From an uncultured Alsobacter sp. (GTDB taxonomy: Bacteria > Pseudomonadota > Alphaproteobacteria > Rhizobiales > Beijerinckiaceae): a stretch of DNA of 44,865 nucleotides. This document shows positions 1-44,865 of the stretch, piece after piece. Position 1 is the stretch's first letter; every line of letters begins with the position of its first letter. The position numbers and the translations under genes were made by a program. The notes beneath the pieces are model-generated. The model was not told the DNA's origin. It saw only the letters and a program-made list of their open reading frames with translations, and did no database searches. The stretch spans positions 1 to 44,865 of the forward strand of contig NZ_CAMFHB010000050.1 in NCBI RefSeq assembly GCF_945952055.1. The letters are read 5' to 3'.

Positions 1-252
1 TGTCGCCGTCCTCGCGGCGGGGGCGCTGGGGCCTGTCGCCGCGATCGCCGCGGGGCGCGGGACGGTCGTCGTCGCGGCGGGCGCGGAAGGGACGGTCGCC
101 CTCCTCGCGGCGCGGACGGAACGGCTTGTCGCCGTCCTCGCGGCGGGGGCGCTGGGGCCTGTCGCCGCGATCGCCGCGGGGTGCGGGACGATCGTCGTCG
201 CGGCGGGTGCGGACGGGACGATCGCCTTCCTCGCGGCGCGGGCGGAATGGCT
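1..252. repeat. 126-bp tandem repeat, two near-identical units plus a diverged third
   Basis: Positions 1-126 and 127-252 match at all but about eight bases, and a weaker third copy starts at 253. The unit is exactly 42 codons long, so copy-number change would keep the frame of the minus-strand gene. Each unit encodes one Arg/Asp-rich block of that protein's N-terminal tail. Further copies may lie to the left of the window. Confidence 0.9.
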
Positions 253-427
253 TGTCGCCATCCTCCCTGCGGCTGCGGACGGCGCGGTCGCCGTCGTCGC
301 GACGGGCCCGCACGGGGCGCTCGCCCCGGTCGCCTTCGCCGCGTCCAGCGGGGCCACGACGCGGCCCGCGATCCTGCGGCGGCCGGCCCTTGAAGCCGCC
401 GCCCCCTTTTTTCGACTTGTCGCTCAT
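1..427 (-). CDS. Repeat-rich N-terminal part of a probable rRNA pseudouridine synthase (RluB type), cut by window edge
   Basis: The gene starts at an ATG at 425-427 and reads leftward without a stop to the window edge, so about 142 codons are visible. The product begins MSDKSKKGGGGFKGRPP and continues as a highly charged Arg/Asp/Pro/Gly tail built from units such as RREDGDKPFRPRREEGDRP. No catalytic domain is visible. In many Hyphomicrobiales the gene divergent from tadA is an RluB-type 23S rRNA pseudouridine synthase with a basic low-complexity N-terminal tail; the assignment rests on that neighbourhood and the tail style and is inference. A DEAD-box helicase or another RNA-binding protein with an RGD-rich tail is the alternative. 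The reading frame is preserved across the tandem repeats, which argues for real coding. Confidence 0.55.
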   Translation of the reverse strand, partial: MSDKSKKGGGGFKGRPPQDRGPRRGPAGRGEGDRGERPVRARRDDGDRAVRSRREDGDKPFRPRREEGDRPVRTRRDDDRPAPRGDRGDRPQRPRREDGDKPFRPRREEGDRPFRARRDDDRPAPRGDRGDRPQRPRREDGD

Positions 428-485
428 GCCGCGCTGATAGCAGAGTGCGCGCCGTGTTGCGAGGGAAGGCGAGGCGAAATCTGCG

Positions 486-935
486 ATGGCCGGCAGGATC
501 GACGCCATGGGTGCGGCCCTCGACGAGGCGCGGGCCGCCGCCGCGCGCGGGGAAGTGCCGGTCGGCGCCGTGGTGGTGAAGGACGGCCGGATCGTCTCGG
601 CGGCCGGAAACCGGACGCTGGAGCTGCGCGATCCGACGGCCCATGCCGAAATCCTGGCCATTCGGGAGGCCTGCCGGGCCCTGGGCAGCGAGCGCCTCGT
701 GGGCTGCGATCTTGCGGTGACGCTCGAGCCATGCCCCATGTGCGCGGGAGCGATCTCCTTCGCGCGCATCCGCCGAGTCTATTTCGGCGCCGGCGACCCC
801 AAGAGCGGGGCCGTCGAGAACGGCGTGCGGCTGTTCGCGTCGCCGACCTGCCACCATGCCCCGGAGGTCTATGGCGGCATCGCGGAAGGCGAGGCGGCGG
901 CCCTGCTCAGGTCGTTTTTCGCCGACCGGCGCTGA
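486..935 (+). CDS. tadA: tRNA-specific adenosine deaminase TadA
   Basis: TadA deaminates adenosine 34 of tRNA-Arg(ACG) to inosine in the cytoplasm and is essential in most bacteria. The 149-residue product has the zinc-dependent deaminase signature: H53-A-E55 supplies one zinc ligand and the catalytic glutamate, and PCPMC holds the other ligands C83 and C86. Length is typical. The ATG at 486 gives a normal N-terminus; Met8 (ATG at 507) is an alternative. A weak GAGG lies about 11 bases upstream. The gene is divergent from the repeat-rich gene with only 58 bases between them, and its last 29 bases overlap the 3' end of the convergent patatin gene. Confidence 0.95.
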   Translation: MAGRIDAMGAALDEARAAAARGEVPVGAVVVKDGRIVSAAGNRTLELRDPTAHAEILAIREACRALGSERLVGCDLAVTLEPCPMCAGAISFARIRRVYFGAGDPKSGAVENGVRLFASPTCHHAPEVYGGIAEGEAAALLRSFFADRR

Positions 936-1794
936 CCGCCTCGAACGCGGCGGCGATGTCGCGCTTCAGGCCCTCCCGGGAGGCCTCGGCGGCCTGAAGG
1001 ATCTGCCGCGCGCGGAAGAAATCGAGCGCCCGGAAGCCTCCCACCGCCGGCCGCACCAGGATGTCCGGCTGCGTGGCCTTGAGCTTCTCGGCGACGATGG
1101 CGCCCTGCATGATCTGGGCCGAGCCGAGCATCGCCTCGAAGGCTCCCGGCGCCTGGCTGGTCTCGGCCGCATGCGCGCCACCCGCCACGTCCACCGCGAC
1201 GACGATGTCGGCCTGGCCGGCGAGAAGGTCGAAGGGGAGGGGATTGACCACGCCCCCGTCGACATAGACGTGCCCGCCGGCGAGGACCGGCCGGATGAGG
1301 CCGGGAATGGCCATGGAGGCGCCCACCCCGGTGACGAGGGGGCCGGTGTCGAACACCGTCTGGACGCGCGCGGTGTAGTCGGTGGCCACCGCCGAGAAGG
1401 GGATCGCGAGGTCGGAAAACAGATCCGGCACGGCCTCTGGCCAGAAGAGGTCCAGTACCTTCTCCCCGTCGAGCAGGACGGGGTTGGCGCCGAGGCCGCG
1501 CGAGAAGATGTCGGTGATGCGCCCGACCCTGGCCTGGAGCAGCAGCGCCATGGCCTTGGCGCGGTCCTTGAGCCTGTCGAGCGCATGCTTGCGCAGGTCC
1601 TGGCCGGACACGCCCGCCGCATAGGCCGCACCGACGATGGCGCCCATGGAGGTGCCGACGATGGCGGCCGGGCGGACGCCGAGGTCGTCGAGCACCTCGA
1701 GGGCCACGATGTGGGCGAGACCCCGCGCACCGCCGCCGCCGAGCGCCAGGGCGACCGTGCCTTTCGCCGGCGTCCGGGCGCGCGACGGGCTCAT
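907..1794 (-). CDS. Patatin-like phospholipase (RssA-type)
   Basis: The 295-residue product is a patatin-fold serine hydrolase. It has the oxyanion-hole loop GGGGARG near residues 19-25, the nucleophile elbow GTSMG with Ser49, and the catalytic Asp179 in VDGGVVNPLP, so the Ser-Asp dyad is complete. Such proteins cleave acyl esters of lipids; the substrate cannot be read from sequence. No signal peptide is seen, so it is probably cytoplasmic or membrane-associated. Its ATG overlaps the stop of the upstream benE-like gene in an ATGA, which fixes the start at 1794 and implies translational coupling. Confidence 0.88.
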   Translation of the reverse strand: MSPSRARTPAKGTVALALGGGGARGLAHIVALEVLDDLGVRPAAIVGTSMGAIVGAAYAAGVSGQDLRKHALDRLKDRAKAMALLLQARVGRITDIFSRGLGANPVLLDGEKVLDLFWPEAVPDLFSDLAIPFSAVATDYTARVQTVFDTGPLVTGVGASMAIPGLIRPVLAGGHVYVDGGVVNPLPFDLLAGQADIVVAVDVAGGAHAAETSQAPGAFEAMLGSAQIMQGAIVAEKLKATQPDILVRPAVGGFRALDFFRARQILQAAEASREGLKRDIAAAFEAVSAGRRKTT

Positions 1795-2951
1795 GCGCTG
1801 CGCCAGCGCCGCACCGCGGCCTCCAGGAGCGCCGCCGCGATGCCGGCCACCAGTCCCCAGAAGGCCGAGCCGACGCCCGCGATGCTGAACCCGGACGCCG
1901 TCACCACCAGGGCCAGTACGGCGGCGAAGCGCTGCTTCTCGTCCCCCAGCGCGGAAGCGAGCGCGCCCATCAGCGGCCCCATCAGCGCGACGCCCGCCAC
2001 GGCCTTCATGAGGTCGGCCGGCAAGGCGAGGGAGAGGGCGACGAGGAAGCCGGCGAAGGCGGCGAAGACCAGGTAGGTGAAGCCGTAGGCGACGCCCGCC
2101 GGCCAGCGCCGGGCCGGATCCGGGTGGACGTCGGGCCCCGTGCACAGCGCGGCCGTGATGGCGGCCATGTTGCTCGTGTGGGCGCCCAGGAGGGCGGAAA
2201 GACCCGAGGCCACGCCCGTGACCGCGAGGGCCGAGCGCACCGGCGGCTGGTATCCGGCGGCCTTGAGGACCGCGAAGCCCGGCAGGTTCTGGGACGCCAT
2301 GGTGACGAGGTAGAGCGGAATTCCGAGCCCGAGGAGAACCGTCGGGTCGAAGCGCGGCGCGACGAAGACGAAGGTCGGTCCCCAGCCGCCCGGCGCCAGC
2401 GGAGCGATCAGGTGGAGAGCGGCGGCGAGCCCGATGCCCGCGGCCAGCACCACCAGGACGGCCGCGACCGGGACCACCAGGCGCATCACCAGGAAGAGCG
2501 CGATGAGCGGCAGGACGAGACCCGGCGAGGCTTGCGCGCTCTCGAAGGCGGCGACGACGAAGCGCAGGAGCACGCCCGCCAGCATGGCCGAGGCGACCGG
2601 CGTCGGGATGCGGGCGACGGCGTCGCCGAGCGGCTTCACCGCGGCTGTGAGCAGGATCAGCAGGGCCGCCAGCAGGAACGCGCCGACCGCCGCCTCCATG
2701 CCGATCGGGGCGGCGGAGGCCGCGATCAGGGCGGCGCCGGGCGTCGACCAGGCCGTCACCATCGGGATGCGGTGACGCAGGCTCAGCACCGCGCTGGTGC
2801 CCGCCATGGCCAGGCACAGGCCCGTGACCCACGACGCGGTCTGCGAGGCGTCGGCTCCCGCGGCCTTCGCCGCGGCGAGGATCACGGCGAGCGTGCCGCC
2901 GAAGCCCACCACGCCGGCGACGATCGGGGCGGTGACGAAGGCGAGCCGCAT
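1791..2951 (-). CDS. benE: BenE-family benzoate/H+ symporter-like transporter
   Basis: The 386-residue product is almost wholly hydrophobic, with about 11-12 predicted transmembrane segments. It carries features of the BenE family, including an N-terminal VGFGGTLAVIL segment and VTAWSTPGAALIA. BenE proteins are inner-membrane symporters first linked to benzoate uptake; the substrate here is not established and no benzoate catabolic genes are in view. The start at 2951 lies two bases after the stop of the upstream hydrolase gene, and the 3' end overlaps the patatin start, so the three genes form one transcription unit. The pairing with a dehalogenase-like hydrolase suggests a carboxylate substrate, which is inference. 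Confidence 0.82.
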   Translation of the reverse strand: MRLAFVTAPIVAGVVGFGGTLAVILAAAKAAGADASQTASWVTGLCLAMAGTSAVLSLRHRIPMVTAWSTPGAALIAASAAPIGMEAAVGAFLLAALLILLTAAVKPLGDAVARIPTPVASAMLAGVLLRFVVAAFESAQASPGLVLPLIALFLVMRLVVPVAAVLVVLAAGIGLAAALHLIAPLAPGGWGPTFVFVAPRFDPTVLLGLGIPLYLVTMASQNLPGFAVLKAAGYQPPVRSALAVTGVASGLSALLGAHTSNMAAITAALCTGPDVHPDPARRWPAGVAYGFTYLVFAAFAGFLVALSLALPADLMKAVAGVALMGPLMGALASALGDEKQRFAAVLALVVTASGFSIAGVGSAFWGLVAGIAAALLEAAVRRWRSA

Positions 2952-2953
2952 GG

Positions 2954-3859
2954 TCAGGCCGACAGGAACGGCAGCAGGTGCTCGAGGGTGTCGGCGGGGT
3001 TCTCCTCGGCCACGAAATGGCCGCTGGGCACCCCCGTTCCCTGGACCTGCGGCGCGAAGGTGGTGCGCCAGGATTCGAGCGGGCTCGAACTCGCCGCCGG
3101 AATGCCCGACGCCCCCCACAGCGCCAGCACCGGGCAGGCGATGGTGCGGCCGGCGTCGCGATCGTCCTGGTCCTGCTTCAGATCCACGGTCGCGCCGGCC
3201 CGGTAGTCCTCGCACAGGGCGTGGATGCGGTCGGGGTTGTTGAAGAAGGCGTGGTAGTGCGCCAGCGCCCGCGCGTCGAAGACGGAGAGGTCCCGGGTGC
3301 CGCTCCAGGAGGCGAGCTTGTCGTCCTGCCAGGCGATCGGATTCCCGCCGATCAGCCGTTCGGGCATGGGCGCGGGCTGGGCCAGGAACGTCCAGTGATA
3401 GACCTGCATGGCACGGGCCGCGGTCATGCCTTCCCACATGACGAGGGTCGGCATGATGTCCAGCAGCGCGAGCCGCTCGACACGGCCGGGATGGTCCAGC
3501 GCCAGCCGGTAGCCGACGCGCGCGCCCCGGTCGTGCCCGACCACGCCGAAGCGCACGTGGCCGAGTTCCTCCATCACCTTGACGATGTCCTGGCCCATGG
3601 CGCGCTTGGAGTACAGGACGTGGCCGGCATCGCCGGCGGGGGCGGAGGACCACCCGTAGCCGCGCAGGTCCGGGATCACCACCGTGTGGCGCGTCGCGAG
3701 GTCGGCGGCCACCTTGTGCCACATGACGTGGGTCTGCGGAAAACCGTGCAGGAGGACGACGGGCGGGCCGCTGCCGCCGACGCGCGCGAACGTCTTGCCT
3801 ATGTCGGTTGCGATCCAGCGGCTGTCGAAGCCGGGGAAAAGATCGGCAAGGTCGCTCAT
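2954..3859 (-). CDS. Fluoroacetate dehalogenase-like alpha/beta hydrolase
   Basis: The 301-residue protein resembles haloacetate/fluoroacetate dehalogenases, which hydrolyse the carbon-halogen bond of haloacetates to glycolate through an aspartyl-ester intermediate. Its numbering nearly matches the studied Rhodopseudomonas palustris enzyme: nucleophile Asp110 in GHDRGARVGYRLALD, carboxylate-binding Arg111 and Arg114, acid Asp134, halide-pocket His155, Trp156 and Tyr219, Trp185, and catalytic His281 in SGHFVAEE. The N-terminus MSDLADLFPGF also matches that family closely. An epoxide hydrolase would need different pocket residues. The protein has no signal peptide. It sits between purD and a BenE-type transporter gene, in the same direction. 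Confidence 0.85.
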   Translation of the reverse strand: MSDLADLFPGFDSRWIATDIGKTFARVGGSGPPVVLLHGFPQTHVMWHKVAADLATRHTVVIPDLRGYGWSSAPAGDAGHVLYSKRAMGQDIVKVMEELGHVRFGVVGHDRGARVGYRLALDHPGRVERLALLDIMPTLVMWEGMTAARAMQVYHWTFLAQPAPMPERLIGGNPIAWQDDKLASWSGTRDLSVFDARALAHYHAFFNNPDRIHALCEDYRAGATVDLKQDQDDRDAGRTIACPVLALWGASGIPAASSSPLESWRTTFAPQVQGTGVPSGHFVAEENPADTLEHLLPFLSA

Positions 3860-3924
3860 CGTCTCACCCTCATGCCAGTGTCGGGGGAGGGCAGGTTAGA
3901 CGATCGCCGTGCCCGCGTCCCCGT

Positions 3925-5190
3925 TCAGACCGCCCGCCAGCCGATGTCGCGGCGGCAGAAACCCTCCGGCCAGTCGATGGCGTCGACGGCCGCATAGGCG
4001 CGCTGTTGCGCCTGCGCGATGCCGGTGCCGAGCCCCGTCACCGCGAGCACGCGTCCGCCATTGGCCACCAGCGTCCCGTCGGGAAGCCGCTTCGTCCCGG
4101 CATGAAAGACGAGCGTGCCGCTCTTGGCCGCGGCGTCCTCGATGCCCTTGATCACCGTGCCGGTCCGGGGCTTCCCCGGGTAGCCCTCCGCGGCCAGCAC
4201 CACCGTCAGAGCGGCTTCCTCGCGCCAGGCCGGGGCCGTCGCGCCGAGGGTGCCGTCGGCGGTGGCCTCCAGCAGGGCGACGACGTCGGTGAGAAGGCGC
4301 GGCATGAGCACCTCGCACTCCGGATCGCCGAAGCGGACGTTGTATTCGATCAGTTGCGGGCCCTTGGCCGTGATCATCAATCCGGCGAAGAGCACGCCGC
4401 GGAACGGGGTGCCGCGGGCCTTCATCGTCGCCACGGTGGGGCGGATGATCTCGGCCATCACCCGCTCTTCCATCTCCGGCGTCACCACCGGGGCGGGCGA
4501 ATAGGCGCCCATGCCGCCCGTGTTGGGTCCGGTGTCGCCGTCGCCGACGCGCTTGTGGTCCTGGGCGGAGGCCAACGGCACCGCCGTTTCGCCGTCGACG
4601 AGCGCGAAGAACGACGCCTCCTCGCCGACGAGGCACTCCTCGATCACGACCTCGGAGCCGGCCGCGCCGAGCCCGCCGGCCGCCATCATGTCGAGCGCCT
4701 CGATCGCCTCCTCGACGGTGGCGGCCACCACCACGCCCTTGCCGGCGGCCAGGCCGTCGGCCTTGACCACGATGGGCGCGCCCTGCTCGCGGACATAGGC
4801 CTTGGCGGCCGCGGGGTCGGTGAACGTCGCGAAGGCGGCGGTCGGAATGTTCGCCTCGCGGCAAAGCTCCTTGGTGAAGGCCTTGGACCCTTCGAGCCGC
4901 GCCGCGGCCCGGTCGGGTCCGAACGCCCGGATGCCGGCCGCGGTGAGGCTGTCGACGATGCCGTCGACGAGGGGCGCCTCGGGCCCGACCACGACGAACC
5001 CGACCTGCATCAGGCGGCAGAACGACACGACGGCCGCATGGTCGGCGACGTCGATCACCACGTTCTCGCCGAGCGCCGCGGTTCCCGGGTTGCCCGGCGC
5101 GATGAAGAGCTTCGAGCAGCGCGGGCTCTTCGCGATGGCCCAGGCGAGGGCATGTTCGCGTCCGCCGGACCCGATGAGCAGGATGTTCAT
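3925..5190 (-). CDS. purD: Phosphoribosylamine-glycine ligase
   Basis: PurD (GARS) joins glycine to 5-phosphoribosylamine with ATP in the second step of purine synthesis. The 421-residue length is typical. The start [19 protein letters not shown] is the hallmark N-terminal loop of the family. The ATP-grasp core follows, with [12 protein letters not shown] near residue 142 and [13 protein letters not shown] further on. The gene is divergent from xseA over 134 bases. The dehalogenase-like gene begins 65 bases after the purD stop on the same strand and may be cotranscribed. Confidence 0.97.
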
Positions 5191-5245
5191 GGCCGAGCCT
5201 CCATCCGGGCGAGCGCCCGTCCGGCGCCCTCTGTAGTGGGGACGG

Positions 5246-5325
5246 GCGGCTTATGCCAGAGCATCCGGCCGGCACCTTGTGGACCGGCCTCCCCTCCGGC
5301 CGATTCGCGGCTTATGCTCGCCGCA
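5246..5325 (+). promoter_or_regulatory. purD/xseA divergent control region with an 11-bp direct repeat; possible leaderless xseA start
   Basis: GCGGCTTATGC occurs at 5246-5256 and again at 5307-5317. The second copy holds TATGCT at 5313-5318, six bases before the probable xseA ATG at 5325, and no Shine-Dalgarno is visible. That spacing would put the transcription start at or next to the A of the ATG. No good -35 element was found, so the promoter call is weak. Confidence 0.3.
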
Positions 5326-6824
5326 TGTCCGAACCCGCCATCGCCAATGCTCCCGAGTGGTCCGTCTCCGAGCTCTCCGGCGCGCTCAAGCGCACGCTGG
5401 AGGACGCCTACGGCCACGTCCGCGTCCGTGCCGAACTCGGCGCGGTGAAGGTTCACTCCTCCGGCCACGTCTATCTCGACCTCAAGGACGAGCGCTCCTG
5501 CATCGCCGGCGTCGTCTGGAAGGGAACCGCGGCGCGCATGCGCATGCGGCCCGAGATGGGCATGGAAGTGATCGTCACCGGACGCATCACCACCTTCGCC
5601 AGCCAGTCGAAGTACCAGCTCGTCATCGAGACGATCGAGCCCGCCGGCGTGGGCGCGCTGCTGGCGCAGCTGGAGGAGCGGCGCAAGCGGCTCGCCGCCG
5701 AGGGGCTCTTCGACGCCGATCGCAAGAAGCCGATCCCCTATCTGCCCTCCGTCATCGGCGTGGTGACCTCGCCGACGGGCGCCGTGATCCGCGACATCCT
5801 GCACCGGCTCGCCGATCGCTTTCCGCGGCACGTGCTGGTGTGGCCGGTCCGCGTGCAGGGCGACACCTGCGCCGCGGAGGTCGCGGCGGCCATCCACGGC
5901 TTCAACGCCCTGGCCGGCGACGGCCCCGTGCCGCGGCCCGACCTGATCATCGTCGCGCGCGGCGGCGGCTCGCTCGAGGACCTGTGGGGGTTCAACGAGG
6001 AGATCGTCGTCCGGGCGGCGGCCGAAAGCCGGATCCCGCTCATCTCCGCGGTGGGGCACGAGACGGACACCACGCTCATCGACTTCGCCTCCGACCGGCG
6101 CGCGCCCACGCCGACGGGCGCGGCGGAAATGGCCGTTCCGGTGCGGGCCGACCTGATGGCGCAGGTCCAGGACCTCGCCCGGCGCCAGGCCGGGGCCGTC
6201 CGCCGCCTGCTGGACCGCCGCAGGGCCGACCTGCGGTCGGCCTCCCGGGCGCTGCCACGCGGGGAGGACCTCCTGGCGACGCCGCGCCAGCGCCTCGACC
6301 TCGCCGCCGGGCGTCTCGCGGCCGCGCTCGTCGCCGGCGCGCGGCGGCACGAGACCAAGCTCGCGGACCTTGCCCGCCGCCTGGCGCGGCTGTCCCCGCA
6401 CGCCCGGCTGGCCGCCTCCCGCGCGCGGCTGGACGGGTTCTCGGGACGCCTCGTGGCGGCCCGCGGGGCGATCCTGCGCGCCGAGACGCAGCGCATCCAC
6501 CAGCGCCGCGAGCGCCTCGACGCGCTCTCGGGGCGGGCCGACCGCGCCCTGGCGGCCCTGGTGCAGCGCCGGCGCGATCGGCTCGCCAGCCTGTGGCAAC
6601 TGGCCGAGAGCTACAGCTACCACGGCGTCCTGGCGCGCGGTTTCGCCCTGGTGCGCGATGCCGATGGCCAGCCCGTCCGGGAAGCTGCGGCGATCGGGGC
6701 GGGGGCCGTCCTCGACGTGGAGTTCAAGGACGGCAAGGTCCGGGTCGTCGCGGGCGATCCGGGCAAGGCCCGTCCGACGCGGCCGAAGGGCCCGGTGGGC
6801 GGGCAGGGCAGTCTCTTCGGCTGA
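5325..6824 (+). CDS. xseA: Exodeoxyribonuclease VII large subunit
   Basis: XseA is the large subunit of exonuclease VII, which degrades single-stranded DNA to short oligonucleotides together with XseB. The product has an N-terminal OB-fold (VSELSGALKRTLED, then VHSSGHVYLDLKD), the catalytic domain with GVVTSPTGAVIRDI and IIVARGGGSLEDLWGFNEE, and a long Arg-rich coiled C-terminal half ending in a VRVVAGDP segment. From the ATG at 5325 it has 499 residues. An upstream in-frame ATG at 5253 would add 24 residues that do not look like the family N-terminus. The small subunit gene xseB is not in the window. Confidence 0.95.
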   Translation: MSEPAIANAPEWSVSELSGALKRTLEDAYGHVRVRAELGAVKVHSSGHVYLDLKDERSCIAGVVWKGTAARMRMRPEMGMEVIVTGRITTFASQSKYQLVIETIEPAGVGALLAQLEERRKRLAAEGLFDADRKKPIPYLPSVIGVVTSPTGAVIRDILHRLADRFPRHVLVWPVRVQGDTCAAEVAAAIHGFNALAGDGPVPRPDLIIVARGGGSLEDLWGFNEEIVVRAAAESRIPLISAVGHETDTTLIDFASDRRAPTPTGAAEMAVPVRADLMAQVQDLARRQAGAVRRLLDRRRADLRSASRALPRGEDLLATPRQRLDLAAGRLAAALVAGARRHETKLADLARRLARLSPHARLAASRARLDGFSGRLVAARGAILRAETQRIHQRRERLDALSGRADRALAALVQRRRDRLASLWQLAESYSYHGVLARGFALVRDADGQPVREAAAIGAGAVLDVEFKDGKVRVVAGDPGKARPTRPKGPVGGQGSLFG

Positions 6825-6830
6825 GCGGCG

Positions 6831-7517
6831 ATGTCCCGGGCGCAGCGCCTGCTCGATCTCGCCGCGGTGCTGCGCCGGCACCGCAGGCCTGTCCCGGGTC
6901 ATGTCCTGGCCGACGAACTCGGCATATCGCTGCGCACGCTCTACCGCGACATCGCCGCGCTGATCGGGCAGGGCGCGCCGATCGATGGCGAGGCCGGCGT
7001 CGGCTACGTGCTGAAGCCCGGCTGGCTCCTGCCGCCCGTGACCTTCCCGGAGGAGGAGCTCGACGCGCTCGCGCTCGGTCTCCAGCTGGTCACCCGGAGC
7101 GCCGATCCGCGGCTGGCGCGTGCCGCTCTTTCGGCGCTCGGGCGCATCGAGGCGGTGATCCCCGCGGGAGCGACGCGGACGCTCGAGGACAGCGGGCTGA
7201 TGGTCCCGCCCGCAGCCGACCGCCGCGAGCCCGACCTCGCCGTGATGCGCGACGCCATCCGGCGCGAGCACCGGCTGCTGATCGACTACGACGACGGCAA
7301 GCGGCGCACGCAGCGCATCGTGTGGCCGGTGACGCTGGCCTTCTTCGAGCATGTGCGCGTGCTGGCCGCATGGTGCGAGCTGCGCCAGGACTTCCGCCAT
7401 TTCCGCACCGACCGGATGGGATCGATCGAACTCCTGCCGGACCGCTATCCGCGCCGCCGCCGCGTGCTCGCGCAGGAGTGGCGCAAGCAGGCCGGCATTC
7501 CCGACACGGTGCGCTGA
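6831..7517 (+). CDS. YafY/WYL-family helix-turn-helix regulator
   Basis: The 228-residue protein starts with a DeoR/HTH_11-type DNA-binding domain (residues about 1-60, containing ELGISLRTLYRDIAAL). The rest is a WYL-like ligand-sensing domain with IDYDDGKRRTQRIVWP and a helical tail rich in Arg. The family regulates nearby genes, often in response to nucleic-acid or small ligands, though most targets are unknown. It lies six bases after xseA, so it may ride on that transcript. The next gene downstream is a VOC-domain protein on the same strand; this regulator-VOC pairing recurs in Rhizobiales and makes the VOC gene the likely target, which is inference. Confidence 0.85.
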   Translation: MSRAQRLLDLAAVLRRHRRPVPGHVLADELGISLRTLYRDIAALIGQGAPIDGEAGVGYVLKPGWLLPPVTFPEEELDALALGLQLVTRSADPRLARAALSALGRIEAVIPAGATRTLEDSGLMVPPAADRREPDLAVMRDAIRREHRLLIDYDDGKRRTQRIVWPVTLAFFEHVRVLAAWCELRQDFRHFRTDRMGSIELLPDRYPRRRRVLAQEWRKQAGIPDTVR

Positions 7518-7612
7518 GGGCGACGCTGCGCGCTGCTGCCAGGACCTGTCAGCAGGGGTGGCCGATGGTCCTGGGGCCGGCAGCGAGCCGGTGTGCTTCA
7601 GGAGAGCCCGTC

Positions 7613-7993
7613 ATGCCCGCCCGCAATTCCGTCGCCGTCTGGTTCGAAATCCCCGCCGCTGACTTCGAGCGCGCCGTCGCCTTCTACGAAGGCCTGTTCG
7701 CCACTACGCTCAAGCGCGAGACCATGGGGGCGAGCCGCCTCGGCGTGTTCCCCTATGCGGAAGGCGAGGGCGTGTCCGGCTGCGTTTTCGCCGCGCCGCA
7801 CGTGAAGCCGTCACCGGACGGCGCGATCGTCTACCTCAACTGCGACGGCCGGCTGGAGGCGATGCTCGGTCGCCTCGAGGCGCTGGGCGGCAAGGCCGCC
7901 GGCCCGGTGGTCAACCTGCCGGAGGGCATGGGGCGCTTCGTCCACGTGGTCGACAGCGAGGGCAACCGGGTCGGCCTGCACGAGGCGGCGTGA
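7613..7993 (+). CDS. VOC-family protein (glyoxalase/bleomycin resistance fold)
   Basis: The product has 126 residues, the usual length for a single vicinal-oxygen-chelate domain. It begins VWFEIPAADFERAVAFYEGLF, the first beta-alpha module, and ends with the second module, VHVVDSEGNRVGLHEA. Members include glyoxalases, dioxygenases and drug-binding proteins; metal ligands and substrate cannot be assigned with confidence. The ATG at 7613 is preceded by AGGAGAG at about 7600-7606, a good ribosome site. It sits 95 bases downstream of the WYL regulator gene and faces a convergent hydrolase gene. Confidence 0.85.
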   Translation: MPARNSVAVWFEIPAADFERAVAFYEGLFATTLKRETMGASRLGVFPYAEGEGVSGCVFAAPHVKPSPDGAIVYLNCDGRLEAMLGRLEALGGKAAGPVVNLPEGMGRFVHVVDSEGNRVGLHEAA

Positions 7994-8017
7994 TCGCGCG
8001 GCGAACGGCCCGTCCGG

Positions 8018-8038
8018 GCGGTCGCACGCTGCGACCGC
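8018..8038. terminator. Perfect 9-bp hairpin between convergent genes
   Basis: GCGGTCGCA at 8018-8026 and TGCGACCGC at 8030-8038 form a perfect stem with a 3-base loop, between the VOC stop (7993) and the last codon of the convergent hydrolase (8040). Only two T residues follow on the plus strand, so intrinsic termination would be weak. A bidirectional terminator or transcript-end stabiliser is likely. Confidence 0.5.
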
Positions 8039-8039
8039 T

Positions 8040-8879
8040 TCACCGCGCCAGCAGGGTGGGCACCTTGCGCAAGGCGTCTGCCCGCGCTGCCGGGTTGGTG
8101 CCGGCATGAGCCTCGCCGCGCCCGGCCAGCAGCAGCCCGCGGACGACGGTCACGGGACGGTCCGGCCAGTCGAAGTCGTGATGGGCGCCGGGATAGACGG
8201 TGATCGACAGGGGCGAGCCCGCGCTCTTGGCGCGTGCCGCGAGCGCCTCACACGGCTTGACCGGCGTCCAGTCGTCGAGCTCGCCCGACAGGATCGTCGT
8301 GGTCACCCGCGTCCGGTACGGCCGTTCGTTGAGGGCGAGGCACCCGGGATAGAAGGCGACCGCGGCCGCGAAGTCCGTGCCGACCACCCGGAAACCGCGT
8401 CCCGGGCGGGCCTGGCGCTCCTGCCGAATGGCGTAGAGCGTCGCCGTCCCGCCGTTCGACCAGCCCATCAGCGACACGGCGGAGGGCTTCACGAAGGCCT
8501 GTTCCTGCAACCAGCGGCGTGCCGCATGGGCGTCCTCGCGCCGCTCCACGGAGGCCCGCGCCCTGCGCTCCCGCGTCCGGCACTGCGGACCCAGGCCGCG
8601 CGGCCCGAAGCTGTCCGGCAACAGGACGACGAACCCTTCCTGCACCAGCTTCTCGGCCCAGGCGGCCTCGCGCGGGGCCGTCTGGCCGTCGCGGGTGAAG
8701 AGCCCGTTGCAGCCATGCAGGGCCACCACGGCCGGAAACGGCCCGTTGCCCTCGGGCTTGTAGAGGATCGCGGCCAGCGTCACGGCCGAACCCGGCACCT
8801 TCACCCGCTCGGGTGCTGCCTGGGCTGCCTGGGCCAGTGTGACGGACGCCAGGACGGAAAGAACGATCGACGACTTCAT
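8040..8879 (-). CDS. Secreted dienelactone-hydrolase-family protein
   Basis: The 279-residue product from the ATG at 8879 starts with a clean signal peptide (MKSSIVLSVLASVTLAQAAQA), so it is probably periplasmic. The alpha/beta hydrolase fold carries the oxyanion motif ALHGCNG, nucleophile elbow GWSNGG with Ser141, an acid in GELDDW near residue 203 and His233/234 in GAHHDFD. Classical dienelactone hydrolases use Cys as nucleophile; Ser here points to a general esterase or peptidase-like member. An upstream ATG at 8909 is possible but would place extra residues before the signal peptide. It is divergent from the DUF2093 gene. Confidence 0.82.
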   Translation of the reverse strand: MKSSIVLSVLASVTLAQAAQAAPERVKVPGSAVTLAAILYKPEGNGPFPAVVALHGCNGLFTRDGQTAPREAAWAEKLVQEGFVVLLPDSFGPRGLGPQCRTRERRARASVERREDAHAARRWLQEQAFVKPSAVSLMGWSNGGTATLYAIRQERQARPGRGFRVVGTDFAAAVAFYPGCLALNERPYRTRVTTTILSGELDDWTPVKPCEALAARAKSAGSPLSITVYPGAHHDFDWPDRPVTVVRGLLLAGRGEAHAGTNPAARADALRKVPTLLAR

Positions 8880-8894
8880 TTGCAATGCGAACCC

Positions 8895-8923
8895 TTGGAC
8901 CAGGCCCATCCCTGGGCTACATA
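8895..8923 (+). promoter_or_regulatory. Sigma-70-type promoter for the DUF2093 gene
   Basis: A -35 element TTGGAC (8895-8900) and a -10 element TACATA (8918-8923) are separated by 17 bases, the optimal spacing. The predicted start is about 50 bases upstream of the ATG at 8983. This is a sequence match only. Confidence 0.45.
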
Positions 8924-8982
8924 GTGCGCAGCCGGCCGAAAGGCAGGGCAGCCCCTGTACGGGACAAGCGAGGGACCGTCTC

Positions 8983-9204
8983 ATGAACCGATTCGACCGC
9001 CGTCCTGTGCTTCAGGGCGAGGCCGTCGTCGAGTATCTCGACGGAGATTTCCGGATCGTCAAGCCCGGGGCCTTCGTCCGATGCGCCGTGACGCGGGAGG
9101 CCATTCCGCTGGAAGAGCTTCGTTACTGGAACGTGGATCTGCAAGAAGCCTATGTGTCGCGGGACGCCGTTCTTCAGCGTCTCAAGGCCTCGCGGCCCCG
9201 CTGA
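8983..9204 (+). CDS. DUF2093-family small protein
   Basis: The 73-residue product (MNRFDRRPVLQGEAVVEYLD...) matches the pattern of DUF2093, a small alphaproteobacterial family of unknown function with a conserved FVRCAVT and IPLEELRYWNVD core. It has no signal peptide or membrane segment and one cysteine. The family is typically found tail-to-tail with lpxK, as here, where the coding regions overlap by 23 bases at their 3' ends. The conserved placement hints at a link to envelope biogenesis, but no function is known. Confidence 0.85.
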   Translation: MNRFDRRPVLQGEAVVEYLDGDFRIVKPGAFVRCAVTREAIPLEELRYWNVDLQEAYVSRDAVLQRLKASRPR

Positions 9205-10183
9205 ACCGCGCCAGAAGCCGGTTTCGACCGGTTTCGTCCGCAAAAGCGAGCGTCACGGGCAGCACCGCGATGCGGGACATCTGGTCCGGCGTCGCGACCC
9301 CGGCCAGGCGCACCCAGTCCTTTTCCGTGGTCACCGCGAGCAGCCCCTTCGCCGAGGCTTCGCCGAGGAGACCCGCGATCTCAGCCGACGCATAGGCGTG
9401 ATGGTCTGGAAAGGCGCGGGTGGCCGTCACCCGCGCCCCGGCCCTGTCCAGGCTTGCCCAGAACTTCTCCGGGCGGCCGATGCCGGCGAAAGCGAGCACG
9501 CTCCGCCCGGCGAGACGCCCGGCCACGGTCGCATCCGCCTCGAGCCGGGCCCGCAACACGTCCACGCCGGCCTGCGCAGCCTGCGCCGCGACGCGGTCGC
9601 CCGCGCTCCCGGCCCCGATCACGATTACGGCATCCACGTGCGGCAACTGCCGGGCGAGGGGAGCCCGCAGCGGTCCAGCCGGAACGCACGCCCCGTTTCC
9701 AACGCCTGATTCGCCGTCCACGACCGCGAGCCTCAGGTCTTTCTGCAGGGTCGGGTTCTGCAGACCGTCGTCCATCACGATGACGTCGCCGTGCCGCGCG
9801 GCCAGGGCCGCCCCCGCCGCCCGGTCGGTCGCGACGACGACCGGCGCAACACGCGCCAGTAGCAACGGCTCGTCGCCGCACTCATCGGCGGCATGGACCG
9901 CCGGATCGACGACCACGGGGCCGGCCAGGCTGCCGCCATAGCCCCGGCTCAGGAAGACGGGGCGCCGACCGAGAGCGGCCAGATCGCGGGCGACGGCGAT
10001 GGCGGTCGGGGTCTTGCCGGCGCCGCCGGCCACGAAGTTGCCGATGCAGACGACGGGCAGGCTGGCCTTCTGCCCCGCGCGGGCCATCCGTCGGGCCGTC
10101 ACGGCCCCGTAGATCCAGCCGAGGGGGGCCAGCAGCGTGGCCGGGAGGGAGTGAGGACGCCACCAGAAGGCGGGCGCGCGCAT
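9182..10183 (-). CDS. lpxK: Tetraacyldisaccharide 4'-kinase LpxK
   Basis: LpxK phosphorylates the 4' position of the lipid A disaccharide precursor at the inner membrane. The 333-residue length is typical. An N-terminal hydrophobic stretch around residues 14-30 anchors it. The P-loop GNFVAGGAGKTPT spans about residues 49-61, followed by VFLSRGYGG, VIVMDDGLQNPTLQKD and, near the C-terminus, VTTEKDWVRL. The start ATG at 10183 shares a base with the stop of waaA (TGATG), so the two are translationally coupled. It is the last gene of a five-gene minus-strand operon. Confidence 0.97.
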   Translation of the reverse strand: MRAPAFWWRPHSLPATLLAPLGWIYGAVTARRMARAGQKASLPVVCIGNFVAGGAGKTPTAIAVARDLAALGRRPVFLSRGYGGSLAGPVVVDPAVHAADECGDEPLLLARVAPVVVATDRAAGAALAARHGDVIVMDDGLQNPTLQKDLRLAVVDGESGVGNGACVPAGPLRAPLARQLPHVDAVIVIGAGSAGDRVAAQAAQAGVDVLRARLEADATVAGRLAGRSVLAFAGIGRPEKFWASLDRAGARVTATRAFPDHHAYASAEIAGLLGEASAKGLLAVTTEKDWVRLAGVATPDQMSRIAVLPVTLAFADETGRNRLLARFSGAARP

Positions 10184-11472
10184 CAGCGTCCGGCCAGGTG
10201 CATGTGCATGAGGAAGGGCTCGATCGCCTGCATGGTGCGATCGACCGCGCCGCCTAGCCCCTCCACGGTCTCGCCGGCGGCGCGCGCCATGGTCCGCAGG
10301 CGGGCGACGTCCGACAGCAGGGTCCCGACGGTGTTGGCGAGCCCCTGCGCATCGGGGACGGCCACCGATCCGCCCTCGCGGTCGAGGGCCGCGTAGACGT
10401 CGGTGAAGTTGTGGACGTGCGGCCCATGGATGATGGCCGCGCCCAGCTTGCCGGGCTCGATCGGGTTCTGCCCGCCGTGCGGCACCAGCGATCCGCCCAT
10501 GAAGACCACCGGCGCGAGCCGGTAGAACAGGCCGAGCTCGCCGATGGTGTCGGCCACGTAGACGTCCGTCGCCCCGTCGGGCTCGAGCCCGCGGGAGCGA
10601 AGCGCCGTCTTCAGCCCCGAATCGGAGGCGATGAAGGCGATGTCCTCGCCACGCTGGGGATGGCGCGGCGCGATGATCGTGAGAAGGCCCGGAAAATAGG
10701 GGCCCAGCGCCTTGTGGACGGCGACGATCTGTTCTTCCTCGCCGCCATGGGTCGAGGCCGCCAGCCAGACCGGCCGGCCGCTGATCAGGCCCCGCAGGGT
10801 GGAGACCCGCAGCGGATCGGCGGGCGGCGCGGGCGAGTCGAACTTGAGGTTTCCGACCACGCCGACCCGCGGGGCGCCCAGCCGGGCGAGACGGTCGGCG
10901 TCGGCGGCGCTCTGGGCGAGGCAGAGGTCGATGCGGCCGAGCAGGGCGCCGATCATGCCGGACAGGCGGGACCAGCGCCGGAACGACCGCTCCGACATGC
11001 GGGCGTTGACGAGCATCAGCGGGATCCGCCGCTGGTCGACCTCGATCAGCATGTTGGGCCAGAGCTCGGACTCGGCCACCAGCGCGAGGTCGGGCCGCCA
11101 GTGGTCGAGGAACCGGCGCACGTAGCGCGGCACGTCCAGTGGCACGAACTGGTGCAGCGCGCCGGGAGGAAGGCGGCGCTCGATGAGGCGGGCCGACGTC
11201 ACAGTCCCCGAGGTGATCAGCACGCTCAGTCCGCGCTGGGTGAGGCGCTCGGCGATGGGCAGGATGGACAGGCTTTCGCCGACGCTGGCGCCGTGCAGCC
11301 ATGCCAGCCGGCCCGTCGGGCGGATGTGCGTCGCTTCCCCGCGGCGCTCGCCGAGGCGGGTCTTTTCCTCCTTGCCGCGGCGGGCGCGCTCGCGCAGCAG
11401 CAGGCCGGTGAACGGCCGGAGAAGACCCGTGGCGACCCGATAGGACCTCAGAGACAGCGGAAGAGCGCTCAT
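10183..11472 (-). CDS. waaA: 3-deoxy-D-manno-octulosonic acid (Kdo) transferase
   Basis: WaaA (KdtA) adds Kdo from CMP-Kdo to lipid A precursor. The 429-residue product is a GT30/GT-B enzyme. It has an N-terminal membrane-near helix, a KEEKTRLGERRG segment holding the conserved base Glu42, the loop WLHGASVGES (about residues 59-67), TSGTVTSARLIERR, and the C-terminal donor-binding stretch FMGGSLVPHGGQNPIEP. Its start overlaps the stop of the upstream acyltransferase gene in ATGA, and its stop overlaps the lpxK start. Whether it adds one or two Kdo residues cannot be told from sequence. Confidence 0.96.
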   Translation of the reverse strand: MSALPLSLRSYRVATGLLRPFTGLLLRERARRGKEEKTRLGERRGEATHIRPTGRLAWLHGASVGESLSILPIAERLTQRGLSVLITSGTVTSARLIERRLPPGALHQFVPLDVPRYVRRFLDHWRPDLALVAESELWPNMLIEVDQRRIPLMLVNARMSERSFRRWSRLSGMIGALLGRIDLCLAQSAADADRLARLGAPRVGVVGNLKFDSPAPPADPLRVSTLRGLISGRPVWLAASTHGGEEEQIVAVHKALGPYFPGLLTIIAPRHPQRGEDIAFIASDSGLKTALRSRGLEPDGATDVYVADTIGELGLFYRLAPVVFMGGSLVPHGGQNPIEPGKLGAAIIHGPHVHNFTDVYAALDREGGSVAVPDAQGLANTVGTLLSDVARLRTMARAAGETVEGLGGAVDRTMQAIEPFLMHMHLAGR

Positions 11473-12191
11473 GCCGCCCGTGCTCCCCGCAGCCCCGCGC
11501 CTGGATCGGTGCTGCCCACGGCCGCGTAGGCCCGGGCATGGACGTCGTCGAGCCCGCGCTGCACGGCGAGGCGTGCCGCTTCGAGCTGCGCGTCGTCGGC
11601 GTGCCGGTCCACCGTCACGGGATCGCCGGCCGCGACCACCAGCGTTCCAAACGGCAGGCCGATCGTCGTGCGGTCCCAGTTGGCGAAGGTCTTGCGGCGG
11701 CTCGACACCACCGTGACCGGCACGATGGGGCGCCCCGAGAGCCGGGCGAGCGTGACGATGCCGAGGCCCGCCACCCGGGCCGTCTTGGGGACGTCGGCGG
11801 TGAGGGTCACGCTGTCGCCCTGCTCCAGCGCGCGCAGCATTTCGCGAAGTCCATAGACGCCCCCGCGCTTGTGCATCTTGCTGGCGGCCCCGCCCGACGC
11901 GCGGATCGGTCGGATGCCGAAGCTGTCGCAGGCGGCGGCGTTGATCCCGCCGTCGCCGTGCCGGGAGATCAGGACGGCGTACCGGTCCTGCGGACGCTTG
12001 CCGAGCGGGATCATGAAGTGCTGGCCGTGCCAGAGGGCGCAGATGAACGGCTTCAAGGGATCCAGGCGCTCGAAGAGATCCGGCGGCTCCAGGACGAGGC
12101 GGCTCGTGCGCCCGACCAGACGCAAATAGCCCGCGAGCAGGTTGCCGAGGCCAGCCTGCACCGGTGCCGAACGTCCGATCCGCTTGAGCAT
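11469..12191 (-). CDS. DUF374 lysophospholipid acyltransferase-family protein
   Basis: The 240-residue product has an acyltransferase-like core: ALWHGQHFMIPL supplies an H-x(4) type motif, followed by ISRHGDGGINAAAC, RASGGAASKMHKRGG and TADVPKTARVAGLG. This is the DUF374 pattern found beside waaA across Hyphomicrobiales. A role in acylating lipid A or a phospholipid is likely from context, but the acyl donor and acceptor are unknown. The ATG at 12191 was chosen because the family core starts right after it; reading further upstream gives low-quality Arg/Pro-rich sequence. The stop overlaps the waaA start by four bases. Confidence 0.85.
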   Translation of the reverse strand: MLKRIGRSAPVQAGLGNLLAGYLRLVGRTSRLVLEPPDLFERLDPLKPFICALWHGQHFMIPLGKRPQDRYAVLISRHGDGGINAAACDSFGIRPIRASGGAASKMHKRGGVYGLREMLRALEQGDSVTLTADVPKTARVAGLGIVTLARLSGRPIVPVTVVSSRRKTFANWDRTTIGLPFGTLVVAAGDPVTVDRHADDAQLEAARLAVQRGLDDVHARAYAAVGSTDPGAGLRGARAA

Positions 12192-12204
12192 GGAACGGCT
12201 GCGA

Positions 12205-12444
12205 TCAGGCCGTCTGGTCGGTCGTCGGATCGAGCAGCCGGTGCAGGTGCACCACGAAATACCGCATGTGGGCGTTGTCGACCGTGGACTGCGCCTTCGA
12301 CTTCCAGGCGGCATGGGCCGTGGCGTAGTTCGGGAAGATGCCCACGATGTCGAGCTTCGACAGGTCCCTGAACTCGGTCCCGTCCAGCTTGACGAGTTCG
12401 CCGCCGAAAACGAGGTGAGGGAGCTGTTTGGAAGGCGTGCTCAT
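12205..12444 (-). CDS. DUF4170-family small protein
   Basis: The 79-residue product (MSTPSKQLPHLVFGGELVKL...) matches DUF4170, a short Hyphomicrobiales family of unknown function. Conserved features include VFGGEL, FPNYATAHAAWKSKAQ and AHMRYFVVHLHRLLDP. There is no signal peptide or membrane segment. It lies 13 bases upstream of the DUF374 acyltransferase and 31 bases downstream of the phosphatase gene, so it belongs to the lipid A/Kdo operon. That stable position suggests an accessory role in envelope synthesis, unproven. Confidence 0.85.
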   Translation of the reverse strand: MSTPSKQLPHLVFGGELVKLDGTEFRDLSKLDIVGIFPNYATAHAAWKSKAQSTVDNAHMRYFVVHLHRLLDPTTDQTA

Positions 12445-12475
12445 GGTGCGGTCCTTGGTCTGTCGAGGCAGCGGG

Positions 12476-13291
12476 TTAGCGATGTCTGGCCGGGGCGGCA
12501 AGCCAGGCGGCGAGGTCCCGGGCCAGCAGGGCGCCCCCGGCGGCCAGGGATTCGTGTTGCGTCGTCGGTCTGTTGTAGGTCGGCTCCCGGCCCGAGGCGC
12601 CCACCAGCGTCGTCCCGGCACCCGCCAGGATGGCGTGGGCCGCGGCGAGGTCCCAGTCGTGCGCCTTTTCGCCGGCCAACCCGGCATCGACCGTCCCATC
12701 GGCGACACGGACCATGCGCAGGGCGAGCGACCTGATCAGCGGTGCTTGCCGGAAGGTGACGGGCCCGGCGCCGAGCCGGTCGAGGAGCGGGCGCGGGCCG
12801 GCCACGAAGGCGTCGGCCAGCGTGTCGCGGTGGGTGGGTGCGAGGGGCGCGCCGTTGCGCCGGGACACGTCGCCCGGCGTCGCCTCGAACATCTCGTCGC
12901 TCACCGGAGCGTAGACGAAGCCGGCGACGGGCACCCCGTCCGACACGATGCCGATGGCAACCGTCCAGTCCGTATCGCCACGGGCAAAGGCCCGTGTGCC
13001 GTCGATGGGATCCACCACCCAGACCATGGGGCGGGTCAGGCGCGTCGAGTCGTCCAGCGTCTCCTCGGAGAGCCAGCCGAAGGCCGGGGCGGCCGTACCC
13101 AGCCGGTTCTTCAGGAACGTGTCGACCGCGAGGTCGGCCTCCGTCACCGGAGATCCCCCGTTCTTGTAGGAAACCTCCGCCGCCGTCCCCTGGCCCGGCC
13201 GGAACCAGCGCAAGGCGAGCGCGCCCGCCTCGCGGGCGGCATCACGCGCGGCGGCCAGCACCTTCTGGTCGATGGCGATCGTCGGGGACAT
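12476..13291 (-). CDS. Inositol monophosphatase/CysQ-family phosphatase
   Basis: The 271-residue product is a metal-dependent phosphatase of the IMPase/CysQ superfamily. It shows SPVTEADLAVD, the acidic metal site WLSEET, the core WVVDPIDGTRAF with the metal-binding Asp pair, and the C-terminal AHDWDLAAAH. CysQ members remove the 3'-phosphate of PAP from sulfate assimilation; other members act on inositol phosphates, and this sequence does not decide between them. The ATG at 13291 has AAGAGA five bases upstream; an in-frame ATG at 13303 is the alternative. It is the first gene of the operon that ends with lpxK. Confidence 0.85.
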   Translation of the reverse strand: MSPTIAIDQKVLAAARDAAREAGALALRWFRPGQGTAAEVSYKNGGSPVTEADLAVDTFLKNRLGTAAPAFGWLSEETLDDSTRLTRPMVWVVDPIDGTRAFARGDTDWTVAIGIVSDGVPVAGFVYAPVSDEMFEATPGDVSRRNGAPLAPTHRDTLADAFVAGPRPLLDRLGAGPVTFRQAPLIRSLALRMVRVADGTVDAGLAGEKAHDWDLAAAHAILAGAGTTLVGASGREPTYNRPTTQHESLAAGGALLARDLAAWLAAPARHR

Positions 13292-13514
13292 GATCTCTTG
13301 CATCCGGGAGCCGCGCGTTTCTACAGCCGATGCTGCACCGCGGCAAGTCGGTACAGTCACGCTCCAGCAAGCAAGAGGTAAGGAAAATGCTTGTTAAGCA
13401 GCGTCTTACCGGACCTTAACCAGCGGGTTTAAGCGTTTTCGGGGCGGCTCTTGGGCATCCTTCGGGCTCAGTGTGGACAACAACCCCACACATCGTCTTC
13501 GGGAGACGTCGAAC
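13292..13514. promoter_or_regulatory. Divergent control region between the phosphatase operon and the DUF6101-like gene
   Basis: This 223-base region holds no gene. It has three TTAA tetramers (13394, 13416, 13429), unusual in such GC-rich DNA, though none has the 7-base CtrA spacing. Nearer the DUF6101-like start there are two short hairpins: GTGTGG/CCACAC (13471-13491) and CGTCT/AGACG (13494-13508). The second covers part of the GGGAGA ribosome site for the ATG at 13515 and could affect translation. Confidence 0.3.
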
Positions 13515-14009
13515 ATGTCGAGCGGTCAATGCCGGGGAGACAACCCTGGCTCGGCGGCCCTGCGCGAGCACACGGGCGCGGTGGTCGGTTATCCCGATCT
13601 CATCGCGCCGATCGGGGCTCGTGCCGGGATCACGCTGACCGATGGTCCTCTCGCGGCCCGGGCTTCGGTCGCGCAGGGGGCTCGCGGGCTCGTCCTCAGC
13701 CGCAAGGGCGGCGAGGACGGCTTGCCCTATTTCGAGGTGGCGATCCTGTTCGGCAACGACCGGACCGCCACGCCGATCCACATCGCCGCCGACGACCACG
13801 ACGTGATTGCCCGCTGGCGCAGCCATGCGGCCGATCTCGGCCTTCCTCTGATGATGGAGCGGGAGGACGGCGTCATCATCACCGCCTACGACCACATGGG
13901 CTGCGTGCGTCTCGGCGCGGTGCACCTCCGGCGCCGCAACCCGTCCACGATGCACCGCAGGCCGCGTTTCCTCATGCGGCGCAAGACGGGCCTGCGCCGT
14001 CCGGCCTAG
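13515..14009 (+). CDS. DUF6101-like protein of unknown function
   Basis: The 164-residue product lacks a signal peptide. Its C-terminal half resembles DUF6101, a family common beside ubiA in Hyphomicrobiales: DHDVIARWRSHAADLGLPLMME is followed by the basic ending HRRPRFLMRRKTGLRR. The N-terminal half is less conserved. The ATG at 13515 has GGGAGA nine bases upstream; a GTG at 13473 would add 14 unconvincing residues. The gene is convergent with ubiA, and the two stop codons share the palindrome CTAG (14006-14009). No function is known; the basic tail could bind nucleic acid or lipid headgroups. Confidence 0.7.
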   Translation: MSSGQCRGDNPGSAALREHTGAVVGYPDLIAPIGARAGITLTDGPLAARASVAQGARGLVLSRKGGEDGLPYFEVAILFGNDRTATPIHIAADDHDVIARWRSHAADLGLPLMMEREDGVIITAYDHMGCVRLGAVHLRRRNPSTMHRRPRFLMRRKTGLRRPA

Positions 14010-14956
14010 ACCTGGCCGCGGATCGCGGCGTCCAGCGCGAGTCCGGCGAAGAGGATCAGCCCGGCGTCCCGGTTGGATCGGAACAGCATCAGCGCACCGG
14101 CCTTGTCGGCGATGTCGATGCGGCGCACCTGCCAGGTGAGGTGGATGCCGAAGGCCATGAGGCCCACATGGGCCGCGAGCCCGGCGTTTGCGCCGCGCAG
14201 CGCGGCGATCAGGGCCACGAGCGCGATGAGGTAGAGGAGCCCGACCGCCGTCCGGGTGCGGGTGCCGAACAGCAGCGCCGTCGACCGGATGCCGACGACG
14301 GCGTCGTCCTTGGCGTCCTGCAGCGCATAGATGGTGTCGTAGCCCATCGTCCAGGCGATCGCCGCGCCGTAGACCGCGAAGGCTGGCCAGCTCAGGCTGC
14401 CGTACTGGGCGGCCCAGCCCATCAGCCCGCCATAGGCGAAGGCGAGGCCGAGCACCGCCTGCGGCCAGGACGTGACCCGCTTCATCAGCGGATAGATCGC
14501 CACGAAGATCATCGACACCAGGCCGGTGACGATGGCGAAGTGGTTGAAGCTGAGAAGCACCGCCAGCCCCACGAGGCACAGCAGCACCGTGAACACGACG
14601 GCCTGCCGCGGCGAAACCTGGCCGGACGGGATGGGCCGCAGGCGCGTCCGCTCGACCTTGGCGTCGAGATCGCGGTCGAGGAAATCGTTGTAGGCGCAGC
14701 CGGCGCCGCGCATGACGATCGCGCCGACGAAGAACAGCAGGAGGTGGGAGATCGGTGGAAAGCCGACCTGCTTCGACGAGGCGGCGAGCGCGGCCGACCA
14801 CCAGCAGGGCAGGAGCAGGAGCCACCAGCCGATCGGCCGGTCGATGCGGGCCAATCGCAGGTAGGGGCGCCAGGCCTGAGGTGCCAGGCGGTCGACGAGA
14901 TTGCCGGACGGTGCGTCCGGGACCGGGGCCGTTTCGAGCCCGGCAGGCTGGCTCAC
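14006..14956 (-). CDS. ubiA: 4-hydroxybenzoate polyprenyltransferase UbiA
   Basis: UbiA attaches the polyprenyl tail to 4-hydroxybenzoate in ubiquinone synthesis in the inner membrane. The 316-residue product has about eight or nine transmembrane segments and both Asp-rich diphosphate sites: NDFLDRDLD near residues 90-98 and DAKDDAVVG in the second half. The start is taken as the GTG at 14956, because it overlaps the stop of the upstream gene in GTGA and gives the usual N-terminal length; no ATG is suitably placed. Downstream it meets the DUF6101-like gene. Confidence 0.95.
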   Translation of the reverse strand: MSQPAGLETAPVPDAPSGNLVDRLAPQAWRPYLRLARIDRPIGWWLLLLPCWWSAALAASSKQVGFPPISHLLLFFVGAIVMRGAGCAYNDFLDRDLDAKVERTRLRPIPSGQVSPRQAVVFTVLLCLVGLAVLLSFNHFAIVTGLVSMIFVAIYPLMKRVTSWPQAVLGLAFAYGGLMGWAAQYGSLSWPAFAVYGAAIAWTMGYDTIYALQDAKDDAVVGIRSTALLFGTRTRTAVGLLYLIALVALIAALRGANAGLAAHVGLMAFGIHLTWQVRRIDIADKAGALMLFRSNRDAGLILFAGLALDAAIRGQV

Positions 14957-15453
14957 AGGGCGCCCTGCGGCATCTTGATCGGGCCGCCCACGACGCTGTC
15001 GCCGCCACCGAGCGGCCCGGGAGCGCCGCGCTGCTGCTGCTGCGCGCGTTGCGCTTCCATCTTCTTCTGCATCTGGACCGCCTTGCAGGCGTCGCCTCGG
15101 GCCTTGCTGACCTTCGGCTGCTCGTCCTTGAGCGTCGGCAGCACCTGGTCCGGCACATGGCACCAGCTGCCGTTCTTCTCCACCTCGACGATCGCGGCCG
15201 CCACCTTGGCGTTCAACTGCGTGAACAGGTTGCAGGCAGCCGGCGCGGTCGCCTGCTTCTTCTTCTGCATCGTCTGCCACTGCTGCAGAAGCGTGACGCG
15301 GTCCTGGAGCAGCTTCATCACCCCAACGCACTCGCTGCTCTGGGCCCGAGCGGTCCCCGGCGTGAGCGCGACCGCCAGAACGACGCCGGCTCCGACCGCG
15401 AGCGCGGCGAGGGGCTTGGCGCAGGCCCGGGGCATGGAGTAGGCAACCAGCAT
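14953..15453 (-). CDS. Secreted hypothetical protein with four cysteines
   Basis: The 166-residue product has a signal peptide (about residues 1-32, cleavage likely after TARA). The mature part is helical and Lys/Gln-rich, with four cysteines in ECVGV, ACNLF, WCHVP and ACKAV, which could form two disulfides in the periplasm. The end is a QQQQRGAPGPLGGG low-complexity tail. The ATG at 15453 has GGAG seven bases upstream. It overlaps the ubiA GTG start by four bases, so the genes are cotranscribed. I recognise no named family; function is unknown. Confidence 0.75.
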   Translation of the reverse strand: MLVAYSMPRACAKPLAALAVGAGVVLAVALTPGTARAQSSECVGVMKLLQDRVTLLQQWQTMQKKKQATAPAACNLFTQLNAKVAAAIVEVEKNGSWCHVPDQVLPTLKDEQPKVSKARGDACKAVQMQKKMEAQRAQQQQRGAPGPLGGGDSVVGGPIKMPQGAL

Positions 15454-15588
15454 GTCGGCTCCGTTGTCGATGGTTCGGCGTTCCATATCAGCATGCCTTG
15501 CGTCGGGGCAATGCGCAGGATGTGTTCATGACAGGCGAAAGCGGCCGAAATCCGGTCTCCTGCGGCAGGGCGGTCACGGTGTCCCAGC

Positions 15589-16332
15589 ATGGCATCGTAT
15601 GATTTTCGGGCGCAACGCCTCTTCGTCGACGTCCCCCTGCGGGAGGCCGAACAGGTCGCCCTGGGCCGCGAACAGGCCCATTACGTCCTGAATGTCCTGC
15701 GTCTCGACGAGAAATCGCCCATTCTGGCCTTCAACGGGCGCGACGGCGAATGGCTCGCCAGGCTGGTTCGCTCGGGCAAGCGCGACGCCGCGCTCCTGCC
15801 GGAGCGCCGGACCCGCGACCAGACGTCACCGGGCGACCTGCACTATCTCTTCGCCCCTCTGAAGCAGGCCCGCCTCGACTACCTGGTGCAGAAGGCGGTC
15901 GAGATGGGGGCCTCGGCCATCCGCCCGGTCCTGACGCGCCATACGCAGGTGAGTCGCGTCAACCGCGAGCGCATGCTGGCCAACGTCATCGAGGCGGCCG
16001 AGCAATGCGGGGTCCTGAGCGTTCCCGACGTGCTCGAGGAGGTTCGCCTGGACAGCCTCCTGGAGGGGTGGGACGCCTCTCGTCTCCTGGTGTTCTGCGA
16101 CGAGGATGCCGAGGTCGCGGATCCGCTCGAAGCGTTGCGTGCGGCCGCTCCGGCGCCGATTTCGCTGATCGTCGGTCCGGAAGGCGGGTTTTCGGCCGAG
16201 GAGCGCGACAGGCTCCTGCGCCTGCCGCATGTCCTGCGCCTGTCGCTCGGCCCGCGGATCCTGCGGGCCGACACCGCGGCCGTGGCGGCCCTGGCGCTGG
16301 TACAGGCCGTCCGCGGCGATTGGAAAGGCTGA
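15589..16332 (+). CDS. rsmE: 16S rRNA (uracil-1498-N3)-methyltransferase RsmE
   Basis: RsmE methylates U1498 of 16S rRNA in the 30S subunit. The 247-residue product has the N-terminal PUA-like domain (QRLFVDVPL through EWLARLV) and a SPOUT trefoil-knot domain: LVQKAVEMGASAIRPV, IEAAEQCG, ISLIVGPEGGFSAEE and LGPRILRADTAAVAAL. All SAM-binding knot loops are present. It is divergent from the secreted Cys protein gene. The FkbM-family gene starts three bases after its stop. In several relatives gshA directly follows rsmE, whereas here gshA lies 15 kb away in reverse. Confidence 0.95.
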   Translation: MASYDFRAQRLFVDVPLREAEQVALGREQAHYVLNVLRLDEKSPILAFNGRDGEWLARLVRSGKRDAALLPERRTRDQTSPGDLHYLFAPLKQARLDYLVQKAVEMGASAIRPVLTRHTQVSRVNRERMLANVIEAAEQCGVLSVPDVLEEVRLDSLLEGWDASRLLVFCDEDAEVADPLEALRAAAPAPISLIVGPEGGFSAEERDRLLRLPHVLRLSLGPRILRADTAAVAALALVQAVRGDWKG

Positions 16333-16335
16333 CGC

Positions 16336-17103
16336 ATGCCGACGGTGGACGCGACACGGGTGAACCTCCGGGGCCGGGACTTCCGGGTCGCCGACGACAA
16401 GCCGACGTTCTGGGCACGGGCTTGCGCCGGGACCTGGGAGCCGGAGACGCTGGCCGCCCTCGAAGAGGTCGTCCGGCCTGGCGACACGGTCCTCGACATC
16501 GGGGCGTGGGTGGGCCCGACCGTGCTGTTCAGCGCGGCCTTGGGCGCGCGGGTCGTCGCCGTCGAGGCGGATCCGGCGGCCCAGGACCAGCTCGCCCGCA
16601 ACCTCGCCGTGAATCCGGCCCTGGCGGAGCGGATCTCCGTCATCCGGGCCGCCGCGACGCCCGACGGCGCCTCCGTCAGGCTCGGCGCGGCCCGCAAGCG
16701 CGGCGACAGCATGAGCAGTGCGCTGCTGACCGGCGCGGCGGACACCTGGGAGTGCCCGGGCATCGCCCCGGCGGCGCTGCTGGAGGCCGCCGCCGTGGCC
16801 CCGGGGGCGGCGCTCGTGGTCAAGATCGACATCGAGGGCGGCGAATACGCGCTGGTGCCGGCGCTGGCCCCGCTCCTGCCGCCCTGGACGAGGGCGGTCC
16901 TGCTGGCCGTGCATCCGCGCATCCTGGACACGTCCGGGGCCGGGCCGGACGCCGTCCGCACGGCCACCGCCAAGGTCCTGTCGGCGTTTCAGGGCTGGTC
17001 CGTCCGGGTGCTGGACCCCGGGCCGGATGCCGCGATCACACCGGCCGAGGCCGCGGCGAGGGACAACCTCACCCTCCAGCTGGCACGTCCGATGCTAGCC
17101 TGA
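16336..17103 (+). CDS. FkbM-family SAM-dependent methyltransferase
   Basis: The 255-residue product has a Rossmann methyltransferase core with the SAM motif VLDIGAWVGPTVLF (about residues 52-65), the acidic VVAVEADP strand, and the FkbM hallmark VVKIDIEGGEYALV. FkbM proteins O-methylate sugars or polyketides and are frequent in surface-glycan loci. There is no signal peptide. It begins three bases after rsmE and precedes the glycosyltransferase cassette by about 250 bases. A role in methylating the cassette's glycan is plausible from position but not shown. Confidence 0.85.
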   Translation: MPTVDATRVNLRGRDFRVADDKPTFWARACAGTWEPETLAALEEVVRPGDTVLDIGAWVGPTVLFSAALGARVVAVEADPAAQDQLARNLAVNPALAERISVIRAAATPDGASVRLGAARKRGDSMSSALLTGAADTWECPGIAPAALLEAAAVAPGAALVVKIDIEGGEYALVPALAPLLPPWTRAVLLAVHPRILDTSGAGPDAVRTATAKVLSAFQGWSVRVLDPGPDAAITPAEAAARDNLTLQLARPMLA

Positions 17104-17114
17104 CGCCACGCGGA

Positions 17115-17146
17115 TCGCGGCCGCTGCCATTTGACGCCGGCCGCGA
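17115..17146 (+). terminator. Hairpin just after the FkbM gene
   Basis: TCGCGGCCG (17115-17123) pairs perfectly with CGGCCGCGA (17138-17146) around a 14-base loop, 12 bases after the FkbM stop. No T tract follows, so it may mark the transcript end rather than act as a full intrinsic terminator. Confidence 0.35.
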
Positions 17147-17163
17147 CCCGGGAACCACAGCTT

Positions 17164-17226
17164 GATCATAGCCGAACCCAGACTGGAAAATTGATCGTGC
17201 CAAGCCCAATCCGAGCGGCTATGATC
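17164..17226. promoter_or_regulatory. 11-bp perfect inverted repeat upstream of the glycosyltransferase cassette
   Basis: GATCATAGCCG (17164-17174) and CGGCTATGATC (17216-17226) are exact reverse complements separated by 41 bases, in a locally AT-richer stretch. The right arm contains TATGAT, a good -10 element reading toward the cassette, about 125 bases before the first ATG; the left arm has the same reading outward. It could be an operator or the remnant of a small mobile element. Confidence 0.45.
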
Positions 17227-17351
17227 CCATTCAAACTCCGGAGCCTTGGGGCGGCGCGGGGCTTTGACTGTCAGGCACTCGGGGCTGGTAGCGCTTGTCG
17301 TTGTCACGTCCGGCCTAGCGTGTGTGTCGTGGGCATGGGGGTCGGTTTGTG

Positions 17352-18638
17352 ATGCCTTTCGGTAAGCCGGGAGCCTCCGCCGGAGGGCGCGGCGCGTCCG
17401 CGACGAGCCGGACACCGCGCGTGCTCATCTACAGCCACGATACGTTCGGCCTGGGGCACCTGCGTCGGTCGCGCGCCATCGCGAACGCGCTCGTGCAGTC
17501 CACGCCGGACGCGTCGGTCGTGATCATCTCGGGCTCGCCGGTCGTCGGGAGCTTCGAGTTCGGCAACGGCGTGGACTTTGTCCGTGTGCCCGGCGTGGTG
17601 AAGCTGCCCAACGGCGACTACACCAGCCTCAACCTCAATCTCGACCTCGACGAGGCCGTGGCGCTGCGCGAGTCAATCATCCGCAGCACCGCGACGGTCC
17701 TGAAGCCCGATCTCGTCATCGTCGACAAGGAGCCGACGGGCTTCCGCGGCGAACTGCTGCCCACGCTCGAGGCCATGAAGTCCGCCGGAGCCCGCCTCGT
17801 GCTGGGCATCCGCGACGTGATGGACGAGCCGGCGCTGCTGGTGCCGGAGTGGGAGCGCAAGGGCGCGGTCGATGCGCTGGTGCGCTACTACGACGACATC
17901 TGGATCTACGGCCTCGAGGAGCTCTACGAGCCGCTCGTCGGCCTCGACCTGCCGGAGGATGTCCGCCGTCGCTGCGTCTACACCGGCTATCTGCGCCGTG
18001 AACTGCCCGACGAGCCGAACCTCACGCGTTACCCCAAGCTCACCCGCGGCCCCTTCGTGCTCGTCACGACGGGTGGCGGCGGCGACGGGGAAGACCTGCT
18101 GGACTGGGTGATCTCGGCCTACGAGACCGACAAGAGCATCCCCCTGCCGGCGCTGGTGGTGTTCGGGCCGTTCATCACCCGGGCGAACCGCAAGCACTTC
18201 CTCGAGCGGATCGCCAAGCTCGACAACGTCGATGCCATCATGTTCGACGCCAAGATCGAACACCTGATGAAGAAGGCGACGGCCATCGTCGCGATGGGCG
18301 GCTACAACACGTTCTGCGAGATCCTGTCCCTCGACAAGCCGGCCCTGATCGTGCCGCGCAAGCGGCCGCGCCTGGAACAGGCGATCCGGGCCAGCTGCGC
18401 CGAGCGCCTCGGCCTCGTGCATCAGCTGGACGGGCTCGACAGCCCCGGTGGCAAGCACGACCCGGCCGACATGGCGCAGGCCATCCGGGGCTTGCAGGAC
18501 CAGCGCAAGCCCTCCGAGGCCTTCGTTCCCGGTCTCCTGGACGGGCTCGCCCGGATCCAGGCGATGACGAAGCCGTGGCTCGATGCGGCCCGTCGCGGCC
18601 AGCCCCTGCCGCCATCCGTGGGCGTCGCCGCCGAATGA
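17352..18638 (+). CDS. COG4671-type (MurG-like) glycosyltransferase
   Basis: The 428-residue product is a GT-B fold enzyme of the 'predicted glycosyl transferase' type. The N-terminal domain has YSHDTFGLGHLRRSRAIANAL (G-x-G-H loop) and VIISGSP. The middle has GIRDVMDEP and VYTGYLRREL. The C-terminal donor site includes VTTGGGGDG and AIVAMGGYNTFCEILSLDKP, like MurG. The acceptor and sugar are unknown. The ATG at 17352 follows a GGGGGT stretch. Its stop overlaps the next start (ATGA), the first of three such overlaps that join four genes. It is paralogous to the N-terminal half of the last cassette gene. Confidence 0.85.
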   Translation: MPFGKPGASAGGRGASATSRTPRVLIYSHDTFGLGHLRRSRAIANALVQSTPDASVVIISGSPVVGSFEFGNGVDFVRVPGVVKLPNGDYTSLNLNLDLDEAVALRESIIRSTATVLKPDLVIVDKEPTGFRGELLPTLEAMKSAGARLVLGIRDVMDEPALLVPEWERKGAVDALVRYYDDIWIYGLEELYEPLVGLDLPEDVRRRCVYTGYLRRELPDEPNLTRYPKLTRGPFVLVTTGGGGDGEDLLDWVISAYETDKSIPLPALVVFGPFITRANRKHFLERIAKLDNVDAIMFDAKIEHLMKKATAIVAMGGYNTFCEILSLDKPALIVPRKRPRLEQAIRASCAERLGLVHQLDGLDSPGGKHDPADMAQAIRGLQDQRKPSEAFVPGLLDGLARIQAMTKPWLDAARRGQPLPPSVGVAAE

Positions 18639-19927
18639 ACGCGCCCCTGCGGGTCGGCGGCGCCGCTCCGACCCTGGCCGTCGTGGTCAAGGGCTACCCT
18701 CGTCTGTCGGAAACCTTCATCTCGCAGGAAATCCTCGCCCTGGAGCGCACGGGCTTTCCCCTCGAGATCTGGTCGCTGCGGCTTCCCACCGACAAGGCGG
18801 TCCATCCTCTCAACAAGGCCATCCGCGCCAAGGCGCACTACCTGCCGGAATATCTCTACGAGGCGCCGATGCGGGTTCTGCGCGGCGCGCTGGCGGCCGT
18901 CGGGATGCCGGGCTTCGGCCGGCTGATGCGGGCGTTCTGGAAGGATCTGCTGCGCGACCCCACGCCCAATCGCGGCCGCCGCCTCGGCCAGGCCTTCGTC
19001 TTCGCGCGCGAACTCGACCCGCGCATCCGCCACGTCCACGTGCATTACCTGCACACGCCGTGTTCGGTCGTCCGCTACATGGCCCTGCTGACGGGCCGCA
19101 CCTTCAGCGTTTCGGCCCACGCCAAGGACATCTGGACGACGCCTGCCTGGGAAAAGCGCGAAAAGCTCGCGGACGCGGCCTTCGCGGTGACGTGCACCCA
19201 GGCCGGCATCGACACTTTGCGGCCGCTGTGCCCGCCCGACGATCCGCAGCGCGTCGGGCTCGTCTATCACGGCCTCGACCTGAGCCGTTTTCCCGCGCCG
19301 CCGGCGACGAGGCCGGCGCGCGACGGATCCGATCCGGCGGACCCCGTCGTGATCCTGTCGGTCGGCCGTGCCGTCGCCAAGAAGGGCTACGACGATCTCC
19401 TCGAGGCGCTCGCCGGCCTTCCGGCCGCGCTGCATTGGCGCTTCGTCCACATCGGGTCCGGAGAACTGCGCGACAGCCTGAAGGCCGCCGCGGCCCGGCT
19501 CGGCCTGTCCGAGCGGATCACGTGGATGGGCGGCCAGGCCCAGGACGCGGTGGTCGAGGCCATGCGCTCCGCCGATCTGTTCGTGCTCGCGTGCAAGGAA
19601 GGCGACAAGGGCGACCGGGACGGCCTTCCCAACGTGCTGATGGAGGCGGCGACCCAGGCGCTGCCCCTGCTGTCGACCCGGTTCGCCGGGGTTCCGGAGT
19701 TCGTGCGGGACGGGGAGGAGGGTCTGCTCGTTGCCCCCGGCGCGCCGGACGAGCTGCGCGCCGCGCTGGAGCGGCTGCTGCGCGAGCCGGGGCTGAGAAG
19801 CCGCCTCGGGACCACCGCCTGCCGCCGCGTGCACGAGGCGTTTTCCTTCGAGGCCGGCATCGCCGCGCTGACCGAGCGGCTCGCGGGGCTGGTTCCGGTC
19901 GCGGCTCCGGCGACCGACCGGCCATGA
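18635..19927 (+). CDS. GT4-family glycosyltransferase (WcaL-like)
   Basis: The 430-residue product is a retaining GT-B enzyme resembling WcaL/colanic-acid-type transferases. The N-terminus has VVVKGYPRLSETFISQEI, and the middle VHVHYLHTPCSVVRYMAL and FSVSAHAKDIW. The C-terminal GT4 domain has ILSVGRAVAKKGYDDLLEAL and the donor-site motif RDGLPNVLMEA with GVPEFV. It is cytoplasmic or membrane-associated and has no transmembrane segments. Start and stop both overlap neighbours by four bases. Confidence 0.88.
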   Translation: MNAPLRVGGAAPTLAVVVKGYPRLSETFISQEILALERTGFPLEIWSLRLPTDKAVHPLNKAIRAKAHYLPEYLYEAPMRVLRGALAAVGMPGFGRLMRAFWKDLLRDPTPNRGRRLGQAFVFARELDPRIRHVHVHYLHTPCSVVRYMALLTGRTFSVSAHAKDIWTTPAWEKREKLADAAFAVTCTQAGIDTLRPLCPPDDPQRVGLVYHGLDLSRFPAPPATRPARDGSDPADPVVILSVGRAVAKKGYDDLLEALAGLPAALHWRFVHIGSGELRDSLKAAAARLGLSERITWMGGQAQDAVVEAMRSADLFVLACKEGDKGDRDGLPNVLMEAATQALPLLSTRFAGVPEFVRDGEEGLLVAPGAPDELRAALERLLREPGLRSRLGTTACRRVHEAFSFEAGIAALTERLAGLVPVAAPATDRP

Positions 19928-21045
19928 CGATCGCCTTCCTGGCGCCGCTGAAGTCGCCGGAGCATCCGGAGCCTTCCGGCGATCGGGAGATGGCCCGTCT
20001 CCTCATCCGGGCCCTCGAGACCGCCGGCCACCCGGTGGAGATCGCCTCGCGGCTGCGCATGCTGGATCGCACCGGCGCCGAGACGCCCGGCCTCGCGGCA
20101 CGGGCGCGCGCCGAGGCGGACGCCTATGTCGCCGCCGCGCAGAAGCGGCCGCCGGCCGACAGGCCTCGCGCCGTGTTCAGCTACCACGTCTTCTACAAGG
20201 CCCCCGACGTGGCGGGGCCTCGCATCGCCGCGGCCCTGGGCGTGCCCTACGTGGTGGCCGAGGGATCCCGGGCACCCAAGCGCGCCGGCGGCCCCTGGGA
20301 CGCGGGCCACCGCCTCGCCGAGGCGGCGCTGGATGCGGCGTCGGCCGTTCTCATTCTCAACGAGCGCGACAGACCCATGCTCGAGCGCAGCCGTCCGGCC
20401 GGGCAGCGTCTCGTGGCGCTGCCGCCCTTCGTGGACGCCTCGGCCTGGCCCGCCCTGGCGCGCAGGCCGGTGTCCTCCCACGGGGAGCCCCTGCGCCTGC
20501 TCTGCGTGGCCATGATGCGCCCGGGCGACAAGTTTGCGTCCTACCGGCTCCTGGCCGAAGCCCTGGCGCAGGTGCCGGGGGAGGGCTGGCGCCTCGACGT
20601 GGTCGGCGACGGGACGGCCAGGGCCGAGGTCGAGCGCCTCTTCGCGCCCTTCGGCGAGCGCGTGCGCTTCGCCGGCCGGATCGAGGACCGTGGCGAACTC
20701 GCGCGTCACTACGCCGGAGCGGACCTCCTGGTCTGGCCTGCGGTCAACGAGGCCTTCGGAATGGTGTTCCTGGAAGCGGCCCTGCAGGGATGCCCCGCGC
20801 TGGCCGGGGCGTTCGGGGGCGTGCCGGGCGTCGTGCGCCATGGCGAGACCGGACTGCTGACCGCGCCGGGGTCCGTGCAGGCGTTTGCGGCGGCCCTGGC
20901 CGCGTTGCTCGCGGACCGTGCCGCACTGCGGCCCCTCGCCGCAGGTGCCCTGGCCTTCGCCAGGACGGACCGGTCCGTCGCGGCGGCGGCCGGCATCCTC
21001 GACGAGGTTCTCGCCACCCTCGCGGCCGGGCGGAGCGCGGCATGA
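19924..21045 (+). CDS. Second GT4-family glycosyltransferase
   Basis: The 373-residue product begins MTIAFLAPLKSPEHPEPSGDREMARLL, the usual N-terminal acceptor-domain loop. It has FSYHVFYKAPDVAGPRIAAALG and a GT4 C-terminal domain with RLLCVAMMRPGDKFASYRLLAEAL and the E-x7-E donor motif in NEAFGMVFLEA, followed by GVPGVVRHGETGLL. Sugar and acceptor are unknown. Translation is coupled to both neighbours by ATGA overlaps. It is distinct in sequence from the preceding GT4, so the two probably add different residues. Confidence 0.88.
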   Translation: MTIAFLAPLKSPEHPEPSGDREMARLLIRALETAGHPVEIASRLRMLDRTGAETPGLAARARAEADAYVAAAQKRPPADRPRAVFSYHVFYKAPDVAGPRIAAALGVPYVVAEGSRAPKRAGGPWDAGHRLAEAALDAASAVLILNERDRPMLERSRPAGQRLVALPPFVDASAWPALARRPVSSHGEPLRLLCVAMMRPGDKFASYRLLAEALAQVPGEGWRLDVVGDGTARAEVERLFAPFGERVRFAGRIEDRGELARHYAGADLLVWPAVNEAFGMVFLEAALQGCPALAGAFGGVPGVVRHGETGLLTAPGSVQAFAAALAALLADRAALRPLAAGALAFARTDRSVAAAAGILDEVLATLAAGRSAA

Positions 21046-22958
21046 GCACCCAGTCGGTCCTCCTCGTCGTCACGCATCTCTTGGGCACCGGCCATCTCAC
21101 CCGCATGGCGGCGCTCGGCCGGGGGCTCGCCCGAGCGGGGCACCGGGTCACGCTCGTCACGGGGGGGCGGCCCCTGCCGCTTCTCGACGTCGCGGGCGTC
21201 GCGGTCGTCCAGCTGCCTGCCGTCCATTGCGTGGGAACCGACTTCCGGACGCTGTTGGGGGAAGACGGGCGCGAGGCGGGTGACGCCCTGATGGCAAACC
21301 GCCGCGCCGCCTTGCTCGAGGCCTTCGCCGCGGCCGCCCCCGACGTGGTGGTGACCGAGCTTTTCCCGTTCGGTCGTCGGCAGCTCGCGGCCGAGTTCGA
21401 GGCCCTGCTGGCGGCCGCCGTGGCGCGGGTCCCCAGGCCCGCGATCCTGTGTTCGGTCCGCGACATCCTCAATCCGCCGTCCAAGCGGGAACGGGTTGCC
21501 GAGGCTCTCGACAGGCTCGGGCGCTTCTACGATGCGGTGCTGGTCCACGGGGACCCGGCGGTCGCGCCGCTCGGCCTGGCCTGGCCCTCCGACCCGGCGC
21601 TCGACCGGCGCCTCGTCTACACCGGCTACATCGCCGCGCCCCACAGGAAGGCATCGCCCCGGGGCGACGGCGTCGGCGAGGTCATCGTCACGGCGAGCGG
21701 CGGGGCCGCCGGGCTGCCGCTCTACCGCGCCGCGGTCGGAGCCAAAGTGTTGCAGGGGGAGGGGCCTACCTGGCGGATCCTGGTGGGTCACGGGGTCGCC
21801 GCGGCGGACTTCGACGGGCTTGTGGCCGATGCGCCCGCCGGGTGCACGGTGGAACGCGCGCGGGCCGATTTCCGCGACCTGCTGGACCGGGCGGCGATCG
21901 TGGTCGCGCAGGCCGGCTACAACACGGTCGTGGAGATCGCGCAGGCGCAGGCGCGGGCCGTGCTGGTGCCCTTCGACGAGGGCAACGAGAAGGAACAGAC
22001 CCTGCGCGCCTCGGTCTTCGGCCGCCTGGGGCTGGCCGAGACGGTCCCGGCCGCGCGGCTTTCGCCCGAGCGCCTGCTGGAGGCCGTGGCGTCGCGGCTC
22101 GACGCGCCGCGACCGATCGCCTCGCCCATCGACCTCGACGGAATCGACGAGACGATCGGCGCGATCGAGGTCGCCTCGCAGTGGGCGTCGGAACGCCACG
22201 AAGCCTGGCAGCGCCTCGACGCCTTGCTGGAGACACTGCGCGCCCGCGGTTCGAAGGTGGCGTTCTGGTGGCGCGACGACGACGCCGTCGCCGCCACGCC
22301 GGCGCTGGACCGGCTCCTGGCCCTGCGGGAGCGGGTGCGGGTTCCGCTCTCGCTCGCCGTCATCCCGGCGCATGCCGAGGACAGCCTCGCGCGCCGGCTC
22401 GCCACCGAACAGGACGTGACGGTGCTCCAGCATGGCTTCGCCCATGCCAACCAGGCGCCTCCCGGCGAGAAGAAGGTCGAGCTCGGCCACTGCCCCATGC
22501 GCCTCATGCTGGGCGAGATCGAGCTGGGGGCGCAGCGTCTCGAAAGGCTGTTCGGACGCCGCTTCCGGCCGGTGATGGTTCCGCCGTGGAACCGCATCGA
22601 TCCCGCGCTGCCGGCGGAGCTTCCCGATCTCGGCATCCGGGGCCTCTCGACGTTCAAGGATCGGGCCTGGCGCGAGCCGGTGCCGGGCCTCGTCCAGGTC
22701 AACACGCACTGGGATCCGATCGCCTGGCGCGGGTCGGGCGGCCTCGCCGATCCCGCGACGCTCGTCCGGCAGCTGACGAACCTGATCGAGGCGCGTGCGA
22801 GCCTGGCTTTCGAGGAACAGGAACCGATCGGGCTCCTCACTCATCATCTGGTGCACGACGGGTGGATCTGGAGCTTCTGCGAGGACGTTCTCGCCAGGCT
22901 CGTGCGCTCCGACGTGGCCGTCTTCGTCGATCCCTGGCGGAGGGACGATCGTGGATGA
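21042..22958 (+). CDS. Fusion of a COG4671-type glycosyltransferase and a NodB-type polysaccharide deacetylase
   Basis: The 638-residue product has two parts. Residues about 1-370 repeat the plan of the first cassette enzyme: HLLGTGHLTRMAALGRGL, SVRDILNPP, VYTGYIAAP, VTASGGAAG and VVAQAGYNTVVEIAQ. Residues about 400-638 form a deacetylase-like domain: WWRDDD (Asp412-414) gives the acidic motif, and HGFAH (His464, His468) matches the HxxxH zinc site of the NodB superfamily, with VPPWNRI and THHLVHD downstream. Standalone proteins like this second part exist in related bacteria. It would deacetylate an N-acetyl sugar at or after transfer. No signal peptide is seen, so the deacetylase would act in the cytoplasm. 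Confidence 0.85.
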   Translation: MSTQSVLLVVTHLLGTGHLTRMAALGRGLARAGHRVTLVTGGRPLPLLDVAGVAVVQLPAVHCVGTDFRTLLGEDGREAGDALMANRRAALLEAFAAAAPDVVVTELFPFGRRQLAAEFEALLAAAVARVPRPAILCSVRDILNPPSKRERVAEALDRLGRFYDAVLVHGDPAVAPLGLAWPSDPALDRRLVYTGYIAAPHRKASPRGDGVGEVIVTASGGAAGLPLYRAAVGAKVLQGEGPTWRILVGHGVAAADFDGLVADAPAGCTVERARADFRDLLDRAAIVVAQAGYNTVVEIAQAQARAVLVPFDEGNEKEQTLRASVFGRLGLAETVPAARLSPERLLEAVASRLDAPRPIASPIDLDGIDETIGAIEVASQWASERHEAWQRLDALLETLRARGSKVAFWWRDDDAVAATPALDRLLALRERVRVPLSLAVIPAHAEDSLARRLATEQDVTVLQHGFAHANQAPPGEKKVELGHCPMRLMLGEIELGAQRLERLFGRRFRPVMVPPWNRIDPALPAELPDLGIRGLSTFKDRAWREPVPGLVQVNTHWDPIAWRGSGGLADPATLVRQLTNLIEARASLAFEEQEPIGLLTHHLVHDGWIWSFCEDVLARLVRSDVAVFVDPWRRDDRG

Positions 22959-23010
22959 CGCGCCGTGCGGGACCGCACAGACAGAGCCGTCCGTTGAAAC
23001 GCCTCGGACA

Positions 23011-23034
23011 GAATGGTCAAGCCTTCGACCATTC
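23011..23034. promoter_or_regulatory. 8-bp inverted repeat upstream of the ABC operon
   Basis: GAATGGTC (23011-23018) and GACCATTC (23027-23034) are perfect reverse complements with an 8-base spacer, 68 bases before the ABC operon start and 53 bases after the cassette's last stop. Shape and place suit a regulator-binding operator; a weak transcript-end hairpin is the alternative. No T tract follows. Confidence 0.4.
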
Positions 23035-23101
23035 CATCTTGTAAGGTTCTTCCAAATGCGAAGGACGGCACGTTAAAACAGGCGGCCGTGGGGGAGTTAC
23101 G

Positions 23102-24994
23102 TTGTCGGGTCAAGCGCTGGTCAGCATCCGGGATCTCGCCGTCGATTTCGACGGTGACGCGGGCATCGTTCACGCGGTGCGCGGGGTCTCGTTCGACATT
23201 CCGAATGGGCGGACCCTTGCCGTCGTGGGCGAATCCGGCTCCGGAAAATCGGTCACGGCCAATGCCTTGATGCGCCTTCTCCCCCGGCGTGGCCGCATCG
23301 TCGGCGGCAGCCTGATCTTCCGCGATCCCACGGGTGTCGAGGTCGACACGGCCAAGCTCGACCCCAACGGGGACGAGATCCGCAAGCTGCGCGGCTCGCG
23401 CATGGCGATGATCTTCCAGGAGCCGATGACCTCGCTGTCGCCGCTCCACACGGTCGGCGACCAGATCACCGAGGCACTGAAGATCCACGCCAACGTCCAG
23501 CCCAAGGAGGCGGACGAGGCGGCGATGGCGGTGTTCGATCGCGTCGGCTTCCGCGATCCGCGGCGCATGCTGACGACCTACCCGTTCGAGCTGTCCGGCG
23601 GCATGCGCCAGCGCGCGATGATCGCGATGGCCCTGATCTGCAAGCCGGCCCTGCTGATCGCCGACGAGCCCACCACCGCCCTCGACGTGACCACCCAGGC
23701 GCAGATCCTGGCGCTCATCAAGGAGATCCAGGCCGAGACGGGCATGGGCGTGCTGCTCATCACCCACGATCTCGGCGTCGTGGCCAACATGGCCGACGAC
23801 GTGGTGGTGATGTACCGCGGCGAGGTGATGGAGCGCGGGTCGCGCGAGGACATCTTCCGCCGGCCGCAGCATCCCTATCTCACCGCGCTGATGCGGGCGG
23901 TGCCGCGGTTCGACATGCCGGCCGGCGAGCGGCTCACGCCGATCCGCGAGATCAAGGTCGACACCGAGGCCGTGGCCAAGAGCGCCCGCGGCCGCCAGTC
24001 CGCCCCCACCGCCGGCCGCACCGTTCTCGACATCCGCAACGTGTCGAAGACCTTTACGCTGCGGGCGAGCGGCCTGTTCGGCAAGGCGCAGACGGTGAAC
24101 GCGCTGTCGAACGTCAGCCTGTCGATCCCGGCGGGGACGACCGTCGGGCTCGTCGGCGAGTCGGGCTCCGGCAAGACGACGCTGTCGAAGATCATCATGC
24201 GGGCGCTGGCGCCCGATACCGGATCCGTGCGCTTCGACGATGGGTCGGGCCCGCGGGACGTGTTCAAGCTGAGGGGCAGCGAGCTCAAGTCCTACCGCCG
24301 GGCCGTCCAGTTCGTGTTCCAGGACCCGTTCTCGAGCCTGGACCCACGCATGACGGTCTACGACATCCTGGCCGAGCCGCTGCGAGTGCACGGGGTTGGA
24401 AGCTCCGACGAGCAGTTCGCCCGGATCAAGGAGCTCCTGGAGCTCATCGGCCTCGACCAGCGCTCGATGCGGCGCTACCCGCATTCCTTCTCGGGCGGGC
24501 AGCGGCAGCGCATCGGGCTGGCGCGCGCTCTCGCGCTGAATCCGTCCGTGATCCTGTGCGACGAGCCGACCTCGGCGCTCGACGTGTCGGTGCAGGCGCA
24601 AATCCTGAACCTGCTCAAGGACCTGCAGGGCGCGCTCGGCCTGAGCTACCTGTTCGTCTCGCACAATCTCGCGGTCGTCGACTACATGGCCTCCGAGATC
24701 GCGGTGATGTGCCGGGGCGTGATCGTGGAACAGGCTCCGCGCGCGACGCTGTTCCGCGACCCGCGGCATCCCTACACGCAGGCGCTGCTGGCGGCGGTGC
24801 CGACCCCGGATCTCGACCATCCGCTCGACTTCGTCCGGGTGTGCAACACGGGCTTCTCGGATCCGGCGCAGTGGCCGGAGCCTTTCACCATCCGTCCGGG
24901 CATCACCCGTCCAGAGCCGATCGAAGTCGCTCCGCGCCACTTCGTGTGCATGGCCGCGGAGGAGACTTCCCCAGTGCTGAGGGCCGCATCATGA
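23102..24994 (+). CDS. ABC importer ATPase with two fused nucleotide-binding domains (peptide/oligosaccharide class)
   Basis: The 630-residue protein fuses two OppD/OppF-type ATPase domains, like YejF. The first has Walker A GESGSGKS (residues 43-50), signature LSGGM (164-168) and Walker [13 protein letters not shown]. The second has GESGSGKTT (from residue 352), [15 protein letters not shown] and [11 protein letters not shown]. Both look active. It powers uptake through the two permeases encoded downstream. The start is a TTG at 23102, supported by GGGGGAG six bases upstream and by the normal N-terminus [11 protein letters not shown]; no ATG fits. The stop overlaps the binding-protein start (ATGA). 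Placing the ATPase gene first in the operon is less common. Confidence 0.92.
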
Positions 24995-26925
24995 CCGTGA
25001 AGCAGACCCCGTCGCTCCTGTCCCGCCGCCAGTTCGGCCTGCTCGCCGGAGCCGCCGGCCTCGTCGGCACGTCGCCCCTGCGGGCCGCAGAACTCACCTT
25101 TTCGGAGGCCCCGGAGCTGGCGGCGCTGGTGGGCAAGGGCTCGCTCCCCCCGGTGGCGGAGCGCCTGCCCAAGCAGCCGCTCGTCGCCGACTTCACGGCC
25201 CGCAAGCGCGAGGTCGGACGCTACGGTGGCGAGATCCGGACGCTCGTCGCGAAGGCCAGGGACCTGCGCTATCTCTCCGCCAATGCCTATACCCGCCTCG
25301 TCGGCTACGACGAGAAGCTCGACATGCAGCCCGACCTCGCCCAGTCGGTCGAGGTCGAGGACAACAGGGTCTTCACGATCACGCTGCGCGAGGGACATCG
25401 CTGGTCCGACGGGCATCCCTTCACGATCGAGGACTTCCGCTACTGGTGGCAGGACGTTGCGCTCAACAAGGAGCTGAGCCCCACCGGCCCGCCGGAGATC
25501 TTCGTGGTCGACGGGCGCTTTCCCAAGGTCGATTTCATCGACGACAGGCGGATGCGCTTCTCCTGGGAGAAACCGAACCCGCGTTTCCTGCCGGCGCTGG
25601 CGCAGCCGAGGGCGATGACGCTGTTCGTGCCGGCCCACTACCTGCGTCAGTTCCACCGCAAGTACCGCGAGAAGGCTGAGCTGGACCAACTCGTCACCAA
25701 GGCCAAGCTGAAGTCGTGGGCCGCCCTGCACAACCGCATGGACGATTCCTACGACTATTCGAACCCCGAATTGCCGACGCTCGGTGCCTGGGTGTGCAAG
25801 ACGGCGTCGCCTGCGACGCGCTACGTCTTCGAGCGCAATCCCTACTTCCACCGCGTGGATCCAAAGGGGCAGCAATTGCCCTACATCGGGACGGTCGTGG
25901 TCGACATCGCGTCGGGCAGCCTGTTCGCGGCCAAGGCGAATGCCGGCGACGCCGACCTCCTCGCTCGCGGGCTTTCGATGAACGACACGCCCGTCCTGAA
26001 GGAGGGTGAGAAGCTCAACGGCTACAAGACGCTGCTGTGGAGCTACGCACGCGGCTCGGCCTACGCCTTCTATCCCAACCTCAACTGCAACGACGACGTC
26101 TGGCGGCACCTGAACCGCGACCTGCGGTATCGCAAGGCACTGTCCCACGCCATCGACCGGCGCATTCTCAACAACGCGCTGCTGTTCGGCTTGGGCTCGG
26201 AGGGCAACAATACCGTCCTGCCGCAGAGCCCGCTCTACGAGGACAAGTTCCGGACGCTGAACGCCGGCTACGATCCCGCCAAGTCCTCTGCGCTGCTCGA
26301 CGACATCGGCCTGACGGACAAGGACTCGCTGGGCATCCGCAAGCTGCCCGACGGGCGTCCGCTCGAGATCATCGTGGAGGTCGACGGCGAGTCGGCCGAC
26401 ATCATCGACGCGATGCAGCTCGTCACGGAGATGTGGCGCGACGTCGGCGTGAAGCTGTTCGTGAAGCCGCAGGACCGCACCATCCTGCGCCAGCGCTCCT
26501 TCTCCGGACTGACCGTGATGGTGTGTTCGACGGGGCTCGACAACGCGGTGCCCACGCCGCAGATGCCGCCGTTCGAACTCGCGCCGGTCCGCCAGGATCA
26601 CTACAGCTGGCCCAAATGGGGCCAGTGGTTCGAGACGCAGGGCAAGAACGGCGAGGAACCGGACAACGTCACGGCGCGCCGCCTGCTCAATCTCTACCGG
26701 GGCTGGCTGTCGTCGAGCGAGCCGGAGGAGAGTGCGCGCATCTGGGCCGAGATGCTGCAGCTCAACGCCGAGCAGCTCTTCAGCATCGGCACCGTGGCGG
26801 GCGAGCTCCAGCCGATCGTGATCAAGAACACGATGCGCAACGTGCCGCCGAAGGCCCTGTACTCGTGGGAGCCCACGTCGCTGCTCGGCATCTACCGCAT
26901 CGAGGAATTTTTCTATGGTGGGTAA
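24991..26925 (+). CDS. ABC transporter substrate-binding protein, family 5, with Tat signal
   Basis: The 644-residue product is a large extracytoplasmic solute-binding protein of family 5 (peptide/nickel/oligosaccharide class). Its N-terminus has a twin-arginine signal (SRRQFGLLAGAAGL, cleavage near residue 32), so it is probably exported folded to the periplasm. Family features include LAQSVEVEDNRVFTITLREGH, WSDGHPFTIEDF, RYRKALSHAIDR and PDGRPLEIIVEVD. The ligand is unknown; peptides, opines or oligosaccharides all occur in this class. It is translationally coupled to the ATPase, and the first permease starts seven bases after its stop. Confidence 0.9.
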   Translation: MTVKQTPSLLSRRQFGLLAGAAGLVGTSPLRAAELTFSEAPELAALVGKGSLPPVAERLPKQPLVADFTARKREVGRYGGEIRTLVAKARDLRYLSANAYTRLVGYDEKLDMQPDLAQSVEVEDNRVFTITLREGHRWSDGHPFTIEDFRYWWQDVALNKELSPTGPPEIFVVDGRFPKVDFIDDRRMRFSWEKPNPRFLPALAQPRAMTLFVPAHYLRQFHRKYREKAELDQLVTKAKLKSWAALHNRMDDSYDYSNPELPTLGAWVCKTASPATRYVFERNPYFHRVDPKGQQLPYIGTVVVDIASGSLFAAKANAGDADLLARGLSMNDTPVLKEGEKLNGYKTLLWSYARGSAYAFYPNLNCNDDVWRHLNRDLRYRKALSHAIDRRILNNALLFGLGSEGNNTVLPQSPLYEDKFRTLNAGYDPAKSSALLDDIGLTDKDSLGIRKLPDGRPLEIIVEVDGESADIIDAMQLVTEMWRDVGVKLFVKPQDRTILRQRSFSGLTVMVCSTGLDNAVPTPQMPPFELAPVRQDHYSWPKWGQWFETQGKNGEEPDNVTARRLLNLYRGWLSSSEPEESARIWAEMLQLNAEQLFSIGTVAGELQPIVIKNTMRNVPPKALYSWEPTSLLGIYRIEEFFYGG

Positions 26926-26931
26926 TCGCTG

Positions 26932-27957
26932 ATGCAGATGGTGGTCTATCTCCTGCGCCGGAGCGTGACGATGGCGCTGACGCTGCTCGCCATCTCGGCA
27001 CTCGTCTTCATCGTCATCAAGCTCCCGCCGGGCGATTATCTCAGCAACCAGATCGACGAACTGCGCGCGCAGGGCGACGCCGCTGCGGCGGCCAAGGCCG
27101 AGTTCCTGCGCCAGCAATACGGGCTCGACCGTCCGGTGTGGGAGCAGTACCTGGCGTGGATCGGGTTCATGCCGGGTCCGAACGGCTGGTCCGGCCTGCT
27201 GCAGGGCGACTGGGGCTGGTCCTTCGAGTTCCAGCGCCCGGTCAACGAGGTCGTCGGCAGCGCGCTGGGCCTCACCATCGTCGTGAACATCGCGACGGTG
27301 CTGTTCATCCACCTCGTCGCCATCCCGATCGCCATCTATTCGGCCACGCGCCAGTACTCCTTCGGAGACTACGCCGCGACCCTGATCGGCTACCTGGGCC
27401 TGGCGACGCCGAACTTCCTCCTCGCGCTGATCCTGCTGTTCTACCTCAACCGATGGTTCGGGGTGTCGATCGGCGGCATGATGGATCCGAAATACGCGAA
27501 CGCGGCGATGTCCATGGACAAGCTCCAGTCCATCGCCTCCCATCTCGTCGCGCCCGTCATCGTCATCGGCCTGTCGGGCACCGCCGCGATGATCCGACGG
27601 ATGCGCGCCAACCTCCTGGACGAGTTGCAGAAGCAGTACACGGTGACGGCGCGGGCCAAGGGCATGCGCCCGCTGCCCGCCCTCCTGAAATATCCCTTCC
27701 GCATGGCGCTCAACCCGTTCGTGGCCGACATCGGCAACCTCCTGCCGCATCTCGTGTCGGGGTCGGTGCTCGTCTCGCTCGTGCTGTCGCTGCCGACCGT
27801 GGGGCCCGTGCTCCTGCAGGCGCTGAAGCAGCAGGACCAGTATCTGGCAGGCTTCATCCTGATGTTCGTCGCCGTCCTGACCGTGATCGGCATGCTGATC
27901 TCGGATCTCCTTCTCGCCGCGCTCGACCCGCGCATCCGTTTCGGCAAGCGGGGCTGA
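26932..27957 (+). CDS. ABC transporter permease (DppB/YejB type)
   Basis: The 341-residue inner-membrane protein begins MQMVVYLLRRSVTMALTLLAISALVF, the first transmembrane segment typical of DppB/YejB. It continues with a periplasmic loop, five more membrane helices and the EAA-type coupling loop LLDELQKQYTVTARAKGM that contacts the ATPase. It forms a heterodimeric channel with the next gene's product. The coding regions are one base apart, so the two are cotranscribed. Confidence 0.93.
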   Translation: MQMVVYLLRRSVTMALTLLAISALVFIVIKLPPGDYLSNQIDELRAQGDAAAAAKAEFLRQQYGLDRPVWEQYLAWIGFMPGPNGWSGLLQGDWGWSFEFQRPVNEVVGSALGLTIVVNIATVLFIHLVAIPIAIYSATRQYSFGDYAATLIGYLGLATPNFLLALILLFYLNRWFGVSIGGMMDPKYANAAMSMDKLQSIASHLVAPVIVIGLSGTAAMIRRMRANLLDELQKQYTVTARAKGMRPLPALLKYPFRMALNPFVADIGNLLPHLVSGSVLVSLVLSLPTVGPVLLQALKQQDQYLAGFILMFVAVLTVIGMLISDLLLAALDPRIRFGKRG

Positions 27958-27958
27958 C

Positions 27959-29137
27959 ATGAGCGTACCCACGATCACCCACGACCCGCTCGCCCCGGGC
28001 CACTACGTCAATCCGGCGCCGTTCGACCCGCATACGTCGGAGGCGATGTCGGCGGCGGAGGAGCGGTTCTACCGCGCCTCGTCGATCCGGCTGATCTGGT
28101 GGAAGTTCCGGCGGCACAAGGTGGCGCTGGTCTCGGCGCTGTTCCTGCTGTCCCTGTACGTGATGCTGCCCTTCGTCGAGGTGGTGGCTCCCTACCGCCT
28201 CGCCCAGCGCCACAGCGACCACCTGTCGGCGCCGCCCCAGGGCGTGCACCTGTTCCACCAGGGCGAGTTCAAGGGACCGTTCGTCTACCCCTACACGTTC
28301 AAGTTCGACCTCGAGACGTTCAAGCGGCAATACATCGTCGACGAGACGAAGCCCCAGCCGCTGCGCTTCTTCTGCCAGGGCGAATCCTACGATTTCTGGG
28401 GCCTGACGACCGCGCGGTTCCACCTCGTGTGCCCGCCGGAAGGCGGCACCTTCTTCCTCCTGGGCACCGACAAGCTCGGCCGCGACCTGTTCTCGCGCAT
28501 CATCTATGGCGCGCGGATCTCGCTGACCGTCGGCCTCTTGGGCATCGCGGTGTCGTTCGTCATCGGGCTGACGCTCGGCGGTCTCGCCGGCTATGTCGGC
28601 GGCTGGGTCGACGCGGCCGTGCAGCGCTCCATCGAGATCCTGCGCTCGCTGCCCGAGCTCCCGCTGTGGCTCGCGCTGTCGGCCGCCCTGCCGGCCAACT
28701 GGAGCCCCGTGCTGGTGTTCTTCGCCATCACGCTGATCCTGGGGCTTCTGGACTGGCCCGGGCTGGCCCGCGCCGTGCGATCCAAGCTCCTGTCGCTGCG
28801 TGAGGAAGACTTCGTGCGGGCCGCGGAGCTGATGGGCGCGTCGCGGACCAGGATCATCGCCGGCCACCTCGTGCCGAACTTCATGAGCCACCTGATCGCC
28901 AGCGCCACCCTGTCGATCCCGTCCATGATCCTCGGCGAGACCGCGCTGTCCTTCCTGGGGCTCGGCCTGCGCCCGCCGGTGACCAGCTGGGGCGTGCTTC
29001 TGAACGAGGCGCAGAACCTGGCGGCCGTGAACCTCTATCCGTGGCTGCTGACGCCGATGATCCCGGTCATCCTCGTGGTGCTGGCTTTCAACTTCATGGG
29101 CGACGGGCTCAGGGACGCGGCGGACCCGTATAGCTGA
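27959..29137 (+). CDS. ABC transporter permease (DppC/YejE type)
   Basis: The 392-residue product has an N-terminal cytoplasmic segment, a first membrane helix (KVALVSALFLLSLYVMLPFVEVV), an enlarged periplasmic loop of about 90 residues, then LLGTDKLGRDLFSRIIYGARISL and five more helices. The EAA coupling loop is LREEDFVRAAELMGASRTRIIAGH, and the C-terminus NFMGDGLRDAADP is the standard DppC ending. The long loop resembles YejE rather than DppC. It is the last gene of the operon and converges on the MscS-family gene with 15 bases between stops. Confidence 0.93.
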   Translation: MSVPTITHDPLAPGHYVNPAPFDPHTSEAMSAAEERFYRASSIRLIWWKFRRHKVALVSALFLLSLYVMLPFVEVVAPYRLAQRHSDHLSAPPQGVHLFHQGEFKGPFVYPYTFKFDLETFKRQYIVDETKPQPLRFFCQGESYDFWGLTTARFHLVCPPEGGTFFLLGTDKLGRDLFSRIIYGARISLTVGLLGIAVSFVIGLTLGGLAGYVGGWVDAAVQRSIEILRSLPELPLWLALSAALPANWSPVLVFFAITLILGLLDWPGLARAVRSKLLSLREEDFVRAAELMGASRTRIIAGHLVPNFMSHLIASATLSIPSMILGETALSFLGLGLRPPVTSWGVLLNEAQNLAAVNLYPWLLTPMIPVILVVLAFNFMGDGLRDAADPYS

Positions 29138-29152
29138 CCCGGGTCGCCCTCC

Positions 29153-31255
29153 TCATCCGCGCTCGGCGGCTGCGGCGGCTGCCGTGGCGGCCAGGCCCGC
29201 GGCGGCGGCGGCGCCGAGAACGGGGGCCGCGGCCGGTGTGCGGGCGACGGCGATCGGGAAGCCGGCGGAGGGCGGCACCTGCCCGTATTCGACGTCGCGC
29301 ACGGTGACGGCGTTCGAGGCGAAGGCGATGCCCTGCTCGCGGAAGGCGAGGTGGATGCGCTTCAGCGCTTCCCGCTGCACCCAGGTGGGGCGGCCGGGGC
29401 GCGCGGTGAACTTGATGCGGATGACGAGTGCGTTGTCCTGGATGTCGGCAACGCCCTGCAGCTTCACCGGCTGGATCAGCTCACGGCCGAGTTCCGGATC
29501 CTCCATCATGGCCAGCCCGACCTTCTTCACGGTCTTGCGGACGTGCTCGAGGTCGACGTTCGGGTCGATCCGCAGGTTGAACTTCATCGTCGCCCAGTCG
29601 CGGCTGAAGTTCGTGATGGCCTGGAGCTGGCCATAGGGGATCGTGTGCACCTGGCCGTTCTGGTGGCGCAGGCGGAGCGAGCGCAGCGAGATCTGCTCCA
29701 CCGTCCCCTTCAGCCGGCCTGTGTCGATGTACTCCCCGACCCGGAATGCGTCGTCGCCCAGGAAGAACACGCCCGACAGGATGTCGCGGATCAGCGACTG
29801 GCTGCCAAACGAGATGGCGAGGCCGAAGACGCCGGCGCCGGCGAGCAGGGGAGCGATGTTGACGCCGAGGTTGGAGAGCGCGAGCAGCCCCGCGATCAGC
29901 GTGATCATGATGGCCATGAGCACGCGCGCCATCGGGAAGAAGGTCGCGAGCCGCGAGGCCGGCGCCATTTCGGCGTCGTCGTCGGAGGGATTGAACGGAT
30001 CGATCCGTGGCGTCTGGCCGATGGAACGGGCCGCCCAGTAGTCGGTGAGCTCCCAGGCGACGAAGCCGGCGAACGCCGTGCCGCCGCCATAAAGGATCGC
30101 CAGCCTGACGCTGACCCAGAAGTCCATGGGCAGTGCGCCGGAGCGCGCGAACCAGACCTCGCCCAGCACGTAGGGCATGAGGAACAGGGCGCCGATGCGG
30201 AAGGTGCGGCGGACCATCCGCGTGCGCGAGCCGGCGTCGCGACCGGTTTCGAGGCCGAGGGTGGCGTCGATCATGGCGTAGGCGCCGATCACGCCGAACG
30301 TGGTCAGGACGGCGGTGAACACGCCGAACTGCCGCAGCACGATGCTGATGGCCCAAAGCACGTCGAAGCCGACCGCCAGGACCGTGCCGACGAGTGCGAA
30401 GAGGTTGCGCCCCGCCGCCCCCAGCACCCGCTGCATGCCGTTGGCGAGCACGTGCACGGTGACGGCCGCCAGCGTGGCCGAGGCCGTGAGCAGGATCAGC
30501 GCCATGCCCATCGCCGGGGGCCAGGGCATGCCGTTGCGCACCAGGACGGGGATCACCGTCGGCCCGATCACGGAAATCGCGGCGATGATGCCCGTGAGGA
30601 TCATCGCCGTGCGCGCGACCTGGTTGGTGATCGGCAGGAGCCGATAGCGCGGGCGATGCGGCCGCAGCACCACCTGCGCGATGATCATCACGGCGTACCA
30701 GCGGATGGCGCAGCGGATCACGGAGGAGGCGAGGTTCGTCTCCATGTTCCAGCCGCCGACGAGCATGCGCCCGAGCGAGATGAGGAGCGCGGCGAAGACG
30801 AGGCGGTCGATGACGTCCCACACCAGGAGCCGCGTGGCTCCGGCCCGGCAGGCCACCTGGTCGAGCCCCCCTTCGCGGGTGCCCCCGGTCCAGGAGCGGA
30901 AGACGACGAGCAACGCGCCGGCCAGCACGGTCGACACCAGGGCCAGGAAGATGGCGGTCGTGCCACCCAAGGCCCCTGTCGCGTTGCTGGCGGCGGTGGC
31001 GACGGCCGTCGGGATGTCCGGGACAGCGGCGATGGCGACCTTGAGTTCCTGTCCGATCAGTTCCAGCCAGCGGTCGAGCCAGCCGAACAGATCGCCCTCG
31101 AAGCCCATGGGCGGGGCGACGGGCGAAAGCGCCGGACCATGTTCCGCCGTTCGCTCGGGTGCCACCGCCTGGGCGAGTTGCAGGAGCGACGAGGATCCGG
31201 CGGGATCGTGGATGGCCGGAATGGGCATGGCGAGGGTGTTCCAGTCATGCGGCAT
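29153..31255 (-). CDS. MscS-family mechanosensitive channel with long membrane N-terminus
   Basis: The 700-residue protein has about ten predicted membrane helices before a C-terminal MscS domain. The pore helix and beta domain are recognisable: LLAGAGVFGLAISFGSQSLI, RDILSGVFFLGDDAFRVGEYID and GTVEQISLRSLRLRHQNGQ. Such channels open on membrane tension to release solutes during osmotic downshock; the extra helices are typical of YbdG/MscM-like relatives. The C-terminus is an Ala-rich low-complexity tail. The ATG at 31255 has no clear ribosome site; Met10 at 31228 is a fair alternative. It lies downstream of gshA on the same strand. Confidence 0.9.
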   Translation of the reverse strand: MPHDWNTLAMPIPAIHDPAGSSSLLQLAQAVAPERTAEHGPALSPVAPPMGFEGDLFGWLDRWLELIGQELKVAIAAVPDIPTAVATAASNATGALGGTTAIFLALVSTVLAGALLVVFRSWTGGTREGGLDQVACRAGATRLLVWDVIDRLVFAALLISLGRMLVGGWNMETNLASSVIRCAIRWYAVMIIAQVVLRPHRPRYRLLPITNQVARTAMILTGIIAAISVIGPTVIPVLVRNGMPWPPAMGMALILLTASATLAAVTVHVLANGMQRVLGAAGRNLFALVGTVLAVGFDVLWAISIVLRQFGVFTAVLTTFGVIGAYAMIDATLGLETGRDAGSRTRMVRRTFRIGALFLMPYVLGEVWFARSGALPMDFWVSVRLAILYGGGTAFAGFVAWELTDYWAARSIGQTPRIDPFNPSDDDAEMAPASRLATFFPMARVLMAIMITLIAGLLALSNLGVNIAPLLAGAGVFGLAISFGSQSLIRDILSGVFFLGDDAFRVGEYIDTGRLKGTVEQISLRSLRLRHQNGQVHTIPYGQLQAITNFSRDWATMKFNLRIDPNVDLEHVRKTVKKVGLAMMEDPELGRELIQPVKLQGVADIQDNALVIRIKFTARPGRPTWVQREALKRIHLAFREQGIAFASNAVTVRDVEYGQVPPSAGFPIAVARTPAAAPVLGAAAAAGLAATAAAAAAERG

Positions 31256-31341
31256 CGGGCCGGGATAGGCCTATGCCATGCTGCCCCGCGGATCGGTCGC
31301 CAGGACAACTGCAACGCACGTGGTGCGCCGCAGCAACTCTG

Positions 31342-32712
31342 TCAATACGCGCAGGACTTGAAAACCGGGTCGACCGAACCGTGCCAGGATCCGGTGAAAT
31401 CCGCCACGAGGCGTTCGGCCGTCGTGTGGCCCTCGGCGACGATCGCATCCAGGGGTTCCAGGAACAGCGTCTCGTCGCGCCCCTGCGCGTCCCGCCTGGC
31501 CCGGCGGGACAGCCCGCCGCGGGCGATGGCGAGCACCTCGCGCGCGACGTCGCGGACGTTGCCCTGGCGGAACGGCGTGGCCAGCGCGCGGCGCGGAACC
31601 GTGTCGCGCAGGGCCTGGCGCTCCGCGGCGGTCCAGTCCTTGACCAGCGCCTCGGCCTCGTCGAGAGCCTTGCCGTCGTAGAGCAGCCCGACCCAGAGGG
31701 CGGGCAGCGCATTCAGCATGGGCTCGGAGCCCGCGTCGGCGCCGCGCATCTCGATGTAGCGCTTGAGCCTGACGTCCGGGAAAATGGTGGACAGGTGATT
31801 GGCCCAGTCCGAGAGGGTTGCCGTCTCGCCGGGAAGCTGCGGGAGCTTGCCCGCCAGCAGGTCGCGGAAGGAGGCACCCGCCACGTCGTGGTAGTGGTCC
31901 CCGCGCTTCACGAAATACATCGGCACGTCGAGGGCGTAGTCGACATAGCGCTCGAAGCCCATGCCGGGCTCGAAGGCGAAGGGCATCAGACCCGAGCGGT
32001 CCGCGTCGGTGTCGCGCCAGATCTCGCAGCGGTTGCTGAGGTAGCCGGTCGGGCGGCCGTCGACGAAGGGTGAATTGGCGAAGAGTGCGCTGGCGACGGC
32101 CTGCAGCGACAGCGAGACCCGCAGCTTGCGGACCATGTCGGCTTCGCTGCCGAAGTCGAGGTTCACCTGCACGGTACAGGTGCGGAACATCATGTCCAGG
32201 CCGCGGCTTCCGACCTTCGGCATGTAGTTCGCCATGATCTTGTAGCGCTGCTTGGGCATGACGGGCGTCTGGGCGCGCGTCCAGGCCGGGCTGTGCCCCA
32301 GCGCCAGGAAGCCGATGCCCAGGCCGTCGCCCACGCGCTTCGTCACGGCGAGATGCTCGGCGAGTTCGGCCGCCGTGTCGTGCAGGGTCTCGACCGGTGC
32401 GCCGGAGAGCTCGAACTGGCCGCCGGGCTCCAGCGAGATGGCTCCGCCGCCCTTCGAATCGAACAGGCCGATGATGGCCTCGCCGTCCATGATCGGGTCC
32501 CAGCCGGTCCGGGCCTGGACACCCCGCAGCAGCGCCTCGATGCCGCGCGGCCCGGCGTACGGAACGGGCGAGAGACCGTCCACGTAGAAAGGAAACTTCT
32601 CGTGCTCGGTGCCCAGCCGGAAAGCGCTTTCAGGCTTCATGCCGGCCGCGAACCAGGCGACGAGTTCGTCGCGCGACCGGAGCGGCGTCGAATCCGACAC
32701 GTCGCGAGCCAT
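31342..32712 (-). CDS. gshA: Glutamate-cysteine ligase (plant/alphaproteobacterial type)
   Basis: GshA makes gamma-glutamylcysteine, the first and limiting step of glutathione synthesis, in the cytoplasm. The 456-residue product is of the plant-like type: RLGTEHEKFPF near residue 33, SLEPGGQFELSGAP, MMFRTCTVQVNLDF, SLSLQAVASALFANSPF and RYIEMRGADAGS. The ATG at 32712 has GGAGG five bases upstream. A terminator-like hairpin with a run of seven T residues lies in its leader, 23 bases before the start. The mscS-like gene follows 86 bases downstream. Confidence 0.96.
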   Translation of the reverse strand: MARDVSDSTPLRSRDELVAWFAAGMKPESAFRLGTEHEKFPFYVDGLSPVPYAGPRGIEALLRGVQARTGWDPIMDGEAIIGLFDSKGGGAISLEPGGQFELSGAPVETLHDTAAELAEHLAVTKRVGDGLGIGFLALGHSPAWTRAQTPVMPKQRYKIMANYMPKVGSRGLDMMFRTCTVQVNLDFGSEADMVRKLRVSLSLQAVASALFANSPFVDGRPTGYLSNRCEIWRDTDADRSGLMPFAFEPGMGFERYVDYALDVPMYFVKRGDHYHDVAGASFRDLLAGKLPQLPGETATLSDWANHLSTIFPDVRLKRYIEMRGADAGSEPMLNALPALWVGLLYDGKALDEAEALVKDWTAAERQALRDTVPRRALATPFRQGNVRDVAREVLAIARGGLSRRARRDAQGRDETLFLEPLDAIVAEGHTTAERLVADFTGSWHGSVDPVFKSCAY

Positions 32713-32735
32713 CGAAGCCTCCAGGGTCTGCCGGC

Positions 32736-32759
32736 AAAAAAACCGCCTTCAAGGGGCGG
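32736..32759 (-). terminator. Terminator-like hairpin in the gshA leader (candidate attenuator)
   Basis: Reading the minus strand, CCGCC (32759-32755) pairs with GGCGG (32747-32743) across a 7-base loop and is followed at once by seven T residues (32742-32736). It lies on the gshA strand, 23 bases upstream of its ATG, so it must be bypassed for gshA expression, or else it ends an unrecognised small RNA. Confidence 0.55.
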
Positions 32760-32809
32760 GCACCGCACATCTAAGGGGCTTCGGAGGTTGTGGCAATCGG
32801 CGGCCTTGC

Positions 32810-32823
32810 TTGCAAATCTGCAA
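32810..32823. promoter_or_regulatory. Palindrome TTGCA-N4-TGCAA upstream of gshA
   Basis: Two exact 5-base arms with a 4-base centre lie in a local AT-rich patch about 100 bases upstream of gshA. The symmetry and setting suit a dimeric repressor or activator site; the regulator is unknown. It could serve gshA or a divergent transcript. Confidence 0.35.
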
Positions 32824-33263
32824 AATGCACAAAACGGCTCTTCACAGTCCCGTGCGTCGAGGCACAGGTCAGCGCCGCGCGAGCGGCCAGGCCTACCTGC
32901 TCGCGTGCGTCTGGCCGAGCCGCCGGACCTCGGCCACGGCATGCTGCGTCTCGACGGAGCGCGTCGTCGCCTGCGCTTTCCTCGTCGCACGTGCCGCGCG
33001 AGAGGACCGCTCTCCGCCTTTGCGCAGCATGTCCCAGGCTGCCGTCGTCGGTCCTGGCCTTCGCGCGGAGATCGCCCGGCGCGTGACGCCGGCCTCGTCG
33101 GCATGGCCGCTGCCGGCTTAGCTCGCGGCGGAAACCGCGCGTTAACCGGTGTGTCAGAACCCGCGCCATCGGCCGGGTTCGTTCAAATGGCCAGCGCGAT
33201 CTCAGCCGGTTGTTCACCTTTCACGTGCGACAAACGGCTCAGTTCAGGAGATGGCTCATTCCC

Positions 33264-33437
33264 ATGGCGAAGACCCTCAAAGCCTTCATCGCCTCGCAAA
33301 GCGGTGCTACGGCCATCGAGTATGGTCTGATCGCGGCCATCATCTCGGCGGTCATTGTCGGTGCGAGCGGCTCGATCAAGTCGGCCCTCGTGATCACCTT
33401 CTCGAACACCGCCGACGGCGTGGGCTCGATCAACTGA
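33264..33437 (+). CDS. Flp/PilA-type IVb pilin, no Tad genes nearby
   Basis: The 57-residue product is a Flp pilin precursor. MAKTLKAFIASQSG is the short leader, and prepilin peptidase should cut after Gly14, leaving ATAIEYGLIAAIISAVIVGA, the conserved hydrophobic assembly helix with Glu5 of the mature form. These pilins build tight-adherence fibres exported by the Tad/Cpa machinery, none of which is in this window. The ATG at 33264 gives the standard leader length; AGGAG lies 14 bases upstream, a little far. The gene stands alone and converges on the LysR gene. Confidence 0.92.
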   Translation: MAKTLKAFIASQSGATAIEYGLIAAIISAVIVGASGSIKSALVITFSNTADGVGSIN

Positions 33438-33441
33438 TCGC

Positions 33442-34332
33442 TCAGGACGCGTCCGCCGGTTCCGGCTGATCGCTGCGCAGGTTTCCCAGGCTCGAGACGA
33501 TGTGGCCGGCCAGCGCGTCGGCGAGCGTCGGCGTGTCGTGCCGGTTGCGCATCAGGCCGATCTTGCACGAGGGAAGCGCCGGAAAACCGTCCTGCGGGCC
33601 CAGGATGCGCATGCCGGTCCGGATGGCGCTCTCGGGCAGCACGGACACCGCGAGCCCGGCCATCACCGCCGCCCCGACGGCGTTCGAGTTCCAGCTCGCA
33701 TAGAGGATCCGGTAGGGACGGCCGATCAGGTCGAGCCGCTCGGTCGCGGCCTGACGCCAGTTGCAGGTCGGGCGCCCCAGCGCCAGCGGCACCGGCGTCT
33801 CCTCCTGGGCCGCGTGGCGCTGCGAGGTCACCCACAGCAGGCGTTCCTCGCGGATGACCTCCGCCGGGCCGCGCGTCTCCACATGGGTGATGATGGCCAG
33901 GTCGAGGTCGTTGGCCTGGATGCGCTCGACGAGCATCGGCGTCGGCTCGCACACCACGGTCACTTCGACCTTGGGGTTGGAGCGCGAGAAGCGCGCGAGG
34001 ATCTCGGGGAGGTAGCGGTCGGCATAGTCGTCGGGGACGCCGAGGCGCACCCGGCCGGCCAGTTCCGCATCCGAGAACGTGGCGAGGCATTCGAGATTGA
34101 GCCGCAGGATCCGGCGCGCGTAGTCGAGCAGCCGCTCGCCATCCTCGGTGAGCTTGGAGGCGCGGCCATCGCGCGCGAAGATCGGCTTGCCGACCCGCTC
34201 CTCGAGCCGCTTCATCTGCATCGACACCGCGGACTGCGTCTTGTGGACGATCTCCGCCGCCCGCGTGAACGAGCCCGTGTCCACGATCGCGACGAACGTC
34301 TTCAGCTGGTCGATGTCGAGCACGGCGCTCAT
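33442..34332 (-). CDS. LysR-family transcriptional regulator
   Basis: The 296-residue product has the LysR winged helix-turn-helix at residues about 5-65 (LKTFVAIVDTGSFTRAAEIV, then QSAVSMQMKRLEERVG) and a periplasmic-binding-like effector domain (RVRLGVPDDYADRYLPEIL, VVCEPTPMLVERIQANDLDLAI). The ATG at 34332 has GGGGGAG nine bases upstream, better than the in-frame ATG at 34359. It is divergent from a DUF1127 gene, an arrangement common in Hyphomicrobiales, and probably controls that gene and itself through the 160-base intergenic region. The effector is unknown. Confidence 0.92.
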   Translation of the reverse strand: MSAVLDIDQLKTFVAIVDTGSFTRAAEIVHKTQSAVSMQMKRLEERVGKPIFARDGRASKLTEDGERLLDYARRILRLNLECLATFSDAELAGRVRLGVPDDYADRYLPEILARFSRSNPKVEVTVVCEPTPMLVERIQANDLDLAIITHVETRGPAEVIREERLLWVTSQRHAAQEETPVPLALGRPTCNWRQAATERLDLIGRPYRILYASWNSNAVGAAVMAGLAVSVLPESAIRTGMRILGPQDGFPALPSCKIGLMRNRHDTPTLADALAGHIVSSLGNLRSDQPEPADAS

Positions 34333-34380
34333 GGCGTTTCTCCCCCTGCGCACCGACATTGATCGTATTCTGTGATGTCG

Positions 34381-34410
34381 TCCATCTGAAACATTCGTTG
34401 GACTGATGGA
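34381..34410. promoter_or_regulatory. Inverted repeat between LysR and DUF1127 genes
   Basis: TCCATC (34381-34386) and GATGGA (34405-34410) are exact reverse complements with an 18-base spacer, centred in the divergent LysR/DUF1127 region. LysR sites are usually partial dyads near the divergent promoter, so this is a candidate operator. A second dyad, CGTCCGG/CCGGACG (34434-34452), lies in the DUF1127 leader. Confidence 0.35.
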
Positions 34411-34492
34411 AGCCGCGGTGGTTTTTTGGCGACCGTCCGGAACGGCCGGACGCGTTCAAAAGCGGCGCCGCCGCGCATTCCAGGAGACGACG

Positions 34493-34849
34493 ATGACTGC
34501 CCCCGCCAAGACTTCCCTTGCCCTCCTGCCGGCCACTGCCGCGCCAGCGGCATCGGGCGTGGTGGCGACGCTCGTCCGCCTGTGGACGCGCTTCCAGAAT
34601 CGTCGCGACGTGGCCCGCTTGCTCGAGCTCGACGACCACATGCTGAAAGACCTGGGCATCGCCCGGGGCGACGTGTTCGAGGCCCTGAGCGAGCCGGTGG
34701 CCGCCGATCCTTCCGAGCTCCTCGCGGCATCGGCCAGCGAACGGCGCCTCACAGAGCGTGCCCGGATCCGTGAGAGCCTTCGATCGGTTCAGGTGATGAA
34801 GGCGGCCGAGCAGGCCGTCACGGCCCGCAGCCGCGCGCTCGCCGCCTGA
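34493..34849 (+). CDS. DUF1127-domain protein
   Basis: The 118-residue product contains the DUF1127 core RLWTRFQNRRDVARLLELDDHMLKDLGIARGDV (residues about 28-60), with an Ala-rich start and a charged helical tail. Small DUF1127 proteins are often stress- or RNA-related in alphaproteobacteria, and some bind RNA; this longer version has no assigned role. AGGAGA six bases before the ATG is a strong ribosome site. It is divergent from a LysR gene and followed by a strong intrinsic terminator. Confidence 0.88.
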   Translation: MTAPAKTSLALLPATAAPAASGVVATLVRLWTRFQNRRDVARLLELDDHMLKDLGIARGDVFEALSEPVAADPSELLAASASERRLTERARIRESLRSVQVMKAAEQAVTARSRALAA

Positions 34850-34895
34850 TCCTCATCCTTCCACACGGCGTCGTTCCCCCTCTCGACGCCCACTC

Positions 34896-34927
34896 GAGGC
34901 CCTGCCGTCACCGGCGGGGCCTCTTTT
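34896..34927 (+). terminator. Intrinsic terminator after the DUF1127 gene
   Basis: GAGGCCCTGCCG (34896-34907) pairs with CGGCGGGGCCTC (34912-34923) through a 12-bp stem with one T-G pair and a TCAC loop, followed by four T residues. It lies 47 bases after the DUF1127 stop. Its T tract touches the stop codon of the convergent DUF937 gene (34927-34929). Confidence 0.85.
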
Positions 34928-35745
34928 CATCGGCCACCCGGCTGTCCTTTGTCCGCCGGGAACATCTGCTGCAGGATCGCCTGCATGGTCTGCAGGTGCT
35001 GTTCCTGCACTTCCCGGCCGGTCTCCACGATCTGTGACATCGCGTCTAGCCCGAGATCGGTCGCGGTCGGCGGAGGCGGCGGGGGCTCTTCCGGGGGAGG
35101 CGGCTCCGGTGTCTTGCCGCCCAGCATCTGGTTGATGAAGGCGCCCATCGCCTGGGGATCGAGGTAGTCCGACGCGGGGCGAGGAGGCTCCGCCTGCGGC
35201 TTCGCGGCCCCCGCCTGCGCGGCCGCGCCCATCATCTGGCCCATCATGGTGGTGAAGGCGGCGAAGGGATTGGCCGCCGCCTGGGTGGCCTGGCCCCCGA
35301 GCGCCGAAAGCCACGGCGCGAGGCCCTGCTGCGTCATGGCCTGGGCAAGGCCGGTCATCAGCGTGGCGCCCATGGGCCCCATCATCTGCTGCAGGATGAC
35401 CGGGCTGAGCCCCGAATAGGCCGCCGCCTGCTGCGCGATCTGCCGGGCGATGTCGTTGGACCCGAACAGCATCCCCGCCAGGTCCGGGGCCGCGGTCGCC
35501 TGCGGCGCGAAGGCCTTCGCGGCGGCCTCCATCATGGTCGTCTGCTGCGCGACGGCGAAGGCCTGGAACAGCTTCGGCCACTGGGCGGGGTCCTGCAGCT
35601 GCCGCTGCAGCGCGAGCGCGAACGCCGGCAGCAGGGCGTCGATGGCGCTCTCCGCCTGGGGCGGCGACAGGCCGAACTGCCGCGCGAAGGCCTCGGCCGG
35701 AGACCCGCCCTGCGCCTGCTTCATCAGCTCGAAGAGATTGAACAT
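34927..35745 (-). CDS. DUF937-domain protein with proline-rich linker
   Basis: The 272-residue product begins MFNLFELMKQAQGGSPAEAFARQFGLSPPQAESAIDALLPAF, the usual start of DUF937 (YidB-like) proteins. A Met/Gln/Ala-rich middle follows, with QQMMGPMGATLM repeats, then a linker of Pro and Glu near residues 215-230 and a helical C-terminus (IVETGREVQEQHLQTMQAILQQMF). No membrane segment or signal is seen. Its function is unknown; the C-terminal helix and Met-rich middle loosely recall granule-associated or scaffold proteins. The ATG at 35745 fits the family N-terminus, although a ribosome site is weak. Confidence 0.75.
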   Translation of the reverse strand: MFNLFELMKQAQGGSPAEAFARQFGLSPPQAESAIDALLPAFALALQRQLQDPAQWPKLFQAFAVAQQTTMMEAAAKAFAPQATAAPDLAGMLFGSNDIARQIAQQAAAYSGLSPVILQQMMGPMGATLMTGLAQAMTQQGLAPWLSALGGQATQAAANPFAAFTTMMGQMMGAAAQAGAAKPQAEPPRPASDYLDPQAMGAFINQMLGGKTPEPPPPEEPPPPPPTATDLGLDAMSQIVETGREVQEQHLQTMQAILQQMFPADKGQPGGR

Positions 35746-35905
35746 GCGGCGCGTGTCCCTGGGGCATGCTGCGAAAAGCCGCTCACGGGCTCCTGGCAAC
35801 ACGCATGCGACCACCGAAAACCGGAGCGCCCCGCGCCGGTGCCGACGCGACACGCCCGAGGGCGATGGCGGGGAGTCTAGGCGCTTTGGCGAAACGGCGC
35901 CATCG

Positions 35906-37282
35906 TCACGCGCGGGCGGCCGCCTGTCCCTTGCGCGTGACCTTGGCCACGGTGGCATAGGCGGCGTAGATGCCCCAGACGCCGAAGATGATCGCTCCCA
36001 GCCCCTGGCCCACCATGACGCCCTCCGCGCCGCCCCACCGGGCCCCGAGCAAGGCGAAGGGGATCGTCCCGATCGTCGCCTTGCCCCAGTTGAAGGCCGT
36101 GGCGTAGAGCGGCGCCCCGAGATTGTTGAAGGCCGAGTTGGCCACGAACAGGGCGCCGTGGAAGATCCAGCTGCCGGCGATCACCGTGCAGAAGAAGCGC
36201 AGCAACTCCGCCGTCTCGCCTTCCGCCTTGAACATCAGGACGAGACCGTTGCGCGACAGCGCCAGGATGGCCCAGGCCGTGCAGACCGCCACGAGCGAGA
36301 AGATTAGCCCGTCGGTCAGCGTCCGCTTCACCCGGTCGTACTGCCGCGCGCCCATGTTCTGTCCGATGATCGGACCGACGGCGCCTGTCAGCGAGAACAC
36401 CACGCAGAAGGCGACCGGGGTGAGCCGGAGGATGATGGCGTTCGCCGCGACCGCGGCCTCGCCGAAGGGCGAGATCACGGCCGTCAGGAAACCGTTGGCG
36501 ACCGGAGCGGCGATGTTGGTGAGCACGGCGGGGCCGGCGATGCCCGCGATGGGCCGGAAGTCCTCGAGGGCCCGGCGCAGGCTCGGCCGCGCGATGAGGT
36601 CGTGAACCCGCACGCAGCCGTGGAAGCCGATCAGGCAGAAGACCAGCCGCGACAGCACCACGGCCCAGGCGGCACCGTCCGCCCCGAGCCCCGCGCCGAA
36701 GATGAGCAGCGGATCGATGACGGCGGTCGCAAGGCCCCCGCCGAGGGTCACGTACATGGCGCGTCGCGCGTCGCCGACGGCGCGCAGCACCGCGGAGAAC
36801 GAGAGGCCGAGCCCCATGAGCACGTTCGACGGCATGCTGATCATCAGGAACCGGTGCGCGACGGCGCGCGCCTCGCCCTCGGCACCGAGCCAGACGAGCA
36901 GCGGGTCCATGACGGCGAGCAGCAGCAGCGAGGCAAGGGCCGCGAACACGCTCATCCACAGGCAGCTGGAGGCCGAGAGACGCCGCGCCTGCGCCCGGTC
37001 CCGCGCGCCGAGCGCCCGCGACACCACGGCGGAGACGGCGATCATCATGCCGATGTTGGCGGAGGTGGAGAAGAAGAACACCGTGGTGGCGAAGCCGACG
37101 CCGGCGGTCACCGTCACGTTGCCGAGCCACGAGATGTAGAGCAGCGACAGGAGGTCCACGACGAAGAGCGCCGTGAGCCCGATCGCGCCGGTGAAGGTCA
37201 TCACCGTCACGTGGCGCATGGTCGAGCCCGTGGTGAAGACGGCGGGTCCGCCGCCCGCCGCCCCCTTCGTCGCCTGCGTCAT
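35906..37282 (-). CDS. MATE-family efflux transporter
   Basis: The 458-residue product has about 12 membrane helices and MATE features: an early Asp in LFVVDLLSLLYISWLGN, the internal pseudo-repeat, GPIIGQNMGARQYDRVKRTL and NSAFNNLGAPLYATAFNWGK. MATE proteins export drugs or metabolites using Na+ or H+; the substrate is not predictable. The start ATG overlaps the stop of the Kef-type gene by four bases (ATGA), so the two are coupled. Its stop lies 160 bases upstream of the DUF937 start on the same strand. Confidence 0.92.
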   Translation of the reverse strand: MTQATKGAAGGGPAVFTTGSTMRHVTVMTFTGAIGLTALFVVDLLSLLYISWLGNVTVTAGVGFATTVFFFSTSANIGMMIAVSAVVSRALGARDRAQARRLSASSCLWMSVFAALASLLLLAVMDPLLVWLGAEGEARAVAHRFLMISMPSNVLMGLGLSFSAVLRAVGDARRAMYVTLGGGLATAVIDPLLIFGAGLGADGAAWAVVLSRLVFCLIGFHGCVRVHDLIARPSLRRALEDFRPIAGIAGPAVLTNIAAPVANGFLTAVISPFGEAAVAANAIILRLTPVAFCVVFSLTGAVGPIIGQNMGARQYDRVKRTLTDGLIFSLVAVCTAWAILALSRNGLVLMFKAEGETAELLRFFCTVIAGSWIFHGALFVANSAFNNLGAPLYATAFNWGKATIGTIPFALLGARWGGAEGVMVGQGLGAIIFGVWGIYAAYATVAKVTRKGQAAARA

Positions 37283-39135
37283 GCCCTCTTGTCCTCGCCG
37301 GCGGCGATGGCCGCGCTGGTCTCGGGAGAGAGCGCCTTCGACTTGGCGCGGGGCTGGGACAGGGGCTCGGGCGTGAGCCGCGGCACCTTCGTGTAGTCGG
37401 CCGGCCGCACTTCGCCGGACGCGTGCTGGGCGGCCAGCCGTTCCGAATCGCGCTCCAGCACCGCAGCCTCCACCTCGCTCGCCCGGTCGGGATCCGTCCC
37501 GAGCCCCACCAGGGCCTCCCGGCCGAAGCGGACGGCCGACAGGAGCGTCTCGCGCAGCTGGAAGTCCACGCCGGCGTTCATCAGGTCGACGGCATGGATG
37601 CGGTCATAGGCGCGGGCGTGGATCTGCGCGAGCGGAAAGTGCTCGCGCACGAGTTCGACGACGGTCAGCGCCGCCTCGCGGTCGTCGACGCAGATCGCGA
37701 CCAGCCTGGCGCCCGCCGCGCCGGACGCGCGCAGCACGTCGAGCCGCGTGCCGTCGCCGTAATAGACCTTGAAGCCGAAGCGCGCCGCCGACTGGATGCG
37801 CGAGACGTCCTTGTCGATGACGGTGACGTCGACGCCCTCGGCGAGCAGCACCTGCGTCGTGAGCTGGCCGAAGCGCCCGAAGCCGACCACCAGGACGCTG
37901 CCCTTCACGCCGTCGAACGCGTCGGGATCGAACTCGGGCTCCGGCAGGGCCGCGTCGCGCCGGTCGATCAGCACCTCGATGCCCTTGGCGATCACGGGCC
38001 CCAGCGCCATCGTGAGTGCGGCGAGCGCGGTGGCGATGCCCGCCTGGCGGTCGTCGAGCAGGCCCAGCGCGCCGCCGAGCGGCAGCAGGACGAGCGAGAA
38101 CTCGCCGGCCGGAGACAGCAGCACGGCGCTGCGCAGGGCATCGCGGCGGCTCGACCGGGAGAGCCGCTCGAGGGCATAGGCGACCGCAATCTTGGCACCG
38201 ATGAGGGCTACGCCGGCGGCGGCGAGGAAGAGGGCGTTGCCGGCGATGAGGCCGGCTTCCATGCCCATGCCCACGCTCATGAAGAACAGGCCGAGCAGCA
38301 GGCCGCGGAAGGGCTCGATGTCGGCTTCCAGCTGGTGCCTGAAGTTCGATTCGGCGAGCAGCAGGCCGGCCATGAAGGCCCCCAGCGCCATCGACATCCC
38401 GGCGACCTGCATCAGGAGGGCGCTGCCGAGCACCACCAGCAGGGCGGCCGCCGTCAGCACCTCGCGTGCCCCGGTGCGCGCCAGCAGCCGGAACAGCGGG
38501 TTCAGCAGGTAGAGCCCCGCCAGCACGATGGCCGCCAGGGCCGCGATCGCGATCCCGACGCCGGTGAGGGTGGCCATCCAGTCGTGCTCCTGGCTCGTCG
38601 GCGTCATCGCGAGGAGCGGGACGATCGCCAGGACCGGCACGATCGCCATGTCCTGGAACAGGAGCACCGAGAAGGTCCGCTGTCCGTAGGCGCTCTGCAG
38701 CGTGCCGCGCTCGTCGAGGATCTGGAGCGCGATGGCGGTGGCCGACATCGCGAAGGACACGCCGGCCACGAAGGCCCCGCCCGGCTTGACCCCGAGCAGC
38801 AGCGCCACGAGCCCGATGACGGCCGCCGATCCGGCGAACTGGGCGGCGCCCAGCCCGAAGATGTCTCGCTTCATCGACAGGAGCTTGGAGAGCTTGAGCT
38901 CCAGGCCGATGACGAACAGCAGCAGCACGATGCCGAGTTCGGCCACGCCGCGCACGGCGTCCGCATCCTTGACGATGCCGAAGCCGGCCGGGCCGATCGC
39001 CAGGCCGGCGGCCAGGTAGCCGATGACCACGCCGAGACCCGCCCGCTTGAACAACGGCACCGCGATCACGGCGCCGGCGCAGAAGACGAGAATGGGGACG
39101 AGGAAACTGGCGTCGTGGTGCTCTGGCATGGGCAT
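37279..39135 (-). CDS. Kef-type cation:proton antiporter with RCK domain
   Basis: The 618-residue product has a CPA2 antiporter membrane domain (residues about 1-385, 12-13 helices) with FVIGLELKLSKLL, ALQILDERGTL and VLLFQDMAIVPVLAI. An RCK/TrkA-N domain begins near residue 412, with the nucleotide-binding GFGRFG and IDKD. Kef proteins exchange K+ for H+ and, in studied members, are gated by glutathione adducts; whether this one is so gated is not shown. A polar tail follows. The MATE gene overlaps its 3' end. Confidence 0.92.
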   Translation of the reverse strand: MPMPEHHDASFLVPILVFCAGAVIAVPLFKRAGLGVVIGYLAAGLAIGPAGFGIVKDADAVRGVAELGIVLLLFVIGLELKLSKLLSMKRDIFGLGAAQFAGSAAVIGLVALLLGVKPGGAFVAGVSFAMSATAIALQILDERGTLQSAYGQRTFSVLLFQDMAIVPVLAIVPLLAMTPTSQEHDWMATLTGVGIAIAALAAIVLAGLYLLNPLFRLLARTGAREVLTAAALLVVLGSALLMQVAGMSMALGAFMAGLLLAESNFRHQLEADIEPFRGLLLGLFFMSVGMGMEAGLIAGNALFLAAAGVALIGAKIAVAYALERLSRSSRRDALRSAVLLSPAGEFSLVLLPLGGALGLLDDRQAGIATALAALTMALGPVIAKGIEVLIDRRDAALPEPEFDPDAFDGVKGSVLVVGFGRFGQLTTQVLLAEGVDVTVIDKDVSRIQSAARFGFKVYYGDGTRLDVLRASGAAGARLVAICVDDREAALTVVELVREHFPLAQIHARAYDRIHAVDLMNAGVDFQLRETLLSAVRFGREALVGLGTDPDRASEVEAAVLERDSERLAAQHASGEVRPADYTKVPRLTPEPLSQPRAKSKALSPETSAAIAAGEDKRA

Positions 39136-39229
39136 CCCTTGCTGCTACCGCCGCACCATAGGGGCGGGCGCCGTCATGGGCGAGCCCCGGACGAGGGGGG
39201 GGCGCCGCGTGATATCGCCCTGCCCGTGG

Positions 39230-39838
39230 TCAGAGGGCCCCGGCCTTCTGGAGCGCCAGCGCGAGGGCGCCGGCGCCGCGAAACCGATGCCCCGTCAGGC
39301 CGGCCATCCGCGCGCCCTCGACGTTGACCTGCAGATCGTCCGTGAAGAACGTCTCGGTCGGATTGAAGGCCAGCCATTTGCAGGCGGCCAGGTAGCAATG
39401 CGGGTCGGGCTTGGCCCAGCCCAGAGTGGCCGAGACCAGGATGCGGTTGCCGAAGAGGCCGCGCAGCGCCGGGAAGAGCGCGTCAATCTCGCGGGCCACC
39501 AGCGCGTCGTTGTTGGTGAGCACGGCGACGGGCATCCGGCCCGCGAGCCTGCGGACGAGGGCGAGCGTGTCGGGCAGCGGCTGCATGGACGTGCGCCGGA
39601 TGGCGAGCCAGGTCTCCTTGTCGATCGGCGCGCCGAGCCTGTCGCCGAACTCCTTCAGAAAGGCGTCCGCGTCCCAACGGCCGTTGTCGGCCTCGTGCAG
39701 GAAGCCCGATTCCCAGATGTCGCGGCTGACCTCCTCCGGCGTCCGCCCGGCGAAGTCCGCCAGCTTGCGGATGCGGCCGCCCACGTCGTAGGCGCACAGG
39801 ACGTCGTCCATGTCGAAGATGGCGAAGCGGATGGTCAT
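39230..39838 (-). CDS. HAD-superfamily hydrolase
   Basis: The 202-residue product is a HAD-type phosphatase or dehalogenase-like enzyme. Motif I is IFDMDDVLCAYD, with the nucleophile Asp near residue 9; motif II is AVLTNND; motif III is the Lys of WAKPDPHCYLAA; motif IV is FFTDDLQVNVEGARMAG. The cap domain between motifs I and II is helical (subclass I). The substrate is unknown. The ATG at 39838 begins MTIRFAIFDMDDV, the expected family start. It is divergent from ispH across 107 bases. Confidence 0.9.
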   Translation of the reverse strand: MTIRFAIFDMDDVLCAYDVGGRIRKLADFAGRTPEEVSRDIWESGFLHEADNGRWDADAFLKEFGDRLGAPIDKETWLAIRRTSMQPLPDTLALVRRLAGRMPVAVLTNNDALVAREIDALFPALRGLFGNRILVSATLGWAKPDPHCYLAACKWLAFNPTETFFTDDLQVNVEGARMAGLTGHRFRGAGALALALQKAGAL

Positions 39839-39945
39839 GGCCTGGCTGCTCCGAGGTGGTGCTTGACCTCTTGCAGCGCTGGCCACACAAACGCAAGCGG
39901 GTGGCCCACGGGCCGCCATGACTGCCGGATGCTCATGTCCGCCGG

Positions 39946-40929
39946 ATGCCCATGATCGCCACAAGCCCCCCCGGCAAACCGCCGCTGTCCATTCTCCTGT
40001 GCGCCCCGCGCGGCTTCTGCGCCGGCGTCGTGCGCGCCATCGACGCCGTCGAGAAGGCCCTCGCGCTGCACGGCGCGCCGGTCTACGTGCGTCACGAGAT
40101 CGTGCACAACAAGTACGTGGTCGAGGGGCTGCGCCGGAAGGGTGCCATCTTCGTCGACGAACTATCCGAAATCCCGGACACCAAGGCCCCGGTGATCTTC
40201 TCGGCCCACGGCGTGCCGAAGTCCGTGCCGCAGGAGGCCGAGCAGCGGCAGTTCTTCGCCATCGACGCGACGTGCCCGCTCGTCACCAAGGTGCATCGCG
40301 AGGCCGAGGTGCATCATCGCCGCGGCCGGACCGTGATCCTGGTCGGCCATGCCGGTCACCCCGAGGTCGAGGGGACCATGGGGCAGCTGCCCGAGGGCGC
40401 GGTGCTGCTGGTGGAAACCGTCGAGGACGTCGGCCGGCTCGTGCCCCCGGACGCCTCGGTGCTGGCCTACGTGACCCAGACCACCCTGTCGGTCGACGAC
40501 ACGCGCGAGATCGTCGACGCCCTGCGCGCGCGCTTCCCCGACATCGTCGCCCCGCACAAGGAAGACATCTGCTACGCCACGACCAACCGGCAGGAAGCGG
40601 TGAAGCGCGTGGCGCCGCAGGTCGACGCCATGCTGGTCGTGGGGTCCCCGAACTCCTCGAACTCGCAGCGGCTTCGCGAAGTGGCCGAGCGTGCCGGGTG
40701 CCCCGTGTCGCGGCTCGTGCTCCGCGCCGACGACATCGACTGGGCGGTCTACGGCTCCATCGCCCGGCTCGGCATCACGGCCGGTGCCTCGGCGCCCGAG
40801 ATCCTCGTCGAGGAGATCATCGACGCCTTCGCGGCGCGCTACGAGGTCTCCGTCGAGACGGTGACGACGGCCGACGAGAGTGTGTTCTTCCCGTTGCCGC
40901 GCGACCTTCGCGGCGAGGCTGCGGAGTAG
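39946..40929 (+). CDS. ispH: 4-hydroxy-3-methylbut-2-enyl diphosphate reductase IspH
   Basis: IspH carries out the last step of the MEP isoprenoid pathway, reducing HMBPP to IPP and DMAPP. The 327-residue product has the three [4Fe-4S] cysteines: Cys25 in RGFCAGV, Cys110 in [11 protein letters not shown] and Cys209 in [10 protein letters not shown]. It also has [15 protein letters not shown], the active-site THQ-type loop as YVTQTTLS, and NSSNSQRL. The start may be the ATG at 39946 or 39952; neither has a strong ribosome site. It heads an operon with thrB and rnhA. Confidence 0.97.
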
Positions 40930-40932
40930 CCC

Positions 40933-41898
40933 GTGGCCGTCTACACAGAAGTCTCCGACGAGGAGCTGTCAGCCTTCGTCGCCCGCTACGATCTGGGCGC
41001 CGTGCTGGCCGCCAAGGGCATCGCCGAGGGCGTCGAGAACTCCAACTACCTGCTGCACACGGAGAAGGGCTTCTACATCCTCACCCTCTACGAGAAGCGG
41101 GTGAGGGAAGGGGACCTGCCGTTCTTCATCGGCCTGATGGAGCACCTGGCGGCGCGCGGCCTCAACTGCCCGCTGCCCGTGAAGGACCGCTCCGGAGAGG
41201 CGCTCGGCCGTCTCGCCGGTCGGCCGGCGGCGATCGTGACCTTCCTCGACGGCATGGGTGTGCGCCGGCCGGGCGTGGGCCACTGCGGGGCCGTCGGCGA
41301 GGCGCTCGCGCGGCTGCACCTGGCGGGCGAAGGCTTCGAGATGCGTCGTCCGAACGCGCTCTCGGTCGAGGGCTGGCGGCCGCTCTACGAGGCGGCGCGG
41401 GAGAGGGCCGACACCGTGACCCCGGGCCTCGCGGCGGCCACGGCCGAAGCGCTCGGGAGCCTCGAGGCGGCGTGGCCGCGGGGGCTGCCGCAGGGCGTCA
41501 TCCACGCCGACCTGTTCCCCGACAACGTGTTCTTCCTGGGGCCCCGCCTGTCCGGGCTCATCGACTTCTATTTCGCCTGCACCGACGCGCTCGCCTACGA
41601 CCTGGCGGTATGCCTGAACGCGTGGTGCTTCGAGACGGACGGGTCATTCAACATGACGAAGGGCCGGGCGATGATCACCGGCTACGAGAAGGTGCGCCCG
41701 CTGCAGCCGGCCGAGGTGGCCGCGCTGCCGGTGCTGGCCAAGGGTTCGGCGCTGCGCTTCATGCTGACCCGGCTGGTGGACTGGCTCAACGTTCCGCCGG
41801 GGGCGCTGGTCAAGCCGAAGGACCCGCTCGAATACTACCGGAAGCTGCGCTTCCATGACCGCGTGACCTCGGCGGCCGATTACGGCCGGCCGGACTGA
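40933..41898 (+). CDS. thrB: Homoserine kinase (type II, APH-like)
   Basis: ThrB phosphorylates homoserine on the way to threonine. The 321-residue product is the alphaproteobacterial APH-fold type: [22 protein letters not shown] at the start, [25 protein letters not shown] for nucleotide binding, the catalytic loop [13 protein letters not shown] (H-x-D-x4-N) and the metal Asp in [11 protein letters not shown]. The start is a GTG at 40933 with GGAG six bases upstream, three bases after ispH. Confidence 0.95.
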
Positions 41899-41924
41899 TC
41901 CACGCGAGCCGACAGGACCGAAGC

Positions 41925-42419
41925 TTGACCGAATCTCCGTCTCACGCCCCCGCGCCTTCGGCGGACCGGGTGGTGATCTACACCGATGGCGCCTGCTCCG
42001 GGAATCCCGGTCCGGGCGGCTGGGGCGCCATGCTGCGCTACGGCGAGAAGACCAAGGAGATGATGGGCGGCGAGCCGGACACCACCAACAACCGGATGGA
42101 GCTGACGGCCGCCATCATGGCACTGGAGGCGCTGAAGCGGCCCTGCACGGTCGATCTGTGGACCGACAGCCAGTATGTCCGCCAGGGCATCACGGGGTGG
42201 CTCTACGGCTGGAAGGCCAATGGCTGGCGCACGGCCGACAAGAAGCCGGTGAAGAACGCGGAGCTGTGGCAGCGCCTTGATGCGGCGCGGCTGCGCCACG
42301 AGGTGCACTGGCACTGGGTGAAGGGCCATGCCGGGCACCCCGAGAACGAGCGCGTGGATGCGCTCGCCCGCGAGGGAATGGCGCCGTTCATGCCCGCCAA
42401 GCGGAAGAACGGCGCCTAG
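41925..42419 (+). CDS. rnhA: Ribonuclease HI
   Basis: RNase HI cuts the RNA strand of RNA-DNA hybrids. The 164-residue product has all catalytic acids: Asp21 in [16 protein letters not shown], Glu59 in NRMELTAA, Asp81 in WTDSQYV and Asp145 in ERVDALAR, plus His135 in VKGHAGH. The start is a TTG at 41925 with AGGA upstream; no ATG gives the full domain. It is the third gene of the ispH operon and ends at a palindromic repeat element. Confidence 0.96.
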
Positions 42420-42420
42420 A

Positions 42421-42516
42421 GCACGCTTCGTTTTGATGGAGACGAAGCGGGCTCCAGGTTTCTCCGGGGTCGCATGCTTCTTGCGAAAAGCCGGATTCCA
42501 GCTTTTCGCAGCATGC
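42421..42516. repeat. Two-hairpin palindromic intergenic element (RIME-like)
   Basis: The first hairpin pairs CGCTTCGT (42424-42431) with ACGAAGCG (42442-42449), extended by GC/GC after one mismatch. The second pairs TGCGAAAAGC (42482-42491) with GCTTTTCGCA (42501-42510), flanked by GCATGC on both sides (42472-42477 and 42511-42516). This double-palindrome layout resembles intergenic mosaic elements of Hyphomicrobiales. It fills the space between the convergent rnhA and peroxiredoxin genes, where it may also end transcripts in both directions. Confidence 0.75.
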
Positions 42517-42524
42517 TCCGAGTG

Positions 42525-43010
42525 TCAGAGCAGCTTCAGCAGGGCGTCGGCGCCGGAGGCTTCGGCCTTGCCGGGCGTTTCCTCGATGTTGAGGGCGGTC
42601 ACAACGCCGTCCTCGACCACCATCGAGTAGCGCTGCGAGCGCGTGCCCAGGCCGAAGCCCGTGCCGTCCATGGCGAGCCCGATCGCCTTGGCGAAGTCGC
42701 CGTTGCCGTCGGAGAGAAACTCGATCTTGCCTTCGCCGCCGGTCGACTTGGCCCAGGCGTTCATGACGAACACGTCGTTCACGCCGGTCACGGCGATGGT
42801 ATCGATGCCCTTGGCCTTGATCGCGTCGAAGTTCTCGAGAAAGCCCGGAAGGTGATTGCGGTGGCAGGTCGGCGTGAAGGCGCCGGGGACTGCGAACAGC
42901 ACGACCTTCTTGCCCTTGAAGATGTCGTCTGTGGTGCGAACCGCAGGCCCGTCCTCCGTCATGACGCGGAAAGTGGCGGGGGGCAGGGTGTCGCCGACAG
43001 CGATGGTCAT
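42525..43010 (-). CDS. Prx5-type peroxiredoxin (single cysteine)
   Basis: The 161-residue product is an AhpC/TSA-fold peroxiredoxin of the Prx5 group. The peroxidatic Cys49 lies in VPGAFTPTCHRNHLPGF, with the family Thr and a later Arg in GTRSQRYSMVV. It is the only cysteine, so no resolving cysteine is present and recycling should need an external thiol, probably glutathione with glutaredoxin. It reduces hydrogen and organic peroxides in the cytoplasm. It is convergent with rnhA across the palindromic element and follows the DsbD-domain gene on the same strand. Confidence 0.93.
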   Translation of the reverse strand: MTIAVGDTLPPATFRVMTEDGPAVRTTDDIFKGKKVVLFAVPGAFTPTCHRNHLPGFLENFDAIKAKGIDTIAVTGVNDVFVMNAWAKSTGGEGKIEFLSDGNGDFAKAIGLAMDGTGFGLGTRSQRYSMVVEDGVVTALNIEETPGKAEASGADALLKLL

Positions 43011-43063
43011 GGCAGTCTCCGTTGGAGCGTGAATGACGGCCCGCTAGGGGCCTCACAGGCGTT

Positions 43064-43984
43064 TTAGGGCGCCGAGCCCGCCGCGTCGAGTTGCGCGGCG
43101 GTTTCGACGGCGTCGTCGCCGGCCGTCAGGGTGAGGCGCAGGGCCATGCCGGGCAGCTTCCCGTCCTTGGGCCGGTTGTCCACCTTGACGAGATAGGTGA
43201 CCAGCCGCGTCCCGGGCCCCTGCGGCAGGGTTGCCACCGCCAGCGGCGCGCCGAAGACCCATGGGTCGGGCCCCTCGACGAAGACGTCGACGATGGAGGC
43301 CTTGTCCGGAACGACCGCGGTGATGGTCAGCGCTTCCCCGGACGGCGCCGCGGCAACGGACCGCAGGGCCGGAGCATCCGCCGCGCCCAGCCTCGCCTCG
43401 CGCGGCACGCGGGTCTCCCAGTCGAGCACGACGAGGCTGTTGGGGGTCGACAGACCCTGCCGCGAGATCGGCAGCCGCGCCTCGCCCCGCGCCGGGATGC
43501 AGACTTTCTCGCAGACCGCGTAGTCGAGTTTCAGGACGAGCTGCCCGGGCTTGCGGGGGTCGGCGAGCGTCACCCGCACGGGAAACACGACGGACCCGAC
43601 ATAGCCGATCGACGATCCGGCGGTGTCTTCGAACCGGTAGGGCGCGGGCCAGAGAACCTCGACATTGGCCACGTTCTGCGAGGCCGCCCAGTCGAAGACC
43701 GGGGGCAGGCCGCTGTCGCCCGGCGTCCGCCAGTAGGTCTTGAAGTGCGGGTCCATGCGGATCTCCACCCCGGCCCGCCACAGGGCCTGGTTGGTCGCAT
43801 CCGGCCCGCCGTCGATCAGCCGCATCGAGGCGTGCATGCTCGACGACCAGACCGACGCGCCGGGCGGTGGCGAAAGGCTCGACTGGCCCATGGCCGGCGG
43901 AGCCGCCGCCGCAAGGCCGGCCAGCATCATGGACAGGCAGATGCGGAGGATTCGATCGATCGGCCGTGTTCGGGTCGCATTCAT
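43064..43984 (-). CDS. Periplasmic DsbD N-domain-like protein with CxxxC motif
   Basis: The 306-residue product has a signal peptide (about residues 1-33, ending PPAMG) and a domain like the N-terminal part of DsbD-type thiol reductases: AGVEIRMDPHFKTYWRTPGDSGLPPVFDW, YRFEDTAGSSIGYVGSVVFPV and LDYAVCEKVCIPA. The CxxxC pair is Cys158 and Cys162. No transmembrane electron-relay domain follows, so it is not a full DsbD. It may pass reducing power to a periplasmic partner such as a cytochrome-maturation protein. The peroxiredoxin gene follows 53 bases downstream, and the YqgE gene is divergent. Confidence 0.82.
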   Translation of the reverse strand: MNATRTRPIDRILRICLSMMLAGLAAAAPPAMGQSSLSPPPGASVWSSSMHASMRLIDGGPDATNQALWRAGVEIRMDPHFKTYWRTPGDSGLPPVFDWAASQNVANVEVLWPAPYRFEDTAGSSIGYVGSVVFPVRVTLADPRKPGQLVLKLDYAVCEKVCIPARGEARLPISRQGLSTPNSLVVLDWETRVPREARLGAADAPALRSVAAAPSGEALTITAVVPDKASIVDVFVEGPDPWVFGAPLAVATLPQGPGTRLVTYLVKVDNRPKDGKLPGMALRLTLTAGDDAVETAAQLDAAGSAP

Positions 43985-44101
43985 GCGCGTTTCTTAGCCT
44001 GAACCCGTCGCGCCGGAGAAGTGACGAGCGCGTGACTCCCCGTCGCGGCCCGGAACCCTCATTCCGACGTTGCGTTGGCTTGCTGACCGAAAGGGGCTAG
44101 C

Positions 44102-44725
44102 ATGATCCTCATCGAAACCCTGACTTCCACGAGCGAGATGGGCTCCAAGGGCTTTCTCGACGGACAGTTGCTCGTTGCCATGCCGGGCATGCCGGACCCG
44201 CGGTTCGCGCGTTCGGTGATCTATGTGTGCGCCCATTCCCCGGAGGGCGCCATGGGGCTGGTGATCAACCAGCCGGCTCCCAACATCGAATTTCCCCACC
44301 TTCTCGAGCAGCTCGAGATCATTCCGTCCAAGAGCGGGATCCGCCTGCCCGACAGCGCCGAGAAGTTCCCCGTGCTGAAGGGAGGGCCGGTCGAGACCGG
44401 CCGCGGCTTCGTGTTGCACTCCTCCGACTTCATCATCGACAAGTCGACGCTGCCGATCGACGAAGGCATCTGCCTGACCGCCACGGTCGACATCCTGCGC
44501 GCCATCGCCCAGGGCGAGGGACCCAAGAAGGCCGTTCTGGCGCTCGGCTATGCGGGGTGGGGCGCCGGCCAGCTGGAGACCGAGATCAATGAGAACGGCT
44601 GGCTGCACTGCGCCCCCGACCCCGCGATCCTGTTCGACGGCCGGTTCGAGACGAAGTACGACCGGGCGCTGCGCAAGATCGGCATCGACCCGGCCATGCT
44701 GTCGACCCAGGCGGGCCACGCCTGA
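44102..44725 (+). CDS. YqgE/AlgH-family protein
   Basis: The 207-residue product is a UPF0301/YqgE (AlgH) family member: [41 protein letters not shown] is the signature opening, followed by [16 protein letters not shown] and [19 protein letters not shown]. The fold is a cytoplasmic beta-sandwich; AlgH was linked to alginate control in Pseudomonas, but the molecular role is unresolved. AAAGGGG lies five bases before the ATG. It is divergent from the DsbD-like gene over 117 bases. Confidence 0.93.
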
Positions 44726-44845
44726 GCGGCGCGCCGGTGGTTCCGCCTCGGTTTCCGTAGCACCAGCCTCCAACCTGTCGGCGTCCTGGCCGGGCCTGGC
44801 GCTTCGACAAGCACACAAGTGATTGTCGATGGCTGAGCGCGCTTT

Positions 44846-44865
44846 CCCTCCCCTGCAGGGGAGGG
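44846..44865. repeat. 20-bp perfect palindrome at the window edge
   Basis: CCCTCCCCTG and its exact reverse complement CAGGGGAGGG abut with no loop and end at the last base. The element may continue beyond the window. It looks like an intergenic palindromic repeat rather than an operator, but only this copy can be seen. The 120 bases between yqgE and it hold no gene. Confidence 0.55.

Follow-up and report, generated by a model that had tools for sequence, protein, structure and literature searches.

What does a compact run of glycosyltransferase genes build, and is the system a new one? This question was raised by the window studied here, that is, the whole 44,865-nucleotide stretch of DNA from an uncultured Alsobacter sp. 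The first-pass annotation had seen in it an undescribed glycan system, with an FkbM methyltransferase and a four-gene cassette whose product might be a glycolipid completed in the cytoplasm. A coherent and conserved glycan cassette was indeed found, but its novelty and the place of FkbM in the core did not hold up, the cytoplasmic glycolipid became improbable, and an importer had been missed. Probably, the cassette forms the glycan-building core of an envelope-glycan system that is conserved in Alphaproteobacteria and is orthologous to the phazolicin-protecting polysaccharide (PPP) locus, with a phenotype that comes from Sinorhizobium meliloti only.

Glycosyltransferase cassette

The genes at the center of the analysis are the following.

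16336..17103, + strand: FkbM-type SAM methyltransferase, optional accessory (255 aa; TIGR01444)
17352..18638, + strand: GTA, GT28/COG4671-type glycosyltransferase (428 aa; PF04101, PF13528; COG name from the first-pass annotation)
18635..19927, + strand: GTB, GT4 glycosyltransferase, EpsE-like (430 aa; PF00534, E 2e-31)
19924..21045, + strand: GTC, second GT4 glycosyltransferase (373 aa; PF13692, E 3.8e-26)
21042..22958, + strand: GTD, GT-B (MurG/GT1-like) glycosyltransferase (residues ca. 1 to 385) plus putative CE4-like deacetylase (residues ca. 388 to 638) (638 aa)

Three ATGA overlaps, at 18635, 19924, and 21042, couple GTA, GTB, GTC, and GTD into the four-gene cassette originally proposed, and the FkbM gene does lie just upstream, ending 248 bp before GTA. 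GTA matched PF04101 (29.3 bits; cut-off, 22) and PF13528 (26.3 bits; cut-off, 25), and its score against the MJ1255 model (42.6 bits) was far under the cut-off of 195.9; GTD scored 26.2 bits against the murG model, far under 250.25. The best model for GTB was EPS_EpsE (153.9 bits; cut-off, 400), above the colanic acid WcaL model TIGR04005, which it failed with 67.2 bits versus a cut-off of 537.6. Since both scores are far under their cut-offs, the earlier description of GTB as "WcaL-like GT4" stands for its GT4 part, on the PF00534 match, and is a loose label for the rest. The PF13692 match agrees with GTC being a second GT4 enzyme.

GTA and GTD, the first and last enzymes, were 27% identical over 392 columns (E 7e-16), and a search of the whole genome with GTA found these two as the only places at an E value of ≤0.001. 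They are paralogues, as had been suggested, and the motifs said to be shared by them were all recovered (GLGHL/GTGHL, IRD/VRD, YTGY, and GYNT). By structural comparison, residues 2 to 386 of GTD adopt a GT-B fold. CE4 deacetylases are recognized by a metal-binding Asp and an HxxxH motif together with downstream catalytic residues. All of these hallmarks are found in the C-terminal half of GTD, where the pattern WxRDDD, HGxxH, VPPWNR, and HH is kept by every one of the 19 sequences aligned. This half of the window protein had no Pfam match, to PF01522 or a relative; when the 19 sequences were compared with Pfam at an E value of ≤1, DUF2334 appeared in 9 (best, 1.2e-4) and PF01522 in 3 (best, 0.0021), and a profile built from the deacetylase gave a best E value of 0.83 against PDB sequences. 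GTD appears as the fusion originally described, a GT-B half followed by a motif-bearing half, the latter being a putative CE4-like deacetylase with an activity predicted from its motifs.

Importer operon

An oligopeptide-type ABC importer (23102 to 29137) directly follows the cassette.

23102..24994, + strand: importer ATPase, two fused ABC domains (PF00005 twice; TTG start, candidate)
24991..26925, + strand: importer substrate-binding protein (SBP), SBP_bac_5 (PF00496, E 4e-54; start ATG 24991)
26932..27957, + strand: importer permease B (PF00528, E 6.5e-26)
27959..29137, + strand: importer permease C (PF00528, E 1.4e-29)
29153..31255, - strand: MscS-type mechanosensitive channel, occasional neighbor (PF00924, E 1.4e-15)

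The SBP gene is joined to the ATPase gene by an ATGA overlap (the PF00496 match was made with a longer ORF, 24556 to 26925). Both Walker A motifs of the ATPase, at residues 43 and 352, are intact, and both were kept in 105 of 105 importer ATPases, a set in which the same genome sometimes counts twice under two locus identifiers. The importer and the MscS channel, at 23102 to 29137 and 29153 to 31255, had been overlooked in the first-pass annotation.

Distribution of the system

The deacetylase was found in 83 of 289 alphaproteobacterial genomes. Among these 83, the SBP was present in 80 (26 expected) and an MsbA-like ABC protein (see below) in 81 (28 expected), with all three together in 78; the hypergeometric values for this co-occurrence ignore shared ancestry. 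The deacetylase and SBP genes lay no more than 15 kb apart in 67 of the 80 genomes having both. The SBP was present in 91 genomes and the MsbA-like protein in 98; at the threshold used, the deacetylase was absent from 11 of the former and 17 of the latter. These SBP counts were taken at an E value of ≤1e-100, a threshold chosen after a gap was seen, which kept 91 of 93 genomes and dropped G174 and G347.

Individual genes were counted in 80 named loci, the best of 559 for the fused GTD query, some of them cut by contig ends. This set favors fused, same-order loci because it was ranked by the fused query, and the counts exclude importer-ATPase, permease, MscS, and UgdH matches of <40% identity and SBP matches of <38%. 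Within these best 80 of 559 loci, orthologues of GTA, GTB, and GTC were present in 67, 70, and 67, respectively; GTC was not seen in 11 of the 12 Methylobacterium loci. The MscS channel, at an identity of at least 40%, was found in 2 of the same best 80, and the gene also stands beside the system in Ruegeria, Sulfitobacter, S. meliloti, and loci L044 and L064. Related loci occur on both chromosomes and plasmids, including pSymB. Similar sets do exist in other Hyphomicrobiales, where the cassette is conserved. The unit is larger than the four-glycosyltransferase cassette, and the ABC importer is its nearly constant neighbor.

The FkbM protein passed NCBIfam TIGR01444 (50.9 bits; cut-off, 37.7) and was just under the Pfam FkbM cut-off (21.3 versus 22.7 bits). 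Its gene starts 3 bp past the stop of an RsmE-like gene; the idea that it merely belongs with rsmE was discarded, as L118 has FkbM right before GTA but rsmE far off, at the other end. FkbM is also directly upstream of GTA in L096 and L134, which, like L118, are among the best 80 of 559 loci. However, it was present in only 5 of those 80, so that it is a real but rare accessory, outside the core in which the earlier description had placed it.

Relation to the PPP locus

In the study of Travin et al. (2023; PMC10128002), PPP is a provisional name attached to the locus smb21252-smb21271 on S. meliloti pSymB, and mutants in two glycosyltransferase genes, smb21252 and smb21265, had a phazolicin MIC of 0.18 versus 1.47 µg/ml, an 8-fold higher sensitivity that the authors read as the loss of a surface-polysaccharide envelope barrier. 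The phenotype is thus assigned to glycosyltransferase genes, and to neither the importer nor the MsbA-like gene. Predation by Myxococcus is described as inducing seven of the nine PPP genes. All five glycan-building parts of the window have pSymB orthologues with 40 to 52% identity (GTA, 47%; GTB, 52%; GTC, 43%; the N- and C-terminal parts of GTD, 40% and 42%), and the linked SBP_bac_5-type importer at 23102 to 29137 is 46 to 65% identical to its S. meliloti counterpart (SBP, 46%; permease C, 65%). Queries for the UDP-sugar dehydrogenase, the cyclase, and DUF3095 gave no match in the window at an E value of ≤1e-8, and a Pfam scan of 58 window ORFs showed no polysaccharide lyase. To our knowledge, PPP has never been purified.

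The comparison was made with strain ml47, and since the annotated strain carries no SMb tags, these were set by counting from published anchors (SMb21248, aminotransferase; SMb21249, sulfotransferase; SMb21250, glycosyltransferase; SMb21257, cyclase). By this count, smb21252 is the GTC orthologue and smb21265 the GTD (or GTA) orthologue; we discarded SMb21252 as the first GT4 gene, which the anchors make SMb21250. Toward the smb21271 end this numbering may be wrong by a few ORFs, because it places smb21271 beyond FkbM by two genes, at a transporter gene that looks unrelated.

The system can no longer be called undescribed, given its orthology to the core of the PPP locus; in line with the first-pass annotation, PPP is a product without assigned chemistry (PMC10128002). 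Keyword searches of the literature found nothing on COG4671 with glycosyltransferase or on the full gene set, and nothing relevant on a degenerate ABC protein with a cNMP domain and polysaccharide.

Export and the MsbA-like protein

No flippase, polymerase, exporter, or initiating-transferase family was found in the 58 Pfam-scanned ORFs, chosen from the 127 window ORFs with a length of ≥120 aa, in agreement with the first-pass annotation. The only flippase-related match was a MatE-type transporter at 35906 to 37282, MatE being an efflux-pump family distantly related to flippases.

The MsbA-like protein (ABC904) and the cNMP-binding protein are both encoded in the genome, away from the window. 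ABC904 (G000:C7:105947-108370; 53% identical to a same-family relative) adjoins the cNMP-binding and metallo-hydrolase (MBL) genes on contig C7, unlinked to the cassette. A 904-aa ORF at 5279 to 7993 was rejected as the window's own copy: it gave no match to an ABC family and lies partly over the gene for exonuclease VII (5253 to 6824), and its equal length to the Rhizobium gene is a coincidence. In genomes with the deacetylase, ABC904 is often beside the cNMP-binding gene, in related loci it is often divergent from GTA, and in Azospirillum and Sulfitobacter the cNMP-binding partner is fused to it.

Against the MsbA model TIGR02203, Rhizobium ABC904 reached 182 of 602 bits, failing as an MsbA lipid A flippase, and the ABC domain of the family carries an insertion of roughly 250 residues. 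The Walker A lysine was missing in 75 of 75 ABC904 sequences (complete ORFs, ≥800 aa; several genomes appear twice under two locus identifiers), with no GK[ST] in that region. The signature SGG[QEM] was present in 1 of the 75, but two copies were found in just 36 of the 105 importer ATPases; this pattern is too narrow, so the dead-ATPase reading was based on the Walker A lysine. From its sequence, ABC904 looks like a dead ATPase, and its export role is not secured because the ATPase motifs are absent. That it is a pseudo-ABC flippase, an ATPase-less exporter gated by cyclic nucleotide through its cNMP partner, with a product-recycling importer, is a tentative proposal to which we give a minor chance.

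Proposed function

According to the first-pass annotation, the four enzymes would make a short glycolipid or glycosylated carrier finished in the cytoplasm, without a dedicated exporter. Such a product would suit a set of just four glycosyltransferases, the lack of Wzx, Wzy, a KpsMT-type exporter, or an initiating transferase among the 58 ORFs scanned with Pfam, and an MsbA-like partner without ATPase motifs whose gene is not linked to this cassette. However, 81 of the 83 genomes with the deacetylase also encode an MsbA-like protein, often divergently from GTA, and the PPP mutants show hypersensitivity to a peptide whose route leads across the envelope, the authors inferring an envelope barrier (PMC10128002); we consider a cytoplasm-completed glycolipid improbable.

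Still less probable is a salvage-and-remodel module, catabolic or signaling, in which the importer brings in an outside oligosaccharide or peptide that the transferases and deacetylase modify in the cytoplasm. The SBP is nearly as constant as the MsbA-like protein (80 versus 81 of 83), its gene is the more frequent direct neighbor, and the pectin-binding SPH1118 is the second-best solved relative of the window SBP (E 1e-70; E 1.3e-68 for the Rhizobium orthologue). Of the six ligand-contacting SPH1118 residues compared by eye (R57, R438, R466, R496, E505, and W594), only R466 and W594 are kept, so the ligand is not transferable. Besides, four glycosyltransferases with no recognized hydrolase in the window unit argue for synthesis, and the sensitivity of the GTC and GTD/GTA orthologue mutants was read as a barrier defect (PMC10128002). 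That the cassette decorates a small natural product for secretion and not an envelope glycan, as the antibiotic-modifying GT-B folds nearest GTD might suggest, is very unlikely.

Under the envelope-glycan reading, a short oligosaccharide or repeat would be assembled in the cytoplasm by the two MurG/GT1-like and two GT4 transferases. The sugar added by GTD would be N-acetylated, and the C-terminal domain of the same protein would then remove the acetyl group to give a free amine. The MsbA-like protein, controlled by cyclic nucleotide via its cNMP partner, may help the product to cross the inner membrane; the importer may take back product fragments, and FkbM may O-methylate the product in some strains. 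An anonymous cassette is now tied to phazolicin sensitivity, the sole published phenotype that we found for the gene set. For the PPP glycan, the comparison defines the core genes, makes an amino-sugar step likely, and adds two partners: the importer, and what looks like an ATPase-dead exporter that has a sensor for cyclic nucleotides. The system is widespread: over one-quarter of the sampled alphaproteobacterial genomes (83/289) carry its deacetylase. Should the glycan prove to be a shield against peptides, it would matter for symbiosis, for predation, and for the antibiotic sensitivity of many soil bacteria.

Comparison with known systems

MurG (GT28) and MJ1255-type glycosyltransferases share with the cassette the GT-B fold of GTD and C-terminal donor-site matches in GTA and GTD, although both enzymes score far under the family cut-offs. 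The SBP belongs to the same binding-protein family as SPH1118 of Sphingomonas sp. A1 (PMC9314435) but differs from it in four of six ligand-contacting residues, as read by eye from the alignment. ABC904 has the ABCB-type transmembrane domain of the lipid-linked glycan flippases MsbA and PglK but, unlike them, lacks the Walker A lysine and GK[ST] and contains the ca. 250-residue insertion. The closest resemblance in gene content is to the PPP locus, where a single pSymB stretch holds GTA to GTD, the deacetylase, the four-gene importer, MscS, and FkbM, 31 to 65% identical to those of the window, together with the ABC904, cNMP, and MBL genes. In contrast to that locus, the window genome fuses glycosyltransferase and deacetylase in GTD, has all four glycosyltransferase genes contiguous, and keeps the ABC904-cNMP-MBL trio on another contig, C7.

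Extent and gene content of the block

The first-pass annotation had proposed a unit of five genes, an FkbM-type gene followed by four glycosyltransferase genes. All five were found where it had placed them, with the three ATGA overlaps, but the unit proved larger, since importer genes and an MscS-type channel gene adjoin it downstream.

16336-17103: FkbM-type gene
17352-18638: glycosyltransferase gene GTA
18635-19927: glycosyltransferase gene GTB
19924-21045: glycosyltransferase gene GTC
21042-22958: GTD, a glycosyltransferase-deacetylase fusion
23102-29137: ABC importer genes, namely, an ATPase (two fused ABC domains), an SBP_bac_5 binding protein (SBP), and two permeases
29153-31255: MscS-type channel gene, in the opposite orientation, beyond the permeases

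The start of the SBP gene overlaps the ATPase gene by a further ATGA at 24991, and the block from FkbM to MscS is flanked by an rsmE-like gene and a GCS2 gene. Four-base overlaps are common in themselves; conservation in other genomes is the better evidence that the cassette is a unit. The motifs cited for the paralogy of GTA and GTD occur in both sequences, which are 27% identical across 392 alignment columns (E value of 7e-16); within the 6.6-Mb host genome, these two were the sole matches to a GTA query at an E value of ≤0.001. In agreement with the first-pass annotation, none of the 58 window ORFs scanned with Pfam encodes a Wzx, a Wzy, a capsule-type exporter, or an initiating transferase. 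A MatE-type transporter gene (35906-37282, minus strand; PF01554, E value of 3e-34) lies ~13 kb from the cassette, with no sign of membership in the system. Upstream of the cassette are ordinary lipid A/LPS genes:

9182-13360 (minus strand): LpxK, Kdo transferase (PF04413, E value of 2.1e-59), DUF374, and an inositol monophosphatase family gene

A 904-amino-acid ORF without a convincing Pfam match (5279-7993, plus strand) runs in another frame over the exonuclease VII large-subunit gene (5253-6824) and is probably a G+C-rich shadow ORF.

Conservation across genomes

We searched 289 alphaproteobacterial genomes for the deacetylase (E value of ≤1e-15), the SBP (≤1e-100), and ABC904, an MsbA-like ABC protein (≤1e-40), which were present in 83, 91 (93 at 1e-60), and 98 genomes, respectively. 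The deacetylase occurred together with the SBP in 80 genomes (26.1 expected) and with ABC904 in 81 (28.1 expected), the p-values of this co-occurrence being inflated by the shared ancestry of the genomes. All three were present in 78, and at these thresholds, 11 SBP genomes and 17 ABC904 genomes had no deacetylase. The distance to the deacetylase was ≤15 kb for the SBP in 67 of the 80 genomes having both and for ABC904 in 48 of 81. In a phylum-wide sample of 398 genomes, the deacetylase profile matched 34, five of them listed only as belonging to the same phylum.

Importer and glycosyltransferase genes are adjacent or co-clustered in Ruegeria, Azospirillum, Rhizobium, Mesorhizobium, Sinorhizobium, and Sulfitobacter plasmids. 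The usual order in the family is a cyclic-nucleotide-binding protein gene (cNMP) and ABC904, divergent from GTA-GTB-GTC-GTD-ATPase-SBP-permease-permease. Among 80 named loci (the best 80 of 559 for the fused GTD query), GTB was found in 70, SBP and ATPase in 69 each, GTA and GTC in 67 each, ABC904 in 52, cNMP in 48, FkbM in 5, and MscS in 2. Of 12 Methylobacterium loci, some of them incomplete, 11 showed no GTC (L160 to L164, L169, and L171 to L175) and one, L166, had it; this suggests a shorter glycan or a replacement encoded elsewhere. A histidine-phosphatase gene stands inside the cassette, before GTD, in three loci:

L033, 17330-17914: Ruegeria
L034, 17318-17911: Azospirillum
L080, 17330-17914: Sulfitobacter

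A fused GTD homologue (L079, 14902-16887; 29% identical) is present on a plasmid of "Candidatus Manganitrophus" (Nitrospirota), where genes for alginate lyase and alginate export lie close by. The cluster around the cassette in Mesorhizobium (L036) and Sinorhizobium (L078) also holds genes for DUF3095, an MBL-fold protein, a nucleotide cyclase, and a UDP-sugar dehydrogenase.

A degenerate ABC protein and its partner

ABC904 homologues occur among loci L034 to L175, and contig C7 of the same genome as the window encodes one (L089, 9948-12572), 53% identical to the copy of a same-family relative. Beside it lie a cNMP gene and, after the ABC904-cNMP pair, an MBL-fold gene, each of the three having a counterpart inside the S. 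meliloti locus. The transmembrane domain is of the ABCB type (Pfam ABC_membrane; Foldseek matches to PCAT1, TM287/288, and MsbA), and the L137 copy was modeled with a pLDDT of 80.5 and a pTM of 0.74.

Judging from its motifs, the ABC domain is degenerate and apparently ATPase-dead. In 75 ABC904 proteins, the column of the Walker A lysine held A (47), P (18), R (3), G (3), S (2), I (1), or L (1) and never K, and no GK[ST] occurred in residues 351 to 470; seven do have a GxxxxGKT string, but its position, residue 49, does not fall in the ABC domain. As a control, both Walker A motifs were kept in 105 of 105 importer ATPases; the signature-motif pattern was discarded for this purpose, as only 36 of the 105 had two copies. 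An insertion of ~250 residues, with repeated NLLFG-like elements, splits the ABC domain halves; of the 75 proteins, 56 have three copies of a T(L/I)xxNLxxG-like element, 8 have two, 8 have one, and 3 have none.

In Sulfitobacter dubius (L080, 19908-23012; by Pfam) and Azospirillum sp. B510 (L034, 4067-7210; by alignment), ABC904 carries the cNMP domain as a C-terminal fusion; in the other loci, a separate gene encodes it. These fusions support a working pair. Of 27 cNMP domains, 24 retain the phosphate-binding signature, and the cNMP-binding protein looks intact. Nucleotide cyclase genes lie nearby in Rhizobium, Mesorhizobium, and S. meliloti. ABC904 could be a gated conduit, a scaffold, or the partner of another ATPase.

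Relationship to the PPP locus

On S. meliloti pSymB (L077 and L078), the same set of genes is found in a single stretch. Travin et al. (2023; PMC10128002) report that nine genes in the range smb21252 to smb21271 protect S. meliloti against phazolicin, and they named the chemically unknown product phazolicin-protecting polysaccharide (PPP). The MIC was 0.18 µg/ml for smb21252 and smb21265 mutants and 1.47 for the wild type; that PPP acts as a barrier is those authors' inference, and they also point to orthologues in two screens, one with pyocyanin in Agrobacterium and one for symbiosis (PMC10128002). Seven of the nine genes are reported as upregulated under Myxococcus attack (PMC10315480).

We assigned SMb tags by counting along strain ml47 from published anchors (SMb21248 aminotransferase, SMb21249 sulfotransferase, SMb21250 glycosyltransferase, and SMb21257 cyclase). 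By this count, smb21252 would be the GTC orthologue and smb21265 would be GTD, or GTA if extra ORFs are annotated; its label, "glycosyltransferase family protein," is compatible with both. The count would put smb21271 two genes beyond FkbM, a hint that the published numbering includes extra ORFs. The SBP gene of ml47 (L078, 13376-15266) was recovered as two tblastn pieces with no annotated gene and may be broken; in strain 2011 (L077), it is a single open frame of 635 amino acids.

The observation stands, and it indicates a widespread envelope-glycan system that is genetically defined but chemically unknown. The least explained part of that system is the conserved ABC exporter, apparently ATPase-dead, together with its partner that binds cyclic nucleotides. 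The cassette, taken at first for an undescribed one, is not new: with orthologues in the S. meliloti locus, the cassette in the window is a variant of the PPP-type core. Compared with the PPP locus, its own features are the fused glycosyltransferase-deacetylase, the contiguous glycosyltransferase genes, and the split-off ABC904 trio.
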